The translations under genes and the position numbers were made by a program. A stretch of DNA of 64,000 nt from an uncultured Propionibacteriaceae bacterium. Its GTDB lineage: Bacteria; Actinomycetota; Actinomycetes; Propionibacteriales; Propionibacteriaceae. The notes below the pieces were generated by a model. That model had not been told where the DNA came from, did not search any database, and saw only the letters and a list, made by a program, of their open reading frames with translations. Location: assembly GCA_945911015.1 (NCBI GenBank), contig CAMDZW010000013.1, positions 1-64,000 of the forward strand. The letters are read 5' to 3'. This document shows positions 1-64,000 of this stretch, piece by piece. Position 1 is the stretch's first letter, and each line of letters opens with the position of its first letter.

Positions 1-600
1 CAGGACCGCCGCGACCCGACCGAGGCCTTCCAGGTCGTGGCCTCACTGGTGACGAACAAGGGATCGGCGTGGTCAGCCGCGCACTCCTCGGTGCTCGAGA
101 GTCCGGTTGACCCGCAGTGGGCACCGCCGGGAGCGACGGGGACGCAACCGGTGCAGCTGGGCAGCCAGCCTCCCGCCCCGGCGGTCGTCCCCTCACCGCG
201 CCCGGCCCAGTTTGCGCCGATCCGTGGACCACAGGCGGTCAGCTTCGGTGGTTTCCTGGCCAACCTGACACCGGCGGTGGCCATCACCTTGCTGCTGGGT
301 GGGTTCATCTCCGCCCTGGCGCCGTTGCTGTTCGGCGCCGCCTTCGTGCTGGCCAGCCGGGTCCGACTGGCCCGCACCACGATCCTGCGGGTGTTCACCG
401 GCGGTGCCTCGCTGATCGGACTGGTCGCCTTCATCTCGGTGCTGACCGGGCCCACGCTCGGTGGCTGGTGGAGCGCAGTCGGGCTGACCTCATTGATCGT
501 GAACTGGCTGATCCTGCTGGTCTCGGCCTGGCTGGTGTTGCAGGCCATGCAGAACGGTGAGCAGCCGATGGTGCCGGGACAGCGCCGGTCCACATGGTGA
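1..600 (+). CDS. C-terminal part of a multi-spanning membrane protein (5' truncated)
   Basis: The reading frame is open from base 1, so the gene starts upstream of the window and the ORF-track start at 37 is only an internal GTG. The visible part has a short soluble stretch, then a Pro/Ala-rich linker, then roughly three to four hydrophobic helices (for example LTPAVAITLLLGGFISALAP and VGLTSLIVNWLILLVSAWLV). It ends 4 bases before the preferred start of the next gene, suggesting one transcription unit with the XPB-associated helicase-domain protein. I do not recognise the family. No catalytic motif is visible, and the function is unknown. Confidence 0.7.
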   Translation, partial: QDRRDPTEAFQVVASLVTNKGSAWSAAHSSVLESPVDPQWAPPGATGTQPVQLGSQPPAPAVVPSPRPAQFAPIRGPQAVSFGGFLANLTPAVAITLLLGGFISALAPLLFGAAFVLASRVRLARTTILRVFTGGASLIGLVAFISVLTGPTLGGWWSAVGLTSLIVNWLILLVSAWLVLQAMQNGEQPMVPGQRRSTW

Positions 601-604
601 CCAG

Positions 605-2776
605 GTGACATGGCGCAGCTACGCCGACTGGTGGCGTTCACGGTCGGAGGACGAGCTGATCGACCTGGTCCGACTTCGCCCCGATCTCGCCCATCCGGCC
701 CCGGAGGATCTGGCTGATCTGGCCGCCCGCGCCGCCACCCCGAGTTCGGTGGCCCGCGCAATGCGACACCTCAATGCTTGGCAGTTGGCCGTGCTGGAAG
801 CCATTGTCGCCGGCGGCACGGTCGACGACGCTGCTGTTCTGTTGGCCACCGACCGGTCAACCGTCGCTTCGGCCAGTGCCGATCTGGTCCGTCGAGGTCT
901 GGTCTGGGGCGACGACCAGGTTGTCCGCGAGGCGCGGATCGCGCTCGGCCCCACACCGGGTGGTTTGGCCTCGGCGTCGGCCCAGCCGATGGACGAGGAC
1001 CGGATCGACCGGGCAGTGTCCGACCTGCCGGAGTCGGCGCGGGCCCTGCTGGACCGGCTGGTCTGGGGGCCGCCCACCGGTCGGATCACCGGTGCGGCCA
1101 ACCGCGGCCCTCGGACACCGGTCGGTGTGCTGACCGCTTCCGGTCTGCTGCGGATCCTCGACACCGACACCGTCGAAATCCCTCGTGAGGTGGCCTGGCG
1201 CCTCCGCTCACCGCGCCGCTTGCACCGTGAGGCTGTGTCGCCGACCCCGCCGACGATCAGCTCTGCCGAGACCGACACCCTCGGGCTCACCGGTTTGCGG
1301 GCCAGGCTGTCGGTGCAGACCGCAGTCGCCACAGCGACCGAACTCGTCCATGATGTCGAAGCCTGCGTCGAGTGGGTCGCCGCCCAGGAGCAGGTGGCGA
1401 CGGTGCGCGACGGTGGATTGGCGGCCCGTACGGTTGCTGCCCTGCGCTCGGCCACCGGCCTGGTGGTCGAGCGGGTGTCACTGTGTGTCGAGCTTGCCGC
1501 CGCGGCCGGACTGTTGGCGGCCTCCCACCAGGTGAACGTGACGACCGCGTACGACCTGTGGCTGGCCGCACCGATGGTGGAACGGTGGCAGAGTCTGGTC
1601 CGAGGCTGGCAGACCATGTCCCGGTGGCCCGCCCACGGGATCGTCTCCGGGGGCCACATCCTGGGTGAGGCCGCCGAGTTCGGGCCGGCGCGGGATCTAC
1701 GCGGAGCCACACTGGCCGCGCTGACCGAGGTCGGCCCCGACCGGCAGCTCGTCACCGCCCGCCTGGTGGAGCTGCTGGCCTGGCAACGTCCCGGCCGGTC
1801 CCGGATGCCGTGGCCCCTGCCCGAGCTGGTGGCCGAGCTGTGGACTGAGCTGCACGCGATCGGTCTGCTCCGCGACGAGGGCGTCACGACCGTCCTGCTG
1901 CCGGCCGTGAGCGGCGACGTCCTCCCCACCGAGGTCACCGCTCATTTTGCCGAACCGGTCGCCGAGGTGATCCTGCAGGCCGATCTGACCGCGGTGGCGC
2001 CCGGTCAGCTGACCGCCGATGCAGCCCGGACCCTGCGGCTGTTGGGTGACCAGGAGTCCCGGGGTGCCGGGGCGGTGTTCCGATTCACCGCGGCCAGTGT
2101 GCGGCGCGGTTTCGATGCCGGCTGGTCCGCCGACGAGATCCGGAGCTGGCTCGCCGAGCATTCGGTCACCCCGCTCCCCCAACCCTTGGACTATCTGATC
2201 GACGACACTGCCCGCCTCCACGGGTCGGTTCGCGTGGGAACGGCCTGGTGCTATGTCCGCACCGACGACGAGGCCCAGGCTGCTGCTCTGGTCTCGCGAC
2301 CGGAGGCCCGTGCGCTCGGGCTGCGCCAGATTGCGCCGGGGGTGTTGGTGGCCGATTCCGAGCCCGAGCAGGTGGTGGCCCTGCTGCGCACGCTCGGTCT
2401 GCATCCGGCGGCCGAAGATGCCCAGGGGCGTACGGTGACAGCTCCCGACCCGTTACGGGTGGCGCCACCGTCCCCGTCGCGGGCGCACCGCCCGGTCGAC
2501 ATTGACGAGATCGTCGGCGCCGTGCTGGAACGCGACCGCCACCGGGCGGCGGCGGCCCGCGCAGTGACCGATGCACTCACTGCGGTGCGGACCGCCCACG
2601 CCGATGGCTCGTGGTTGCGGCTCACCTATGTCGGCGACGACGGCACCTCCCACGACACCGTGGCTCGACCGATCACCCTGGGCAGCGGCATCGTACGGAT
2701 CAGTGGTCCCGACGGGACCCGGGTACTTCCCCTGGCCCGGGTGGTCTCTGCGCTGCCGACCGGGCCGCCCCGCTGA
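605..2776 (+). CDS. Helicase-associated domain protein (Helicase_C_3 / XPB-Ssl2 N-terminal-like)
   Basis: A large (about 723 aa) leucine/alanine-rich protein of the actinobacterial family annotated as helicase XPB/Ssl2 N-terminal-domain protein. It has no Walker motifs, so it is not itself an ATPase. The conserved N-terminus (WRSYADWWRSRSEDEL...) and the C-terminal WYL-like end (GSWLRLTYVGDDG...RPITLGSGIVRI) fit the family. In actinobacteria it lies next to the XPB helicase, as here (XPB starts at 3744), which suggests a partner or regulator in DNA repair or transcription; that role is inference. The ORF track starts at GTG 557, inside the previous gene. GTG 605 gives the usual N-terminus and avoids the overlap. 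Confidence 0.8.
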   Translation: MTWRSYADWWRSRSEDELIDLVRLRPDLAHPAPEDLADLAARAATPSSVARAMRHLNAWQLAVLEAIVAGGTVDDAAVLLATDRSTVASASADLVRRGLVWGDDQVVREARIALGPTPGGLASASAQPMDEDRIDRAVSDLPESARALLDRLVWGPPTGRITGAANRGPRTPVGVLTASGLLRILDTDTVEIPREVAWRLRSPRRLHREAVSPTPPTISSAETDTLGLTGLRARLSVQTAVATATELVHDVEACVEWVAAQEQVATVRDGGLAARTVAALRSATGLVVERVSLCVELAAAAGLLAASHQVNVTTAYDLWLAAPMVERWQSLVRGWQTMSRWPAHGIVSGGHILGEAAEFGPARDLRGATLAALTEVGPDRQLVTARLVELLAWQRPGRSRMPWPLPELVAELWTELHAIGLLRDEGVTTVLLPAVSGDVLPTEVTAHFAEPVAEVILQADLTAVAPGQLTADAARTLRLLGDQESRGAGAVFRFTAASVRRGFDAGWSADEIRSWLAEHSVTPLPQPLDYLIDDTARLHGSVRVGTAWCYVRTDDEAQAAALVSRPEARALGLRQIAPGVLVADSEPEQVVALLRTLGLHPAAEDAQGRTVTAPDPLRVAPPSPSRAHRPVDIDEIVGAVLERDRHRAAAARAVTDALTAVRTAHADGSWLRLTYVGDDGTSHDTVARPITLGSGIVRISGPDGTRVLPLARVVSALPTGPPR

Positions 2777-2837
2777 TCTGCAAACCGCCCGCTCCTCACA
2801 CCGTGGCCGTTTTCGCAGAGCACGTAGACTCGCGAGC

Positions 2838-3713
2838 GTGAAGCCCGAGACCATACGCCGCATCCTTGTGGTCGGCGTGTGCTTTCTCGGGGTCCTGATG
2901 CTCCATCTGTGGCCCGCAGACGCCCAGTCGCCCAGCGGTCTGCCGCGTGAGCCGACGCCGACCCGTTCCCCCCAGGTCGACCCGACCCCGGCCGACACAC
3001 CAACACCGTCGCCGTCGACGCAGCCGTCCGCATCGGATCGGAGTGAACCCCCCGCGGACCCGCCGAAGACCCACCGCCCGTGGAACCCCGACGAACGCTG
3101 GAACACCCGGCAGCCCCAGCCGCCGCGGACCTCCGAACCGAGCGACCAGCCCACGGACCCGACCGACCCGCCGAGCCGGGAGCCGTCGGAACCGCCGTCC
3201 CGCACGCCAAGCGATGAGCCGTCGGAACCGTCGTCGCCGCCTCCGTCGACGCCACCGACGGACCCGCCGACTTCAGAACCGACCGATCCGCCCACCTCCG
3301 AGCCACCGCCGACGACCGATCCGCCCACCGACCCCCCGACTACCGACCCACCGGATCTCTTGCCTCCCCCTGACTATGAGTTGACCGAGACCGAGGACGG
3401 CGGCTGGGTGCTCACCTGGTCGCCCGTCGAAGGGGCCGACGCGTACTACCTCTACGTGAAGGACCCCGACGGCAATGAGGATCTCGTCGGCGGCGAGGAC
3501 TTCACCTATGTGGTCAAGCCGGACACGGTGTCGATCAGCCTCCATGCGGTGTCCGACGGCAAGGCCGGGACCCCGGCCAAGATCAAAATTCCGCCGACCG
3601 AGGGTGGCGGGGACTCTGGCGACGGGGAATCTGGTGACGGGGAATCTGGTGGCGGGGACTCCGGTGACGGGGACTCCGGCAGAGAACCCGGCGATCCCAC
3701 CCCCACTCTCTGA
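2838..3713 (+). CDS. Secreted Pro-rich protein with a fibronectin III-like domain
   Basis: About 291 aa from GTG 2838; the longer ORF-track start lies inside the upstream gene. Residues 1-25 form a signal peptide or membrane anchor (IRRILVVGVCFLGVLMLHLW). Residues ~30-175 are a low-complexity Pro/Thr/Ser/Asp/Glu stalk (repeats like SEPTDPPTSEPP). Residues ~180-245 resemble a single FnIII-like beta-sandwich (WVLTWSPVEGADAYYLYV). The C-terminal tail is an acidic Gly/Ser/Asp repeat. No catalytic residues and no sorting signal are seen. It sits between the two XPB-locus genes on the same strand, but a surface protein has no obvious link to DNA repair. Function unknown. Confidence 0.65.
   Translation: MKPETIRRILVVGVCFLGVLMLHLWPADAQSPSGLPREPTPTRSPQVDPTPADTPTPSPSTQPSASDRSEPPADPPKTHRPWNPDERWNTRQPQPPRTSEPSDQPTDPTDPPSREPSEPPSRTPSDEPSEPSSPPPSTPPTDPPTSEPTDPPTSEPPPTTDPPTDPPTTDPPDLLPPPDYELTETEDGGWVLTWSPVEGADAYYLYVKDPDGNEDLVGGEDFTYVVKPDTVSISLHAVSDGKAGTPAKIKIPPTEGGGDSGDGESGDGESGGGDSGDGDSGREPGDPTPTL
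3606..3680 (+). repeat. Five 15-bp tandem repeats in coding sequence
   Basis: Five consecutive 15-bp units of the form GRCGGGGAMTCYGGY run in frame and encode five (G/D)G(D/E)SG pentapeptides at the C-terminus of the Pro-rich secreted protein. Two neighbouring units are identical, so copy number may vary by slippage without breaking the frame. Confidence 0.8.
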
Positions 3714-3743
3714 CCTTTTTCGTCCTCCGGAAGGAGACCTTGC

Positions 3744-5381
3744 ATGCCCGGACCCCTCGTGGTGCAGTCCGATCGCACCCTCCTGTTGGAGGTTGACCAT
3801 GATGACGCCGGTCAGTGTCGGATTGACATCGCCCCCTTTGCCGAGTTGGAACGCGCCCCCGAACACATCCACACCTATCGGATCACCCCACTCGGGTTGT
3901 GGAATGCCCGCGCAGCCGGCCACGACGCCGAGCAGGTCGTCGACACCCTGCTGCGGCACAGCCGTTACCCGGTGCCGCCCTCGCTGCTGATCGACATCGC
4001 CGAGACGATGGACCGTTACGGACGGCTCCGCATCGAGCAGCATCCGACCCACGGTCTGGTGCTGGTCTCGACCGATCTCGCGGTCCTCACCGAGGTGCTG
4101 CGCTCGGCCAAGGTGAAGGGGCTGGTCGGTTCCCGCATCGACGAGCACACCGTGGCGGTTCATCCGTCCGAACGTGGCCATCTCAAGCAGGTGCTGTTGA
4201 AGCTCGGCTGGCCCGCTGAGGACCTGGCCGGCTACGTCGACGGCGAGGCGCACGCGATCGAGCTCGACACCCGAGGGTGGCAGCTGCGGCCCTACCAGCG
4301 GCTCGCGGCCGAAGGGTTCTGGCACGGTGGGTCGGGAGTGGTCGTCCTTCCCTGTGGGGCAGGCAAGACTCTGGTCGGTGCTGCGTCGATGGCCCTGGCC
4401 GGAGCCACCACCTTGATCCTGGTCACCAACACCGTGTCAGCCCGCCAGTGGAAGACCGAACTCGTGGCCCGTACCTCCCTCACCGAGGACGAGATCGGCG
4501 AGTACTCCGGATCGAAGAAGGAGATCCGCCCGGTCACCATCGCGACCTACCAGGTGATCACCACCAAACGCAACGGGATCCACCCGCACCTCGAACTGTT
4601 CAGCGCCCGCGACTGGGGCCTGGTGATCTACGACGAGGTCCACCTCCTGCCAGCCCCGGTGTTCCGGATGACCGCCGATCTGCAGGCCCGTCGCCGCCTC
4701 GGTCTGACCGCAACCCTGGTCCGCGAGGACGGTCGCGAAGGTGATGTCTTCTCCTTGATCGGGCCGAAGCGTTTCGATGCCCCGTGGAAGGACATCGAGG
4801 ACCAGGGCTGGATCGCACCGGCCGACTGTGTCGAGGTCCGGGTCACCCTGACCGACTCCGAACGGATGACCTACGCGGTCGCCGAGCCGGATGTGAAGTA
4901 TCGGTTGGCCGCATCCGCGGAGTCGAAGACCGAGGCCGCGATCGAGCTGGTGCACGCCCATGCGGGGGTGCCACGACTGGTCATCGGCCAGTACGTCGAT
5001 CAGCTCGACGAGTTGGCCGAACGCCTCGACGCGCCGCTGATCAAGGGCGACACACCCAACTCACGACGACAGCAGCTCTTCGAGCAGTTCCGTACCGGCG
5101 CGATCGATCTGTTGGTGGTCAGCAAGGTCGCCAACTTCTCGATCGACCTGCCGTCGGCGCAGATCGCGATCCAGGTGTCCGGCGCATTCGGGTCGCGCCA
5201 GGAGGAGGCTCAACGTCTGGGCCGGATCCTTCGCCCCAAGGCTGACGGCGTCACCGCTCGCTTCTATGCCGTCGTCTCCCGCGACACCGTCGATGCCGAT
5301 TTTGCCCAACACCGGCAGCGATTCCTCGCCGAGCAGGGCTATGCCTACCGGATCATCGACGCCGAGGAGATCCCCGGCTGA
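3744..5381 (+). CDS. DNA repair helicase XPB (SF2)
   Basis: A 545-aa superfamily 2 helicase of the bacterial/archaeal XPB family. Walker A is VLPCGAGKTL (residues ~206-215), the DExH box is YDEVHLLP (~297), and the XPB-specific RED motif is seen in TLVREDGREGD (~331). Motifs V and VI (LVVSKVANFSIDLP and QEEAQRLGRILRP) are in the C-terminal RecA lobe. The N-terminal ~170 residues are the damage-recognition-like region. A strong Shine-Dalgarno (GGAAGGAGACC) precedes the ATG. XPB unwinds DNA in an ATP-dependent 3'-5' manner. In actinobacteria its exact repair pathway is unclear. It is preceded by the helicase-associated-domain protein. Confidence 0.93.
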   Translation: MPGPLVVQSDRTLLLEVDHDDAGQCRIDIAPFAELERAPEHIHTYRITPLGLWNARAAGHDAEQVVDTLLRHSRYPVPPSLLIDIAETMDRYGRLRIEQHPTHGLVLVSTDLAVLTEVLRSAKVKGLVGSRIDEHTVAVHPSERGHLKQVLLKLGWPAEDLAGYVDGEAHAIELDTRGWQLRPYQRLAAEGFWHGGSGVVVLPCGAGKTLVGAASMALAGATTLILVTNTVSARQWKTELVARTSLTEDEIGEYSGSKKEIRPVTIATYQVITTKRNGIHPHLELFSARDWGLVIYDEVHLLPAPVFRMTADLQARRRLGLTATLVREDGREGDVFSLIGPKRFDAPWKDIEDQGWIAPADCVEVRVTLTDSERMTYAVAEPDVKYRLAASAESKTEAAIELVHAHAGVPRLVIGQYVDQLDELAERLDAPLIKGDTPNSRRQQLFEQFRTGAIDLLVVSKVANFSIDLPSAQIAIQVSGAFGSRQEEAQRLGRILRPKADGVTARFYAVVSRDTVDADFAQHRQRFLAEQGYAYRIIDAEEIPG

Positions 5382-5388
5382 TCCCCGT

Positions 5389-5745
5389 TCAGGAGGCCAG
5401 GAAGGGGGCGACCCGGTCCTTCGGTCGGCCGATGATGGCCCGGGACCGGCTCACCAGCACGGGTCGCTGCATCAACTCCGGATGGGCCACGAGCACCGCG
5501 ACGACCTGGTCGTCGCTGGCCACGTCGTCATCGCCCAACCCGAGTCGGGCAAAGGCGGCGTCACGCCGTACGAGATCAGTGACAGGGTCCTCGAGCTTGG
5601 CGATCAGGTCCCGCAACGCCGGCTCGTCGAGTGGTGTCCTCAGATAGGCCACGATGTCGACCTCGACGCCGGCCCGCTCGGCCTCGGCCAGGGCATGCCG
5701 AGAGGTGGAGCACCTGGGATTGTGCAGGATCGTCACGTCAGCCAT
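5389..5745 (-). CDS. ArsC/Spx-family reductase-like protein
   Basis: A 118-aa thioredoxin-fold protein of the ArsC family. The N-terminal HNPRCSTSR carries the single catalytic Cys (residue ~12) seen in glutaredoxin-coupled arsenate reductases. The C-terminal LVSRSRAIIGRP matches the conserved basic region that binds the oxyanion. The length is typical for ArsC. It converges with the XPB gene and sits 9 bp downstream of the pyruvyl transferase gene on its own strand. No ars regulator or arsenite pump is nearby, so the substrate may be arsenate or another oxyanion. Confidence 0.8.
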   Translation of the reverse strand: MADVTILHNPRCSTSRHALAEAERAGVEVDIVAYLRTPLDEPALRDLIAKLEDPVTDLVRRDAAFARLGLGDDDVASDDQVVAVLVAHPELMQRPVLVSRSRAIIGRPKDRVAPFLAS

Positions 5746-5754
5746 GAGCCCAGC

Positions 5755-7056
5755 CTAACGCTGCACCGCCGCCGCCACGTCCCACACCTGACGGGCACGC
5801 TCGGCCAACTGTGCTCGTACGGTGTCACGGACCGTCGCCAGCCGGTCGCGTTCAGCCTCGGCCTGGTCGAGAAGCGACCACACCGTGTCGTGGAGCCGCT
5901 CGGCGGCATCGGGCCAGGCGCTCTCCACGACCCGGTCCCCCAGGCCGATGTCATGCCACATCTGCCCCTTGACCGTCTCGGTCGGGAGCCGGTGGTAGAC
6001 CATCGGAATCCCTTGCACCACAGCCAGGAAGGGCGAGTGGCAGTGCATGCTCACCATCGCGACACAGCGGCCGAAGACGGCGAAGGCCTCATGCGGCAGC
6101 CAGCGGTCGTCGACGACCTTCACCGAGGCGCGCACATCCTCGGGCAGTCGGGGCAGCACCACCTCCTTGGCGGTCTCGACCTCGTGCCCCATCTCCGGGC
6201 ACAACAGCACCTGCAGGTCCCGGTCGCGGACCAGTGACACGATGAGCGCCACCACCGGTCCGAGATCGTTGTCCTCATTGGCCTCGCTCTCGGCGAGTCG
6301 CCGTCGGTCCTCGGCACTGGGCCCGTTGGGGTTGTTTCGTCCGTACGGGGCATGCCTCACCCGCGGCACCACCGCCACGACCGGTCGATCATCCAATCCG
6401 GCCGAGGCCCACAGGCGATCGGCATAGGACGAGTCGGCCCAGTCAAAACCGAAGAAGGCGTCCGGACTGAACTCGGCCTCACATCCCTGTCCACACAGAT
6501 ATTCCTCGCTCAGCGAGTCTCGGCAATACAGGAACGAGGCACCGTGGGCGACCTGACGCTGCACCCCGGACAGGCGGTCCACGCTGGCGAACTCGGCGAC
6601 ATGGTCAGCCAGCTCGGCCAACGTCCCGCCGCTCTCGTACGGGGTTCCATCGGCGAGCGTCATGCCACCTGAGGGCAGCAGCGGATCACTGGTCACCCCG
6701 AAGAAGCCGTACGGCCTGCCGGTGTAGGTCTGCCAGCCGGCAACCTCGCCGGCTCTCAGCAGACTGGGCCCCGAACCGTGCACCAACACCTCGGCCCGCT
6801 CCATGGCCGCGCGGAGCTCCTCGGTGCTCGGCACACCGTCGGGCCCGAGCTCACCGTCGACGTGGTCAAAGTCGGGGAACGCTGCGCGGAGAAAGGAAAG
6901 TTCGCGATCGTTGAAGGGCCGTTTGGGCCACACGGTCACCGTCGCTCCTGATGGCGCCTCCCGCTGCAGCACGCGCAGTGCGCTGGGGGTGTGCCCGTAG
7001 TCGCCGATGTTGCTTGCACTGCCCGTCGTGCTCAGCAGCAGATACGGTCTGCCCAT
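5755..7056 (-). CDS. Polysaccharide pyruvyl transferase family protein
   Basis: 433 aa, matching the PS_pyruv_trans family, which adds ketal-linked pyruvate to surface glycans (WcaK/CsaB relatives). The N-terminus LLLSTTGSASNIGDYGHTPS contains the family's xxNxGDxx signature. The C-terminal half has SMHCHSPFLAVVQGIPMVYH, the usual His-containing acceptor/donor region. No signal peptide is present, so it is cytoplasmic. No capsule or exopolysaccharide cluster is adjacent; its only same-strand neighbour is the ArsC-like gene. The acceptor polymer is unknown. Confidence 0.8.
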   Translation of the reverse strand: MGRPYLLLSTTGSASNIGDYGHTPSALRVLQREAPSGATVTVWPKRPFNDRELSFLRAAFPDFDHVDGELGPDGVPSTEELRAAMERAEVLVHGSGPSLLRAGEVAGWQTYTGRPYGFFGVTSDPLLPSGGMTLADGTPYESGGTLAELADHVAEFASVDRLSGVQRQVAHGASFLYCRDSLSEEYLCGQGCEAEFSPDAFFGFDWADSSYADRLWASAGLDDRPVVAVVPRVRHAPYGRNNPNGPSAEDRRRLAESEANEDNDLGPVVALIVSLVRDRDLQVLLCPEMGHEVETAKEVVLPRLPEDVRASVKVVDDRWLPHEAFAVFGRCVAMVSMHCHSPFLAVVQGIPMVYHRLPTETVKGQMWHDIGLGDRVVESAWPDAAERLHDTVWSLLDQAEAERDRLATVRDTVRAQLAERARQVWDVAAAVQR

Positions 7057-7101
7057 GGCAGCATCCTTCCCATCGGATCAGCCGGTGTCTAGGCTGTGTC
7101 C

Positions 7102-7782
7102 ATGATTCGCATCCTCAGCGGCGCCGGTCGGTACGCCGATCCGTGGCACCCCTTCCTGGTCACGACGGCGGGGATTGCCTCCGTTGCGGCTGAGCTCGAC
7201 CTCGACCACGAGGCCGCCGATGTCACCCCGGACACCCTCGGCGATCTCGACGGCGTCGACATCCTGGTGGTCAACGTGGGCGGTGGTGGGCCCCATGCGG
7301 AATTGCCGCAGGACCGTGCCTGGGCCGATGCCTTCGCTGCCGCTGAGGCCTGGCTGCGGATGGGCGGGGCCATGTTGGCCACCCACCAGGCGACCAATGG
7401 CTTCCCGGACTGGCCCGGCTACCGTGAACTGCTCGGCGGAGAGTGGATCCCCGGCACCTCGATGCACCCGAAGATCGGTGATGCCGAGTTCACTGCCCGT
7501 CCCGGTGCGGAGTCTGATCCCTTGCTGGCCGGACTTCCCGGCGCCCCGCAGGCTCCGACCGTCACCGCCTGGGATGAACGCTACTCACATCTGGTGATGC
7601 GCCCGGACTCCCAGATCCTGTTGGAACATCACCTCGACGGCGTTGCCCAACCGGTCGTGTGGCGCAGCGGCGCCGAGGGCACCGCGATCCTGGTCGATGC
7701 CTTGGGCCACGGCGCCGAGTCCTACGAGTCGCCGAGTCGCCGGGCCCTGATCGCGGCCGAGCTCACCGAGCTCGCCGGCTGA
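7102..7782 (+). CDS. ThuA-like (class I glutamine amidotransferase-fold) protein
   Basis: 226 aa from ATG 7102 (the track begins two codons earlier at a GTG). The protein has the ThuA flavodoxin-like fold: ILSGAGRYADPWHPF at the start, DILVVNVGGGG in the middle, GAMLATHQATNGFPD in place of the nucleophile elbow, and a late WDERYSHL. ThuA-like proteins lie in sugar utilisation pathways (trehalose/keto-sugar use is the named precedent), but no catalytic role is settled. It diverges from the pyruvyl transferase gene and converges with the NUDIX gene, so it is probably monocistronic. Confidence 0.75.
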   Translation: MIRILSGAGRYADPWHPFLVTTAGIASVAAELDLDHEAADVTPDTLGDLDGVDILVVNVGGGGPHAELPQDRAWADAFAAAEAWLRMGGAMLATHQATNGFPDWPGYRELLGGEWIPGTSMHPKIGDAEFTARPGAESDPLLAGLPGAPQAPTVTAWDERYSHLVMRPDSQILLEHHLDGVAQPVVWRSGAEGTAILVDALGHGAESYESPSRRALIAAELTELAG

Positions 7783-7789
7783 GGGAGGC

Positions 7790-8341
7790 TCAGCTGACCG
7801 GGAGGGTGGACTCTTCCTGCTCACCCAGCTCGGCCAGAGCGAGATCCCCGGCCAGCACCCGATCGACGAGCTCGGGCAGACAGGACGGCCACAACCAGGC
7901 ATCGCCGGCGCCGAGTTCACTGCGGGTCCACCACCGATGCCCGGTGAGGGTGAGCTGTTCCTCCTCGGTGTGCCCGGCGATGTCGACGGTGAAGGGCTCG
8001 ACCCGGACGGCATAGAAGGTCTCGGAGACGATGTCGACGATCTGGTCCGAATAGCCGTGGACGACATGGCGGTGCGCGATCGGCCCGAGCAGGTCCGCCT
8101 CGGCGATCTCGGCGCCGGTCTCCTCGTGCACCTCGCGGACGGCGGTCTGCGATTCGGTCTCGCCGGGATCGATCCCGCCACCGGGGACGACCCACCAGGT
8201 CCGTTCGGGCAGCCCCGGGTCGGAGTCGTTGAACAACAGGATGCGTTCGTCGGTGTCAATCATCACCACCCGGACAGTGCTGCGGGTGATGACCTCCCGA
8301 TCAGCGGGCGCGGGCACGGGGGCATGCGTTCGGCGACTCAC
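7790..8341 (-). CDS. NUDIX hydrolase
   Basis: About 183 aa. The complete Nudix box GGGIDPGETESQTAVREVHEETG supplies the metal-binding glutamates for hydrolysis of a nucleoside diphosphate linked to another moiety. The substrate cannot be read from sequence. The ORF track starts at 8374, which would overlap the divergent MazG-like gene (start 8373). The GTG at 8341 leaves a 31-bp promoter gap and keeps the whole fold, so it is preferred, but ATG 8374 or 8371 remains possible. The region between the two genes holds no obvious SD, so one or both may be leaderless. Confidence 0.85.
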   Translation of the reverse strand: MSRRTHAPVPAPADREVITRSTVRVVMIDTDERILLFNDSDPGLPERTWWVVPGGGIDPGETESQTAVREVHEETGAEIAEADLLGPIAHRHVVHGYSDQIVDIVSETFYAVRVEPFTVDIAGHTEEEQLTLTGHRWWTRSELGAGDAWLWPSCLPELVDRVLAGDLALAELGEQEESTLPVS

Positions 8342-8372
8342 AGCACCAGCGTAGGGGTTAGGGTTGGGCATC

Positions 8373-8822
8373 ATGGACGGACGTGACCCAGAAGCCCTCG
8401 TACGGGAGTTCCACCAGACCTATGCGATGCCGATCGCCGAGGATGCGCCGAGTGTGGATCGCGAACGCATCCACATGCGGATGGCCTTGATCGCCGAAGA
8501 GTTCAGCGAACTCATGACCGCGGTGTACGGGGAACGTGCCGGCCAGCTCGTGGACGAGGCGTTCGGCGCCGCCGTCGCCACCGACGACCACAGCCGCGAC
8601 GTGGTCGAGACCGCTGACGCCCTGGGCGACCTGGTCTATGTCATCTACGGGATGGCGCTGGAGACCGGGATCCCGCTGCCGGCAGTCCTGGCCCAGATCC
8701 AGGCCTCCAACCTGTCCAAGCTCGGGGCCGACGGCACACCGATCTATCGCGAGGACGGCAAGGTCCTCAAGGGGCCGGGGTTCTTCCCACCCGACATCGC
8801 CGCTGTGCTCGATCAGGCCTGA
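8373..8822 (+). CDS. MazG-like NTP pyrophosphohydrolase (PRA-PH superfamily)
   Basis: 149 aa, all-alpha NTP-PPase fold. The metal-binding signature is LIAEEFSELMTA followed by ETADALGDLVYVIYG, the EExxE...ExxD arrangement of MazG/phosphoribosyl-ATP pyrophosphohydrolases. The C-terminal SNLSKLGADGTPIYREDGKV...GPGFFPPDI segment is characteristic of stand-alone actinobacterial and phage homologues that hydrolyse (d)NTPs or phosphoribosyl-ATP-like compounds. It has no his-operon context, so a house-cleaning role is more likely than histidine synthesis. Its 3' end overlaps the convergent next gene by 10 bp. Confidence 0.8.
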   Translation: MDGRDPEALVREFHQTYAMPIAEDAPSVDRERIHMRMALIAEEFSELMTAVYGERAGQLVDEAFGAAVATDDHSRDVVETADALGDLVYVIYGMALETGIPLPAVLAQIQASNLSKLGADGTPIYREDGKVLKGPGFFPPDIAAVLDQA

Positions 8823-9211
8823 CGCACCCGCAGCAGGGCACGAGCATAGGCACACTCCGCGTCCGGGTCCGTGGCCTCGGCCACCTCGCCAGCGACGACG
8901 AACCGCACGACCCAGTGCGTGTCGCGCCGCTCCAGGGCCACAAATCGGTCGGCGAGTGCGGCCCGCAGCTGGTCCTCCCGCGGCAACCACACGGTGTTTT
9001 CCACCGCCACCGAGTCCAGGGCCCATTCGGTGGTGCCGTTGAACGCGAGGATGATCCCGGTGTCGAGATCGTGGGCCTCGACGGTCATGTCAGCCAGGTG
9101 GAAGACGTCATCGCCCATCTCCGGGGTGGCGATCAGGAACCGGTCGCCGTTGGCCGGCTGCCACTCCAGCCCGGTCTGTCGCAGGGCCTGGGCCAGAGTC
9201 GCGGAGATCAT
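8813..9211 (-). CDS. Conserved actinobacterial protein of unknown function (~132 aa)
   Basis: From ATG 9211 (MISATLAQALRQTGLEW...) this is a 132-aa soluble alpha/beta protein. The extended track ORF upstream of that Met is not protein-like. Similar short actinobacterial proteins are often labelled pilus assembly protein CpaE in databases; I see no P-loop or receiver motif here, so that label looks unsupported. Conserved-looking blocks are GDRFLIATPEMGDDVFHLADM, FNGTTEWALDSV and WLPREDQLRAAL. No membrane segment. Function unknown. Confidence 0.7.
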   Translation of the reverse strand: MISATLAQALRQTGLEWQPANGDRFLIATPEMGDDVFHLADMTVEAHDLDTGIILAFNGTTEWALDSVAVENTVWLPREDQLRAALADRFVALERRDTHWVVRFVVAGEVAEATDPDAECAYARALLRVRQA

Positions 9212-9309
9212 GGCCCCAGTCAACCAGTGGACTCCGTCGCAACCAAGAAGTAGAGTCGGTCGGCTTCCACAACCACCGACGGCGTCCACTCGCCGGGACG
9301 GGATCTGCT

Positions 9310-11355
9310 GTGCCCGACTCCGAACTGCTCGACGAACAACACCATCTCGACGATGCCCGTGCTGCCCTGGCACGGATGCATGACCACACCGCCTCTCTCG
9401 CCTTCACCGGTGAGAACACCGCTCATGGCGGCGACCACGTCTCCACTCAGTACCTCTTGCAGACCCTGTACCGGCGGATGATCTCCCTGCGCGACGATCC
9501 GACGGTGCCGCTGTTCTTCGGCCGGATCGACGGTGACGGGACGACCCACCATGTGGGGCGCCGCCACGTCACCTCCGAGATCGGCGGAGAACCACTGGTC
9601 GTCGACTGGCGCGCCCCGGTGTCGCTCCCCTTCTACCGGGCTCGGGTCCTTGACCCGATGGGGGTACGGCGTCGGCGCCGCTTCGGTTTCTCCGCCGGTC
9701 AGCTGACCGCGTACGAGGACGAAGACCTCACCGACGCCGCCGAAGAGTTCCACTCCGAGATCCTGGAGTCGGAGATCGAGCGGCCGCGCACCGGCCCGAT
9801 GCGTGACATCGTGGCCACCATCCAGCCCGAGCAGGATGAGATCGTCCGTGCCGATCTCGCCACTTCCCTGTGTGTGCAGGGAGCCCCGGGGACCGGCAAG
9901 ACCGCGGTGGGCCTGCACCGGGCCGCGTTCCTGCTCTATGCCCACCGGGACCAGTTGCGCCGTTCCGGGGTGATGGTGATCGGACCCAATGACAGTTTCC
10001 TGTCCTACATCGGCGATGTGCTGCCCGCGCTCGGGGAGATCGATGCCCGGTCCGAGACGATCACCTCGCTGGTCGAGAACCATGTCGGACTTCGAGCCAC
10101 CCGCACCGATGACACCGCGATTGCCGTCCTCAAGGGAGATCCGCGTCTGGCACAGGTGCTCCACAATGCCGTGTGGTCAAGGATGGCTGAGGCTGACGAG
10201 CCGCTCGTCGTGCCCAGGGGTTCTCGGCAGTGGCGGGTGCCGGCCTATGTGGTCAACGAGATCGTGGCTGAGCTCCGCGGCCGCGGCATCCGTCACGAGG
10301 CGGGCCGGTCGATGCTGCCGCAGCGCCTCGCCGACCAGGTCCTGCGGCGGATGGAGGCGGCCGGTGATGCCCCCGACGACCGGGTGCAGAACGCTGTCGC
10401 CCGGACCCCGGTGGTGAAGAAGCTCTGCAAACAGCTGTGGCCCCCGCTCGATCCGGCCGGTGTGTTGTGGCAGCTCTGGTCCTCCCCTGAGGCTCTCGCG
10501 GCGGCGGCGGACGGAATCCTGACCTCGGATGAGATCCGACTGCTGAACGGGCAGTCCACGACGAGGTCGGCGAAGTCGCAGAAGTGGTCTGCCCAGGACT
10601 TGGTCCTGCTCGACGAGATCGCCGATCTTCTGGTCCGGATCCCGAGCCTGGGCCATGTGATCATCGATGAGGCCCAGGACCTGTCGGCGATGGAGCTGCG
10701 AGCCGCCGGGCGTCGCGCCAGCACTGGATCGGTCACCCTGCTCGGCGATCTGGCCCAGGCCACCACCGCCTGGGCGACACGCTCGTGGGCCGACGCCCTG
10801 GCCCACATCGGACACAGCGATGCGCTGATCGAAGAGCTCCGGGCCGGCTTCCGGGTTCCCGGTGCGGTCATCGACTACGCCGCCCAGCTGTTGCCGACAA
10901 TCGCCCCCGGGCTGAACCCGCCCTATTCGGTCCGCCGCACCCGTGGTGAGCTCGATCTTCGCCCCGGTTCCGCACCGGAGTGGATCGCGGCCGTCACCGC
11001 CGCCCTGCGGCTCGAGGGCACCGTTGGTCTGATCGTGCCCGACTCGTTGCTGCCCAGCGCCCGGAAGTCCCTCCACGACAACGATCTTGACTTCACTGAC
11101 GTGACGGTCAGCGCCACGAGCGACGAGGATCGCGATGATCCTCGGGTTCGCTTCGCGGAACGTCTCGAGCTGGTGCCCTCGAGTCTGGTCAAGGGTCTGG
11201 AGTTCGATCATGTGGTGCTGGTCGAGCCGTCGGCGATCGTGGCTGACGAAGCCGATCGGATCACCGGACTGCGGCGGCTCTACGTCTGTCTGACCCGTGC
11301 GGTCACCTCGTTGGTGGTCGTCCACCGCAACGAACTGCCGACCGAACTGGGTTGA
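9310..11355 (+). CDS. helD: HelD/HelR-family RNA polymerase recycling ATPase (UvrD-like SF1)
   Basis: 681 aa, UvrD/Rep-like fold with the HelD arrangement: an N-terminal coiled arm (about residues 1-75) and an insertion region after GEPLVVDWRAPVSLPFYRA. Walker A is GAPGTGKTAVGLHR (~196), Walker B/DExx is IIDEAQDLSAMEL (~450), motif V is LVKGLEFDHVVLVEP (~630) and motif VI is RRLYVCLTRA (~655). HelD proteins dissociate stalled or rifampicin-bound RNA polymerase from nucleic acid; the actinobacterial HelR subgroup gives rifampicin tolerance. GTG start at 9310. It ends just before a convergent terminator. Confidence 0.88.
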   Translation: MPDSELLDEQHHLDDARAALARMHDHTASLAFTGENTAHGGDHVSTQYLLQTLYRRMISLRDDPTVPLFFGRIDGDGTTHHVGRRHVTSEIGGEPLVVDWRAPVSLPFYRARVLDPMGVRRRRRFGFSAGQLTAYEDEDLTDAAEEFHSEILESEIERPRTGPMRDIVATIQPEQDEIVRADLATSLCVQGAPGTGKTAVGLHRAAFLLYAHRDQLRRSGVMVIGPNDSFLSYIGDVLPALGEIDARSETITSLVENHVGLRATRTDDTAIAVLKGDPRLAQVLHNAVWSRMAEADEPLVVPRGSRQWRVPAYVVNEIVAELRGRGIRHEAGRSMLPQRLADQVLRRMEAAGDAPDDRVQNAVARTPVVKKLCKQLWPPLDPAGVLWQLWSSPEALAAAADGILTSDEIRLLNGQSTTRSAKSQKWSAQDLVLLDEIADLLVRIPSLGHVIIDEAQDLSAMELRAAGRRASTGSVTLLGDLAQATTAWATRSWADALAHIGHSDALIEELRAGFRVPGAVIDYAAQLLPTIAPGLNPPYSVRRTRGELDLRPGSAPEWIAAVTAALRLEGTVGLIVPDSLLPSARKSLHDNDLDFTDVTVSATSDEDRDDPRVRFAERLELVPSSLVKGLEFDHVVLVEPSAIVADEADRITGLRRLYVCLTRAVTSLVVVHRNELPTELG

Positions 11356-11388
11356 CGAGTATCATCCGCCTCTGGTTCAACAACGCAA

Positions 11389-11415
11389 ACAGCCCCGCCA
11401 CAAGGACGGGGCTGT
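11389..11415. terminator. Bidirectional hairpin terminator
   Basis: ACAGCCCCG and CGGGGCTGT form a perfect 9-bp stem around a 9-nt loop. It lies between the convergent helD-like and lipoprotein genes, where a shared terminator is expected. Confidence 0.75.
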
Positions 11416-11431
11416 CGGGCTGTCCGGCAGA

Positions 11432-12103
11432 TCAGGCTGCTGGGATCTCCAGCTCCTTCTCGAAGGCCGGGATGGTCTTGTCCTGACCGATGACCTTGGC
11501 CTCACCGCGCTCATAGCTGAGCAGGTAGGTGTCGGCCTTTTCCTTGACCACGTAGGCGATCCACCCGGTGGCGGTGCCTCCGTCGCGACGGGAGATCTTC
11601 TCGAAGACGTCGTAGTCGGCTGCGTCGAGCTCGTCTTCCATCATGCGAGTCTTGTTGTTCCAGAAGTCATCGCCGTCGTCCCACGAGATCTCGAAGTTGC
11701 CCGACTGGATCAAACCGCCGAAGACCTGTCCGGGCGTGACCTTGACCTGCACCAGGACGACCTCGCCGCCATCAGCGATGTCCTCGGCGAACTCCTCGGA
11801 GTCGAAGTTACGGACCACCGACACGATCTCGACGACATCCTCGGTTTCGGGATCGGTCCACTTCTCCCCGATCTCGATCTCGGACTGCTCGGACTGGGGA
11901 GCGCTCGACTCACTGGCTTCGGGGGTCTGCGACGTCTCGGGTGCGCTGGTCTCCGGAGCGGGGGCCTCGGTGCTGGCGCTGGTCTCGGGGGCGGGCGGCG
12001 GGGTCGCAGACTCGTCGTCGCCCCCGCTGCAGGCGCCCATGGTCAGAGCCAAGCTCAGGCTCGACGCGGCGATCAGTCCACGGAGAATCGGCTTCTTGTA
12101 CAT
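11432..12103 (-). CDS. Secreted lipoprotein, unknown function
   Basis: 223 aa from ATG 12103, with a good SD (GGGAG) upstream; the longer ORF is spurious. The N-terminus KKPILRG + hydrophobic core + LTMGAC is a lipoprotein signal peptide with Cys ~24. A Pro/Ser/Glu-rich linker (to about residue 70) leads to a ~150-aa globular domain that resembles DUF4352-type telokin-like domains (WTDPETEDVVEIVSVVRNF...VVLVQVKVTPG). No enzyme motif is visible. Likely an extracellular membrane-attached protein. Confidence 0.75.
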   Translation of the reverse strand: MYKKPILRGLIAASSLSLALTMGACSGGDDESATPPPAPETSASTEAPAPETSAPETSQTPEASESSAPQSEQSEIEIGEKWTDPETEDVVEIVSVVRNFDSEEFAEDIADGGEVVLVQVKVTPGQVFGGLIQSGNFEISWDDGDDFWNNKTRMMEDELDAADYDVFEKISRRDGGTATGWIAYVVKEKADTYLLSYERGEAKVIGQDKTIPAFEKELEIPAA

Positions 12104-12231
12104 GCTGGTGGTGCTCCCTGTTGTGCGTGATCCGTGCCGTCCGACCCGGACCACGTACTCAGACGGATCACCGCAGGCCGGTGGTTCCTCCCCACCCCGG
12201 GTGAGATGGATCACAGACCAGAACGGGATGG

Positions 12232-13257
12232 TCAGAACAGGGTGGGCTGCAGGTCCACCGGTAGCTTCGGCATAGATGGCCGCGACCGCCACTCGTGTCG
12301 AGAATCCCAGCCGAGAGTGTCGGTGACCGGCTCCGGTTCATCGACCACGAGGTGCCCGAGCACGCGCCGGGCCGCAGCCGCCGTGCCGGGCAGCCCCAGG
12401 CCGATCAGCAGCTGGTGCAGGACCTCTGCCTCGTACGGAAGGACTCCGGTCCCTGCGTCGAGACCGAGCGCGAGCCCATCCTCGGGCCGCATCACCGCAC
12501 GATTGTGCTGCCAGCGTTCCCGGGCCAGCGGATCCTGCAGCCGGGCCAGGACCGCCGGGCCGACCAGTTCCTTGACCCGCGCCCCACCGGCCTCGACCTC
12601 GGCGAACACGGCCTCGGCATCGCCGAAGGCGGTCAACAGCAGCGCAGCCCGTTTCGGCCCGATGCCGTCGACGCCGGGCAGGTTGTCCGAAGGATCTCCC
12701 CGCAGGGCGGCAAAATCGGGATACTGCTCCGGGCGGACACCGGTCAGGGTCACCAACCGGTCCGGGGTCAACATCGGCGAGCCCTCGACGCCACCACTGA
12801 TCATCCGCAGCACATGGGTCGATTCATCGATCAGCGCGAAGGCATCCCGGTCGGAGGTGACCAGCACCGTCGTACCACCATCGCCGGCCACGGTCCGTGC
12901 GGTGGAGGCGAGCACGTCATCGGCCTCCCAGCCATCGGGGGTGACCACGTGGACACCCACCTGCTCGAGGAACTCGGTGGCCAAGGCCAGCTGCGACACC
13001 AGCGTCGGCAGTTTCTCCTCCCGTTGCGCCTTGTACGAGGGCCAACGGCTCTTGCGGCGATTGTGGCTCGGGTCGTCGAAACCAACCACGATGCGCGTCG
13101 GACCGATCCGGTCCGCAGCCGCGACGAGCTGGGTCATCAATCCTCGAACAGCCCAGATCGGGGCCCCACTGGCATCCCGGGCACCGGTCCCGGCGAGAGC
13201 GTGGAAACTTCGATGGACCAGGGAGTTCCCGTCGACCACCATCACCCGTTGCGCCAC
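12232..13257 (-). CDS. 5'-3' exonuclease (FEN / Pol I N-terminal-like)
   Basis: 341 aa stand-alone 5'-nuclease, homologous to the N-terminal domain of DNA polymerase I. Metal-binding acidic clusters are visible: VMVVDGNSL, DGWEADDVLAS and LVTSDRDAFAL. A helix-hairpin-helix follows (GDPSDNLPGVDGIGPKRAALLL). It removes RNA primers or flaps 5'-3'. GTG 13257 is chosen because AGGGTGG lies 5 bases upstream; GTG 13266 and the track start at 13329 are less likely, and 13329 would overlap the divergent MFS gene. The C-terminal ~80 residues are variable. Confidence 0.88.
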   Translation of the reverse strand: MAQRVMVVDGNSLVHRSFHALAGTGARDASGAPIWAVRGLMTQLVAAADRIGPTRIVVGFDDPSHNRRKSRWPSYKAQREEKLPTLVSQLALATEFLEQVGVHVVTPDGWEADDVLASTARTVAGDGGTTVLVTSDRDAFALIDESTHVLRMISGGVEGSPMLTPDRLVTLTGVRPEQYPDFAALRGDPSDNLPGVDGIGPKRAALLLTAFGDAEAVFAEVEAGGARVKELVGPAVLARLQDPLARERWQHNRAVMRPEDGLALGLDAGTGVLPYEAEVLHQLLIGLGLPGTAAAARRVLGHLVVDEPEPVTDTLGWDSRHEWRSRPSMPKLPVDLQPTLF

Positions 13258-13305
13258 ACCGGCCACCCTAACGTGGGCGAGATGATGTGGGATCATGGGC
13301 GCACC

Positions 13306-14529
13306 ATGACAACCCGACCAGCACACCACGAAAAACTGGTCTCCGCCGTCGGCTTCGGTTACTTTCCCATTGCCCTGACCGCACGCCTCCCGTACGCGAT
13401 GATGGTGGTCGGTGTGCTGACTCTGGTGGTGACCGCACGGGAATCGATGACCCTGGGCGGGGTGAACTCTGCCGTGGTCGGTGCCGGCACCGCGATCTTC
13501 GGGCCGCTGATCGGTGCAGCCGTCGACCGGTGGGGGCAGCGCCCGGTGCTGCTGATCGCCGGCCTGGTGAACTGTCTTGCCCTGTTGGCGATGGCGTGGG
13601 TGGCGTTCTCGTCGTTGCCCGACTGGGTGGTGTTGACGATTGCCTTCGTGATCGGTGCCTCGGCACCCCAGGTCGGCCCGATGTCGAGGAGCCGACTGGT
13701 CCTCCTGATCACCCGGGCCATCGTCCCGGGCCGACGGACGAAGGTCTTCAACTCGACCATGTCCTATGAGTCAGGTGCCGACGAGGTCGTCTTCGTCTTC
13801 GGCCCGGTGATCGTCGGCCTGCTCGCCACCGTCAACCCGGTCGCCCCGGTGGTCGGTGCCGCGGTGCTGACCGCCGTCTTCGTGGGCGCCTTCGCGCTCC
13901 ATCCCAGTGCTCGTGCCGCCCGGCCCACCGCCTCGGACGGGGAGGCGGTCCGGGCCCCGGTGAGCGCACTGCTCAGCCCACGCCTACTGGTCGTGGTGCT
14001 CGGGGTGTTGGCGATCGGGATGATGTTCGGCACCGTGCTCACCTCGTTGACTGCGGTCATGGAGGACATGGGGAGGCCCGGTCAGGCCGGTCTGCTCTAC
14101 GGCGCGATGGGAGTCGGTTCGGCCACGCTCGCCCTGATGGTGGGGCGGTTCCCGACCGGGTTCAGCCTGCGGGCGCGGTGGACGGTGTTCGCTGCGGTGC
14201 TGTTGGCCGGGGTGATCGGCTTCGGGGTGTCTGCGGCCGTGTGGTCAATCACGGTCTCGTTGCTGGTCGCCGGCATCGGCCTCGGCCCGATCCTGGTGAC
14301 TGCATTCAGCCTGGCGGCACTGCGCAGCCCCCACGGATGGTCGGCGACCGTGATGACGATCCTCGGCTCGGCCGTCGTCGTCGGCCAGGCCAGTTCGTCG
14401 GCGATCACCGGCTGGCTCGCTGACTCCGCCGGCACCTCGACATCGGTCCTGGCCCCGATCGTGCCGGCCTCGATCGTGCTGGTGGCCGGACTGCTCAACT
14501 GGCCGATCCGCGACGAACAACTCTCCTGA
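13306..14529 (+). CDS. MFS transporter
   Basis: 407 aa from ATG 13306 (MTTRPAHHEKL...); the track ORF start is about 1 kb too early. About twelve hydrophobic helices are visible, with the MFS loop 2-3 signature region (GAAVDRWGQRPVLL). It belongs to the general major facilitator superfamily; the substrate cannot be assigned. It is divergent from the exonuclease gene, with about 48 bp between starts, and its 3' end overlaps the convergent VanZ-like gene by 35 bp. Confidence 0.82.
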   Translation: MTTRPAHHEKLVSAVGFGYFPIALTARLPYAMMVVGVLTLVVTARESMTLGGVNSAVVGAGTAIFGPLIGAAVDRWGQRPVLLIAGLVNCLALLAMAWVAFSSLPDWVVLTIAFVIGASAPQVGPMSRSRLVLLITRAIVPGRRTKVFNSTMSYESGADEVVFVFGPVIVGLLATVNPVAPVVGAAVLTAVFVGAFALHPSARAARPTASDGEAVRAPVSALLSPRLLVVVLGVLAIGMMFGTVLTSLTAVMEDMGRPGQAGLLYGAMGVGSATLALMVGRFPTGFSLRARWTVFAAVLLAGVIGFGVSAAVWSITVSLLVAGIGLGPILVTAFSLAALRSPHGWSATVMTILGSAVVVGQASSSAITGWLADSAGTSTSVLAPIVPASIVLVAGLLNWPIRDEQLS

Positions 14530-15046
14530 CCGGCCCCACCGTCGCCACCACGACCAGCCCGATCACCACACCGACGAGCGTCCCGACCCCGTTGTCGACG
14601 ACATCGGTGATGTCGCAGGCCCGACCGAGTCGGGACACCTTCTGTTGGACGGTCTCGATCAGGACCGAACACCCGATCAGCCCCACGGCTCCGGGCAGCA
14701 CCCACCACAGTCCGCGACGGAACTGGGCCGACAGCCACACCAGGAAGAATCCCGAGGGCATGAAGACCAGGGTGTTCAGCAGCCGCTGCCCGCCCGGCAC
14801 GATCCAGAACCCGTCGGGGGCCGGTCCCCCGTAGTCGAAGGAACACAGCTCCTGGAAACGGATCGGCGGCGTCGAGGTGTGCGCCGGGGTCAGGGTGATC
14901 ACGAACAGGCAGAGCACCGACCACACCAACAGCCATCCGGGCAGCGCCCTCCGCCAGCCGACCCCTCGCCCGATGAGCAGCGCTGCCACCGCGGTGACCA
15001 CGCCCAGGCCCACGACCAGGGCGAGCATCACCCACGGGCCCCTCAC
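14495..15046 (-). CDS. VanZ family membrane protein
   Basis: 183 aa with about five hydrophobic helices. The family hallmarks are FVITLTPAHT near helix 2, NTLVFMPSGFFLVWL, and the SVLIETVQ...R.CDITDVVDNGVGTLVG block. VanZ-like proteins are integral membrane proteins; some raise teicoplanin resistance, but most have no tested function. The start ATG overlaps the stop of the DUF4031 gene (ATGA), so it is translationally coupled as the last gene of the cutC-DUF4031-vanZ string. Confidence 0.83.
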   Translation of the reverse strand: MRGPWVMLALVVGLGVVTAVAALLIGRGVGWRRALPGWLLVWSVLCLFVITLTPAHTSTPPIRFQELCSFDYGGPAPDGFWIVPGGQRLLNTLVFMPSGFFLVWLSAQFRRGLWWVLPGAVGLIGCSVLIETVQQKVSRLGRACDITDVVDNGVGTLVGVVIGLVVVATVGPVRRVVRRGSAS

Positions 15047-15309
15047 TCGAACTCGGCCTTGCGTCTCCGCAGCCCGGAGGCTAGCAACATCCGTACGATC
15101 TCGCGGGTGGTGGTGACCCGGGCACCGGCCGCGACGACCTGGTCGAACCGATCGGCGATCACGTCGTAGTGGTCACGTTCGAAGGCCTGGCGCGGGATCC
15201 CGACCCCGGCAGCGAACTCGTGCAGTTCTTCGTACGAGCTGTCGCTGGCCAGATGGGACCACCACCGGCCATGGCCGGGCCAGGTCGGCGGGTCGATCCA
15301 CACCGTCAC
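15043..15309 (-). CDS. DUF4031 domain protein
   Basis: 88 aa from GTG 15309 (VTVWIDPPTWPGHGRWWSHL...), the typical N-terminus and length of DUF4031, a small actinobacterial family of unknown function. The conserved WSHLASDSSYEELHEFA and DHYDV blocks are present. Both ends are coupled: the GTG overlaps the cutC stop by 4 bp and its stop overlaps the vanZ-like ATG. No enzymatic role is known. Confidence 0.8.
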   Translation of the reverse strand: MTVWIDPPTWPGHGRWWSHLASDSSYEELHEFAAGVGIPRQAFERDHYDVIADRFDQVVAAGARVTTTREIVRMLLASGLRRRKAEFE

Positions 15310-16019
15310 GCAGGACCACCTGAAAGCTTGCGGTCGGTACGGTCCAGCAGCGTCCGCCACATCCGAACCAGCTCAACATCGACATAGGCCTTGTAGGACC
15401 CGGTGGGACGCACTTTGCTGCCCACATGGAAGGAACGGACACCGGCGCGCAGCAGCCACGGGACGTGGTCGGTCTGCAGGCCGCCGCCGGCGACAATCAT
15501 CGCTGCGATCCTCTCGTCCCCGCGGGCCCGGACGAGCAGGTCGTCCAGCCCCTCCTCCACCCCACGGGCCGACCCTGCGGTCAACACCTGGTCACATCCC
15601 AGCTGAGGCAGCAGCGCCCAGGCCTTGTCCTGGTCGAGGCAGGCGTCGACGGCTCGGTGGAAGGTCCACGGCAGCTCGGTGGCCCCGGCCAGCTCGCCGA
15701 TCACCGACAGGTCGATCTCGGAATGGGCGTTGAGGAAACCGAAGACCAGGCCGTCCGCCCCGGCATCGGCATAGGACTTCGCCAATCCCACCAGCCGGGT
15801 TGCCTCTCCCCCGTCAGTGCCATACCCGTCGCGCAGGCGCACCATCACCCGTACCGGGAGATCGGTGGCCGAGCAGACTGCTGCCACCGTCTCCGGTTCG
15901 GGCGAGAGACCACCGTCGTCCATCGTGCCGACCAGTTCGAGCCGGTCGGCCCCACCCTCAGCCGCCCGCTGCGCATCCTGGGCGTGGAGGGCGATCACCT
16001 CGAGCAAAGGCCTTGTCAT
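15306..16019 (-). CDS. cutC: CutC family TIM-barrel protein
   Basis: 237 aa, the standard CutC length. Family motifs include LEVIALHAQDAQRAAEGGADRLEL at the N-terminus, MVRLRDG, the VFGFLNAHSEID segment, PWTFHRAVDA, LTAGSA and a C-terminal RSFHVGSKVR. CutC was named for copper homeostasis in E. coli, but its biochemical function is unresolved. It heads the coupled cutC-DUF4031-vanZ string and follows the flavoprotein gene by 23 bp on the same strand, so co-transcription with the SDR/flavoprotein pair is possible. Confidence 0.88.
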   Translation of the reverse strand: MTRPLLEVIALHAQDAQRAAEGGADRLELVGTMDDGGLSPEPETVAAVCSATDLPVRVMVRLRDGYGTDGGEATRLVGLAKSYADAGADGLVFGFLNAHSEIDLSVIGELAGATELPWTFHRAVDACLDQDKAWALLPQLGCDQVLTAGSARGVEEGLDDLLVRARGDERIAAMIVAGGGLQTDHVPWLLRAGVRSFHVGSKVRPTGSYKAYVDVELVRMWRTLLDRTDRKLSGGPA

Positions 16020-16042
16020 GGGGACAAAGCTACCGTTCGACT

Positions 16043-18091
16043 TCAGTGGATGTTGCGATCCTCACGGTAACCGCGCCACACGTTCTCGAAGAACTCGTCG
16101 TCGGACGGGATCGGCCGGACTGCACGCCACACGAACCTTGGGGTGTTCGTCCCGTCCCACACGGTTTCCTGGATGACATCGGCCAGTGCTCCGCCGTCGA
16201 GCTGGAACCGGAAGATGTCGGGCAGGTCGAGTTCCCGGGTGGGGTCGTCGCCGGCTCCGGCCTGCGGCAGTGTGCCGTCCGGATCGGTGTAGAGCACCGA
16301 TCCGCGGGACCGCCCGCCACGGTCGAGGTAGTCAGCCATCGCACACAGGTAGACGTACTGCGAGGTGATGATGTCGCGGATCAGGAACAGCCGGTTCACC
16401 GATCGACGGCTGCTGGCATCGGCGACCATGAGAGTGTCGTAGTCGTCGAGCCACTGCTTCACCTGGTGCAGTGCCTCGTCGATGCTGGCGCGGGAGCGGA
16501 CCACGGCCGCGTTGCGACTCATCAGCTCGGTCGCCTCCCGCAGCAAAGCATCGGTGTTGTCCTCGCCGCTGGTGGCTCGCTCATTGGCCTGTGACAGCAG
16601 CGAAAGCGCGGCCCGGCTCACCGGCGCGGCCAGATCCGCAAAGGTGGCATGGTCGATCGGGTCATCGGTACGACGAGCTGCGACATAGGCGGCAGCTCGG
16701 GTTGCACCGACCTGGCCCGAGTTGAGCGCGGCACCGCCGGGCCGGTAGATGCCGTGGGCACCGGCAGCCTCGCCGACCGGGAAGAAGCCCGCCACATTGG
16801 ACTGCCACCACTGGTCGACGGCCAGACCGCCGTTGTTGTGCTGGGCACACACGGCCACCTCGAGCGGCTCGACCTCGAGGTCGATCTGCGGATTCCGTTC
16901 CAGGTAGAAGTCGTAGGCCGGTCGGTTCATGTGCTGGAGGCGTTCGATCGGGGTCGAGTTGCCCAACCCGAGGACGCCGGCGCGATCCAGGTAGTCGTAC
17001 GCCTCCGGGCTCAGCTGGTCGGGGTCGAAGTCGGGCCGGACCGGGTTGGAGCGGAAGTCCAGGAACACCCGCCGGCCACGCAGCACGGTCTCGCGGTAGA
17101 CGAGGAGATCGATCAGTGAGGACCCGTCGAGTGCCTTACGGATGTCGAAGGGCCACTGGTAGCCCTTGAGAAAGATCATCGACATCTGCCGGCCGTAGTC
17201 CTCGATGGCCTCGGAGAGGAACTCCCGTTCGTCGTTGCCGTCCTGGTCGGTCGAGATGAACCGAGGCACCACCTGCATGTAGGTGCCGGAGACATTCCAC
17301 CGGGGCTTGATCGAGGCCAGCCCGAACTGCCATTCGGTGAGGTTCTTGCCGTGGACCCCGGCGCGCAGCGCTGCACCGTTGGCGCCCCACTGACCGTGCG
17401 GGTAGACAGCGTCGGCGTACATCCCGGCCGGGCCGCCGGTGGCATAGATGACGTTGGTGGCGCGCAGCAACAGGAACCGGGAGCGCTGGTCCGCGGCGCG
17501 GACGTCGGTGCGCAGACAGAGCAGGCCAACCACAGTGGCGCTGCCATCGGCGGCGGTTTCGGTGACCAGGTCGACGATGCGGCAGGCGTCGATGATCCGG
17601 GTGCCGTTGCGTCGGACCTGCTTCTCCAGCTGCTCGACCATGGTGCGCGAGGTGTACGGGCCGACCGAGGTGGCCCGCTGTCGGGGGTCGTGGTCGGTCT
17701 TGTAGCCGACGAACTCCCCGCTGCGGGCGTGAGGGAAGGGGACACCGGCCTCGACCAGGTTGAAGAAGGTCCGCGGCGACCAGGCTGCCTCGGCGAGCGC
17801 GATGTCGCCGTCCATCGAGCCGCCGGAGAAGAGGGTCTCGGCCATGTCGCGGACCGAGTCGGGCTCATGCCCGGACAGGGTCAGCTTGTAGTACGTCTGC
17901 TTGTCCGAGCCCGCATTGCGGGAGGCACCGGCCCGGATCTTGTCGGTGACCACGACGACATCGTCGGTCCCGAACTGGACCAACCGAGCGGCGGCACAGT
18001 AGCCGGCCGCGCCCGTACCGACGACGACGGTGTTGGTGGAGATGACGGGAATCTCATGCCCGTCGACGGTGATGGTGGATTCGGCAACCAT
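16043..18091 (-). CDS. FAD-binding flavoprotein of the fumarate reductase/succinate dehydrogenase A superfamily
   Basis: 682 aa. The FAD dinucleotide-binding motif is VVVGTGAAGYCAAARL (residues ~22-37), followed by ASRNAGSDKQTYYKLTLSG. The late FAD-domain block is AQHNNGGLAVDQWW...GFFPVGEAAGAHGIYRPGG, typical for the SdhA/FrdA/L-aspartate oxidase/APS reductase superfamily. It is an unusual member: no iron-sulfur or membrane subunit is adjacent. The partner is an SDR gene 9 bp upstream. The substrate cannot be assigned. Cytoplasmic, with no signal peptide. Confidence 0.78.
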   Translation of the reverse strand: MVAESTITVDGHEIPVISTNTVVVGTGAAGYCAAARLVQFGTDDVVVVTDKIRAGASRNAGSDKQTYYKLTLSGHEPDSVRDMAETLFSGGSMDGDIALAEAAWSPRTFFNLVEAGVPFPHARSGEFVGYKTDHDPRQRATSVGPYTSRTMVEQLEKQVRRNGTRIIDACRIVDLVTETAADGSATVVGLLCLRTDVRAADQRSRFLLLRATNVIYATGGPAGMYADAVYPHGQWGANGAALRAGVHGKNLTEWQFGLASIKPRWNVSGTYMQVVPRFISTDQDGNDEREFLSEAIEDYGRQMSMIFLKGYQWPFDIRKALDGSSLIDLLVYRETVLRGRRVFLDFRSNPVRPDFDPDQLSPEAYDYLDRAGVLGLGNSTPIERLQHMNRPAYDFYLERNPQIDLEVEPLEVAVCAQHNNGGLAVDQWWQSNVAGFFPVGEAAGAHGIYRPGGAALNSGQVGATRAAAYVAARRTDDPIDHATFADLAAPVSRAALSLLSQANERATSGEDNTDALLREATELMSRNAAVVRSRASIDEALHQVKQWLDDYDTLMVADASSRRSVNRLFLIRDIITSQYVYLCAMADYLDRGGRSRGSVLYTDPDGTLPQAGAGDDPTRELDLPDIFRFQLDGGALADVIQETVWDGTNTPRFVWRAVRPIPSDDEFFENVWRGYREDRNIH

Positions 18092-18100
18092 GATGTCCTC

Positions 18101-18892
18101 TCAGAGCCGCGGGATCTGCATGCCGCCGCCGACGTTGATCACGTCGCCGGTGCTGTACGGCATGGCGCCGGCAGCCAGTTGGGTGACCGCACCGGCCACA
18201 TCGGCCGGGACACCCCAGCGCGGCATCGGAGCGAGGCCACCGGCGAACTGGGCGTCGTACTTCTCCTTCACCCCGGCCGTCATGTCGGTCGCGACGACAC
18301 CGGGACGGACCTCGTACACCACGATGCCCTCAGGGGCGAGACGGGCCGCCCAGAGCTGGGTGGCCATTGCCACGCCGGCCTTGGAGATGCAGTACTCGCC
18401 GCGGTTGAGCGAGACCGTGGTGGCCGAGATCGACGAGACGTTGACGATGGTGCCCTGCACCGGCTGTGGGCTGGTCGGGTCGTAGTCACCGCGCTGGGCG
18501 ATCATCTGGTTCGCCACGAGCTGGGTGAGGAAGTAGGGCCCGCGCAGGTTGATGCCGAGCACCCGGTCGAAGCTCTCGGGGGTGGCGACCAGGAGGTCGT
18601 CGCGGACCTCGGGAGCGACCCCGGCATTGTTGACCAGCAGGTCGATCCGACCCCAGGCGGCGACAGTCTCGTCGACATAGCGCTGGTGCGACTCCTGTTC
18701 GGCGACACTGCCTTGGGTGTAGCGGACCTCGCCCAGAGTGCGGAGTCGGTCCAGCAGGTCGGTCGGCTCTGGACGGGTGGCGAGGATGGCGACTTTCCAG
18801 CCCGCCTGCAACAGCCCTTCAGTGATGCCGAGCCCGATCCCGCGATTTCCGCCGGTGACCAGGGCCACCTTGTCCGCAGCAGTGTTGTCCAT
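18101..18892 (-). CDS. SDR family oxidoreductase (3-ketoacyl-ACP reductase-like)
   Basis: 263 aa classical short-chain dehydrogenase. The cofactor motif is VTGGNRGIGLGI, followed by NNAGVAPE and the catalytic Ser/Tyr/Lys (NVSSISATT...YCISKAG). The C-terminus is TGDVINVGGGMQIPRL. ATG 18892 is chosen over 18901 and the 409-aa track ORF because GGAGG lies 9 nt upstream of it. It is the first gene of the SDR-flavoprotein unit and diverges from the DUF485/actP genes, so the 18893-19039 gap should hold both promoters. Substrate unknown. Confidence 0.85.
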   Translation of the reverse strand: MDNTAADKVALVTGGNRGIGLGITEGLLQAGWKVAILATRPEPTDLLDRLRTLGEVRYTQGSVAEQESHQRYVDETVAAWGRIDLLVNNAGVAPEVRDDLLVATPESFDRVLGINLRGPYFLTQLVANQMIAQRGDYDPTSPQPVQGTIVNVSSISATTVSLNRGEYCISKAGVAMATQLWAARLAPEGIVVYEVRPGVVATDMTAGVKEKYDAQFAGGLAPMPRWGVPADVAGAVTQLAAGAMPYSTGDVINVGGGMQIPRL

Positions 18893-19039
18893 GTCCGCCA
18901 TCCTCCCCCAGCCCAGTCCTGCCGCGCAAGTAAGGGCTTTCCCATCGGCCGTGGATGCTGGACAGACGCCAGAAGCAGGAGCAGGATGTCGCAGAGAGCG
19001 GCTCGCATCGAGGTGAGCCAGGAGGAGGTGCGTTCCCCC

Positions 19040-19411
19040 ATGACAACTCCGACCGACCCGGCGCCGGGCTCCGTGCTCAACGCCTCGCCGGAGGACTTCG
19101 CGCGGGTCCAGGCCAGCGCGGAATTCAAACAACTCAAGGTGACCTTCCGAGCGTTCGCCATCCCCATGACTGTGGTCTTCCTGGTCTGGTACTTCCTGTA
19201 CGTACTGCTGTCGACCTATGCCGAAGGCTTCATGTCGACACCGCTGATCGGCAATCTCAATGTCGGCCTGACGCTGGGGCTGCTCCAGTTCGTCTCGACC
19301 TTCCTGATCACCGGTCTGTATGTCCGACATGCCAACCGCAAGATCGACCCGATCGCCACCAAGCTTCGTGAAGAGCTCGAAGGCACCACCCCGGCACAGG
19401 AGGCTGAGTGA
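19040..19411 (+). CDS. DUF485 membrane protein (YjcH-like), partner of ActP
   Basis: 123 aa with two hydrophobic helices (FAIPMTVVFLVWYFLYVLL and LGLLQFVSTFLITGLYV), the standard DUF485 layout. The gene ends in a TGATG overlap with the actP-like symporter, the conserved yjcH-actP arrangement for acetate/short-chain acid uptake. ATG 19040 has GGAGGAGG 10-11 nt upstream. The 686-aa track ORF containing it is an artefact of a long open antisense frame. Confidence 0.87.
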   Translation: MTTPTDPAPGSVLNASPEDFARVQASAEFKQLKVTFRAFAIPMTVVFLVWYFLYVLLSTYAEGFMSTPLIGNLNVGLTLGLLQFVSTFLITGLYVRHANRKIDPIATKLREELEGTTPAQEAE

Positions 19412-20991
19412 TGAGCGGCAACCCGATCCTCAACATCACCATCTTCGGAGTCTTCGTCGTCGTCACCCTCGTGGTGGTGCTGCGGGTCTCCCGAGCCGGC
19501 GTCGGCACGACGGGCTACTACGCTGGCGACCGGTCCTTCACCGGCCGCCAGAACGGGTTGGCGATTGCGGGTGACTATCTCTCGGCAGCGTCCTTCCTCG
19601 GCATCGCCGGCGCGGTCGCTCTGTACGGGTACGACGGCCTGCTCTATTCGATCGGCTTCCTCGTCGCCTGGCTGGTGGCCCTGCTGTTGGTCGCCGAGCC
19701 GATGCGCAACACCGGCAAGTACACGATGGCCGACGTGCTGTCCTTCCGGATGAAGCAGACTCCGGTGCGGCTGGTGGCGGCCATCTCGACCCTGGTCGTC
19801 TCCTTCTTCTACCTGTTGGCTCAGATGGCCGGGGCTGGCGGTCTGGTCGCCCTGCTGCTCGGGGTCGACTCGAAGTTCGGCCAGGGGCTGGTGATCTTCA
19901 TCGTCGGTGTGTTGATGATTGTCTACGTGCTGGTCGGCGGCATGAAAGGCACGACCTGGGTTCAGATCATCAAGGCCACTTTGTTGATCCTCGGTGCTGC
20001 GGTGATGACGGTCTGGGTGTTCGTGCTCAACGGATTCAACTTGTCGGCCCTGCTGGGCAAGGCAGCCGCGACCTCCCCCGAGGGAGATGCCGTACTGCAG
20101 CCGATGCTGCAGTACGGCGCCAGCGACACCACCAAACTGGGCTTCATCTCGCTGGCCATCGCTCTGGTCTTCGGCGCAGCCGGTCTGCCCCATGTGCTGA
20201 TGCGGTTCTACACCGTGCCGACCGCCAAGGAGGCACGACGGTCGGTGACTTGGGCCATCATCTTGATCGGGGCGTTCTACCTGTTCACCTTCGTGCTCGG
20301 CTTCGGCGCGACCTACCTGGTCGGCCCGGAGGAGATCGCCAATGCTCCGGGCGGCGTCAACTCGGCAGCACCCCTGCTCGCCTTCCATCTGGGCGGTACG
20401 GTGCTCCTCGCCCTGGTCTCGGGTGTGGCCTTCGCGACCATTCTGGCCGTGGTCGCGGGTCTGACCATCACGGCGTCGGCGTCGTTCTCGCACGACATCT
20501 ACAACTCGGTGATCCGCAAGGGCACAGCCACCTCCACCCAGGAGGTCCGGGTGGCCCGGATCACCGCGGTCGTGATCGGTGTGATCGCGATCTTCGGGGG
20601 CATCGCGGCCAACGGGCAGAACATCGCCTTCCTGGTGTCGTTGGCCTTCGCCATTGCGGCCAGCGCCAACCTGCCGTCGATCCTGTTCTCGCTCTACTGG
20701 AAGCGGTTCAACACCACCGGCACGTTGTGCAGCATGATCGCCGGACTGGTCTCGGCCATCGTGTTGATCCTCTTCTCCCCGGCGGTCTCCGGGGCCGAGA
20801 GTGCCATGTTCCCCAATGTCGACTTCTCCTGGTTCCCGCTGACCAACCCGGCCATCATCTCGGTCCCGGTCGGCTTCCTCGCGGCGATCCTCGGCGCCCT
20901 GCTGTCCAAGGAGAGCCCGTCGGAGAAGCAGGCCGAGATGGAGGTCCGCTCGATGACGGGCGCTGGCGCGGAGAAGGCCACCGAGCACTGA
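19411..20991 (+). CDS. actP: Cation/acetate symporter (SSS family)
   Basis: 526 aa with about 13 hydrophobic helices. It belongs to the sodium:solute symporter family, ActP subgroup: YYAGDRSFTGRQNGLAIAGDYLSAASFLGI near the N-terminus, the GLPHVLMRFYTVPTAKEARRS block, and SASFSHDIYNSVIRKG. ActP takes up acetate and related short-chain monocarboxylates with a cation. Its start overlaps the DUF485 stop, implying translational coupling. A hairpin terminator follows. Acetate/propionate uptake fits a propionibacterial-type metabolism. Confidence 0.88.
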   Translation: MSGNPILNITIFGVFVVVTLVVVLRVSRAGVGTTGYYAGDRSFTGRQNGLAIAGDYLSAASFLGIAGAVALYGYDGLLYSIGFLVAWLVALLLVAEPMRNTGKYTMADVLSFRMKQTPVRLVAAISTLVVSFFYLLAQMAGAGGLVALLLGVDSKFGQGLVIFIVGVLMIVYVLVGGMKGTTWVQIIKATLLILGAAVMTVWVFVLNGFNLSALLGKAAATSPEGDAVLQPMLQYGASDTTKLGFISLAIALVFGAAGLPHVLMRFYTVPTAKEARRSVTWAIILIGAFYLFTFVLGFGATYLVGPEEIANAPGGVNSAAPLLAFHLGGTVLLALVSGVAFATILAVVAGLTITASASFSHDIYNSVIRKGTATSTQEVRVARITAVVIGVIAIFGGIAANGQNIAFLVSLAFAIAASANLPSILFSLYWKRFNTTGTLCSMIAGLVSAIVLILFSPAVSGAESAMFPNVDFSWFPLTNPAIISVPVGFLAAILGALLSKESPSEKQAEMEVRSMTGAGAEKATEH

Positions 20992-21019
20992 CCCACCCTC
21001 GAACCACACAGCAACCCGG

Positions 21020-21041
21020 CGGCCCGGCTTCGGCCGGGCCG
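21020..21041 (+). terminator. Hairpin terminator after actP
   Basis: CGGCCCGGC-TTCG-GCCGGGCCG forms a perfect 9-bp GC stem with a TTCG tetraloop, 28 bp after the actP stop. The surrounding 30 nt (GGCGG..TCCTGT) match the groEL terminator at 30141-30176 at 28 of 30 positions, discussed in the findings. Confidence 0.75.
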
Positions 21042-21158
21042 TCCTGTGCACGATGACTACTTCAGGCCTGTCGTCGCGATGCCTCGGATCAGAAATTTCT
21101 GGGCCCGCATCGACCAAAGTACTCAGGGCAACCGGAGCGGTGAGGACCGCTCGATTGC

Positions 21159-21453
21159 TTGAGCCATGTCTGGCGCCACACCCGCCACGGCGACCGCTAC
21201 GCCACCGTGATCATCGACCTCACACCGGTGCGCGAGAAGACAGGGCCGTCCAGGCTGCTGGACATGGTCGGGGGCCGCTCGAAGGCGGTGGGTCATGCAA
21301 TCCGCCATCGACGCGCTCGCCAGCGGCATCCCAGCTCTGCTCGTCGAACTGCGCCACCTCAGCCGAACCCGGAAGCAACGCGCCGCCGACGTTCTCGCGT
21401 TCTTCGACCACCCCGGTACCTCCAACGGCCACATACACCCTCAAATGCGATGA
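21159..21453 (+). mobile_element. ISL3-family transposase remnant (internally deleted, frameshifted)
   Basis: Two pieces of an ISL3-type DDE transposase remain. The first (from about 21159) reads HVWRHTRHGDRYATVIIDL and on through DMVGGRSK, the start of the catalytic core. About 20 bp later, in another frame, comes MQSAIDALASGIPALLVELR, then ADVLAFFDHPGTSNG, the C-terminal region. This jumps directly to HIHPQMR and a stop, matching the usual extreme C-terminus. So the central core and a second C-terminal stretch have been deleted. It cannot encode an active transposase. No terminal inverted repeats could be recognised. Confidence 0.75.
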
Positions 21454-21627
21454 GCCAGTCAACAAGTTCCCAAAGAACACCAAGAAGGTGGGGCAGTCGA
21501 ACCCCGTGATGCCACCACTGCGCGCGTCATCGTCCCCGCACGTGACGCAGTGGTCGTCGAGCTCCACCCGGCCCAGACCGCCGACGTCTGAACTGCTGCC
21601 GGACAGCACAGCCACGGGCGGTCTGGG
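21454..21627. other. Unassigned degenerate sequence between the IS remnant and groEL relic
   Basis: No convincing gene. On the plus strand an open frame follows the transposase stop and ends with TTARVIVPARDAVVVELHPA...V and a TGA near 21590. That looks like the C-terminal beta-strand tail of some lost protein, but I cannot name a family. The minus strand gives no better candidate. The stretch 21042-21158 likewise shows nothing supportable. Confidence 0.4.
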
Positions 21628-21730
21628 GGAGCCTTCTCCGGCTTGTCGGCGACGGACCGCTTCGGTGGTCAAGAACAGGCTGGCGATCGAAGCTGGGTTC
21701 TGCAGCACCGAGCGGGTGACTTTGGCAGGA
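21628..21730 (-). pseudogene. Relic of the groEL 3' region (about 34 codons)
   Basis: These 103 bp align with 30269-30370 inside the intact groEL at about 90% identity (10 substitutions and one inserted base, by eye). The translation NPAKVTRSVLQNPASIASLF...LTTEAV corresponds to Gro[22 protein letters not shown]...LTTEAV. The inserted base near 21651 breaks the frame after TTEAV. Homology stops abruptly at the stop codon of the FAD oxidoreductase on one side and 55 bp before the groEL stop on the other. It is in the same orientation as groEL. Confidence 0.85.
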
Positions 21731-21731
21731 T

Positions 21732-24059
21732 TCACGCAGTGTCCGGGCCGGTCACCCGCAGCTGATAGATCCGCGCCTCCGCAGCACCGTTCGTGGCGGT
21801 GACGACCACACGCAGGGCATCGCCGGCCACCGTGGGGAAGGTCAGCCGACAGTGCCGCAGGTGGTTGCCAGCAGACTGAGCGACCGTGGTCCATCCGTCA
21901 TCGGTGTGCACGTCAACGTGGAAGTCACGCACACACTCGGGCGCAATGTGCAGCCCTGGCCGGGAGTCGGTGGCAGTGTCGAGGTCGGTGTCGAACGAGA
22001 GGTCCACCGCGCCGACCCGATGCGGCCGATCCCACTGCAGTTCGATGGTCGCCGGCAGCTGCGGTGGGGAGATCCACAGGTTTGCACCACGGCCGGGCCA
22101 TGCCCAGTCGTTGGCGACATTCTCCGCCCGGTACGGGGTTGCCGGAGGCGTGAGGCGGACCAGGTGGTTGAGTCGCCGAATCTGCTGCCACACGGTGTAC
22201 GGAGGGATCTCGATCTCCTCGGGAGCAAAGCAGGCCAACTCGGCATTGGCCGGTTCGGGCCCTCCGGGGGCCTCGAGGCGTTGCTGGATCAAAGCCCCGG
22301 TCGGCGGCTGCGCTGACTGCGCCCATTCGACCGATGCGCCCGGTTCGTCGTCGGCCTCCAACCACACCCGTACCGGCCGATCATCCTGAATGCCCGACGG
22401 TTCGATGGGCAGAGGTGCCTCGAACCAACCGTCTGACCCCGCGGGTACGCTGATCAACCCCAGGCGCCGGGGCGTACCGGGCGCCCGGTCCCAAATGGTC
22501 GTCATCGGTTCGACCCACACCCGCACCCGACCTTCCCGATCACCGGACTGACGCAGGCGAACGGCGACCCTGCGCGCTGTGTTGCTTCCCAGAGCCGGGA
22601 TGACCTGCCCGCGGGCAACGTCGAGGCTCTGCCAGTCCGACACCGCCTCAGGGATGGCAAAGTCTGCAGCCGGCGCGACCACCTGCGCACGTCTCGCGAG
22701 ATCGTTTGTGTCCCCGTGAGCCACATTGAGCAGCCGGACATCATTGCGGAGCAGTTCCTGCTGCAACTCACCGATCATGGCCGGGTCGGTCGCCATCGTG
22801 CGCGGGTCAACCCGCGCACGATGGGCCCCAGCCGCGGCAAGCCCCACCGCCTGCCCCAACTGCGCGAGAGTCTGCTGGACCCGGATCGGGCCCAAACCGA
22901 CATGGGTGGCCGACAGGCACCGCCCGACCAGCCACAGATTGTCGGCGTCGGCGGCACAGCAGGCCCGTAGCGGAACAGAGAAAGGTGCCACGCGAGCGAG
23001 ACCACGGTAGTAGCGGTCGATGTTCTCCCGCTCGGCGGGCGCGTCAAGATTCTCGAGGGCACCCTTCGAGTGCAAGTCGATCCACCAGCCGGCGTAACCG
23101 ACCTCGTCGCACCAGCGCTGGTCCTCCACGACATCGGCCTGGCGGATCACCACCTCACCACGCACCCGACGCGACTCACGCTTGCCGGGCACTTGACCGA
23201 TCCATTCCAAGTGATGATGTGACAGCTGGTCGGACTTGTCGGAGGCGTTCTTCAGGAAGTCCCAAAGCCCGAGCACGTGACGATGGAGCTGGCGTCGAAT
23301 GGCTTGATTGTCATCGATCTGATGGAAGGGATCGTTGACCTCGACCCACCAGAAGCCAGCCACGATGTCACCGATCACCTTGGGCAGCGAGCGGTCGAAA
23401 GTCAGGTCGGTCGACCGATAGTCGATGGCCCATGACGGCGCCGTGAACGGCACAGGCCGATCCATCCGACGAGCCTGCATGGTGATGGTGCTGCCCAACG
23501 ACGACTCGTCGGAAACGACCGGTGCGAGTGACTCACCGTACTCGTGGCGAGCCTCCCGTCCGTAGGACCAGCGCATTCCGGCCAACGCGGAAAGGGTGCC
23601 GTCACCGGTCGCATCGACAAATTGTGGCGCGGTGAGCACGACGTCGCGCTCGCTGCCGAGCTGACGCCCTCGGACTTCGGTGAGATGGACCCGTCCGTCA
23701 CTGCCGGGGGCGGTCGACACTCCGTGGACCACCGTGCTGCGATACACCGTCAGCCCGTCGGTCTGCTCGGCAATGTCGTCGAGAACAAGGTCGAGATGGA
23801 CGGTCGTCGGTCGAGCCGGAGTGGGGTTGGACTGCCTGTCGAGCAGGGCGATCCGGTGGATCAGACCCGTCTCGGCAGCCCACGCGTTCGAGGATGCCGC
23901 TCCGCTCACCGGAACGCGAATCTCGCTGGAGCCGGAACCCCCGAGGACGGGACGATCCTGGACCAGGGCGACCCGAAGGCCAGCTCCGGCCGCAGACACC
24001 GCGGTGCAGAAACCCGACATGCCGCCGCCGACCACGACAAGGTCGTACTGATCCGACAC
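21732..24059 (-). CDS. FAD-dependent oxidoreductase (PF12831 type) with C-terminal discoidin-like domain
   Basis: 775 aa. The FAD motif is LVVVGGGMSGFCTAVSAAGAG (residues ~7-27), followed by LGGSGSSEIRVPVSGA. Later FAD-domain blocks are DATGDGTLSALAGM and LWLVGRCLSATHVGLGPIRVQQT, characteristic of the FAD_oxidored family found in glycan-use clusters. The last ~150 residues (NDWAWPGRGANLWISPPQLP...IYQLRVTG) look like an F5/8 type C (discoidin/CBM32-like) beta-sandwich. There is no signal peptide. GTG 24059 is chosen for its GGAGG 8 nt upstream; the track start at 24305 lies inside the divergent IclR gene. The substrate is probably a sugar or glycoside, by context only. Confidence 0.75.
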   Translation of the reverse strand: MSDQYDLVVVGGGMSGFCTAVSAAGAGLRVALVQDRPVLGGSGSSEIRVPVSGAASSNAWAAETGLIHRIALLDRQSNPTPARPTTVHLDLVLDDIAEQTDGLTVYRSTVVHGVSTAPGSDGRVHLTEVRGRQLGSERDVVLTAPQFVDATGDGTLSALAGMRWSYGREARHEYGESLAPVVSDESSLGSTITMQARRMDRPVPFTAPSWAIDYRSTDLTFDRSLPKVIGDIVAGFWWVEVNDPFHQIDDNQAIRRQLHRHVLGLWDFLKNASDKSDQLSHHHLEWIGQVPGKRESRRVRGEVVIRQADVVEDQRWCDEVGYAGWWIDLHSKGALENLDAPAERENIDRYYRGLARVAPFSVPLRACCAADADNLWLVGRCLSATHVGLGPIRVQQTLAQLGQAVGLAAAGAHRARVDPRTMATDPAMIGELQQELLRNDVRLLNVAHGDTNDLARRAQVVAPAADFAIPEAVSDWQSLDVARGQVIPALGSNTARRVAVRLRQSGDREGRVRVWVEPMTTIWDRAPGTPRRLGLISVPAGSDGWFEAPLPIEPSGIQDDRPVRVWLEADDEPGASVEWAQSAQPPTGALIQQRLEAPGGPEPANAELACFAPEEIEIPPYTVWQQIRRLNHLVRLTPPATPYRAENVANDWAWPGRGANLWISPPQLPATIELQWDRPHRVGAVDLSFDTDLDTATDSRPGLHIAPECVRDFHVDVHTDDGWTTVAQSAGNHLRHCRLTFPTVAGDALRVVVTATNGAAEARIYQLRVTGPDTA

Positions 24060-24095
24060 CGCTGACGCCTCCACTCCGGCCACACCCCCACTGCT

Positions 24096-24134
24096 TCCCA
24101 CATCGTGGGATACATTATTCCGCATTGCAGGAAT
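24096..24134. promoter_or_regulatory. Divergent promoter/operator region, FAD oxidoreductase / iclR
   Basis: Two separate inverted repeats sit in the divergent gap. One is TCCCAC-ATC-GTGGGA (24096-24110, perfect 6-3-6). The other is ATTCC-GCATTGCA-GGAAT (24117-24134), which resembles IclR-family operators (TTCC...GGAA). Between them, TACATT (plus) and TAATGT (minus) are candidate -10 boxes. The layout suggests one operator for the local IclR protein and a second for another regulator. Confidence 0.55.
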
Positions 24135-24150
24135 GTTAGAAGATCGCCCT

Positions 24151-25008
24151 ATGGATGTCCACCCCACGCAGGGCGATCGACCCGAGATCAAGGTCCAGTC
24201 CGTCGGACGCGCCTTCCGGCTCCTCGAACTGGTGGCAGCGGCCGACGGCATCGGTGTCACCACACTGTCGACAGAGACCGGGCTAGCAACCTCCACCGTG
24301 CACAACCTGCTGGTGACGCTGACCCAACTCGGCTACGTCACCAGCGAGTCCGGGCGCTACCGACTCGGGACCGCCATGGCGCTGCTCGCGGCTCGGGTCG
24401 ATCCTGCAGCCTCGATCTCCAGTGTTCTGACGCCCGCCGTCGCTCGTCTCGCGAAGGTCACCGGCCACTCGGCCACCGCCACCGTGCTGGTCGGCCGCCA
24501 TGCCCGGACGCTGGAGCATCGCGACGGGGCCGGCGAAATTGTCGTCCGACCATCTGCCGCGGTGTGGCAGGACCCTTTGGCACTGGCAACCGGGCGACTC
24601 CTGGTCGCGCTTCGACCTCGAACGGAGTGGCCGTCGTTCGTCGCCGCCGACGAACGGCGCAGCGCATCATCGATCACCGCACGGTGGCTCGCTGCGCTCG
24701 AGATGATCGCCGAGCAACGTCTTGCCGTCCGGCTGTCCAGACGGCCCGACGAAGGCGGCGGCCCCATCGTCACCGCAGTGGCCGCGTTTGTCGCGGTCGG
24801 CGGATCCTTCCCGCCGGTCTCGGTTGGAGTCTCGATCCCGTGGCAACTCACCAAGAACGATCTCGACGAGCTGGTCACCAGCTTGTGGAGCGAGGCCGGA
24901 GCGCTCTCGTTGAGTCTTGGAATTGACGATTACGGGACCAGGCCCAGCAGCGACGTCGTTGAGCAGGCGGCTGCGCTCGCTGCCGACCTGGTTCCCACGA
25001 CTCAGTGA
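24151..25008 (+). CDS. IclR family transcriptional regulator
   Basis: 285 aa. The N-terminal winged helix (VQSVGRAFRLLELVAAADG...LSTETGLATSTVHNLLVTL) is typical of IclR. The C-terminal effector domain follows (LTPAVARLAKVTGHSATATVLVGRHARTLEH). It probably binds the TTCC-N8-GGAA palindrome overlapping its upstream region and controls itself and the divergent FAD oxidoreductase. ATG 24151 is preferred to ATG 24133 because the palindrome covers the latter. It overlaps the convergent LacI gene by 7 bp. Confidence 0.85.
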   Translation: MDVHPTQGDRPEIKVQSVGRAFRLLELVAAADGIGVTTLSTETGLATSTVHNLLVTLTQLGYVTSESGRYRLGTAMALLAARVDPAASISSVLTPAVARLAKVTGHSATATVLVGRHARTLEHRDGAGEIVVRPSAAVWQDPLALATGRLLVALRPRTEWPSFVAADERRSASSITARWLAALEMIAEQRLAVRLSRRPDEGGGPIVTAVAAFVAVGGSFPPVSVGVSIPWQLTKNDLDELVTSLWSEAGALSLSLGIDDYGTRPSSDVVEQAAALAADLVPTTQ

Positions 25009-26090
25009 ACCCCGGTCGGCGGCGGAGCAATCGTGTGGTCGAGCTCTTCCTCAAGAGCGATGACCTCTTGGATCGGTCCACGGCCCGGATCGGCAATCAA
25101 GTCGATCAGGGTACGGACCGCCCGGCGTCCCATCTCCTGTTGAGGAATTCGAAATCCCGCAATCCGCGGCGATGAGTCGGGATGGTTGATCCAGCCACCC
25201 AGGCTGATGATCGACAGCTCGTCCGGGACGGCGACACCATGCTGGACCGCGGACGCATACAGCTCAGCTGCGTCCCCCGGTGTCTCCAGCACCACCGCAG
25301 TCAACCGACGGGCATGTGTGGCGTCAAGGATGTCGGCCGGACCGACGGTGAGCACCGGTGCGGCAGCACGACCCAGTCCGTGCGCCGCCACCCCGTCGAG
25401 GAACCCGGTACGACGCTCCTCGGCCTGCTCGGTCGGATAGCCCTTCGAGACGAAACCGATCCGTCCATGTCCCAGACCGACGAGCGTGTCGATTGCTTTG
25501 CGGGCGGCCGCGTAGTTGTCCTCGGCCACGTAGGACACACCCGCACCCGGTACGTCCCGTCGACTGACGTGCACGAAAGGAAAGCAGTCGTTGGTGAGTC
25601 GTTGCATCTCTGCCAGGTTGGCGTCGACGTTCTTGCCACGACCGAGGATGATGCCGCCGTCGCCGAGTTGCAGCGCATTGGTCCCGTTGCCGTAGATCGC
25701 CCGGTGGCCGTCGGCGTCCCGGCTGGTCGTGATCAAGGCAAGGCTGTACCCCTGGGCCTCGGCCTCCTCCTCCACGCCGACGAAGAACTGGTGGTGGAAG
25801 TCATCGTGGCTGGCCGGGAAGGTGGCCGAATAGGTGAACACACTGATCAATCGGGTACGACCGCCCGCCAGACTGCGAGCAGTCACGTTAGGGACGTAGC
25901 CGAGCTGGCGCACGGCATCCCAGATGCGCGCGGTGGTCTCTTCGCTGGCACTGACCGTGCTGCGCCTGGAGGTGCCACTGACCACCGCAGACACGAGGGT
26001 CACCGACACGCCGGCCAGCCGGGCCACATCCTGTTGGGTGGGGCGGCGTTTGGGACGGCGGGCGGAGGTCCCCGAGTCTGTCGGTGTCAT
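25002..26090 (-). CDS. LacI family transcriptional regulator
   Basis: 362 aa. The N-terminal HTH is PTQQDVARLAGVSVTLVSAV followed by the hinge YVPNVTARSLAGGRT; the periplasmic-binding-like effector domain follows. A motif LISVFTYSATFP...FHHQFFVGVEEEAE is closely mirrored in the LacI protein at 63148 (VMGVFTYEPVFP...FYHPFLVGMEAAAE), suggesting the two are paralogues. It lies 12 bp downstream of the binding-protein gene, so it is the last gene of the glycosidase-SBP-lacI operon and probably autoregulated. Confidence 0.88.
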   Translation of the reverse strand: MTPTDSGTSARRPKRRPTQQDVARLAGVSVTLVSAVVSGTSRRSTVSASEETTARIWDAVRQLGYVPNVTARSLAGGRTRLISVFTYSATFPASHDDFHHQFFVGVEEEAEAQGYSLALITTSRDADGHRAIYGNGTNALQLGDGGIILGRGKNVDANLAEMQRLTNDCFPFVHVSRRDVPGAGVSYVAEDNYAAARKAIDTLVGLGHGRIGFVSKGYPTEQAEERRTGFLDGVAAHGLGRAAAPVLTVGPADILDATHARRLTAVVLETPGDAAELYASAVQHGVAVPDELSIISLGGWINHPDSSPRIAGFRIPQQEMGRRAVRTLIDLIADPGRGPIQEVIALEEELDHTIAPPPTGVH

Positions 26091-26102
26091 GGTCGGATCA
26101 CT

Positions 26103-27734
26103 CTATTCGCCCCCGGACTGCTGCAGAGCTTCGGCATACTCAGCAGCGATCTTGTCGCCGCCCTCCGACCGCCAGGTCGCCACCGCATCGTCCCAGCTGT
26201 CCAGCTCGGCCCGATCAACCATGATGTCCAGGGCAATCGCGTTGATCGTGTTGTTGATCGTCGCCCCCTCCTTCATGTCCGTGGGCGAGAACAGTCCTGC
26301 GGTTGGCCAGGGCACGGCATCCTCCATGGCGGCGAAGGCCATCTCGTACTCGGTTCGGGCCAGGTCGACGTACGCCGGTTGGTAGTGCACTCCGGGTGGG
26401 TTGGCGACGTATTCCGCTGCGCCAAGCTTCTCGTTGGAGACGTCGGGATCAAGGATGGGGTCGGTGCCATCGAGGGTGTAGTTGTGGCCCTCGACGCCAT
26501 AGGCCTTCTGGAGATACTCCCGGGTCCCGAACGGGGCGGAGAGCGCATCCAACACTCGGAGCAACTCATCGACCCGGTCAGCGTCGTCAATCTTCTTGAT
26601 CCCGGTGAAGGAGAGTGCCCCCGAGCCCAGGTGAGCGCGGGCCGTTCCGCCGCCTTCCCACTTCGGCGGGCTGATGGGAATGGTGTGGGTGCCGCTGTCG
26701 TCAAGCAGCGTCCTGGCAACAACCGCCCAGGTCGAGCTGCTGAAGAACATCGGCACCCGGCCACCGACGTACCAGGTCACCATCTGGCCACCGCTGACGG
26801 TCAGCGTGTCGGGTTCGAAGCACCCTGCCCTCCACAGGTCACGGAGAATTCCCAGTGCCTGCTTGTACTGGGGGGTGGCATACGCGCTCGTGAAGTTCCC
26901 GCCCTCGGTGTCCCAGACGTTGGGGCTGCCCACCATGGCGTTCACCCAACCGAGAACCTGGGCGGGGCTGCGCAACGCCCACTGGTTCTTCTTGGGGTTG
27001 GTGAGAGCCTTGCACAGGGCGATGAACTCCTCGCCGTTGGTGGGTTGCGGATCCACTCCGGCAGCCTCCGCCTCCGGCCCACGGATCGCGCCCCAGGTGC
27101 GTACCGGCTGTTGTTGTTTCGGAACTCCGTAGAGACGGCCCGAGAACACTGCATTCTGCCACGCATAGGTGGGGAGATTGGCGAGGTTCGGATACTTCTG
27201 GATCGCGTCACCAGCGAGCACCTCGGTGAGATCGGTGAATCGTGAAGCGAGCAGACCGGGCAGGTCAGTCACATTGGTGAAGATCTGCGCCAGGTCGGGG
27301 ATGTCGTCGCTGGCGACAACGGTGGCGAACTTGGCGTTGTAGTCGGCGATGGGAACCCCGACGAAGCCCAGATCTGTCCCCAGCATGGTGTTGAGACCCT
27401 GCCAGTACGGGTTGGATTCGACCGGCTTCGGAGACGATGGCACCAGGCACAGGGCGGTGACACTGCCACCGTCGAGTGGCGGCTCACTCAACGCCTGTGG
27501 CGGGTCGGCGGGATAGTGCTCGAAGAACGGCTGAGCACCTTGCTCGTTGGTCGGACCGTCAGGCTCGACGCCAAGGTACGGAATGTAGTCCGGGAGCGCA
27601 CTGGCCCCGCCAGCGGTGGGCTCCACCTGGCCACCAGGGCTGGGACCTGTCGTGCAGCCGGCCACGCCGGTGCCAACGGCCACAGCCCCCAGAGCTGCGG
27701 TGCCAGCCAGCACGGATCGTCGGGTGATGGTCAT
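26103..27734 (-). CDS. Extracellular sugar-binding lipoprotein (ABC transporter SBP), orphan
   Basis: 543 aa. The N-terminus TITRRSVLAGTAALGAVAVG with GVAGC is a Tat-type signal with lipobox. The mature protein has the size and pattern of the large oligosaccharide-binding family 1 proteins (LplA/YtcQ-like): SNPYWQGLNTMLGTDL, MFFSSSTW, and YLQKAYGVEGHNYTLDGTDPI. It normally hands oligosaccharides to two permeases, but no permease gene is in this cluster. The ATG overlaps the stop of the glycosidase-like gene (ATGA), so the two are translationally coupled. Confidence 0.83.
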   Translation of the reverse strand: MTITRRSVLAGTAALGAVAVGTGVAGCTTGPSPGGQVEPTAGGASALPDYIPYLGVEPDGPTNEQGAQPFFEHYPADPPQALSEPPLDGGSVTALCLVPSSPKPVESNPYWQGLNTMLGTDLGFVGVPIADYNAKFATVVASDDIPDLAQIFTNVTDLPGLLASRFTDLTEVLAGDAIQKYPNLANLPTYAWQNAVFSGRLYGVPKQQQPVRTWGAIRGPEAEAAGVDPQPTNGEEFIALCKALTNPKKNQWALRSPAQVLGWVNAMVGSPNVWDTEGGNFTSAYATPQYKQALGILRDLWRAGCFEPDTLTVSGGQMVTWYVGGRVPMFFSSSTWAVVARTLLDDSGTHTIPISPPKWEGGGTARAHLGSGALSFTGIKKIDDADRVDELLRVLDALSAPFGTREYLQKAYGVEGHNYTLDGTDPILDPDVSNEKLGAAEYVANPPGVHYQPAYVDLARTEYEMAFAAMEDAVPWPTAGLFSPTDMKEGATINNTINAIALDIMVDRAELDSWDDAVATWRSEGGDKIAAEYAEALQQSGGE

Positions 27735-29980
27735 CGGTTGTCCTTTCCGGTCGGGAGATGGTGGCTCAGCCGGATCAGCGTCTGAACCTGATCCGGGCTG
27801 AGGGTGTGGTCCTGTTGTGAAGTGATCATGGAACGGTAGGCCGCCAAGTGCTGGCCGGCTTCGTCGAGCTTGTTGACCCGCGTGGTGGCCGCAGCCTTGG
27901 TGAGCAACTGGCGAGCGCTGCGGGCAACGCCCTGCTGTGACGGGGCGCCGAAGTCCTGCAACTCGCTCACCGTCCGGTCGGTCAACGACCCGAAGTCCAC
28001 CAGCTCGATCTCGTAGTGGTGGACTGCCATCGGATCGTAGTCGTCGGAGAACGAACCGTCGGGCCCCACCGACACGGTACGGTCCTCGTCGCGGACAGAC
28101 ACCGAGAGCGCAGCCGGTACGGTGAAGGTTGCGGTCTGCGAATCCCGGGTGTGGTTGACCGTGAGGAGATATCCCTTCCCAGCATGGGATTTGAGAAGGG
28201 TGTTGAGCCAGTCCTCACTCGACAGGGTGGCTTCCGGGGCTGTGTCGATGGACAGCAACACCGGGATCAGACCGTGCACTTCCTCAGCCGTGGTGACGGC
28301 GATGTCCCACGCCTCCTCGACGGAGACGTCGGGCGCTTCCTGCTGCTGCAACCGGCTGAGCATGTAGTAGATCAGCCCACTGGTCCCCTCGCAGATGAAC
28401 TGCCAGGTCATGCTGCGGAATTCCGGTCCGGTGGGGAATCGCCCCACCCGGTTGTAGTGCTCCCACGAGAAGGCCTGAGGTACATGCCAGGCAGGACGGT
28501 TGGCCAGGGCCGCATTCTGTCCTCGGACCACCGTGGTGGGTTCGCCGACATCAGAGGTGTCGTCGTAGATCGGGTAGGAGGCGGCGCCGGACACATCCAG
28601 CATGCGCACATAGGCCCGTTGGTCGTCACGGGGCAGTTCGGCCAGGGCATGTTCCAAGTAGGCCGGATGATGGGGGTCGTGACTGGCGACGGCATCGTAG
28701 TGCACCTTGAGCCGTTCGTGGAGCAACGACTTGGGCTCGTCAGCCATGTACCAGGCCAGCATCGCCGGATGATCACCGAACCTTTCGACCCGGTCCAGGA
28801 TCGCGGGCACCTCATCGGCTTCGGTGACGATCTCTGCCGGCTTGTAGGCGCTGGCCGAGTCGTGGAAGAAGGCCATCAGTGGATAGATGACGTTGACCCC
28901 ATTGGCCTCAGCCAGGTCCAGCGCCGCCTTGGTGGGCGGGGCGTAGGGCAGGATCGTGTCGAACGGGGTGCCATTGATGGTCTCCAAGGCGTCGGCCAGC
29001 CCGCCGTGGTAGAGGCCGATCGGAAAGTAGGGCTCGCCGTCACGGATGAAGCGACCGTGCCGATCGAAATAGGTGGGAGGCGCGCTGGTCAGCTTCTCCA
29101 GACCCCACTCCTCGGCCTCGACGGTCTGCCCGGTCGCCTTGTTGATCAACTCAATGCGCAGGGTGTGCCTGCCGGCGGCGAGCCCGTCCGTCGAATAGCT
29201 GTAGTCGAGGGTCTCGGCAGCCTCAACTGTGGTCTGGTCGACCAGCTCATCGGCTGCGGTGAGCAAGGAAACGGTGACCTGGTGGGCGGACAGGTCCTCG
29301 GTCTCGACCGAGGATCGCAGCTCGATGGTGTCGTGGTCACCGGGAATCACCAGGCCCCGATAGGACGGGGTGTGCAGTTCGGTGTGCAACTGCCGCGGCT
29401 TGATCGCGCGCAGGGTCAGGTCATCGAACCAGGCTGTGCCGGCGTCCACCTCGCTGTAGAGGTACAGCTGGACGGCCAGCTCCTCGGTCCCTTCCGGGGG
29501 CGTGAACAACACCTGCGCCTGCACCCAGTCGTCCGAGCGGACGTCCAGGCTGTACGACCCTTTCAGCCATCCGGTGGCGCTGAAGGCGTCGAGCCCGACC
29601 TTGGCCCCGCGGATCGCCGGTCCCTCGAGGTCGACGGCTCGAACCCAGCACGTCAGTTCGTAGGCGACACCGGCTTCGGCCGGGATGATCATGGTGGCGG
29701 TCACGTAGCTGTCGCCGGCCGAGCGGTCATACCGCAGGCTGCGGTCGCCGGTGTGGGCGACGGTGTCGTCATAGATGGTCGGCCCTTCGAGCCAGTCGGC
29801 CTCATCGGTCTCGAAGGACGTCTGGTAGATGACATCGGTGCCGTCATCGGCCGAGGCCGGCAGAATCTGCCGTTGTCCCAGCAGTGGTGCGCGGGTGAAG
29901 GCCGACTCCGCTGAAACACCTATTCCGGCGGCCGTTCCGGCGGCCACGGAGCCCAGAAGGGCTCTGCGCGAGAGGGTCAT
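27731..29980 (-). CDS. Tat-exported glycoside hydrolase-like protein with N-terminal carbohydrate-binding-like domain
   Basis: 749 aa from ATG 29980. The N-terminus MTLSRRALLGSVAAGTAAGIGV is a Tat signal. Residues ~40-190 form a jelly-roll carbohydrate-binding-like module (YQTSFETDEADWLEGP...WFDDLTLRAI). Next comes an Ig-like segment, then a TIM-barrel-like region (YFPIGLYHGGL, ANGVNVIYPLMAFF, MLAWYMADEPKS with a candidate acid Glu, and QAFSWEHY). It looks like a glycoside hydrolase clan-A relative, but no GH family can be assigned by eye. First gene of the operon with SBP and lacI. Confidence 0.68.
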   Translation of the reverse strand: MTLSRRALLGSVAAGTAAGIGVSAESAFTRAPLLGQRQILPASADDGTDVIYQTSFETDEADWLEGPTIYDDTVAHTGDRSLRYDRSAGDSYVTATMIIPAEAGVAYELTCWVRAVDLEGPAIRGAKVGLDAFSATGWLKGSYSLDVRSDDWVQAQVLFTPPEGTEELAVQLYLYSEVDAGTAWFDDLTLRAIKPRQLHTELHTPSYRGLVIPGDHDTIELRSSVETEDLSAHQVTVSLLTAADELVDQTTVEAAETLDYSYSTDGLAAGRHTLRIELINKATGQTVEAEEWGLEKLTSAPPTYFDRHGRFIRDGEPYFPIGLYHGGLADALETINGTPFDTILPYAPPTKAALDLAEANGVNVIYPLMAFFHDSASAYKPAEIVTEADEVPAILDRVERFGDHPAMLAWYMADEPKSLLHERLKVHYDAVASHDPHHPAYLEHALAELPRDDQRAYVRMLDVSGAASYPIYDDTSDVGEPTTVVRGQNAALANRPAWHVPQAFSWEHYNRVGRFPTGPEFRSMTWQFICEGTSGLIYYMLSRLQQQEAPDVSVEEAWDIAVTTAEEVHGLIPVLLSIDTAPEATLSSEDWLNTLLKSHAGKGYLLTVNHTRDSQTATFTVPAALSVSVRDEDRTVSVGPDGSFSDDYDPMAVHHYEIELVDFGSLTDRTVSELQDFGAPSQQGVARSARQLLTKAAATTRVNKLDEAGQHLAAYRSMITSQQDHTLSPDQVQTLIRLSHHLPTGKDNR

Positions 29981-30058
29981 GATGCAACCTTTCCAACCTC
30001 GTTGTTTCTGAAGGTGAAGCCAGCCCAAGAACAGAATCGAACAGGTGATCCATGAGGG

Positions 30059-30100
30059 GCTTCATGAACGAAGCTAGCACAGGGCTTCGAGGAAGGTCAA
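30059..30100 (-). promoter_or_regulatory. Promoter with palindromic operator upstream of the glycosidase-SBP-lacI operon
   Basis: On the minus strand, TTGACC (30100-30095) and TAGCTT (30076-30071) are spaced by 18 nt, a plausible sigma70-type promoter. GCTTC-N6-GAAGC (30059-30074) overlaps the -10 box and is a candidate binding site for the LacI regulator. Confidence 0.5.
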
Positions 30101-30140
30101 CGCCCCGGCATACAAACCAACGCACCCTTGACACAAACCA

Positions 30141-30176
30141 AACAGGGCGGCCCGGCCGAAGCCGGACCGCCCTGTT
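30141..30176 (-). terminator. groEL terminator
   Basis: AACAGGGCGGCCCGGC-CGAA-GCCGGACCGCCCTGTT forms a 16-bp stem with one mismatch and a tetraloop, followed on the minus strand by the T-rich TTTGGTTTGTG. It lies 38 bp downstream of the groEL stop. Confidence 0.85.
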
Positions 30177-30213
30177 CAGTGATTCTGGTGTGCGGTGATG
30201 CTGGTGGCTGGGA

Positions 30214-31950
<1,737 letters not shown>

Positions 31951-31967
31951 TCATCGTGCCCGACTAG

Positions 31968-31992
31968 TGGCACTCTCACCGGGAGAGTGCCA
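31968..31992 (-). promoter_or_regulatory. CIRCE element (downstream copy)
   Basis: TGGCACTC-N9-GAGTGCCA is a perfect 8-bp inverted repeat with the 9-nt spacer of the HrcA operator (consensus TTAGCACTC-N9-GAGTGCTAA). It lies in the groEL leader, below the candidate -10 box. Confidence 0.88.
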
Positions 31993-32000
31993 ATCCATTC

Positions 32001-32027
32001 TTAGCACTCGCCCCAAGAGAGTGCAAA
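32001..32027 (-). promoter_or_regulatory. CIRCE element (upstream copy) overlapping the groEL promoter
   Basis: TTAGCACTC-N9-GAGTGCAAA matches CIRCE with one changed arm position. On the minus strand the arms supply TTGCAC (-35, 32026-32021) and, 17 nt away, TAAGAA (-10, 32003-31998), so HrcA binding would block the promoter directly. Confidence 0.9.
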
Positions 32028-32117
32028 CGCCTGACCAGTCCACGAACTGGTCTCGACGCCCTGAAACCACCCCAACGCCTCGGTCAGACCGCTCGCGGCG
32101 AACCGCACTGAGAAGCA

Positions 32118-32152
32118 CAACACCCCCGGGACGCAGGTCTCCGGGGGTGTTG
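32118..32152 (-). terminator. Terminator of the DUF3263 gene
   Basis: CAACACCCCCGG and CCGGGGGTGTTG form a perfect 12-bp stem with an 11-nt loop, 24 bp downstream of the DUF3263 stop. The 32028-32117 stretch between it and the groEL promoter shows no gene. Confidence 0.8.
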
Positions 32153-32175
32153 GGTCCGTGGCTGTGGTGGGCGAA

Positions 32176-32472
32176 TCAGGCCTCGGCATCGAATCCGAGT
32201 CGACGCGCCGAGCGGGCGCGTTGCCGGGTTTCGCGAAGGCGTCGCAACCGTTTGACCAGCAGCGGATCATGGGCCAGGGACTCCGGCTTGTCGATCAACG
32301 CATTCAGGACCTGGTAGTAGCGGGTCGCCGACATGTCGAAGTTGTCCCGGATCGCCTGCTCCTTGGCCCCAGGGAACTTCCACCACTGGCGCTCGAAGTC
32401 AAGGATCTCGGCATCCCGAGCGGACAGCTGCGTACCAGCGCCGGGGGTCGTCTCCAGATGAGGTGTCGCCAT
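32176..32472 (-). CDS. DUF3263 domain protein
   Basis: 98 aa, a small actinobacterial protein. Hallmarks are LSARDAEILDFERQWWKFPGAKEQAIRDNFDMSATRYYQVLNALID. The helical pattern looks like a helix-turn-helix, and the family is thought to bind DNA, but no target is known. A basic C-terminal tail (VKRLRRLRETRQRARSARR) is consistent with nucleic acid binding. It diverges from manA and ends at its own terminator. Confidence 0.87.
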   Translation of the reverse strand: MATPHLETTPGAGTQLSARDAEILDFERQWWKFPGAKEQAIRDNFDMSATRYYQVLNALIDKPESLAHDPLLVKRLRRLRETRQRARSARRLGFDAEA

Positions 32473-32565
32473 GGGCCGAGTCTAGCGACGAATGACAGGC
32501 GTGTCATTCCACCCTCGCCGGCCCGTCGGAACACAGCTATGATCCTGAGCGACCGAGGAGGAACA

Positions 32566-33726
32566 GTGGAACGTCTGACCGGCCCGATCCAGCACTATGC
32601 CTGGGGGTCAACCTCCGAGATCCCGGCTCTGCTGGGAGTGCCCGCCGACGGCCAGCCCTGGGCCGAGCTCTGGCTCGGTGCACACCCGTCCGCCCCGGCC
32701 CAACTCGCTTCCGGCGGCCTGGATGCCGCCATCACGGCTGATCCCGGCATCGTCGGACAGGACTCGGTCGACCGCTTCGGCCCACGCCTGCCGTACCTGA
32801 TGAAGGTGCTGGCCGCAGCGCAGCCGTTGTCCCTGCAGGCCCACCCGAGCCGTTCCCGGGCCGAGGAAGGATTTGCCGCAGAGGAGGCGGCCGGAGTGCC
32901 GCGCGAGGCGAGCACCCGCAACTACCGCGACGACTGGCCCAAGCCCGAAGTGCTGTGCGCACTGGGTGACTTCGAGGCGCTGTACGGCTTTGCTGACCCC
33001 GAACAGGTGGCCGAGAACTTCGACCGTCTCGCGGTGGCCGGGTTGGCCGATCTGGTGGCGCCACTGCGCGGCGCCAACGGGATCCGTACGGTGTTCACTC
33101 GTCTGTGTCGTCTCACCTCGGCGCGCGAGCTGGTCGCCGATGTCGTGACTGCCGCGGCAGCATCGGCGAGTGAACCTTCCCCGTACGGGAAGTGGTGCGC
33201 GACTGCGGTCGAACTGAATGAGCACCACCGCGGCGATCCGGGTGTGATCGCCGCACTGCTGATGAACCGGATGTCACTGTCCGCTGGCGAGGCGATCTAC
33301 CTGCCGGCCGGAAACCTGCATGCCTACCTGTCCGGGCTCGGCGTGGAGATCATGGCCAATTCCGACAACGTGCTGCGCGGCGGACTGACCGGCAAACATG
33401 TCGACGTGGGCGAGCTGGAGGCCGTCCTCGACTTCTCCCCGGTCGCCCCTGAGGTCATCGGCCATGACGAGGTGGCCCCCGGCCTGTTCTGCTACCGCAC
33501 GCCCGCGCCGGAGTTCCGACTGTGGCGGATTGAGCTGTCGGGGAGCATCGAGCTGCCGGACACCGCATTCGGTCGGGTGGTTTTGGTGAGCGCTGGCGTC
33601 GTGTCAACTGAACCCCTCGAACTGCGCCACGGCGAATCTGCCTGGGCACCGGCTGGCGAGACCGTGACACTGACGGGCGAGGGCCACGTCTTTGTCGGGT
33701 CGCCCGGACTGGACTCGGCCCGCTAG
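32566..33726 (+). CDS. manA: Mannose-6-phosphate isomerase, class I
   Basis: 386 aa. GTG 32566 is chosen because AGGAGG lies 4 nt upstream; the ORF-track start at 32158 is far too early. Type I PMI features: HYAWGSTSEIPALLG near the N-terminus, WAELWLGAHPSAPAQL, PYLMKVLAAAQPLSLQAHPS (metal-site His), and EAIYLPAGNLHAYLSGLGVEIMANSDNVLRGG with the second metal-site and catalytic Arg region. It converts fructose-6-P to mannose-6-P for GDP-mannose and cell-envelope glycans, or works in mannose catabolism. Confidence 0.93.
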   Translation: MERLTGPIQHYAWGSTSEIPALLGVPADGQPWAELWLGAHPSAPAQLASGGLDAAITADPGIVGQDSVDRFGPRLPYLMKVLAAAQPLSLQAHPSRSRAEEGFAAEEAAGVPREASTRNYRDDWPKPEVLCALGDFEALYGFADPEQVAENFDRLAVAGLADLVAPLRGANGIRTVFTRLCRLTSARELVADVVTAAAASASEPSPYGKWCATAVELNEHHRGDPGVIAALLMNRMSLSAGEAIYLPAGNLHAYLSGLGVEIMANSDNVLRGGLTGKHVDVGELEAVLDFSPVAPEVIGHDEVAPGLFCYRTPAPEFRLWRIELSGSIELPDTAFGRVVLVSAGVVSTEPLELRHGESAWAPAGETVTLTGEGHVFVGSPGLDSAR

Positions 33727-33753
33727 ACTCGGCGTGCTGGTCCGCCAGCCACT

Positions 33754-33826
33754 GCCCCTATAGCTCAGTTGGTAGAGCAGCTGTCTTGTAAACAGCAGGT
33801 CGCGGGTTCGAATCCTGTTGGGGGCT
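33754..33826 (+). tRNA. tRNA-Thr (anticodon TGT)
   Basis: A 73-nt cloverleaf without encoded CCA. The acceptor GCCCCTA pairs with TGGGGGC. The D-arm is TAGCTCAGTTGGTAGAGCA, the anticodon arm is GCTGT-CTTGTAA-ACAGC with anticodon TGT, and the T-arm contains GGTTCGAATCC. It reads ACA threonine codons, rare in this high-GC genome. Confidence 0.95.
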
Positions 33827-33861
33827 CGCAGTCCATCTGACAAACAACGCGACGGACCGAG

Positions 33862-33880
33862 TTAGCTTCGCCTAACCTAA
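33862..33880. promoter_or_regulatory. IdeR/DtxR iron box
   Basis: TTAGCTTCGCCTAACCTAA matches the IdeR/DtxR consensus TTAGGTTAGCCTAACCTAA at 17 of 19 positions. It sits directly upstream of the iron-siderophore binding-protein gene, implying iron-dependent repression. Confidence 0.88.
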
Positions 33881-33885
33881 TGTCC

Positions 33886-34850
33886 ATGCGGGATTCTGCG
33901 TGCCACCACGCTCCACCTGACCCTTGCCCTGACGTTCCTGATCGGCCTGACTGCTGCATGCAGCCCGAGCGGGGACAGCGAGCCAGTCCCCACGGACAGC
34001 CCTGTTGCCGTCTCCCACATCTTCGGCACGACACAACTCGACAAGGTGCCCACACGGGTGGTCTCCCTCGATGCGCCGTGGACTGACACCCTGTTGGCGC
34101 TCGGCGTCGAACCGGTCGGCTACGCGGTCGACAGCTACTCCCCTGACGGCATGGCATGGCAGGAGTTCGGCCCCGACAGCACATCTTTCGACACCACCGA
34201 GGGACTGCCGTACGAACAGATCGCTGCTCTGGACCCGGATCTGATCGTCGGGTCGTACACGGTCATCGACGAAGCCGTCCATCAGCGACTCAGCGAGATC
34301 GCCCCCACCGTGGCTCGACTCGATGACGCGCAGGTCACCCCATGGCAGGACCTGGTCGCCGCTGGCGGCATTCTGTTGGACCGTGCCGACCAGGCCAGCG
34401 CACTGATCGCTGAGGTGAACGCCGGGATCGATGCGATCCGCGATGAGCTGCCCGGCCTGGCGGGTCGCACCTTCGCCCTGGCCCAGTACATCCCAGGCAC
34501 GGGCTTGATCGCGGTCGCCGACGAGGATGACGGGTCCTCGGTCTTCTTCCAACGCCTCGGCCTGACCATGCTGCCTGCGCTGGCCGAGGAAGGCGAGAAG
34601 ACTGGCCAGGCACGGATCTCCTTCAGCCCGGAGCGATTGGAGCTGCTCCACGCCGACCTGTTGGCCTTTCTGATCAACGGAGCCGATGAGTCAGCACTGG
34701 CCGACATCCCGGGGATTCGACAAGTTGCCGGGAACGGTCGCCATCCTCGACTACGACACGATCGTTGCGCTGACCACGCCGTCAGTACTCTCGGTGCCGT
34801 ACGCCGCGGACAAGCTCAAGCCCTACCTGGCCGAAACAGCCGCCGGCTGA
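33886..34850 (+). pseudogene. Iron-siderophore ABC transporter substrate-binding lipoprotein, two frameshifts
   Basis: A FecB/FepB-type binding protein whose frame is broken twice. ATG 33886 followed by one extra G (CGGGATTC where CGGATTC would be in frame) is needed to enter the signal peptide RATTLHLTLALTFLIGLTAAC with its lipobox. The core then reads through (VVSLDAPWTDTLLALGVEPVG, QIAALDPDLIVGSY). Near 34711 another extra G (CGGGGATTC for CGGGATTC) throws off the C-terminus, which would otherwise continue FDKLPGTVAILDYDTIVALT to a stop at 34848-34850. The ORF track shows only an internal 275-aa fragment. It may be a true pseudogene or a sequencing error. No permease genes follow. Confidence 0.83.
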
Positions 34851-34869
34851 TCGGTGCCGCCACGCCGGG

Positions 34870-35154
34870 CTAGTCCTGGCTCGCGTCGATCACGTTTCCG
34901 GCCAGATTGTTCAGTCCGGCGAGCAGTCCGAAGACGATCATCAGCCCACCCGCGACCAATGAGCCTGTGATGACGGCGATGATGAGGCAGGTCAGCGCCA
35001 GACCGGTGTGGACCAGCCCGCGGACCTGGAACCTGCGGACCGGGTTCTCCTTGCGGCCGGCGGACTTGATCAGTCGGACGGCCTGATCTTCATCGATGTC
35101 CCCGTCCCGGTGTGCCTGCTTGATCTCAGCAAGGAGATTCTCGTAGTGCCCCAT
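34870..35154 (-). CDS. Small two-helix membrane protein, unknown
   Basis: 94 aa. Residues ~1-40 are soluble and helical (HYENLLAEIKQAHRDGDIDEDQAVRLI), followed by a basic patch and two hydrophobic helices (VHTGLALTCLIIAVITGSLV and GLMIVFGLLAGLNNLAG). No known family is recognised. It is convergent with the iron-binding protein gene and divergent from ada-alkA. Length and composition are protein-like, and the ATG start is clean. Confidence 0.6.
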   Translation of the reverse strand: MGHYENLLAEIKQAHRDGDIDEDQAVRLIKSAGRKENPVRRFQVRGLVHTGLALTCLIIAVITGSLVAGGLMIVFGLLAGLNNLAGNVIDASQD

Positions 35155-35229
35155 GCTGGGAAACCTAACACGAGCCGCGATGTCCGATTTTGGCTAGTCA
35201 TCGCGTTCCTGCTCTGCAAGGATCATGAG

Positions 35230-36636
35230 GTGCCCGCAACCACGGATCTCGACCACGAGTCCTGCTACCGCGCCGTCCGGAGCCGCGACGTCCGCTTCGA
35301 CGGAGTGTTCTGGACCGCGGTCGCGACCACCGGGATCTACTGTCGTCCCTCCTGCCCGGCCCGGACGCCGGCGCCGGGCAACGTGACCTTCCATGCCACG
35401 GCTGCATCGGCACAACAGGCCGGATTCCGTGCCTGCAAGAGATGCCGTCCGGACGCCACGCCTGGCAGCCCGGACTGGGATGTCACCGCAGACATCGCGG
35501 GCCGTGCGATGCGGATGATCTCCGACGGGGTGGTCGACCGCGAGGGCGTCACCGGGCTGGCCGATCATCTCGGTTACAGCAGTCGACACCTCAATCGACT
35601 GCTCACCACCCAGCTCGGCGCCGGACCGCTTGCCCTGGCCAGAGCACACCGGGCACACACGGCCCGAACCCTCATCGAGACCACGGCGCTGCCGATCAGC
35701 GAGATTGCCTTTGCCAGCGGGTTCGACAGCATCCGTCAGTTCAACACCACGATCCAACAGGTGTACGGGACAGCGCCCACCCAGTTGCGCGGGACCACCA
35801 CCGCCGAGGTTCACGGCCGAATCGGCCTGCGGATCCCGGTGCGCCAGCCCTTCGCCGGTCCCGATCTGCTCACTTTCCTTGCCGCACGGGCGATCCCCGG
35901 CGTCGAGGTGGTCAGTGGCCAGCTCTATCGTCGCACTCTTGCGCTGCCCCATGGGCCCGCGGCGATCCAACTCGACCTGTCCCGCCCCGATCACGTCCCC
36001 GCGGTCTTCGCACTGACCGATCCCCGCGACCTCTCCCCCGCCGTGGAGCGCACTCGCCGCCTGCTCGACGCCGATGCCGATCCGGTCGCGATCGACGACG
36101 CACTGAGCATCGATCCGTTCCTCGCCCCGCTCGTCGCCAGCCGACCCGGACTACGAGTCCCGGGCCAGGTCGACGGGGACGAGATCGCCGTGAGGGCCGT
36201 CCTCGGGCAGCAGGTCTCGGTTGCGGGTGCGCGCACCACCGCGGCCAGGCTGGTCTCCAGGTATGGCGAGGAGTTCCGGCCAGGCTGGCCAGGCCTGACT
36301 CACGTCTTCCCCACCTCAGCCACCCTGTCCGAGTCGGATCCGACCACCTTCGCGATTCCGGCTTCGCGGGCGACAGCTCTGAGTGCCCTGACCCGAGCCC
36401 TGGCCAACAACGACATCCGACTCGATCGCAGCGCCGACCGCACCGAGACCCGAGCCGCGCTGCTCGACATCACCGGCATCGGGCCGTGGACCGCCGACTA
36501 CATTGCCCTGCGCGCCCTGGGTGACCCGGACATCCTGCTCGTGACCGACCTGGTGACGCGACGTTTCCCCGTACGACAAGAGAAGTGGAGTCCGTGGCGT
36601 TCCTATGCCCAGCTCCATCTGTGGACAGGAGCCTGA
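35230..36636 (+). CDS. Ada-AlkA fusion: methylphosphotriester acceptor/AraC regulator plus 3-methyladenine DNA glycosylase
   Basis: 468 aa from GTG 35230 (AAGGA 7 nt upstream). Residues ~1-75 are the Ada zinc domain with its four-Cys set (IYCRPSCPARTP...FRACKRCRP). An AraC-type HTH follows (LADHLGYSSRHLNRLLTTQLGAGPLALARAHRAHTARTLI, FASGFDSIRQFN). The C-terminal half is AlkA-like: HhH glycosylase with LDITGIGPWTADYIALRALGDPD and the catalytic Asp in LLVTDLVTRR. After that Asp the sequence jumps almost at once to WSPWRSYAQLHLW, so about 15-20 residues usual in AlkA proteins are missing. It is followed directly by ogt. Confidence 0.88.
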   Translation: MPATTDLDHESCYRAVRSRDVRFDGVFWTAVATTGIYCRPSCPARTPAPGNVTFHATAASAQQAGFRACKRCRPDATPGSPDWDVTADIAGRAMRMISDGVVDREGVTGLADHLGYSSRHLNRLLTTQLGAGPLALARAHRAHTARTLIETTALPISEIAFASGFDSIRQFNTTIQQVYGTAPTQLRGTTTAEVHGRIGLRIPVRQPFAGPDLLTFLAARAIPGVEVVSGQLYRRTLALPHGPAAIQLDLSRPDHVPAVFALTDPRDLSPAVERTRRLLDADADPVAIDDALSIDPFLAPLVASRPGLRVPGQVDGDEIAVRAVLGQQVSVAGARTTAARLVSRYGEEFRPGWPGLTHVFPTSATLSESDPTTFAIPASRATALSALTRALANNDIRLDRSADRTETRAALLDITGIGPWTADYIALRALGDPDILLVTDLVTRRFPVRQEKWSPWRSYAQLHLWTGA

Positions 36637-36637
36637 C

Positions 36638-37105
36638 ATGTGGACCGTGATGGATTCGCCGATCGGCGAGCTACGGCTGAGGGCGGCCGACGGCGCGCTC
36701 ACGGCGATCGAGTTCTCGCCCTTCACCGCCACCGCGGAGAGCCGGGCCGACGACGAACCGGTGCTCGTCCTGGCACGGACGCAGCTCGAGGAGTACTTCG
36801 CCGGCCGTCGCCACAGCTTCGACCTCCCCCTTGCCGCGCAAGGCACAGAGTTCCAGCAGCGCGTGTGGGCGGGCCTGCAGACCATTGGCTGGGGCGAAAC
36901 CGCCTCGTACGGTGACCTCGCCCGAAGACTCGGGCTGACTCCGGCTGCGTCCCGGGCAGTCGGGTTGGCCAATGGACGCAACCCAATCCCCATCGTGGTG
37001 CCCTGCCATCGGGTGATCGGGGCGGACGGGTCCCTGACCGGCTATGCCGGTGGCCTGGACCGCAAGAAGATCCTGCTGGAGTTGGAGAGTTCAGCCCTGT
37101 TCTGA
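36638..37105 (+). CDS. ogt: Methylated-DNA-[protein]-cysteine S-methyltransferase
   Basis: 155 aa from ATG 36638, one base after the ada-alkA stop, so the two form an adaptive-response operon. The active-site motif IPIVVPCHRVIG is intact (acceptor Cys in PCHRV), with the preceding RAVGLANGRNPIP arginine-finger helix and SLTGYAGGLDRKK. It removes alkyl groups from O6-alkylguanine by suicide transfer. It overlaps the convergent DedA gene by 15 bp. Confidence 0.95.
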   Translation: MWTVMDSPIGELRLRAADGALTAIEFSPFTATAESRADDEPVLVLARTQLEEYFAGRRHSFDLPLAAQGTEFQQRVWAGLQTIGWGETASYGDLARRLGLTPAASRAVGLANGRNPIPIVVPCHRVIGADGSLTGYAGGLDRKKILLELESSALF

Positions 37106-37855
37106 GTTCTGTTCCTTCTTGCGACTGGAACGGATGTAGCTGGTGACAAAGATGCCAACGATCAAGGCGATGGTGACATACCAGGCGTACTTGTCGTAGG
37201 TGAGCAGGAAGTCGACGACCGGCTTGCCGATGGTCCAGCCGAGGTAGATGTAGAGACCACGGGTCGCGAAGCCCAGAGTGATGTCAAGGATCAGGAACTT
37301 GCGCAGCGGCATCCCGGCGATGCCGAGCGCGCCGTAGACGATCGCCGACGGGAAGGGGATCAGCGGCAGCCAGGAGATGATCATCGCCAGCACCGCATAC
37401 TTCTGGGTGATCTTCTGCGCCCGGGCCGCGTTCTTCTTCGCCAGTGCGCCTCGACCCTGCAACAGATAGTCGATGAGCTTGTCACCCCAGAGCCGCCCGG
37501 CCCACCAGAAGACCCAGTCGAACTTGCACACGCTGATCCCGGCGATGACCAGACCGAGGATCCACAGCCCCGACGGGTCAACGCCGGTGGAGGCGCGGGC
37601 GCCGATGTTGGTGGCCGAGATCGCACCGCCGTTGATGGCCGCCGAGATGTACGGGTTGGCCGCCACGATCAGCGAGCGGACCGGCAGCAGCGCCAGACTG
37701 TAGACGCCCATGGCCGCGATCATGATCATGCAGCCGATGTCGGCGCGCGACGGTTTGCCCTCCCAGGGGAATGACGGATGGTCCCACCAGGGCCGCTCCT
37801 CGGTCGTGGCAGTGGTGGCCTCGCTCTTCGCGGCCTCGGGCTCGTCGGTGGTCAC
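37091..37855 (-). CDS. DedA family (VTT domain) membrane protein
   Basis: 254 aa. After a soluble N-terminal ~40 residues come about five to six hydrophobic helices with the VTT/SNARE-associated core: FDWVFWWAGRLWGDKLIDYLL, the conserved Arg/Pro/Gly region WLPLIPFPSAIVYGALGIAGMPLRKFLILD, and GWTIGKPVVDFLL. DedA proteins flip or transport lipid carriers such as undecaprenyl phosphate or phosphatidylethanolamine and support envelope homeostasis. The exact substrate is not readable. Confidence 0.83.
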   Translation of the reverse strand: MTTDEPEAAKSEATTATTEERPWWDHPSFPWEGKPSRADIGCMIMIAAMGVYSLALLPVRSLIVAANPYISAAINGGAISATNIGARASTGVDPSGLWILGLVIAGISVCKFDWVFWWAGRLWGDKLIDYLLQGRGALAKKNAARAQKITQKYAVLAMIISWLPLIPFPSAIVYGALGIAGMPLRKFLILDITLGFATRGLYIYLGWTIGKPVVDFLLTYDKYAWYVTIALIVGIFVTSYIRSSRKKEQNSEQG

Positions 37856-37873
37856 CGGGAGAGCCTACGTGAC

Positions 37874-38203
37874 TCAGTCGACCTGCAGTTCGCCCATGGG
37901 ACCCCAGCCGTCCCCGTCAACCTGGTGGGACACGATCTGCGGGGTCGCGGCCAGGTACTGGGGGAACTCCTTCTGCATGGCGGCGAAGTGGTCGGAGTTG
38001 ACGTGCGGTCCGGCCCCCTCGTCGGTGAAGGCCTCGATCAGGACGTACGTGTTCGGCTCCAGCACACTGCGCGACCACTCGAACCACAAGTTGCCGGGCT
38101 CGGCCAAGGTCGCCTCGGTGAAGGGTCGTGAGATCTCGGGCCACTGGTCGGCGTACTCGGCCTTGATCGGGAACTTCACGTTGATCAGGATCATGCCGGC
38201 CAT
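37874..38203 (-). CDS. Antibiotic biosynthesis monooxygenase (ABM) family protein
   Basis: 109 aa from ATG 38203; the extra 30 residues of the track ORF are not protein-like. It is a ferredoxin-fold ABM-domain protein of the putative quinol monooxygenase type: [53 protein letters not shown] with the conserved His near the end of the domain. These small dimeric proteins act on quinols or aldehydes, but many are untested. It diverges from sdaA, with 89 bp between starts. Confidence 0.83.
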
Positions 38204-38292
38204 TGTTCCACCCCGTGTCGCTCCATCCTGGTGTGCACATTTGGGACAGCCTTTTGCCCGATCACTGGCTTTCCGAAATCTGCGGAGGCACA

Positions 38293-39720
38293 ATGGGTGG
38301 TGTGACCGTGAGTGTGTTCGACCTGTTCAAGATCGGCATCGGCCCGTCAAGTTCCCACACCGTGGGTCCGATGCGCGCGGCGGCACGCTTTGCCGCAACT
38401 CTGGCCGCGGAGGACCTCCTGACCCGTACGACCCGGGTCAAGGCCGAGCTCTTCGGCTCGCTCGGCGCAACCGGACATGGCCACGGCTCGACCGGAGCGG
38501 TGGTGTGGGGGCTCGAAGGCGAGGACCCCAAGACCGTCGACACCCGGCTCGGGGCGCTGCGCACCTGCGAGGTTGCCGAGTCCGGCCGCATCCGGATCAA
38601 CGGCACCCATCAGATCGATTTCGATCTCGACGCCGACCTGGTGCTGCACCGCCGCAAGTCACTGCCCTTCCACCCCAACGGGATGACCTTCACCGCCTGG
38701 TCGGGCCCCGATGTCATCACCAGCCGCACCTACTACTCCATCGGCGGCGGTTTCGTCCTGGACGACGACGGCTCCGGCTCCCCCACGTTGCAACCGGACC
38801 CGACCCCGGTCCCTCACCCGTTCCGCACTGGCACCGACCTGCTCACGCTGTGCGAGTCGACCGGGTTGAGCATCTCCGACATCGCGCTGGCCAACGAGTG
38901 CGCCCGACGCCCGGAAGCTGAGGTCAGGGCCGGCCTCCTGGAGATCTGGCAGGTGATGGTCGACTGCGTCGCCCACGGCTGCCACACCACCGGCATCCTC
39001 CCCGGTGGTCTCAAGGTCCGCCGCCGAGCATCCGAACTCCACGACCGACTCCGTACGGCCCAGGGCCCCTTTGGCGCGACCCCGGCCACCGGGGTGGGGC
39101 CGGTCTCGCCGGCCAAGGCCGATCCCCTCGCTGCCATGGACTGGGTCACCCTGTGGGCCCTGGCGGTGAATGAGGAGAACGCCTCGGGAGGTCGGGTTGT
39201 CACCGCCCCCACCAACGGCGCGGCCGGCATCATCCCTGCCGTGCTGCACTATGCCGCTCACTTCGTGCCCGGGGTCGACGACGATGCGATCTGTCGGTTC
39301 CTCCTCGTCGCCGGGGCGATCGGCTCGATCTACCAGCAGACCGCGTCCATCTCCGGCGCCGAGGTCGGTTGCCAGGGGGAGGTCGGCACCGCATGCTCGA
39401 TGGCAGCGGCCGCACTGGCCGAGATCCTCGGCGGCACCGTCGCCCAGGTGGAGAATGCGGCCGAGATCGGCATGGAGCATCACCTCGGACTGACCTGCGA
39501 CCCGATCGGCGGCCTCGTCCAGATCCCTTGCATAGAAAGAAATGCGGTTGCCTCGGTGAAGGCGATCACAGCGGCACGGCTCGCCCTGCACGGCGACGGC
39601 AGCCACACTGTCAGCCTCGACAAGGTGGTCCGGACCATGATGCAGACCGGTGCTGACATGAAGGTGAAGTACAAGGAGACCTCACGCGGCGGACTGGCGG
39701 TGAACATCGTCGAGTGCTGA
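38293..39720 (+). CDS. sdaA: L-serine ammonia-lyase (iron-sulfur, single chain)
   Basis: 475 aa, single-chain bacterial L-serine dehydratase with a 4Fe-4S cluster: L-serine to pyruvate and ammonia. The N-terminal beta-domain has [19 protein letters not shown]. The C-terminal alpha-domain holds the cluster-region cysteines ([36 protein letters not shown]) and the [17 protein letters not shown] block. ATG 38293 has GGAGG 4 nt upstream. It is followed on the same strand by the cobalamin riboswitch-metE unit. Confidence 0.95.
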
Positions 39721-39737
39721 GGTAGCGTGCGGATGCG

Positions 39738-39950
39738 CACGGTTCCGCCAGACCATCACGACGGGCACCCCCCGATCCGAGTCCGGCGGAGGCAAGAGGG
39801 AACACGGTGAGAGTCCGTGACTGCCCCGCAGCGGTGTCGAGGAACGACCGCCGTCATCAGCACTGGACCACTCCAGGTCCGGGAAGCGACGGCCACTAGG
39901 TGGATGAGACCCATCCGAGCCCCGGAGTCCGAAGACCTGCCGGCGCCTGC
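39738..39950 (+). ncRNA. Cobalamin (B12) riboswitch controlling metE
   Basis: Conserved adenosylcobalamin aptamer blocks occur in order: AAGAGGGAACACGGTGAGAG, TCCGTGACTGCCCCGC, then GGGAAGCGACGGCCACTAGG, and finally the B12 box AGTCCGAAGACCTGCC. Downstream, CTGCCCG...CGGGCAG (about 39945-39971) can form a hairpin between the aptamer and the metE ribosome binding site. Repression of the B12-independent enzyme when cobalamin is plentiful is the expected logic. Exact 5' and 3' edges are approximate. Confidence 0.93.
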
Positions 39951-40001
39951 CCGCGGCGCCGTCTCGGGCAGCTTCACAACGAACTCGCGAAGGAGAGTTC
40001 G

Positions 40002-42260
40002 ATGGCTTCCACCATCCTCGGCTACCCGCGTCATGGGCGCGACCGCCAACTCAAGAAGGCAATCGAGAACTACTGGAAGGGTCGGATCGACCAGCCTGCG
40101 CTGCTTGATGCCACCCGCCAGATCCGGCTCGATCGTCTGACCCACCTCAAGGCTGCCGGTCTCGACGAGATCCCGGTCGGCGACTTCTCGTTGTACGACC
40201 ATGTCCTCGACGCTGCCGTACTGGTCGGCGCGATCCCGGAGCGGCACCGCGACCTCACCGGTCTGGACCGTTACTTCGCCATGGCCCGGGGCAATGACCA
40301 GGTCGAACCGCTCGAGATGACCAAGTGGTTCAACTCCAACTACCACTACCTGGTGCCCGAGCTCAGCTCCAGCTCGACCTTCGAGCTCGACGCCGCATCG
40401 CTGCTGGAGCAGGTGGACGAGGCGGTCGAGAACCAGATCACCCCCCGGGTGGTGCTGGTCGGACCAGTCACCTTCCTGGCCCTGTCGGCCAGTGTGGACT
40501 CCGATCCCGGGTTCACCCCGATCCAGCTCCTCGACCAGCTACTGCCGGTCTACGCCGAACTGCTGTCGATCCTGCATGCCCGCGGCATCACCTGGGTCCA
40601 ACTCGACGAACCGATCGCGGTCACCGACCTCACCCCCGCTCTGGTCGACGCGCTCGGCCATGCGCTCGATGTGCTGGCTGCGGTCCCTGACCGCCCCAAG
40701 ATCGCCGTGGCCTCCTACTACGGGCATCTCGGCGAGGCCACCGATGTCGTGGCCTCCGCCCCGGTCGAGGGCATCGCCGTCGACCTGGTCGAGGGAAGGG
40801 CCAACCTCGAGGCCCTGCACAACCATCCGGGCCTGGCCGACAAGCGGGTCATCGCCGGCGTGGTCAGTGGACGTTCGGTGTGGCGGACCGACCTCGACGT
40901 GGCTCTGGCCGCGGCCCGTGCCTTCCAGCCCAACGCGGCCGACGTCGACATCTCGTCCTCGTGCACCTTGCTCCACCTGCCACACGACCTCACCCGCGAG
41001 ACCGACCTCGACCCACGGCTGGTGGCTCAGCTCAGCTTTGCCGATGAGACCGTCGCCGACATCGTCCTGGTGTCTCGTGGCCTGACCGAGGGTGATGAAG
41101 CGATCGCCGCCGAACTCACCGCCGACCGCGAACGCCGCGAGGTTCGTCGCACCGAGACCTGGCTGCGCGACGATGCCGTACGGTCGCGTGCGGCCGCTGT
41201 CACCGCCAGCGATGCCCGCCGCGCCACCCCGTACGAGCAGCGGGCCGTCGCCCAGCAGGACCACCTGGGCCTGCCCGCCCTGCCGACCACCACGATCGGC
41301 TCGTTCCCGCAGACCGGTGAGATCCGCAAGGCTCGCGCTGCCTGGCAGGCCGGCCGGCTCGACCAGGCCGGATATGTGGATCAGATGCGCGCCGAGATCG
41401 ACCGCGTCATCGAGTTGCAGGAGCGGATCGGACTGGACGTACTGGTCCACGGCGAACCCGAACGCAATGACATGGTGGCCTACTTCGCCGACCAACTCAC
41501 CGGCATCTTCGCCACCCGTCACGGCTGGGTCCAGTCGTACGGGACCCGGTGCGTCCGTCCTCCCCTGATCGCCGGCGACGTGTCGCGACCGGCTCCGATG
41601 ACTCTGGACTGGACCGGCTACGCCCAGTCGCGGACCGAACACCAAGTCAAGGGCATGCTCACCGGCCCGGTGACGATCTTGGCGTGGTCCTTCGTACGGG
41701 ATGACCAGCCGCTGGCCGAGACCGCCCGTCAGGTGGCCCTGGCCCTTCGCGACGAGGTCAACGACCTGGAGGCTGCGGGCACCTCGGTGATCCAGGTCGA
41801 CGAGCCGGCGTTGCGGGAGCTTCTGCCGCTGCGACGCGCCGACCACGACGACTACCTCGCCTGGGCGGTCGAGTCCTTCCGGCTCAGCACCAGCGGAGTC
41901 GCCGATCGGACCCAGATCCACACCCACATGTGCTACGCCGAGTTCGGCGATGTGATCGGCGCGATCGACGACCTCGATGCCGATGTGATCAGCCTCGAGG
42001 CAACCCGTTCGGCCATGGCCGTCCTCGACGAGCTCGCGACCGACGGCTACACCGGCCAGGTCGGTCCAGGGGTGTGGGACATCCATTCCCCGCGGGTGCC
42101 CGATGTGGCCGAGGTGACCGCGTTGGGACAGGCGGCGATCGACAAGCTCGGCAAGGACCGGATCTGGCTCAACCCGGACTGCGGATTGAAGACCCGCGGC
42201 TACAACGAGGTCATCCCGGCCCTGGAGAACCTGGTCGCAGCGGCCCACGCCCTGCGCTGA
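40002..42260 (+). CDS. metE: 5-methyltetrahydropteroyltriglutamate-homocysteine methyltransferase (B12-independent methionine synthase)
   Basis: 752 aa, the standard MetE length, two TIM barrels. The N-terminus is STILGYPRHGRDRQLKKAIE. The C-terminal barrel begins LPTTTIGSFPQTGEIRKAR. Zinc ligands are visible in THMCYAEFGDV (His and Cys), in SLEATRS (Glu), and in LNPDCGLKTRG (Cys). ATG 40002 has AAGGAGAG upstream. It makes methionine from homocysteine without cobalamin. It is controlled by the upstream B12 riboswitch, which implies that the organism also has, or takes up, cobalamin. Confidence 0.97.
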   Translation: MASTILGYPRHGRDRQLKKAIENYWKGRIDQPALLDATRQIRLDRLTHLKAAGLDEIPVGDFSLYDHVLDAAVLVGAIPERHRDLTGLDRYFAMARGNDQVEPLEMTKWFNSNYHYLVPELSSSSTFELDAASLLEQVDEAVENQITPRVVLVGPVTFLALSASVDSDPGFTPIQLLDQLLPVYAELLSILHARGITWVQLDEPIAVTDLTPALVDALGHALDVLAAVPDRPKIAVASYYGHLGEATDVVASAPVEGIAVDLVEGRANLEALHNHPGLADKRVIAGVVSGRSVWRTDLDVALAAARAFQPNAADVDISSSCTLLHLPHDLTRETDLDPRLVAQLSFADETVADIVLVSRGLTEGDEAIAAELTADRERREVRRTETWLRDDAVRSRAAAVTASDARRATPYEQRAVAQQDHLGLPALPTTTIGSFPQTGEIRKARAAWQAGRLDQAGYVDQMRAEIDRVIELQERIGLDVLVHGEPERNDMVAYFADQLTGIFATRHGWVQSYGTRCVRPPLIAGDVSRPAPMTLDWTGYAQSRTEHQVKGMLTGPVTILAWSFVRDDQPLAETARQVALALRDEVNDLEAAGTSVIQVDEPALRELLPLRRADHDDYLAWAVESFRLSTSGVADRTQIHTHMCYAEFGDVIGAIDDLDADVISLEATRSAMAVLDELATDGYTGQVGPGVWDIHSPRVPDVAEVTALGQAAIDKLGKDRIWLNPDCGLKTRGYNEVIPALENLVAAAHALR

Positions 42261-42376
42261 CTCGGTCGACTGATCAAGGCCCAGGAGGCGGCTGGTGGCT
42301 CGTTCCACCGGCCGCCTTTGCCGTCCCCTCCCCGAACCCCCTCCCGGAGTCGGCGCCAGTGTGATGAACTGGGTCC

Positions 42377-43120
42377 GTGGTGAACGATGACGACCTTGCC
42401 CTGGCCTTCGAGTTGGCTGCCGATGCGGCTGCGATCTCGTTGAGTTGGTCGGGCGGCGACGTCCCGACCACGATCAAGGAGGACGGTTCGCCGGTCTCGG
42501 AGGGCGATCTGGAGGTCGACCACGCCCTGGGCGAGATCCTCGCCGAGGAACGGCCCGACGACGGCCTGCTCAGCGAGGAACAGCCCGAACGTCACGGCAC
42601 CAGCGGCCGCCGCTGGATCATCGACCCCATCGACGGCACCGCGCTCTTCATTGCCGGCCAGCCCGACTGGGGCAATCACATCGCCCTGGAAGTCGACGGC
42701 GAGGTCGTGTTGGGCCTGATCACCCGCCCCGAGGACGACGAACTCTTCTGGGCCGTACGGGGCGTCGGTGCATTCCGCTGTGGCATGGACTCCCCCCAGG
42801 ACCGTTCACGGCCGATCCGGCTGGCATCGGTGGACTCGCTCGACCGGGCCCAGATCGCCGGGTACGGGATGGGGCCCGACGAGCTGGCCCGGCCCGGTTG
42901 GTCGGAGCGTACGACCCGGTTCAGTGATTTCTTCGCCGGCCAGATCCACGGGCTGGCGCTGCACCATGCCAAGGTCTGGGACTTCGCACCATTGGTGCCG
43001 ATCGTCCGCGAGGCCGGTGGCGATGTGCTGGGCCCCGACGGCACCGACCGGATCGACCAGGGACATCTCGTCGCTGCCCGGACCTCGATCCTGGCCGAAC
43101 TCGCCGCGACCGCCTTCTGA
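42377..43120 (+). CDS. Inositol monophosphatase-family phosphatase (possibly histidinol-phosphatase)
   Basis: 247 aa. Metal-binding motifs of the Mg-dependent, lithium-sensitive phosphatases are present: LLSEEQPE (EE), WIIDPIDGTALF (DPIDGT) and the late AKVWDFAPLVPIVREAGG. Substrates in the family are inositol-1-P, histidinol-P (HisN in actinobacteria) or 3'-phosphoadenosine. No his or inositol genes are adjacent, so the substrate is open. The 42261-42376 gap upstream shows no gene. Confidence 0.82.
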   Translation: MVNDDDLALAFELAADAAAISLSWSGGDVPTTIKEDGSPVSEGDLEVDHALGEILAEERPDDGLLSEEQPERHGTSGRRWIIDPIDGTALFIAGQPDWGNHIALEVDGEVVLGLITRPEDDELFWAVRGVGAFRCGMDSPQDRSRPIRLASVDSLDRAQIAGYGMGPDELARPGWSERTTRFSDFFAGQIHGLALHHAKVWDFAPLVPIVREAGGDVLGPDGTDRIDQGHLVAARTSILAELAATAF

Positions 43121-43128
43121 GACTGGGT

Positions 43129-43159
43129 GTGGATCGCGACGACGATCCACGTCTACACT
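43129..43159 (+). promoter_or_regulatory. Inverted repeat and -10 box upstream of the msmK-like gene
   Basis: GTGGATCG-CGACGA-CGATCCAC (43129-43150) is a perfect 8-6-8 inverted repeat, followed at once by TACACT (43154-43159), a good -10 box. It could be an operator just upstream of the ATPase gene promoter. It lacks a T-run, so a terminator for the phosphatase gene is less likely. Confidence 0.5.
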
Positions 43160-43255
43160 GACATCGGCACCGCTGACTGCGGGGTCCAGGGCGGAGATGC
43201 CCTGTTTCCACTACGGATCGTCGGGCACGTACCTGCCCGTGGAAGGAATGGTCGC

Positions 43256-44350
<1,095 letters not shown>

Positions 44351-44367
44351 TCGCATCTGACTCCATC

Positions 44368-44403
44368 CACAGGGGCCGCACCGTTCTCGGTGCGGCCCCT
44401 GTG
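44368..44403 (+). terminator. Strong hairpin terminator after the msmK-like gene
   Basis: CACAGGGGCCGCACCG-TTCT-CGGTGCGGCCCCTGTG is a perfect 16-bp stem with a tetraloop, followed by TTGTG. It starts 17 bp after the stop codon. Confidence 0.92.
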
Positions 44404-44495
44404 TTGTGCCCGGATGGCACTTGTGTTGTTCGGTGGATCGTGAGACAGCCGGGTCCAGACACTCCACGCTGGGTGTTCGGTGACAGAATGGGCCA

Positions 44496-45857
44496 ATGCC
44501 CAGGTTCGTCTCCGCTCGACCGGACGCCAGCCTCATCCCGCTGCCGTGGAACACCCCTTTGGAGGAGTGGCCGGTCAGCAATCTGGTCGCGCTCCCCCGC
44601 GGCATCTCCCGACATGTGGTCCGCTTCATCAAGGTCGGCAAGAATGTCTACGCCGCCAAGGAGGTCATCGAGCACCTCGCCGTGCACGAGTACCGGCTGC
44701 TGCACGACCTCAACCGCCTCTACACCCCGGCCGTCGAGCCGGTCGGTGTGGTGACCGAACGCTATGACGTCGACGGGAACGCGCTCGACCCGGTGCTGAT
44801 CACCAAACATCTCCAGTTCTCCCTGCCGTACCGCTCGTTGTTCACCCGCGGTGTACGCCAGGACACCGTCGCCCGTCTGCTGGACGCCATGGTCGTGCTG
44901 CTCGCCCGGCTCCATCTGGTCGGCTTCTTGTGGGGCGATGTGTCCTTGTCGAACACCCTCTTCCGACGCGACGCGGGCGCCTTCGCCGCCTACCTGGTCG
45001 ATGCCGAGACTGGCGAGCTCCACGACGAGCTGACCGCGGGCCAGCGCGAACACGACCTGACCATCGCCCGAACGAACCTGTTCGGCGAGTTCTCCGATCT
45101 CGAGGCCGGCGGGCTGCTGGACGAATCACTCGACCCCCTGCAACTGGTCGATTCGATCGAGTCCCGCTACCGCGCGCTGTGGTCGGAACTGACCGGCAAG
45201 GAACGATTCGACGGCTCGGAGATGCACCGCATCGAGTCCCGCGTACGACGGCTGAATGCGCTCGGTTTCGACGTCGCCGAGCTCGACATCGCCACCGACA
45301 TGGGCGGTAGCACGATCACCATCCAGCCGAAGGTGGTCGACGCCGGCCACCACTCACGGCGACTGCTGCGCCTGACTGGCCTGGACACCGAGGAGAACCA
45401 GGCTCGCCGTCTGCTCAACGACCTCGATGCCTTCCGCGCCCGGACCGACCAACAGGGTGCTGACGAGGCGATCGTGGCCCACCAGTGGTTGACCGAGGTC
45501 TTCGAGCCGGTCGTCTCCGCCATCCCTGAGGACCTGCGCGGCCGCCTCGAGCCAGCCGAGGTCTTCCATGAGGTCCTCGAATATCGCTGGTTCGCCTCCG
45601 AGGAGGCCGGCCACGAGGTTCCCCTCGAGGAGGCCACGCGGCACTACATCGACGAGATCCTGCGGACCAAACCCGACGAGGCGCTCACCTCGGTCGACGT
45701 GATGGGCCCCTTGGCCAATCCGTACGATCCATCGATGGGGTACGTCGATGACGACGACACGGTGCCGTACGACCCGTGGGAGGCAGACGCCGAGGCGGTA
45801 GATCCTGCCGATGCCAGCTACTTCGACATCGACGCTCTCCGCGCCCGCGGCAGATGA
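44496..45857 (+). CDS. DUF4032 protein with kinase-like (Kdo/WaaP-type) N-terminal domain
   Basis: 453 aa. The N-terminal ~220 residues resemble the lipopolysaccharide kinase fold: VVRFIKVGKNVYAAKEVIEHLAVHEYRLL, then VGFLWGDVSLSNTLF (HxD-like catalytic loop changed to GDxxxxN) and AYLVDAETGEL in place of DFG. DUF4032 forms the C-terminal half and the tail is acidic. This architecture is confined to actinobacteria and its substrate is unknown. It stands alone between two terminators. Confidence 0.83.
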   Translation: MPRFVSARPDASLIPLPWNTPLEEWPVSNLVALPRGISRHVVRFIKVGKNVYAAKEVIEHLAVHEYRLLHDLNRLYTPAVEPVGVVTERYDVDGNALDPVLITKHLQFSLPYRSLFTRGVRQDTVARLLDAMVVLLARLHLVGFLWGDVSLSNTLFRRDAGAFAAYLVDAETGELHDELTAGQREHDLTIARTNLFGEFSDLEAGGLLDESLDPLQLVDSIESRYRALWSELTGKERFDGSEMHRIESRVRRLNALGFDVAELDIATDMGGSTITIQPKVVDAGHHSRRLLRLTGLDTEENQARRLLNDLDAFRARTDQQGADEAIVAHQWLTEVFEPVVSAIPEDLRGRLEPAEVFHEVLEYRWFASEEAGHEVPLEEATRHYIDEILRTKPDEALTSVDVMGPLANPYDPSMGYVDDDDTVPYDPWEADAEAVDPADASYFDIDALRARGR

Positions 45858-45863
45858 CGCACA

Positions 45864-45899
45864 AAGGTCGCGCACCCCATAACGGCGGTGCGCGACCTT
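45864..45899. terminator. Bidirectional terminator
   Basis: AAGGTCGCGCACC and GGTGCGCGACCTT form a perfect 13-bp stem with a 10-nt loop. Flanking A and T residues allow it to serve both the DUF4032 gene and the convergent MocA-type gene. Confidence 0.88.
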
Positions 45900-45907
45900 G
45901 GCGGTGA

Positions 45908-46951
45908 TCAGGCGAAGTCGGACTGCTTCCGGGCCCGGTCGACGATCTCGGAGACGCGGCGCACGCTGTCCGGGCTGACGAACAGCTCGGCACCGTTGCG
46001 GATGGTCTCGTAGAGCTTCGAGTAGTACTGCTGGGTGCGGGTGTTCGGCGGGCCGACGGCGATCGTCTCGGTCTGGAACTCGTAGGTCTCACCGTTGCCG
46101 TAGGCGCGGCCTTCGGGCGTGTTCGGGTTGGCCTCGAGCGGTGGCAGCGCGTCGAGATCGGTCCACTTCACGGTCAGCTCCTGGGCCGAGCCGGTGATGG
46201 ATCCCTTGCTGCCCACGACGAACCAGGAGTCCTGCGGGGAGGCGACCAGCATGGACGATTCGAGGTCGAGGATGGGGCCGGACTCGGGACGCATGGTCAG
46301 CTTCACGTGATCCTCGGCGTCACCGGCGGAGTTGAGGTGGCGCAGATCGGCGAGCAGCTCGACCGGCATGTCGACCGGGACGAGGGTGAGCAGCTGGTCG
46401 AGGAAGTGCAGCGCCGTGTTGGGCAGTTCGCCACCGCCGTGACTGCGCAGGGTCTGCCAGTCACTGCGACGCTGGAATCGGTGCACGGTGCGACGGATCA
46501 GCACCGGTTCACCGATGCGGCCGGAGTCGAAGATGTCCTTCACCACGAGGAAGGAAGGATCAAGGCGCTGGTTCTGGAAGGCGGTGACGATCTTGCCCGA
46601 GCGTTCGGCGGCGGCCATCAGCTCGTCGATCTCGGCGACCGATCCGGCCATCGGCTTCTCGACCACGACATGCTTGCCCGCGGCCAGGGCCTGCAGGGCG
46701 AGCGGTGCGTGGGTGTGGGAGGGCGTCGCCACGGTGACGACCTCCACGTCGGACTCGGCGATCAGCTGTTCGGGGGTGTCGTAGGTCTGGCAGCCGAACT
46801 TCTCCCGGGCCTCGTTCTGGCGCTCGGGCATCGGATCGGCGACGGCCCCGACCTCGAACTGCTCGGGCAGGTCCCCGATTCCGTTCGCGTGGATCCCCCA
46901 GCCGCTACGTCCCAGCCCCAGGATGCCGATTCTGATCTTGTCGCTTGCCAA
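45908..46951 (-). CDS. Gfo/Idh/MocA family oxidoreductase
   Basis: 347 aa. The N-terminal Rossmann fold has IRIGILGLGRSGWGIHANGI, then TVATPSHTHAPLALQALAAGKHVVVEKPMA, containing the conserved EKP lysine. The C-terminal domain carries HGGGELPNTALHFLDQLLTL with the usual D/H active-site region. These enzymes oxidise or reduce sugars and inositols with NAD(P). The start is TTG 46951 with GAAGGA just upstream. A LacI-type operator lies 78 bp upstream, suggesting control by sugar availability. Confidence 0.88.
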   Translation of the reverse strand: MASDKIRIGILGLGRSGWGIHANGIGDLPEQFEVGAVADPMPERQNEAREKFGCQTYDTPEQLIAESDVEVVTVATPSHTHAPLALQALAAGKHVVVEKPMAGSVAEIDELMAAAERSGKIVTAFQNQRLDPSFLVVKDIFDSGRIGEPVLIRRTVHRFQRRSDWQTLRSHGGGELPNTALHFLDQLLTLVPVDMPVELLADLRHLNSAGDAEDHVKLTMRPESGPILDLESSMLVASPQDSWFVVGSKGSITGSAQELTVKWTDLDALPPLEANPNTPEGRAYGNGETYEFQTETIAVGPPNTRTQQYYSKLYETIRNGAELFVSPDSVRRVSEIVDRARKQSDFA

Positions 46952-47028
46952 CGTTCCTTCACCTCATCGTCATGGCGTGAGAGCACGCACTGCCGTTCCT
47001 CGCCACCTTTCCACAATCCGCATCGACG

Positions 47029-47042
47029 TGCAATCGTTTGCA
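47029..47042. promoter_or_regulatory. LacI-family operator-like palindrome
   Basis: TGCAATCGTTTGCA has the central CG and TGCAA/TTGCA arms of LacI/GalR-family operators, with one mismatch between the arms. It lies upstream of the MocA-type oxidoreductase gene and downstream of the SDR gene on the same strand. Confidence 0.6.
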
Positions 47043-47062
47043 AGCAATGGCTCGGATTATGT

Positions 47063-47821
47063 TCAGCCAGGCCCCATGCGCAGGGCTCCGTCGAGCCGGA
47101 TGACCTCTCCGTTGAGATAGGGGTTGGCTGCGATCTGCTCGACCAGCAGCGCATATTCATCCGGATCGGCCAGTCTGGCCGGATGTGGGACCGATGAGGC
47201 GAGACCCGTCTTGGTCTCCTCGGGCAGACTGGCCATCATCGCCGTGTCGACGATCCCCGGCGCAATGGTCATCACCCGGATCCCGTGCCGGGCCAGGTCC
47301 CGGGCCGCCGGCAGCGTGAGCCCCACGATCCCGCCCTTGCTGGAGGCATAGGCCGCCTGCCCGATCTGGCCCTCAAAGGCCGCCACCGAGGCCGTCATCA
47401 CGATCAGCCCACGGTCACCGTCCTTCGGTGGGTTCTCGGCCATCTGCTCGGCCGCCAGCCGCATGACGTTGAAGGTGCCGATCAGGTTGATCTCGATCAC
47501 CGTCCGGTAGGCATCCAACCCGAGGGTCCCTCGGCGGGACAGGATCCTGCCCGGGTTGACGACCCCGGCACAGCACACGGCAAGTCGCAGTGCACCAAGC
47601 TGCGTTGCTTCCCGTACGGCATCGCTCACCTGGTCTTCATCGCGCACATCAGCAGGGCAGAAGGTGCCACCGATCTCGGCTGCGATCTCACCACCGGGCG
47701 AGCCCGGCAGGTCGAGCAGCACCACCTGAGCGCCGAGGGCCGCGCACCGTCGTGCAGTCGCCTCCCCCATGCCGGAGCCACCTCCAGTGACCAGGACGAC
47801 GTCGTCGGATCCCAGCTCCAT
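47063..47821 (-). CDS. SDR family oxidoreductase (3-hydroxyacyl-CoA dehydrogenase type 2-like)
   Basis: 252 aa classical SDR. The cofactor site is [17 protein letters not shown] with acidic [10 protein letters not shown], indicating NAD preference. CCAGVV takes the NNAG position; the catalytic set is [11 protein letters not shown]...YASSKGGIV. The C-terminal [25 protein letters not shown]...[17 protein letters not shown] resembles HSD10-like enzymes that act on short and branched 3-hydroxyacyl-CoAs. The acyl-CoA dehydrogenase gene ends one base upstream, so the pair likely performs two steps of fatty acid or branched-chain beta-oxidation. Confidence 0.86.
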
Positions 47822-47822
47822 C

Positions 47823-48998
47823 TCATTTCCTCCTGCCGAGCCCGGAGCGGACCTGCGATCCGATCAACTGCCGAGCAATCACGATTCTTTGGATCTGGTT
47901 GGTGCCCTCGAAGATCTGGGTGACCTTCGCCTCCCGCATGTACCGCTCGGCAGGAAAGTCCCGGGTGTATCCGTTGCCGCCGAGCACCTGGACCGCATCT
48001 TCGGTGACCTGCATCGCAGCGTCGGTCGCGGTCAGTTTGGCCACCGCCGCTGCGCGGGCATAGGGGCGCCCGGCATCCTTGAGCCGCGCCGCGTGAAGAT
48101 AGGTGGCCCGAGCCTGGTCGACCCGAGTCGCCATGTCAGCCAACAGGAACTGCATCCCCTGGAACTCGGCGATCGCCCGGCCGAACTGCTCACGTTCTCG
48201 GGCATAGTCGACAGCCACGTCGAGCGCCGCCTGGGCGAGTCCGGTGGCACAGGCGGCAATGCCCAGCCGCCCAGAGTCCAATGAGCCAAGGGCAATGCGC
48301 AACCCGTGGCCCTGTTCACCGATCAGCCGGTCTCTGCCCACATGGACCTGGTTGAACACCACGTCGGCGGTGTGTGAGGCGTTCATGCCCATCTTCTCCT
48401 CGGGGTCACCGAAGCTCAGACCGGGGCTGTCCGCCGGGACGACGAAGCACGACACCGGCAGGCTGCGCGCATCATCGGTACGGACGAAGGTGGTGTAGTA
48501 GTCGGCCTGCCCGGCGTGGGTGATCCATGATTTCGTGCCCTGCAAGGAGAATCCGTCACCGTCGGGCACTGCTCGGGTCGTCATCGCCGCAATGTCAGAA
48601 CCCGCACCGGCCTCCGACAGTGCGTAGGCGCCGAGCAGGTCACCACCGAGCATCGACGGCAGCAGGGCCTCCTGTTGTGCCGGCGTCCCGTGATCGATGA
48701 CGGCCAGACAGGTCATCACGTGGACCGAGACCCCCACCGCGACGCTCATCCAGCTCGCCGCGAGCTCCTCGAGTGCCTGGAGATAGACCTCGTACGGTTG
48801 GGCAAGCCCACCCCACTGTTCGGGATACGGCATCGCGAGCATCCCGGACTCCCCGAGCAGGCGGAAGGCCTCGCGAGGAAACTCCGCAGCAGCCTCGGCT
48901 GCCGAGGCCCGGGGTGCGAGTTGCTCGGTCGCCAGCTCGCGGACCAGGCCGACCAGGTCTCTGCCCTCATCGGTGGGGAACAGTCGTTCGACGGCCAT
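47823..48998 (-). CDS. Acyl-CoA dehydrogenase
   Basis: 391 aa, FAD flavoenzyme of the ACAD family. Signatures are GAYALSEAGAGSDIAAM (FAD/substrate binding) and QVLGGNGYTRDFPAERYMREAKVTQIFEGTNQIQRIVIAR with the catalytic Glu in FEGTN. It introduces the trans-2 double bond into acyl-CoA. It is co-directional with the SDR gene with one base between them. Chain-length preference cannot be read from sequence. It follows the ArsR-type regulator gene by 12 bp and may be co-transcribed with it. Confidence 0.93.
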   Translation of the reverse strand: MAVERLFPTDEGRDLVGLVRELATEQLAPRASAAEAAAEFPREAFRLLGESGMLAMPYPEQWGGLAQPYEVYLQALEELAASWMSVAVGVSVHVMTCLAVIDHGTPAQQEALLPSMLGGDLLGAYALSEAGAGSDIAAMTTRAVPDGDGFSLQGTKSWITHAGQADYYTTFVRTDDARSLPVSCFVVPADSPGLSFGDPEEKMGMNASHTADVVFNQVHVGRDRLIGEQGHGLRIALGSLDSGRLGIAACATGLAQAALDVAVDYAREREQFGRAIAEFQGMQFLLADMATRVDQARATYLHAARLKDAGRPYARAAAVAKLTATDAAMQVTEDAVQVLGGNGYTRDFPAERYMREAKVTQIFEGTNQIQRIVIARQLIGSQVRSGLGRRK

Positions 48999-49010
48999 GT
49001 CTGTCTCCTG

Positions 49011-49574
49011 TCACAGGGTGTCGTCTGCGGCAACGATCTCGATGTCGTAGATCCGAGTCTCGGTCGCCTCGGGGTCATGGGCCTCCTCGGCCTCGACCAT
49101 CACCTGTTCGACCCGCTTCATCATGGCGGTGAACTCATCCGGGGTGAGCGCCAGGTGGCGGATCGAGAAGGTGCCGTGGTGGGTGTTCGCACCACCGGCG
49201 ATGTGGTCGGGCACCACCTGCAGGAACCGTTCGAGCAGTTGTTGGTGATCGGCCACCATGCCGCGGACGACGGTCTGGGCCAGCACCGGGTCGGCCGCCG
49301 GGGCCCCCTCGGACGCCACACTCAGCGAGCCGATGTCGGCCAGCCGCCACACCCGGTCCCGGCGGTCCCGCGCCTGCTCCGGCGCCTCGACCAGCAGCCC
49401 GGCCTCGGCCAGGACCCGCAGGTGGAAGCTGATCTTGTTGGCCTGCTCCCCCAGCTCGGCGGCGATGTCGGCGGCCCGCCGGAACCGTTGCTTGCCAAAG
49501 ATGCCCAGGATCCGGCGACGCAGCGGGTTGGCATAGGCCTTGAGCATCGCGGTGCTCATCAGTTGCTCGGCCAT
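49011..49574 (-). CDS. ArsR-type winged-helix regulator with C-terminal domain
   Basis: 187 aa. The N-terminal winged helix reads AYANPLRRRILGIFGKQRFRRAADIAAELGEQANKISFHLRVLAEAGLLVEAPE, an ArsR/HTH_20-type domain. The C-terminal ~100 residues (QLLERFLQVVPDHI..., FTAMMKRVEQVMVEAEE) lack the metal-binding CxC motif, so metal sensing is unlikely. It diverges from an MFS transporter gene across three TTGCGC repeats that probably form its operator. Regulation of the transporter by an organic ligand is the simplest reading. Confidence 0.84.
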   Translation of the reverse strand: MAEQLMSTAMLKAYANPLRRRILGIFGKQRFRRAADIAAELGEQANKISFHLRVLAEAGLLVEAPEQARDRRDRVWRLADIGSLSVASEGAPAADPVLAQTVVRGMVADHQQLLERFLQVVPDHIAGGANTHHGTFSIRHLALTPDEFTAMMKRVEQVMVEAEEAHDPEATETRIYDIEIVAADDTL

Positions 49575-49597
49575 GACCGGAACCTTAGCAACACAAC

Positions 49598-49631
49598 TTG
49601 CGCAATTCTAGTTGCGCAACTGTTCTTGCGC
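49598..49631. promoter_or_regulatory. Triple TTGCGC(AA) operator array between arsR-type and MFS genes
   Basis: TTGCGCAA occurs at 49598 and 49612, and TTGCGC at 49626, a strict 14-bp period. The middle copy is part of the perfect palindrome AGTTGCGCAACT. The array fills the 72-bp divergent gap and is the probable binding site of the winged-helix regulator. Confidence 0.75.
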
Positions 49632-49646
49632 GTCTATCGTCAAGCC

Positions 49647-50918
49647 ATGACTTCACTGTGGCGCAACCGCCGCTATGCGACCTGGCTGGTCAGTGACACG
49701 GCCAAGGGCCTGTCCAATGCCCTGGTCGGTTTCGCCATCCCCCTGCTCGCCCTCGTGGTGACCGACGATCCGCGTCAGGCTGGAGTCGTCGGGGCGATCG
49801 GGCTGGCAGTCCGGGTGGCGCTGATGCTCTACGGCGGAGTCCTGGCTGATCGTCACCGCCGCGTCACGCTGATGCTGCTCGGAGCCGGCGTCGGGGCCGT
49901 CATCGCCGCCGGCTTCACCGTCCTGGCCGGGCTCGATGCGATCACCTTCGCCACCCTGCTGATCGTTCAGGTGCTGCTCTCAGTGCGCAGTGGTCTGCTC
50001 AACAGTGCGGGCGAGAGTGCCTTGAAGGAGGTGGTCCCCGACGAGACCATGGGGCGGGCCCAGGCAGCCAACCAGGCTCGCGATGCCGCACTCCAGCTCG
50101 CCGGCGGCCCGATCGGCGGTGTCCTATTGGTGGTCGGCGGCTGGCTCGTCGCGCTCGTGATGACCCTCTGCGAGGTGGTGTCCGGCGTCACCGCCGCTCT
50201 GCTCCGCCGCCAGCTCCCGGTCGAGCCGAGTGAACCGGGTGAACAGGGTGGACAGGGTGAACCGAGTCAACGGAGTCGCAATGCCGCCCGCGAAATCGGC
50301 GAGGGCATCCGCTGGCTGTTCTCCCGGACCGACGTCCGCGGGATCCTGGTGATCAGCACGATCATCAACCTGGGCATCAACGTCGCCGTCACCACGGTGA
50401 TCTACTCGTTGCAGCAGTCGGGCCATTCCCCGGCGGTGATCGGTTGGGTGGAGGCCGGCATGGGAGGTGCGATGTTGCTCGGCGCAGCATTCGCCGCGAC
50501 GATCGTCGCCCGGATCGGCGCCGGTGTCATCACCATCGCCGGCCTCACCGCGATTGCGCTGGGCGCTGCTGCCATCGGTCTGGCCCATCACCCGATCGCG
50601 ATCACGGCCATCCTGGCAGTCCCGGCGCTGTTGCTCGCCCCGGTCAACGCCGCGCTCGGTGGCTACTTCATGGTGGCCACGCCGCGTGAACTGATCGGCC
50701 GGGCGAGCAGCGCCTCGGGGCTGGTCGGTATGGGGGCGATGCCGCTGGCTCCGCTCATCGCCGGGTTCGGTCTCAGCTGGCTCGGTCGAGAAGCCACCAT
50801 CGGGATCGGGGCTGCCCTCTGCGCGGTGGCGATGATCCTGGCCTTCAGCAACCGCAGTCTGCGTTCGCTGCCGGCCGAGTCCGGCTGGGCCGCCCATGCC
50901 GCGAAGGTCACCCTCTGA
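49647..50918 (+). CDS. MFS transporter (probable drug/efflux type)
   Basis: 423 aa from ATG 49647; the track ORF runs about 970 bp too far upstream. Two six-helix bundles are separated by a hydrophilic linker. The N-terminus SLWRNRRYATWLVSDTAKGLSNALVGFAIPLL and YGGVLADRHRRVTLML (MFS loop 2-3) match the macrolide-efflux/enterobactin-exporter-like MFS_3 group. The central linker EPSEPGEQGGQGEPSQRSR is encoded by 9-bp repeats. Divergent ArsR-type regulator upstream; export of a toxic compound is likely but unproven. Confidence 0.83.
   Translation: MTSLWRNRRYATWLVSDTAKGLSNALVGFAIPLLALVVTDDPRQAGVVGAIGLAVRVALMLYGGVLADRHRRVTLMLLGAGVGAVIAAGFTVLAGLDAITFATLLIVQVLLSVRSGLLNSAGESALKEVVPDETMGRAQAANQARDAALQLAGGPIGGVLLVVGGWLVALVMTLCEVVSGVTAALLRRQLPVEPSEPGEQGGQGEPSQRSRNAAREIGEGIRWLFSRTDVRGILVISTIINLGINVAVTTVIYSLQQSGHSPAVIGWVEAGMGGAMLLGAAFAATIVARIGAGVITIAGLTAIALGAAAIGLAHHPIAITAILAVPALLLAPVNAALGGYFMVATPRELIGRASSASGLVGMGAMPLAPLIAGFGLSWLGREATIGIGAALCAVAMILAFSNRSLRSLPAESGWAAHAAKVTL
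50226..50279 (+). repeat. Six degenerate 9-bp tandem repeats in the MFS linker
   Basis: Units CCGAGTGAA, CCGGGTGAA, CAGGGTGGA, CAGGGTGAA, CCGAGTCAA and CGGAGTCGC follow each other in frame. They encode a PSE/PGE/QGG/QGE-type linker between the two halves of the transporter. Copy number can change without a frameshift. Confidence 0.7.
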
Positions 50919-50958
50919 ACCAGAGAGCGGTTTCTGATTTCCGGCGTTACAGTGAGGC

Positions 50959-52326
50959 ATGACCTCAGAGCCGGTGGATGAGCTGGCGTCAGCGTTGCCC
51001 GACGGCGTGGTGGCGACTGACCCGGCCGTGATCGAGAAGTACCGCACGGACTGGTCCCGCAACACCGATGGCGTCATCCCGATCGCAGTGGTCCGGGTCA
51101 ACGACGCCGACCAGGTGCAGCAGGTGATGCGCTGGGCGACCCGGCACCAGATCGCGGTCGTTCCCCGTGGCGCCGGCACCGGTCTGTCCGGTGGTTCCAG
51201 CGGGATCAGCGGCGCAATCGTGTTGAGCATGGAGCGGATGACCGGTGTCGAGATCGACGTCGCGACCCGTACGGCGATCGTGGAGCCGGGAGCGCTCAAC
51301 ATCGATGTCAAGCGGGCCGCCGCCGAGCACGGCCTGTGGTACCCGCCGGACCCTTCCTCGTACGAGATCTGTTCCATTGGTGGCAATCTCGCCACCAATG
51401 CTGGCGGGCTGTGCTGTGTGAAGTACGGCGTGACCACCGACTATGTCCTCGGCCTCGACGTGGTCCTCGCCGACGGCACCCTGGTCACGCTCGGCGGACC
51501 GCGGATCAAGGACTCAGCCGGTCTGTCCCTGGTCAAGATGTTCGTTGGCAGCGAGGGCACCCTCGGCATCTTCACCCGTACGGTGTTGCGTCTGGTCCCT
51601 GCCCTACCGCCGGCGGCGACGATGGTGGCCACCTTCCGCTCGCCGGAGGATGCCACCCGCGCCGTGGTGGCAATCGGCGCCAAGCTGCGTCCGTCGATGT
51701 TGGAGTACATGGACCAGTTCAACATCCGGGCGGTGGAGAAGCTGCGACCGATGGGACTCGACACCGAGGCCGAGGCGATGCTGATCGCCCAGTCCGATGC
51801 CCCCGACGGCGCACGGACCACCGAGATCGCGTTGATGTCGACCCTCTGTCGGGAGGCTGGCGCCAAGGAAGTGCTGTCCACCGATGACCCGGACGAGGCG
51901 GAGATGTTCGTCGCAGCCCGACGGGCCTGCTTTCATGCGCTCGAGCCGTACGGGAAGATCATGTTCGAGGATGTCGGCGTCCCGATCCCGCAGCTGCCGG
52001 ACCTGGTGGCCGGCATCGAGGAGATCGCTCAGCGCCACGGTGTGCTGATCCCGGTCGTCGCGCACGCCGGCGACGGCAACACCCACCCCAATGTCATCCA
52101 CGACGGATCCGACCCTGATGCCGTACGCCGGGCCCAGTTGGCCTTCGACGAAGTGATGGACCTCGCGATCCGGCTCGGCGGGACCATCACCGGCGAACAT
52201 GGCGTCGGTCGCCTCAAGCGCAACAAACTCGCCGACCAGCTCGGTCCGGAGGCGATGGAACTGACCCGTCGCATCAAGACCGCCCTGGATCCGGACAACC
52301 TGCTGAACCCCGGATCCCTGATCTGA
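50959..52326 (+). CDS. FAD-linked oxidase, glycolate/D-lactate oxidase GlcD type
   Basis: 455 aa. The PCMH-type FAD domain contains VVPRGAGTGLSGGSSGISGAIVLSMERM (FAD pyrophosphate loop) and ICSIGGNLATNAGGLCCVKYGVTTDYVLGLDVVLADGTL. The C-terminal domain has VAHAGDGNTHPNVI and ITGEHGVGRLKR, characteristic of GlcD-like glycolate/D-lactate oxidising subunits. No GlcE/GlcF subunits follow. Instead an aminotransferase gene starts 30 bp downstream, so oxidation of glycolate to glyoxylate followed by transamination is plausible. Confidence 0.88.
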   Translation: MTSEPVDELASALPDGVVATDPAVIEKYRTDWSRNTDGVIPIAVVRVNDADQVQQVMRWATRHQIAVVPRGAGTGLSGGSSGISGAIVLSMERMTGVEIDVATRTAIVEPGALNIDVKRAAAEHGLWYPPDPSSYEICSIGGNLATNAGGLCCVKYGVTTDYVLGLDVVLADGTLVTLGGPRIKDSAGLSLVKMFVGSEGTLGIFTRTVLRLVPALPPAATMVATFRSPEDATRAVVAIGAKLRPSMLEYMDQFNIRAVEKLRPMGLDTEAEAMLIAQSDAPDGARTTEIALMSTLCREAGAKEVLSTDDPDEAEMFVAARRACFHALEPYGKIMFEDVGVPIPQLPDLVAGIEEIAQRHGVLIPVVAHAGDGNTHPNVIHDGSDPDAVRRAQLAFDEVMDLAIRLGGTITGEHGVGRLKRNKLADQLGPEAMELTRRIKTALDPDNLLNPGSLI

Positions 52327-52356
52327 TCCACCTGAGAGAGCAAGGAGCAATTCCCC

Positions 52357-53454
52357 ATGACCCGTCTGCCTGACCGTCACCTCTTCGGCCCCGGCCCGAG
52401 CAACCCGTACCCGTCGGCCACCCAGGCCCTGGCCGCGCCGCTGCTGGGGCATCTCGACCCGGCCTTTCTCGACATCATGGACTCGGCCTGTGACGGGCTG
52501 CGGGCGGTCTTCGGCACCGACAACCGCCGCACCCTGCCGCTGAGCGCGACCGGCTCGGCGGGCATGGAGGCGGCCTTCGTCAATCTGGTCCACCCCGGTG
52601 ATGTCGCCGTCATCGGCGTCAACGGCCTGTTCGGCGTCCGGATGGCCGAGGTCGCCCGCCGGTGTGGTGCGGAGGTGATCACCGTCGACCATGAGTGGGG
52701 CACTCCGATCGACGCCGAGCGCATCCAGGCGGCCCACCCGAATCCGCAGCTGATCGGCGTCGTCCATGCCGAGACGTCGACCGGGGTCCGCTCCGATCTG
52801 GCCGAGGTCGCCGCGGTGAAGGGGGATGCGATCCTGATCGCCGACACCGTGACCTCAATCGCCGGCATCGAGCTGCGCCTGGACGACTGGGGAGTCGACG
52901 TCGCGTACGCCGGCACCCAGAAGTGTCTGGGGGTCGCGCCCGGTCTGGCGCCGTTCTCCATCAACAACCGCGCCTTCGAGCGCAGGGTCATCGATCCCCG
53001 CTCCTGGTACTTGGACCTGGGTCTGCTCGGCGGCTACGTCGGCGAGGCCGCCAACTCCAAGCAGCGCACCTACCACCACACCGCCCCGACTGCGTTGGTC
53101 GCCAGCCTCGAGGCTGCTCTGGACACGATCCTGTCTGAGGGATTGGAACAGGTGTGGGCCCGTCACGGCGAGGCCGGTGCGATCCTCCAGGACGGGTTGC
53201 AGGAGATGGGCCTGGAGCTGTTCGCCGCCGAGAGATACCGTCTGCCGGAGCTGACCACGGTCAAGGTGCCGTCGGGTGTCGACTCGGCCGCCGTCCGCTC
53301 CTATCTGCTGAACCGGCACAACATCGAGATCGGCGCCGGGGCCGGCGAATTCGCCAGCACGGTGTGGCGGATCGGACTGATGGGGCACAACGCGCGTCCT
53401 GACCGCGCACTGTTGGTGCTGGCAGCGCTGAAGGACGCGCTGGCCAACGCCTGA
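52357..53454 (+). CDS. Class V aminotransferase (alanine/serine-glyoxylate type)
   Basis: 365 aa, PLP fold type I. The N-terminal HLFGPGPSNPYPSATQALAAPLLGHLDPAFLDIMD is typical of alanine-glyoxylate/serine-glyoxylate aminotransferases. The Schiff-base Lys lies in YAGTQKCLGVAPGLAP; the cofactor Asp is in LIADTVTSIAGI. The C-terminus is WRIGLMGHNARPDRALLVLAAL. It likely converts glyoxylate to glycine using alanine or serine. It shares a unit with the GlcD-type oxidase. Confidence 0.9.
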   Translation: MTRLPDRHLFGPGPSNPYPSATQALAAPLLGHLDPAFLDIMDSACDGLRAVFGTDNRRTLPLSATGSAGMEAAFVNLVHPGDVAVIGVNGLFGVRMAEVARRCGAEVITVDHEWGTPIDAERIQAAHPNPQLIGVVHAETSTGVRSDLAEVAAVKGDAILIADTVTSIAGIELRLDDWGVDVAYAGTQKCLGVAPGLAPFSINNRAFERRVIDPRSWYLDLGLLGGYVGEAANSKQRTYHHTAPTALVASLEAALDTILSEGLEQVWARHGEAGAILQDGLQEMGLELFAAERYRLPELTTVKVPSGVDSAAVRSYLLNRHNIEIGAGAGEFASTVWRIGLMGHNARPDRALLVLAALKDALANA

Positions 53455-53455
53455 G

Positions 53456-53611
53456 TCACGGCAGGCCGGATGTGCCGTAGAGCGACGAGTCCGCCTCAGC
53501 GGTCCGAGTTTCCTCCGACATCCGGCTTGCCGCCCGCCGACCGATCTCAAGGATCTGGGCCGTCTTCCGTACGGACTCGGGCGAGCGATCGCGCTTGGTG
53601 TTTCGCGTCAT
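53456..53611 (-). CDS. Possible small basic protein (51 aa)
   Basis: This short ORF is below the ORF-track limit. It reads from ATG 53611 with no rare composition: basic N-terminus TRNTKRDRSPESVRKTAQIL, then an amphipathic stretch EIGRRAASRMSEETRTAEAD. It occupies most of the 275-bp gap between the aminotransferase and SGNH genes. GGTGAGGA lies about 11 nt upstream, rather far for an SD. No family is recognised; it may be a real small protein or chance. The rest of the gap (53612-53729) holds two GTCCTCACCTT repeats. Confidence 0.35.
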   Translation of the reverse strand: MTRNTKRDRSPESVRKTAQILEIGRRAASRMSEETRTAEADSSLYGTSGLP

Positions 53612-53729
53612 GGGTACCACGTCCTCACCTTCTGATACTCATGGTGCCTGTCCGATCCGTGGGTGTCCTCACCTTTCTCCCGCATTGGTGATCGAATGTG
53701 CTTCGTCAATTCTTCGAGGAGGACCACCA

Positions 53730-54716
53730 GTGCAGGCATTCGATCCCGGAACCCATCCCGATCTCTGGCAGGGAGCAGTCCGCTGGACCCCGGTCGAGGA
53801 CGGTTGGCAGGGGTGGCGGCTGCTGCCCGAGGAAGAGCAGTTCGCCTATGCCGAAGCGCTCTACCAAAGTGCCCGCTCTGCGGCCGGGATCCGCTTCGTC
53901 GCCGATGTGACCGCCGACTGGATCGAGGTCGAGATCACCGCTCTGGGCGATCCGGCCAAGCCTGTCGACATCCTGGTTGACGGCGAGCTGGCGACCCGGG
54001 AGATCGCGGCGGGACGTGTCACCGTACGGCAGGAGCTCACCGAGGGCAGCCACCGCGTCGAGATCTGGCTCCCCCACGCCGGCCCCACCGTGGTCCACGC
54101 CGCCCGCGTTGCCGACGGCGCAACGGTCACTGCGATCGCGCCACGGACCCGCTGGCTCACCTACGGCAGCTCGATCACCCAGGCCAGCGGTGCCGACGGC
54201 CCTTCACTCACCTGGCCCTCGATCGCGGCCCGCACTCTGGACTGGGACCTGACCTGCCTCGGCTTCGGCGGCCAGTGCCACCTCGACCAGGCGGCCCTGG
54301 CCACCATCGCCGCCACTGAGGTCGACGTCATCTCGCTGTGCCTGGGCATCAACATCCAGGGCAACGGCTCCTTCAACGAACGTTCCCTGCCGGGCCAGTT
54401 GTCGGCCTTCGTCCGGGGAGTCCGGGCTGCGCACCCCGACATCCCGATCCTGGTCATCTCGCCAATCATCTCCACCGGCCGCGAGGAGACCCCGAACATG
54501 GCCGGGCTGAGCCTGTCCCGGATCCGTGCCATGGTCACCCAGATCACCACGGACCTGCAGGACGCTGGCGACACCGCTCTCCATCTGGTGAACGGGTTGG
54601 AGGTCTTCGGGGATCAGGATCTTGCCCTGCTCCCCGATGACCTCCACCCGAACAGTGACGGTTACGGCGTCATGGGTGAGCGACTCACCCCACATCTGGC
54701 CAAGCTCATCGCCTGA
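53730..54716 (+). CDS. SGNH/GDSL hydrolase (probable carbohydrate esterase)
   Basis: 328 aa from GTG 53730 (GAGGAGGA 6 nt upstream). An N-terminal beta-sandwich of ~130 residues precedes the SGNH fold. Block I is WLTYGSSITQASG with the nucleophile Ser in GSSIT; the block III-like region is CLGINIQGNGS; the catalytic Asp and His are in LPDDLHPNSDGYG. No signal peptide, so it acts on internalised oligosaccharides or small esters. Converging on the lyase-like gene (11-bp overlap) at the edge of the polysaccharide locus, it probably removes acetyl groups. Confidence 0.83.
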   Translation: MQAFDPGTHPDLWQGAVRWTPVEDGWQGWRLLPEEEQFAYAEALYQSARSAAGIRFVADVTADWIEVEITALGDPAKPVDILVDGELATREIAAGRVTVRQELTEGSHRVEIWLPHAGPTVVHAARVADGATVTAIAPRTRWLTYGSSITQASGADGPSLTWPSIAARTLDWDLTCLGFGGQCHLDQAALATIAATEVDVISLCLGINIQGNGSFNERSLPGQLSAFVRGVRAAHPDIPILVISPIISTGREETPNMAGLSLSRIRAMVTQITTDLQDAGDTALHLVNGLEVFGDQDLALLPDDLHPNSDGYGVMGERLTPHLAKLIA

Positions 54717-57543
54717 TCTCGGCGTGATGGGTGCGTCCGTCGCGGTCGCTGGTGTCGATCTCGACCACCATCGTTGCGCCGGAGCGGGTGTGGCTGACCG
54801 TTTCATCGGCTCGGCCCACCCGCTGCACCCCACCCAGCAACAGCTCGAGACGGATCAGGTCCCGACGACCGGTCGGATCGGAGACCGCCAGCTTCGCCGT
54901 ACCGTCCTCAGAGCGCAGTGCGACCGCGCAGGGACCGTCAGCAGTGACCCGCCGCACCGAACCGGCAGCGAAGAAGTTCGCCAAGGTCACTGCGCCGGAG
55001 TCACCGCTGATGGCCTGCACCGAAGCGGTGTTGGCCACGATCGAAACCCCCGGGTCACCAGCAGCGGCCTCGGTCTGGGCTGAGGTAGCGGTGGGGAGCA
55101 CCAGGTACGCATAGCTGGAGTCGAGCTCGACCGGTGTGTGACCGACCTCGCTGATCCGGACCGCGTCGGCCTTGGGATGACCACTGCCGTCAATGTCCAT
55201 CCGGATCTCAGCCCGGCCCGCCGCGAATTCGTACTCCCCCAACACCTGCCACTGTCCGGCACCGGTCCGCTGGTCGAGGACCACGACATCCTCGCCATCG
55301 GCATGCGAAACGGTGTACGGGGCGCTGGGAGCGTTGTTGGCGGCGGCAGGAAACCAGACGGCCACCTCGTACCGCCCCGCAGTTTCGACCTCAGGACGCC
55401 AGATCACCCAACTGTCGCCGGCATGGTTCGGGCTCCCACCCAGCACCGTCCCGCCGGCATATCCGGGATAGCGAGGGGTTTCGGTCCAGATCCCGACCTG
55501 GCTGAAATCAGGTTCACCGGAGTTGGTGTCGACCACTCCCTGGTGAGGATTGTCGGCCCGGCCGTGGTCCAGTGACAGTGTCAACCACTGCCGAGTCACC
55601 GCATCGGTGCTGCCGTCATCGTCGACCTGGCGCCAAGTGCCGGTCCGGCTCGTGGTCGCCGCGCGCAGGGACACCCGGTCGTCCAGCAGGACATACCCAG
55701 CGACCGATTCCAGATGTGCCCAGGAACCGGGTCCGAAGTCCTCGACCCACTCGGTCTCGGTGGACCAGGCCGTCCCGTTGACCGTCAGCACACCGCCGCC
55801 ATCGCTGTGGAGGTTGCGATCCTCGATGGTGGTGACAATCGGTTCGCCGCTGCCGCCGGTGATGCCGGCACCCAGCGCCACGATCCGATCCGGCAGGCAG
55901 AACCATGACTGACGTGCGGTCATGGTGGATCCGACGCCGTGCAGATCCTGACCGAAGGTCCCGGTGCCGTCATCCAACGCAACTCCGCCCGCCCAAGTAT
56001 TGGGAGCCAGGGTGCGCCCTGCGCTGCCGCCACCCGAGCCAGGGGCCAGTTCCTGGGTGTCGACGGTGGTACCGGGCAGCCCGTACAAGTTGGCAGTCGG
56101 CCAATACCCGTCGGTGAACTGGGTCGGATCTGCTGCCGTGTGGAGCTGCATCCATCCGGCCGCAGTGTGGAAGCCGCGATAGTTCTCACCGAGTTGGTAG
56201 TCATAGACAGCAACACGGTCGCTCGCACCAGCAATCATGCACGCCCAGCCCGCACCTCGGTGCACCGCTCTGGCCATCGAGGGGAAGATCGCGAAACCGA
56301 CTCCTTCGTCTGCCGGTGTGACCGAGGGGTCGTCAAGCAGTTCCTTCACCAAGGAGATTCGACTCAGGGAGGCGCCGGCGAAGATACTGAGGACTGTGTT
56401 GCGCTCCAGCCAACCGGCACACACCGCTCGCCACCGCGCTGCCGTGGACGGTTCTGCGGCTGGCGCCAGCCGCAGGACTGCTTCGATCAAAGAGTTCCCC
56501 GACGCGTACGAGGAAGCTCCGGCCCGGGCGATCGCACGGCCCCGAACCGCATCCATCACGGCTCCGCCGAAGACAACCGGGATGAACGCCCGATCGACGG
56601 CGTCGATGATCCGATCGACACGCGGATCGGTGATCTGCCAAGGCGTCTCGGCGAGCACACCCAACAGGCGAGTCAGCCCAGTCATCATGTCGATGCCGTA
56701 GGAACCGGTGTAGGGCACCTGTCCCTGGTAGAGGAACGATCCGTCGGGGTAGAGCCCGGGCGGAGAGTCACGTTCGGTGGCGTAGGCGAAGGCGGCACCC
56801 AGACGGTCAGCCGCCAGGGCGATGTGATCCTCGGACTCGCCGAGCATGCCGATCAGGAAGGTATTGCGGCACAGGTCGACCCGGTTGGTGGCCGACGACT
56901 CGTGATCGGTCCGATTCGGGTAGCGCTCGAACTGCCAGGCCGGGTCACCGACGAACCAGTCAAGAGCAGCCACATAGCGATCCAGGTCAGCCGCAGGGAC
57001 CAGACCATCGAGCAGGACCAGCACGTCAGCCAGGTTGACCGCGCCACCGATCTCCCAGTGCCACCAGTTGTCGAACTCGTCGGCGCCGGCGTGGTAGATC
57101 AGGTCCTCGGTGGTGGCGAGTCCGTCGAGGATCTCGGTGAGCAGCTGGTCGTCGCCGAAGCTGTCGGTGGGTGGCAACCGGTGGGCGATGGCCATCTGAC
57201 GCAGCCGGTCATACGTGGTGTAGATGCTCGCCGACGTGGTGAAAGGAACGTCGGTGAACACCCGGTCCCGGCCTGGACCGGTGACCAGCTTCGCCCGCGC
57301 CATCGCCGCAGCCGTCTCCGCATGGGCCACTCCGGCGGCGATGGAGGGATCATCGATGTCGAAGATGGTGCCGAGCAGCAGGTCACGGTATCGCCCCCGC
57401 AGCACAGCGAAGGCGTCAGTTGGCTCGGCGGCGCCGGCGGACACGGCAGAGAACGGGACAACTGCCGCCCCGGCGACGATGGAGCCCGAGGCGAGCAGCG
57501 TCCGGCGGCTGATGGCCGACCTCGTTGTCGATCTGGTGGACAT
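54706..57543 (-). CDS. Polysaccharide lyase family 8-like protein, Tat-exported, catalytic His replaced by Gln
   Basis: 945 aa. Tat signal: AISRRTLLASGSIVAGAAVV. The alpha/alpha toroid of PL8 is clear: DNWWHWEIGGAVNLADVLVLL, TNRVDLCRNTFL (catalytic Asn, N220) and YPDGSFLYQGQVPYTGSYG. In PL8 lyases the last block reads DGSxxxH...YTGxYG; here the His position is Gln (Q273, CAG at 56725-56727) while Tyr (Y282) is kept. The beta-sandwich domains follow, with an inserted golvesin/xanthan-lyase-CBD-like module (SWVIWRPEVETAGRYEVAVW). Family substrates are hyaluronan, chondroitin and xanthan. Whether it is an active lyase is open. Confidence 0.85.
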   Translation of the reverse strand: MSTRSTTRSAISRRTLLASGSIVAGAAVVPFSAVSAGAAEPTDAFAVLRGRYRDLLLGTIFDIDDPSIAAGVAHAETAAAMARAKLVTGPGRDRVFTDVPFTTSASIYTTYDRLRQMAIAHRLPPTDSFGDDQLLTEILDGLATTEDLIYHAGADEFDNWWHWEIGGAVNLADVLVLLDGLVPAADLDRYVAALDWFVGDPAWQFERYPNRTDHESSATNRVDLCRNTFLIGMLGESEDHIALAADRLGAAFAYATERDSPPGLYPDGSFLYQGQVPYTGSYGIDMMTGLTRLLGVLAETPWQITDPRVDRIIDAVDRAFIPVVFGGAVMDAVRGRAIARAGASSYASGNSLIEAVLRLAPAAEPSTAARWRAVCAGWLERNTVLSIFAGASLSRISLVKELLDDPSVTPADEGVGFAIFPSMARAVHRGAGWACMIAGASDRVAVYDYQLGENYRGFHTAAGWMQLHTAADPTQFTDGYWPTANLYGLPGTTVDTQELAPGSGGGSAGRTLAPNTWAGGVALDDGTGTFGQDLHGVGSTMTARQSWFCLPDRIVALGAGITGGSGEPIVTTIEDRNLHSDGGGVLTVNGTAWSTETEWVEDFGPGSWAHLESVAGYVLLDDRVSLRAATTSRTGTWRQVDDDGSTDAVTRQWLTLSLDHGRADNPHQGVVDTNSGEPDFSQVGIWTETPRYPGYAGGTVLGGSPNHAGDSWVIWRPEVETAGRYEVAVWFPAAANNAPSAPYTVSHADGEDVVVLDQRTGAGQWQVLGEYEFAAGRAEIRMDIDGSGHPKADAVRISEVGHTPVELDSSYAYLVLPTATSAQTEAAAGDPGVSIVANTASVQAISGDSGAVTLANFFAAGSVRRVTADGPCAVALRSEDGTAKLAVSDPTGRRDLIRLELLLGGVQRVGRADETVSHTRSGATMVVEIDTSDRDGRTHHAEIRR

Positions 57544-57548
57544 GTCGA

Positions 57549-58268
57549 TCAGCTCTCCTGCTCGGGGGTCGGAATCTGGAGCTCATCGAAGGCGGCGCGG
57601 AAAGCGGTGACGGCCTCGGAGAGCGACTCGACCGTCATCCCGGTCACATAGGCGCCGATCATGACGGCCCACACCTGGGGGATGTCGAACAGCCGCGGCA
57701 CATCGGACGGCACCAGCTGGCGCACCGACGGGACGATCAGCCGACGCTCGCTGATCCTGCCGGTCTCCCGCAACGCATAGAGATCCTGTACGACCAGAGG
57801 CTTGCGGTGTCCCTCGAGCGGGACTCCGCTGGCCTCCATCCAATCGCCAGGCGCATCCCGCAGGGCGCGCACCCCGTGCAGGTAGTTCGCGGTGCCGAAG
57901 GCCCCGCCTCCCGAGGGGACGAACGGGACCTCGGGGTCGGCCATGAAGGCGGGTGCAGCAGCGAAGTCTGCGTTCACGAAGCAGATCCCCATGGCCAGGG
58001 CGCGGTCGAGTTCGTCCTTGGTGATCATCGCGTCGGAGGCGCCGGGCACCAGGCCGACCGGGGCACCGAGGGCGATGATCTTCTCGAACTCGGCAACATT
58101 GTCGTCAAAGGTGCCGAACTCGTGGCCGGACATGTGGCGCAGGTTCAGATGGACCTTCACCACATCGGCGCCCGCGTCGAGGGCGACCTTTGCGAACTCG
58201 ACGTCGTTGACCGGGAGGCTGACGACGAGTTGGCCTCTGCGGTCGGACAGTGGTGTTGCGGGTGACAT
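57549..58268 (-). CDS. TIM-barrel protein of unknown function in the polysaccharide locus
   Basis: 239 aa from ATG 58268 (GAAAGGA upstream). It begins LVVSLPVNDVEFAKVALDAGADVVKVHLNLRHMSGHEFG, a beta/alpha-barrel pattern like NanE or HisA-type sugar-phosphate epimerases, but without a recognisable signature of either. VGLVPGASDAMITKDELDRAL, CFVNADFAAAPAFM and VWAVMIGAYVTGMTVESLSEAV are further barrel strands. It lies between the FAD oxidoreductase and the lyase, 5 bp from the latter's start. By position it may isomerise or cleave the oxidised sugar product. No function is claimed. Confidence 0.7.
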   Translation of the reverse strand: MSPATPLSDRRGQLVVSLPVNDVEFAKVALDAGADVVKVHLNLRHMSGHEFGTFDDNVAEFEKIIALGAPVGLVPGASDAMITKDELDRALAMGICFVNADFAAAPAFMADPEVPFVPSGGGAFGTANYLHGVRALRDAPGDWMEASGVPLEGHRKPLVVQDLYALRETGRISERRLIVPSVRQLVPSDVPRLFDIPQVWAVMIGAYVTGMTVESLSEAVTAFRAAFDELQIPTPEQES

Positions 58269-58330
58269 CGTGGATGTCCTTTCGTTGGGTGGTTGGGACG
58301 AGGGTGCTTGACTGCGCACGAGTTGATGGC

Positions 58331-59947
58331 TCACCAGGGCTGCACCCTGGGCCAGTTGAGGTCGACCCCTTCGAGCCTGAGGCGGCGTTGGTACTGCGCC
58401 AGGTGGTCGGCGTCAGCACTCAACTGGTGCGGTTCGAGCCTGTGGTCCAGACAGTGGGTCGCCGCGACCCCGGCCGCCTCACCGACCGACCACTCGACCG
58501 GGTGCAGCCGATAGCACCCGTTCGTGATGTGGGTGGTGCCGATGGTCTTGCCTGCGGCCAGGAGGTTGCGAACCCGAACCGGGACGAGTGCCCGGTACGG
58601 GATCTGGAACGGATGAGCCGGGACGTCGATGTAGTTGTCCCCGCCGGTCGAGGGATGCAGGTCGATCCGGTAGGCGCCGGTGCCGACGGTGTCGGGGTAG
58701 GTCAGGGCACCGGACGGCCGCTCGGCCACGGCCACATCGGCCGCGGTGATCGTGTACTGGGCACGGATCCGACGGGACTCGCGGATGTAGACCCGTTTGG
58801 CGAACCCGTCCTCGGTGCCCATCACGTCCGGCCGCAGACGCAGCCCTTGGTAGCCGGTGCCACCGTCGGGACGTGGTGCTTCGGTCTGCAACCAGTACAG
58901 GAATGCTCGGCTCATCGCCTTCGCCCCGGCAGTATGTCGTGCGTCGTCGTGAGGGGCCCCGCCAAGCACCGGACCGTCGAGGTAGTCGATCATCGGCCAG
59001 TTCACCAACGTGACGTCGCTGGCTCCGTATGGGCTGGTCGGGTCGTAGTGGTTGCGGGCCAGGACTCGACGGAACCGCCACAGGTCGTCGGCACCGGAGT
59101 CCTCACTCTGGTCGGCAATGATCCGATCGGGACGGTCGTCGGGATTCGGCACCATCGTGTGGCGCCGCGGCGCGAGCGTGTGCGGGTGGGGAACGACCCA
59201 TCCGAACTGACGGCCCGGCCAGTAGGAAGGCTGTCGGGATCGCCAGTCGTCGTAGTCGGCGGGTCGATCGATCGTGTGATCCTCACCGGCACGGTGCTCG
59301 ACGGCGAAGCACCAGGAGGCGGCCTGCATGTTCATCGGCTGGGCCACCTCGGGTGCATCGGCCTCCCCGGTCTCGTTGCGTGACTCGAAACCGGTGACAT
59401 GTTCGACTCCGGCAGCACTGATCAGCTCCCCGGTCTCACTGGCATCGAGGACCAGCCGTGCGATGACCGTGACGGCCTCACCGGTACTGGCCTCCTGGAA
59501 GACGACCGTGTCGATCCGATCACCGGACACCGAGGCGCTGACAGTGGCATGTTCCAGCAGGACCTGCAGCTGGCCACTGGCTTCGTACGGCCGGAGGATC
59601 TCGTCCATCACGTGTGCCGAGACGACGGGTTCGTGGCACAGCGCCGACACCAGCCCGGCGCCGGGGTTCACATAGGGCAGACGAGCGGATCGGGCCCGCA
59701 AGGGCCGGTGGTCGCGATACCACTGCCGAATCCTGCTGCGCAGCTGGCGATAGCGGTAGCTCGATCCGAAGTGCTCGATCCATGGATGCTCGTCCGGAGG
59801 GACGCCCTGGGAAGTGGCCTGTCCACCGAGCCAGTCCGACTCCTCGGTGAGGACAACCCGATGACCTGCCGAGGCCACGGCCCAGGCTGCTGCCACTCCG
59901 CCCAGGCCACCTCCGACAATCAAGACGTCTGTTTCAAGGTCGCGCAT
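58331..59947 (-). CDS. FAD-dependent oxidoreductase (PF12831 FAD_oxidored type)
   Basis: 538 aa from ATG 59947 (AAAGGA 4 nt upstream). The FAD site is VLIVGGGLGGVAAAWAVASAGHRVVLTEESDWLGGQATSQGV. A conserved block follows (LVLDASETGELISAAGVEHVTGFES). The late block is LLAAGKTIGTTHITNGCYRLHPVEWSVGEAAGVAA. This is the same broad family as the protein at 21732, but without the discoidin-like C-terminus. Located between the ABC permeases and the TIM-barrel gene, it probably oxidises a sugar released from the polysaccharide. The electron acceptor is unknown. Confidence 0.82.
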   Translation of the reverse strand: MRDLETDVLIVGGGLGGVAAAWAVASAGHRVVLTEESDWLGGQATSQGVPPDEHPWIEHFGSSYRYRQLRSRIRQWYRDHRPLRARSARLPYVNPGAGLVSALCHEPVVSAHVMDEILRPYEASGQLQVLLEHATVSASVSGDRIDTVVFQEASTGEAVTVIARLVLDASETGELISAAGVEHVTGFESRNETGEADAPEVAQPMNMQAASWCFAVEHRAGEDHTIDRPADYDDWRSRQPSYWPGRQFGWVVPHPHTLAPRRHTMVPNPDDRPDRIIADQSEDSGADDLWRFRRVLARNHYDPTSPYGASDVTLVNWPMIDYLDGPVLGGAPHDDARHTAGAKAMSRAFLYWLQTEAPRPDGGTGYQGLRLRPDVMGTEDGFAKRVYIRESRRIRAQYTITAADVAVAERPSGALTYPDTVGTGAYRIDLHPSTGGDNYIDVPAHPFQIPYRALVPVRVRNLLAAGKTIGTTHITNGCYRLHPVEWSVGEAAGVAATHCLDHRLEPHQLSADADHLAQYQRRLRLEGVDLNWPRVQPW

Positions 59948-59969
59948 TTTTCCTTTCACGGTTGGAGAA

Positions 59970-60818
59970 TCATCCCTTCAATCCGGTGCTGCTGAGGCCT
60001 TCGACGAACTGCCGCTGGGCAAAGACGAAGACCACCAGGACCGGGATCACCGCGAGTGCGGTGGCTCCGAGTTGGGTGTTAAACAAGGGCTCTCCGTACA
60101 TGTCGTCGTAGCGGGTGATCCCCAAGGAGACTGGGAACAGTTCCGGGGTCCGCAGCAGCACCAGAGGTTCGAGGTAGAGATTGAACGACCGAAGGAAGGT
60201 CATGATGGCCACCGCACCGATGGCAGGGCCGGCCAGAGGAAAGGCGATCCGCCAGAAGATCCCCCAGCGACCGAGGCCGTCCACCCGTGCCGCATCCTCC
60301 AGTTCGCCCGGCAGGGACAGGAAGAACTGGCGGAAGATGAATACCGCGACCACGCTTCCCGGTCCCAGCATCGGCAGAATGATCAACGGCAGGTGGTTGT
60401 CCAGCAGACCAAGCTGAGACACCCAACGGAAGACCGGGATGATGGTGATTTCGGAGGGCACCAACATCGCCGACACCAGCATCAGGAAGAACAGATTCGC
60501 TCCCCAGAAACGGATCCTGGCGAAGGCATAACCGGCCATCGCGCCGAGGACGACCACACCGACGGTGACGACGGTGGCGATGTAGAGCGAGTTCAACCAC
60601 TGCCGCGCATACGGGTTGACGGTGAAGATCTGCTTCACGCCATCCAGTGTCCATTGCTGGGGCCACAGGCTGGGGCTGAGCGACATCAGCTCATCGTTGG
60701 TCTTGAACGGCGCGAAGAGCATCCACACCATCGGATAGATGAAGGGCACGCAAGCCAGCGCGAGGAGCAGGTAGAGCACGATCCTGCTCGAGCGACGACG
60801 ACTCCGATCAGACCTCAT
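59970..60818 (-). CDS. Carbohydrate ABC transporter permease (MalG/UgpE type)
   Basis: 282 aa, six hydrophobic helices. The EAA motif, which contacts the ATPase, is LPGELEDAARVDGLGRWGIFWRIAFPLAGPA. N-terminus: IVLYLLLALACVPFIYPMVWMLFAPFKTNDEL. It overlaps the MalF-type gene by 11 bp. No ATPase gene is in this operon; the MsmK-like gene at 43256 is the likely partner. Confidence 0.92.
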   Translation of the reverse strand: MRSDRSRRRSSRIVLYLLLALACVPFIYPMVWMLFAPFKTNDELMSLSPSLWPQQWTLDGVKQIFTVNPYARQWLNSLYIATVVTVGVVVLGAMAGYAFARIRFWGANLFFLMLVSAMLVPSEITIIPVFRWVSQLGLLDNHLPLIILPMLGPGSVVAVFIFRQFFLSLPGELEDAARVDGLGRWGIFWRIAFPLAGPAIGAVAIMTFLRSFNLYLEPLVLLRTPELFPVSLGITRYDDMYGEPLFNTQLGATALAVIPVLVVFVFAQRQFVEGLSSTGLKG

Positions 60819-61686
60819 CGTGGACCCACTTCCTCCGGGCCACCCATTGGATGGCGGTGAGTCCCAGCACCAGAACGAACATCATCACGCCCAAGGCACT
60901 TCCGTACCCGAACTCAAGGTCCTGGAAGGTGGTCCGGTACACCAGATAGGGCAACACGGTGGTCGTGCCCTCGGGCCCGCCCTGGGTGAGGACCATGACC
61001 GGCACGAAGGTGTCCAGACCGCCGATCATCGTCAGGATCATCACCAGCAGGATGGTCGGTGTCATCAACGGCAGGATGACGTGTTGCCAGACCCGCCTCC
61101 GGCTTGCGCCGTCGAGGGCAGCGGCTTCCTTCAGTTCGTTCGGGATCCCTTGCAAGGCGGCAAGGAAGAGGATCATGTTCATCCCGACTCCTTTGATCAC
61201 CTGCACCACGACCACGGTCGGCAGTGCCGTGCGGCGATCCATCAACCAATTGGGTCCGTCGATGCCGATGGCGGCCAGGACGGCATTGATGCCGCCGTTG
61301 GCTGCCAGCAGGTACGACCAGACCACCACCCAGGCAACGCTGGACACCACGACCGGGGCGAAGTAGATGACGCGGAAGGCGGTGATGCCCTTCAGCCCCG
61401 TGTTGAGCAGATTGGCCAACAGCATCGCCAACGGGATGTTGAGCACCATGAGCAGGCCGGCGAAGCCGAGGGTGGCCCCCACACTGGTGGGGATCTGAGG
61501 GTCGGTGAACATCCGGAGGTAGTTGGCAACACCGGAGAAGTCGAAGGTGCCGGCCAAGGGGTTCCACTCATGGAGGCTGTACCACACGACCATCAGGAAG
61601 GGCACCAGGCCGAAGGCACCGATGCCGAGCACCATGGGCGCCGCCATTGCTGCGCCGGTGAACTTGTCGATGGTCGTCGATTTCAC
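60808..61686 (-). CDS. Sugar ABC transporter permease (MalF/UgpA type)
   Basis: 292 aa from GTG 61686, which overlaps the binding-protein stop (GTGA); the track start at 61758 lies inside that gene. Six helices are visible, with PMVLGIGAFGLVPFLMVVWYSLHEWNP at the N-terminus and the EAA motif IPNELKEAAALDGASRRRVWQHVILPLMTPT. It forms the import channel with the MalG-type permease, and is coupled to both neighbours. Confidence 0.92.
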   Translation of the reverse strand: MKSTTIDKFTGAAMAAPMVLGIGAFGLVPFLMVVWYSLHEWNPLAGTFDFSGVANYLRMFTDPQIPTSVGATLGFAGLLMVLNIPLAMLLANLLNTGLKGITAFRVIYFAPVVVSSVAWVVVWSYLLAANGGINAVLAAIGIDGPNWLMDRRTALPTVVVVQVIKGVGMNMILFLAALQGIPNELKEAAALDGASRRRVWQHVILPLMTPTILLVMILTMIGGLDTFVPVMVLTQGGPEGTTTVLPYLVYRTTFQDLEFGYGSALGVMMFVLVLGLTAIQWVARRKWVHDEV

Positions 61687-62996
61687 TCCAGATCCGCCTC
61701 GATGTCGGCGCAGGCCTTTTCCATCAGTGCGGCGAGATCGGCATTGGGGCTGGGCCAATAGGCGTCGAGATGAACCTTGACCTTGTCAGTGATCCGGCTG
61801 AGGTTCTTGTGGCCCTGTTTGGTGGTGCCCCGGCTGGCCTGGTCGATGATCGTCCCGCTGATCATCTCGTCGGTCAGCAGGGGGCTGACCTGCTTGAGGT
61901 TCTCGACCGTGAGCAGTGAGGTGCGCGGTTGGGGGAAGAACTGCGACAACTTCGCGCCCGACTCGGGGTTGGTGAACCAGGCAAGGAAGTGCTTGGCGGC
62001 CTCGATCTTGCTCGACTGCGACAGCACTCCGATCCCGGACTGACCCACGATCGGGTGGGCACCGGCTGGCCCCTCGGGCAAGGGCAGGAAGTCCCAGTCG
62101 AATCCGGCCTCGGAGATGAGCCGAGATCCGCTGAGCAGGCCGATCTTGAATCCGGTCTGGCCGGAGTTCATGTCGAAGACCTCACCCGGCTTGGCGTGAG
62201 CACCGGTCTGGTGGATCTGCTCGTGGAACCAGCCGAAGAAGTCGAGCATCGGCTGTGAGGTCAACTGACAATCGGTGCCGTCCTCGGTCCACGGCCGCGC
62301 GCCCCACTGCGGCCACATCGTGCCGAGACCGTCGAGCCAGCCGTCGAAGGGATCGACACCGGCCTGGAAGCCGGTCAGTCCGGAGTCACTGGCCGCGACC
62401 TGGGCGGCGCTCTCGGCCAACCGGCCCCAGGTCCACTCCCCGTTGTCGAGGAGCTCCCGCGGAGCGGGTCCACCGGCGGCCTTGATCAGGTCGAGATTCG
62501 CGTAGATCCCGAACGGGCTGTTCGAGAACGGGTAGGCGAAGACCTTGTCGTCCTGCTGCCACACCCGGAGTGCTTCGGCGACGACGTCGTCGAACGCGTA
62601 CCCCTCAGCCTGCTTCAGGGTGTCGGTGACATCGACGAATGCGCCACCGTCGACGAACTGGCGAGCATTGGCCTCGAAGACCCACGCCAGGTCCGGCGAC
62701 TGACCGCCGGCGATCTGGGTCTGCAGGGCCGTGATGTAGGCGTCGGCGGGCAGCGTGTCGAAGACGACCTTGTTGACCCGATCGGAATGCGCAGCGACAT
62801 AGGCGACGCCGATGCTGTTGAGCACCTCGAGGTGGCCTTCGTTCGAGCTGAAGATGGCCACCCGCAGCTCGACCGGCCCGGAACCGTCCTCCTGGGGCGG
62901 TGCCGGATCATTGGAACAGGCAGCCAGGCCGATCCCTGAGGTTGCAGCCAAGCTGGCCAGGCCCAGGGCCTGCAGTACTGCACGGCGTTGTGTCAT
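61683..62996 (-). CDS. Sugar ABC transporter substrate-binding lipoprotein
   Basis: 437 aa from ATG 62996 (GGAG 6 nt upstream). Signal peptide TQRRAVLQALGLASLAATSGIGLAAC contains a Tat-like RR pair and the lipobox LAAC. The family 1 solute-binding fold is seen in QTQIAGGQSPDLAWVFEANARQFVDGGAFVDVTDTLK and in PIVGQSGIGVLSQSSKIEAAKHFLAWFTNPE. First gene of the polysaccharide operon SBP-malF-malG-FAD oxidoreductase-TIM barrel-lyase. The ligand is presumably an oligosaccharide cut from the target polymer. Confidence 0.92.
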   Translation of the reverse strand: MTQRRAVLQALGLASLAATSGIGLAACSNDPAPPQEDGSGPVELRVAIFSSNEGHLEVLNSIGVAYVAAHSDRVNKVVFDTLPADAYITALQTQIAGGQSPDLAWVFEANARQFVDGGAFVDVTDTLKQAEGYAFDDVVAEALRVWQQDDKVFAYPFSNSPFGIYANLDLIKAAGGPAPRELLDNGEWTWGRLAESAAQVAASDSGLTGFQAGVDPFDGWLDGLGTMWPQWGARPWTEDGTDCQLTSQPMLDFFGWFHEQIHQTGAHAKPGEVFDMNSGQTGFKIGLLSGSRLISEAGFDWDFLPLPEGPAGAHPIVGQSGIGVLSQSSKIEAAKHFLAWFTNPESGAKLSQFFPQPRTSLLTVENLKQVSPLLTDEMISGTIIDQASRGTTKQGHKNLSRITDKVKVHLDAYWPSPNADLAALMEKACADIEADLE

Positions 62997-63147
62997 GTCG
63001 TTCTCCATCCAGTCAGGAATCGTGTTGGCGTCATCCTTGTCCGACGAGAACAGCCGCCACAAGCCCCTGATAGGAATAACCTCATGACCCATATTGGCTG
63101 TTGTTCAGCGGGATAGTTATGGTTATGCAAATGACTTGGAGATCATC
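62997..63147. promoter_or_regulatory. Divergent promoter region of the polysaccharide locus
   Basis: AT-richer than its surroundings. ATAACC (63078-63083) and GGTTAT (63120-63125) form a distant inverted pair, and GTTATGGTTATG is a short direct repeat, all candidates for LacI operator elements. TTGTTC could serve as -35 for lacI. Individual boxes are uncertain. Confidence 0.35.
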
Positions 63148-64000
63148 ATGAATCAGCGACGGCGCCCCACCCAGTCCGACGTGGCCAAGGCAGCCCGGGT
63201 GAGCCAGGCCACGGTCTCGCTCGTGCTGAGCGGTAGTCCACATCCACGCACACGGGTGTCGGACGAGAGCCGTCAGCGCGTGCTGGACGCCGCTGAACAG
63301 CTCGGCTATGCGCCCAACGCGCTGGCCCAAGGGATGGTCCGCGGACGCAGCCGCGTGATGGGGGTGTTCACCTACGAACCGGTGTTTCCTCGTGACGGCA
63401 GCAACTTCTACCACCCGTTCCTGGTCGGAATGGAGGCGGCGGCAGAGCAGATCGCGGTTGATCTGCTGTTGTTCACCTCGGCACCACTGGTCGGGAAGCG
63501 ACGGCGACTGGTCGACACCGGGTGGAATCGGGTCCAGATTGCCGACGGCTGCGTCCTGATCGGCCGACTCGGTGATGCCGATGAGGTGGCCACCCTGTCC
63601 GAACAGCGCTATCCGTTTGTCCACATCGGCCGTCGGGAAGGGTCGCAGCAGCTGCCGATCCCCCATGTCGGCGCTGACTACGTCGCCGCGACCGCGGCCG
63701 TGGTCGAGCGACTCCACGGCCTGGGGCACCGCAGGATCGCCTTCCTCGGCGACCTGGGCGGTGCGGTCTCGGCCCTTGACCGGCTCAACGGCTACCGCAC
63801 GGCGATCGAGCGGCACGGGATGCGGCCGATCATGCTGGATGCGGCTGCCTTCAGTCCCGGCGAGACCATCGAGGTGCTCACCACGAACGGGGCGACCGCG
63901 GTGCTGTTGAGCACCGTGACGATCTCTCCGCAGGAGTTGGCCGATGCGGCCACCCATGCCGGTCGGACGGTGCCGACCGATCTGTCGATCGCCGTGCTGG
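63148..64000 (+). CDS. LacI family transcriptional regulator (3' truncated by the window end)
   Basis: 284 residues are visible with no stop, which is why the ORF track omits it. The HTH is RPTQSDVAKAARVSQATVSLVLSG with the hinge YAPNALAQGMVRGRSRV. The effector domain includes GVFTYEPVFPRDGSNFYHPFLVG, nearly the same motif as in the LacI protein at 25002. It is divergent from the SBP operon and most likely represses it until the transported sugar or a metabolite binds. Confidence 0.93.
   Translation, partial: MNQRRRPTQSDVAKAARVSQATVSLVLSGSPHPRTRVSDESRQRVLDAAEQLGYAPNALAQGMVRGRSRVMGVFTYEPVFPRDGSNFYHPFLVGMEAAAEQIAVDLLLFTSAPLVGKRRRLVDTGWNRVQIADGCVLIGRLGDADEVATLSEQRYPFVHIGRREGSQQLPIPHVGADYVAATAAVVERLHGLGHRRIAFLGDLGGAVSALDRLNGYRTAIERHGMRPIMLDAAAFSPGETIEVLTTNGATAVLLSTVTISPQELADAATHAGRTVPTDLSIAVL

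What the first reader, a model, noticed from the sequence alone, without database searches (positions are those of the whole stretch)
53730..64000. Candidate undescribed oxidative polysaccharide utilisation system
One locus combines a LacI regulator, a complete sugar importer lacking its own ATPase, a PF12831 FAD oxidoreductase, an unassigned TIM-barrel protein, a Tat-exported PL8-like protein without catalytic His, and an intracellular SGNH esterase. There are no glycoside hydrolases, kinases or uronate-pathway genes. This suggests imported oligosaccharides are opened by oxidation rather than hydrolysis. The combination does not match a named PUL type known to me.
Basis: inference. Interest (0 to 1): 0.7.

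Follow-up and report, generated by a model that had tools for sequence, protein, structure and literature searches.

The report
Undescribed sugar import-and-oxidise gene module
A block of bacterial genes that imports a sugar and hands it to an uncharacterised flavin enzyme recurs, nearly unchanged, in distant bacteria, and here it is joined to an odd polysaccharide lyase and an unassigned enzyme, so it is a real but biochemically unsolved way of using carbohydrates.

Summary
Window 54706-63092(-) is a tight run of genes: solute-binding protein, two permeases, PF12831 flavoenzyme, a barrel-like protein without any family match, and a Tat-exported PL8 lyase whose catalytic His is Gln. A divergent LacI gene runs past the window end; an SGNH esterase lies convergent. 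Comparison changes the picture. LacI + CUT1 importer + this flavoenzyme (47-61% identical) is a portable cassette in Actinomycetota, Alphaproteobacteria and Deinococcota; in four lineages no other enzyme is visible beside it. Around it, companion enzymes are exchangeable (PL8, pectate-lyase-like, GH43-like, an unknown Tat family), and so are downstream enzymes (barrel protein, NanE+ROK kinase, DHDPS family, oxoprolinase-like). The barrel family is rare; where its flank is complete it always sits beside the flavoenzyme, in three separate flavoenzyme clades. The host genome carries 14 full-length PF12831 copies and five PL8 genes, three sharing the His-to-Gln change. The flavoenzyme has no full-length PDB relative. 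A FAD oxidoreductase is annotated beside PL8, LacI and a sugar importer in a published xanthan-induced plasmid region, not compared here. Best reading: an import-and-oxidise catabolic module. 'Opened by oxidation instead of hydrolysis' remains unproven; substrate unknown.

The parts
63148..64000 (+). LacI-family regulator (continues beyond the window; open frame to C13:64182)
   Evidence: PF00356 4e-14, PF13377 7e-10; adjacent to the cassette in most relatives; L122; start by RBS
63009..63147 (.). shared divergent promoter/operator region between SBP and LacI; no clear long palindrome found
61683..63008 (-). sugar-binding lipoprotein (SBP_bac_1), likely start 63008 or 62996
   Evidence: PF01547 2.8e-20; nearest solved: arabino-oligosaccharide-binding protein, 2.5e-9
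60808..61686 (-). CUT1 permease 1 (ORF from 61758; likely start 61686)
   Evidence: PF00528 2.4e-15, UgpA/MalF-like
59970..60818 (-). CUT1 permease 2
   Evidence: PF00528 6.8e-16, UgpE/MalG-like
58331..59947 (-). PF12831 flavoenzyme, core of the module (ORF from 59959)
   Evidence: PF12831 7e-101; 53-61% identical relatives; AF2 pLDDT 92.2, no full-length PDB match
57549..58268 (-). unassigned (beta/alpha)-barrel-like protein (ORF from 58334)
   Evidence: no Pfam/NCBIfam/PDB hit; homologues beside the same flavoenzyme family; conserved K60-x-H62, E167-x-S169, P202-S-Q, G227-x-x-V230-x-G232 in ORF numbering
54706..57543 (-). Tat-exported PL8 protein with inserted Golvesin domain; catalytic His replaced by Gln
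   Evidence: PF08124, PF02278, PF02884, PF25275; alignment to ArthroAC and to genome paralogues
53730..54716 (+). SGNH/GDSL esterase without a recognised signal peptide, convergent to the operon; associated, not co-transcribed
   Evidence: PF14606/PF13472; SsfX3-like by sequence, 2.5e-26; 45-46% relatives in FAD loci L011, L013, L015

Best explanation
The locus is one copy of a widespread, so far undescribed carbohydrate module: a LacI-type regulator controls a CUT1 ABC importer and a cytosolic PF12831 flavoenzyme that oxidises the imported sugar or sugar acid. Each bacterium fits this core with its own companion (mostly secreted) enzyme and its own follow-on enzyme. Here the secreted part is a His-less PL8-family lyase, and the follow-on part is an unassigned barrel enzyme that probably acts on the oxidised product (aldolase- or epimerase-like; its beta-8 motif resembles a phosphate site). 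Proposed order: the PL8 protein binds or cuts a uronic-acid polysaccharide outside; binding protein and permeases import the fragment using a shared ATPase; SGNH removes acyl groups; the flavoenzyme abstracts a hydride from a ring carbon or the anomeric carbon; the barrel protein processes the keto or lactone product; LacI senses the imported or oxidised sugar. Shown: gene content, tight gene order, recurrence across phyla, linkage of barrel and flavoenzyme. Inferred: every substrate, every reaction and the regulation.
For: LacI next to the flavoenzyme in 49 of 80 best relatives, with the CUT1 permease pair and SBP in 28, all of which also have LacI. Self-contained cassettes with no other enzyme visible beside them: Agrobacterium L087, Thalassospira L088, Deinococcus L089, Meiothermus L090. 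Companion families beside the CUT1-type cassettes change from locus to locus: Tat family c15, GH43-like c10, pectate-lyase-like c37, PL8 or DUF4127 in 21 of 28. Barrel protein beside the flavoenzyme in every locus with a complete flank, in three separate flavoenzyme clades, more clustered than 500 of 500 label shuffles. SBP-perm-perm-FAD-barrel-PL8 lie on one strand with short gaps or overlaps. Six further PF12831 copies in the genome sit beside LacI and/or SBP genes, one with a heparinase-like protein. A FAD-dependent oxidoreductase is annotated beside two permeases, SBP, LacI and PL8 in a plasmid region whose proteins are strongly enriched on xanthan (PMC12772297).
Against: No reaction of this flavoenzyme subfamily was found described. 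PL8 is present only in some loci, so the substrate must differ between loci or be a common sub-unit. The PL8 lacks the catalytic His and might not be a lyase. The published xanthan FAD protein could not be aligned to ours and its own abundance is not stated in the text read. In some lineages the partners are hydrolases, kinases or oxoprolinase-like proteins, so the flavoenzyme's role may vary. 'No other enzyme' in the minimal cassettes rests on gene tables that are known to be incomplete and on about 8 kb each side.
Confidence: 0.55

Rival explanations
1. An ordinary lyase-type utilisation locus: PL8 makes unsaturated oligosaccharides, they are imported and cut by glycosidases encoded elsewhere in the genome, and the flavoenzyme only oxidises a released monosaccharide.
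For: Genome has five PL8 genes, heparinase II/III-like proteins and a sulfatase; related loci carry MGH1/GH63-like hydrolases or ROK kinase + NanE.
Against: Only one weak partial GH88/GH105-type match and no KduI in the genome; minimal cassettes show no hydrolase nearby.
Confidence: 0.25
2. The flavoenzyme works redox-neutrally: transient oxidation next to a glycosidic bond, elimination or hydrolysis, then return of the hydride, so it is a flavin-dependent glycosidase.
For: Would explain a one-enzyme cassette without hydrolase; catalytic half without a PDB relative.
Against: No direct evidence; no precedent with FAD in the papers searched.
Confidence: 0.1
3. The PL8 protein is not a lyase but a binding or scavenging protein, and the module imports and modifies a small glycoside or sugar acid.
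For: His replaced by Gln and E407 by Asp; a Golvesin-type, carbohydrate-binding-like domain is inserted.
Against: Three paralogues 62-65% identical keep the same changes together with Asn, Tyr and Arg, which looks like conserved function and not decay.
Confidence: 0.1

Closest known systems
Xanthan utilisation region of Paenarthrobacter ilicis 6C (PMC12772297)
   Same: PL8, LacI, two permeases, SBP and an annotated FAD-dependent oxidoreductase in one region; region proteins strongly enriched on xanthan
   Different: Has GH9, GH38, GH3, ManA and a kinase; PL8 is called a xanthan lyase; no barrel protein described; homology of its FAD protein to ours not tested
Gram-positive polysaccharide utilisation loci (LacI + ABC importer + CAZyme)
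   Same: Regulator, importer, secreted polysaccharide-active protein, esterase
   Different: Core cytosolic enzyme is a PF12831 flavoenzyme plus an unassigned barrel protein, not glycoside hydrolases
Arthrobacter aurescens chondroitin AC lyase, PL8 (1RW9)
   Same: Aligned over residues 40-662, E=1e-135; Asn, Tyr, Arg kept
   Different: His233 to Gln, Glu407 to Asp, Golvesin domain insert
N-acylmannosamine-6-P 2-epimerase (NanE)
   Same: Weak profile similarity (hhalign probability 82%) and a comparable place at the end of some cassettes
   Different: No NanE family hit by HMM, different conserved residues
Stepwise 3-keto-glycoside pathways (recalled, not tested by function)
   Same: A redox step applied to an imported glycoside would be the analogy
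   Different: Those use GMC or Gfo/Idh/MocA oxidoreductases; none is in this locus

Membership tests
PF12831 FAD_oxidored | Family profile over whole length and glycine-rich FAD motif | tested here: met
   7.2e-101, residues 11-523; glycine motif conserved in 59 aligned relatives
PF12831 FAD_oxidored | Solved or biochemically defined relative of this clade | tested here: not met
   PDB by sequence only hits the Rossmann part; by fold best TMq among those listed 0.36
PL8 lyase | N-terminal alpha-helical, super-sandwich and C-terminal domains | tested here: met
PL8 lyase | Catalytic His (ArthroAC H233) | tested here: not met
   Gln in the window and in two paralogues
PL8 lyase | Catalytic Tyr, Arg and Asn | tested here: met
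   Y282, R336, N220
PL8 lyase | Beta-elimination activity | not testable with these tools
   needs purified enzyme
CUT1 sugar ABC importer | SBP and two MalF/MalG-type permeases | tested here: met
CUT1 sugar ABC importer | Dedicated ATPase in the locus | tested here: not met
   none in the window stretch; present as UgpC in rhizobial relatives
NanE epimerase | Family profile match | tested here: not met
   No Pfam hit; only a sub-threshold PdxJ hit in NCBIfam; only weak profile-profile similarity
Known xanthan locus | GH9/GH38/GH3 set with PL8 | tested here: not met
   not among the ten window proteins scanned, 50959-64000
Canonical GAG/hyaluronan locus | Unsaturated glucuronyl hydrolase (GH88/GH105) | tested here: not met
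   none in the locus; one partial, weak match elsewhere in the genome

The most novel reading that the evidence does not exclude
A cross-phylum catabolic strategy in which an imported uronate oligosaccharide is processed by a flavin enzyme whose catalytic half has no solved relative, followed by a new barrel-enzyme family, so that no glycosidase is needed for the unsaturated product of a His-less PL8 lyase subfamily.
Probability: 0.15. Interest if true: 0.85.

Novelty: new variant of a known kind. Interest (0 to 1): 0.58.

Why it matters
PF12831 proteins recur in carbohydrate loci, yet I found no paper that assigns one of this clade a substrate. A minimal cassette with one enzyme beside one importer makes the question directly testable: the importer's ligand is the enzyme's substrate or close to it. 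The module also points to new enzyme families (the barrel protein, the Tat family c15, a His-less PL8 subfamily) and to candidate polysaccharide conversions.

Tried and rejected
Barrel search in genome contigs with one sequence found nothing; 148 relatives and 397 phylum genomes had only the window copy with a single-sequence query; distant copies appeared with plasmid tblastn and then a profile. Single-sequence AF2 of the barrel protein was poor (pLDDT 44) and was not used as evidence. Early apparent PL8-FAD linkage in some fifteen loci turned out in most of them to be the Golvesin domain alone; only L058, L077 and L083 hold true PL8 catalytic domains. LacI operator: no convincing palindrome. 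PDB relatives of the binding protein do not settle the substrate. Literature searches for PF12831, DUF4127, flavin glycosidases and FAD + lyase loci gave nothing decisive.

Full report
Observation. On the minus strand, from 63008 down to 54706, lie a binding lipoprotein, two CUT1 permeases, a PF12831 flavoenzyme, an unassigned protein and a Tat-exported PL8 protein. Gaps are short or overlapping: the permeases overlap, the flavoenzyme starts 10-22 bases after permease 2, and PL8 starts five bases after the unassigned protein's stop. LacI is divergent and its frame runs past the window to C13:64182. SGNH (start 53730, good ribosome-binding site) is convergent, tail to tail with PL8, so it is not part of the transcript.

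PL8. The protein aligns to chondroitin AC lyase over residues 40-662 (E=1e-135) and holds an extra Golvesin-type domain before the C-terminal domain. H233 of ArthroAC is Q273; E407 is D448; N183, Y242 and R296 are kept. The genome has four more PL8 genes on other contigs. Two of them (C46 and C30, 62-65% identical to the window copy) share both replacements, so this looks like a conserved subfamily and not one decayed gene. The copies on C11 and C1 keep the His. Lyase activity remains open.

Flavoenzyme. It matches PF12831 end to end. Solved proteins match only its Rossmann part by sequence. An AlphaFold2 model from 59 window- and locus-derived sequences is good (pLDDT 92.2, pTM 0.94), and Foldseek against the PDB finds no full-length match; the best listed TM-score by query length is 0.36 and the listed alignments have rmsd of about 6-20 A. 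So the substrate half has no solved relative in that library.

The module. LacI lies within 1.5 kb in 49, and in 28 of these the LacI-FAD-SBP-permease-permease set is found. In many of the others LacI heads a longer operon with an Opp-type importer, an MGH1/GH63-like hydrolase, a DHDPS-family protein and a BNR-Golvesin protein. A further group has an oxoprolinase-like protein and a putative transporter. Plasmid records extend the cassette to Alphaproteobacteria and Deinococcota; in Parabacteroides the flavoenzyme follows SusC/SusD-type genes. In L087-L090 nothing else enzymatic is annotated beside importer, regulator and flavoenzyme. These tables are incomplete and cover about 8 kb each side, but four lineages agree.

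Companions. In the 28 CUT1-type loci, 21 carry one or more of five companion families near the cassette: Tat family c15 without Pfam match (9), GH43-like c10 (4), DUF4127 (4), pectate-lyase-like c37 (3), PL8 (2). The two PL8 cases (L058, L083) and L077 keep the His. DUF4127 is not shown to be secreted in general. ROK kinase and NanE follow the cassette in L048 and L050 and occur near the flavoenzyme in Mesobacillus L091. These partners argue for sugars, partly amino sugars, as substrates, and against the idea that hydrolases and kinases are never involved.

Barrel protein. It has no family match. Profile searches give only sub-threshold hits, mostly to TIM-barrel proteins (IMPDH, DHPS, DHDPS, PdxJ, IDI-2), and hhalign pairs it weakly with NanE (probability 82%). 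Conserved residues are K60-x-H62, E167-x-S169, P202-S-Q and a beta-8 G-x-x-V-x-G, numbered on the long open frame. It is rare: 3 of 298 genomes of an alphaproteobacterial order and 3 of 297 of an actinomycete class. It is always next to the flavoenzyme where the flank is complete (window, L002-L009, L106, L108, L110; L107 ends at a contig edge but shows the ATPase). On the flavoenzyme tree the label needs four changes against a shuffled mean of 11.4 (0 of 500 shuffles as low) and lies in three separate clades, with one loss in L087. The genomes of five other cassette- or flavoenzyme-bearing loci (L018, L026, L037, L048, L077) lack it.

Host genome. It carries 14 full-length PF12831 genes, against 0-4 in the listed genomes of the same family and at most 9 among the listed relatives (a limited number of candidates was scored there, so those counts may be lower bounds). 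Six further copies sit with LacI and/or SBP genes; neighbours of PF12831 copies include heparinase II/III-like proteins (L121, L129), a GH20C-C-terminal-domain protein and a Golvesin protein (L122). Only one weak partial GH88/105-type match and no KduI was found. That fits, but does not prove, an alternative route for unsaturated uronates.

Literature. The closest published context is the Paenarthrobacter ilicis 6C xanthan region: PL8, LacI, two permeases, SBP and an annotated FAD-dependent oxidoreductase, with proteins of the region strongly enriched on xanthan (PMC12772297). I could not align that protein, and the text read does not state its own abundance. No paper found assigns a reaction to this clade.

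Verdict. The locus is real and the module recurs, is portable and appears undescribed; its chemistry is inferred. I place it as a new variant of a known kind (LacI-ABC carbohydrate locus) with uncharacterised enzymes at its centre.

Noticed in passing
window 21735-26090: A second PF12831 gene (857 aa frame, 30% identical) with its own adjacent LacI gene; neighbours at 26106-30028 have no Pfam match.
   Followed up: partly
L122 (C13:60000-79900), just beyond the window end: Another LacI-SBP-FAD module with a GH20C-C-terminal-domain protein and a 1546-aa Golvesin protein, separated from the finding by a cysteinyl-tRNA synthetase and an rRNA methylase gene.
   Followed up: partly
host genome, 14 places: Unusual expansion of PF12831 flavoenzymes in a 3.7 Mb genome.
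   Followed up: partly
L137:8400-11231(-), L138:8115-11045(+): Two further PL8 proteins with the same His-to-Gln and Glu-to-Asp changes; the one in L137 stands among housekeeping-like genes.
   Followed up: yes
L026:6877-8733(-) and eight other loci (cluster c15): Tat-exported family of about 620-650 aa (some frames longer) without Pfam match beside LacI-FAD-ABC cassettes; candidate new depolymerase family.
   Followed up: no
L007, L009, L048, L050, L073, L110: DUF4127 (PF13552) cluster recurs beside the flavoenzyme, in some loci with the barrel protein and in others with NanE + ROK kinase; absent from the host genome.
   Followed up: partly
window 16046-18091(-): FAD_binding_2 protein (682 aa), another flavoprotein in the window.
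   Followed up: no
window 50959-53454(+): GlcD-like FAD oxidase and class V aminotransferase directly upstream of the SGNH gene, same strand; SGNH may belong with them.
   Followed up: no
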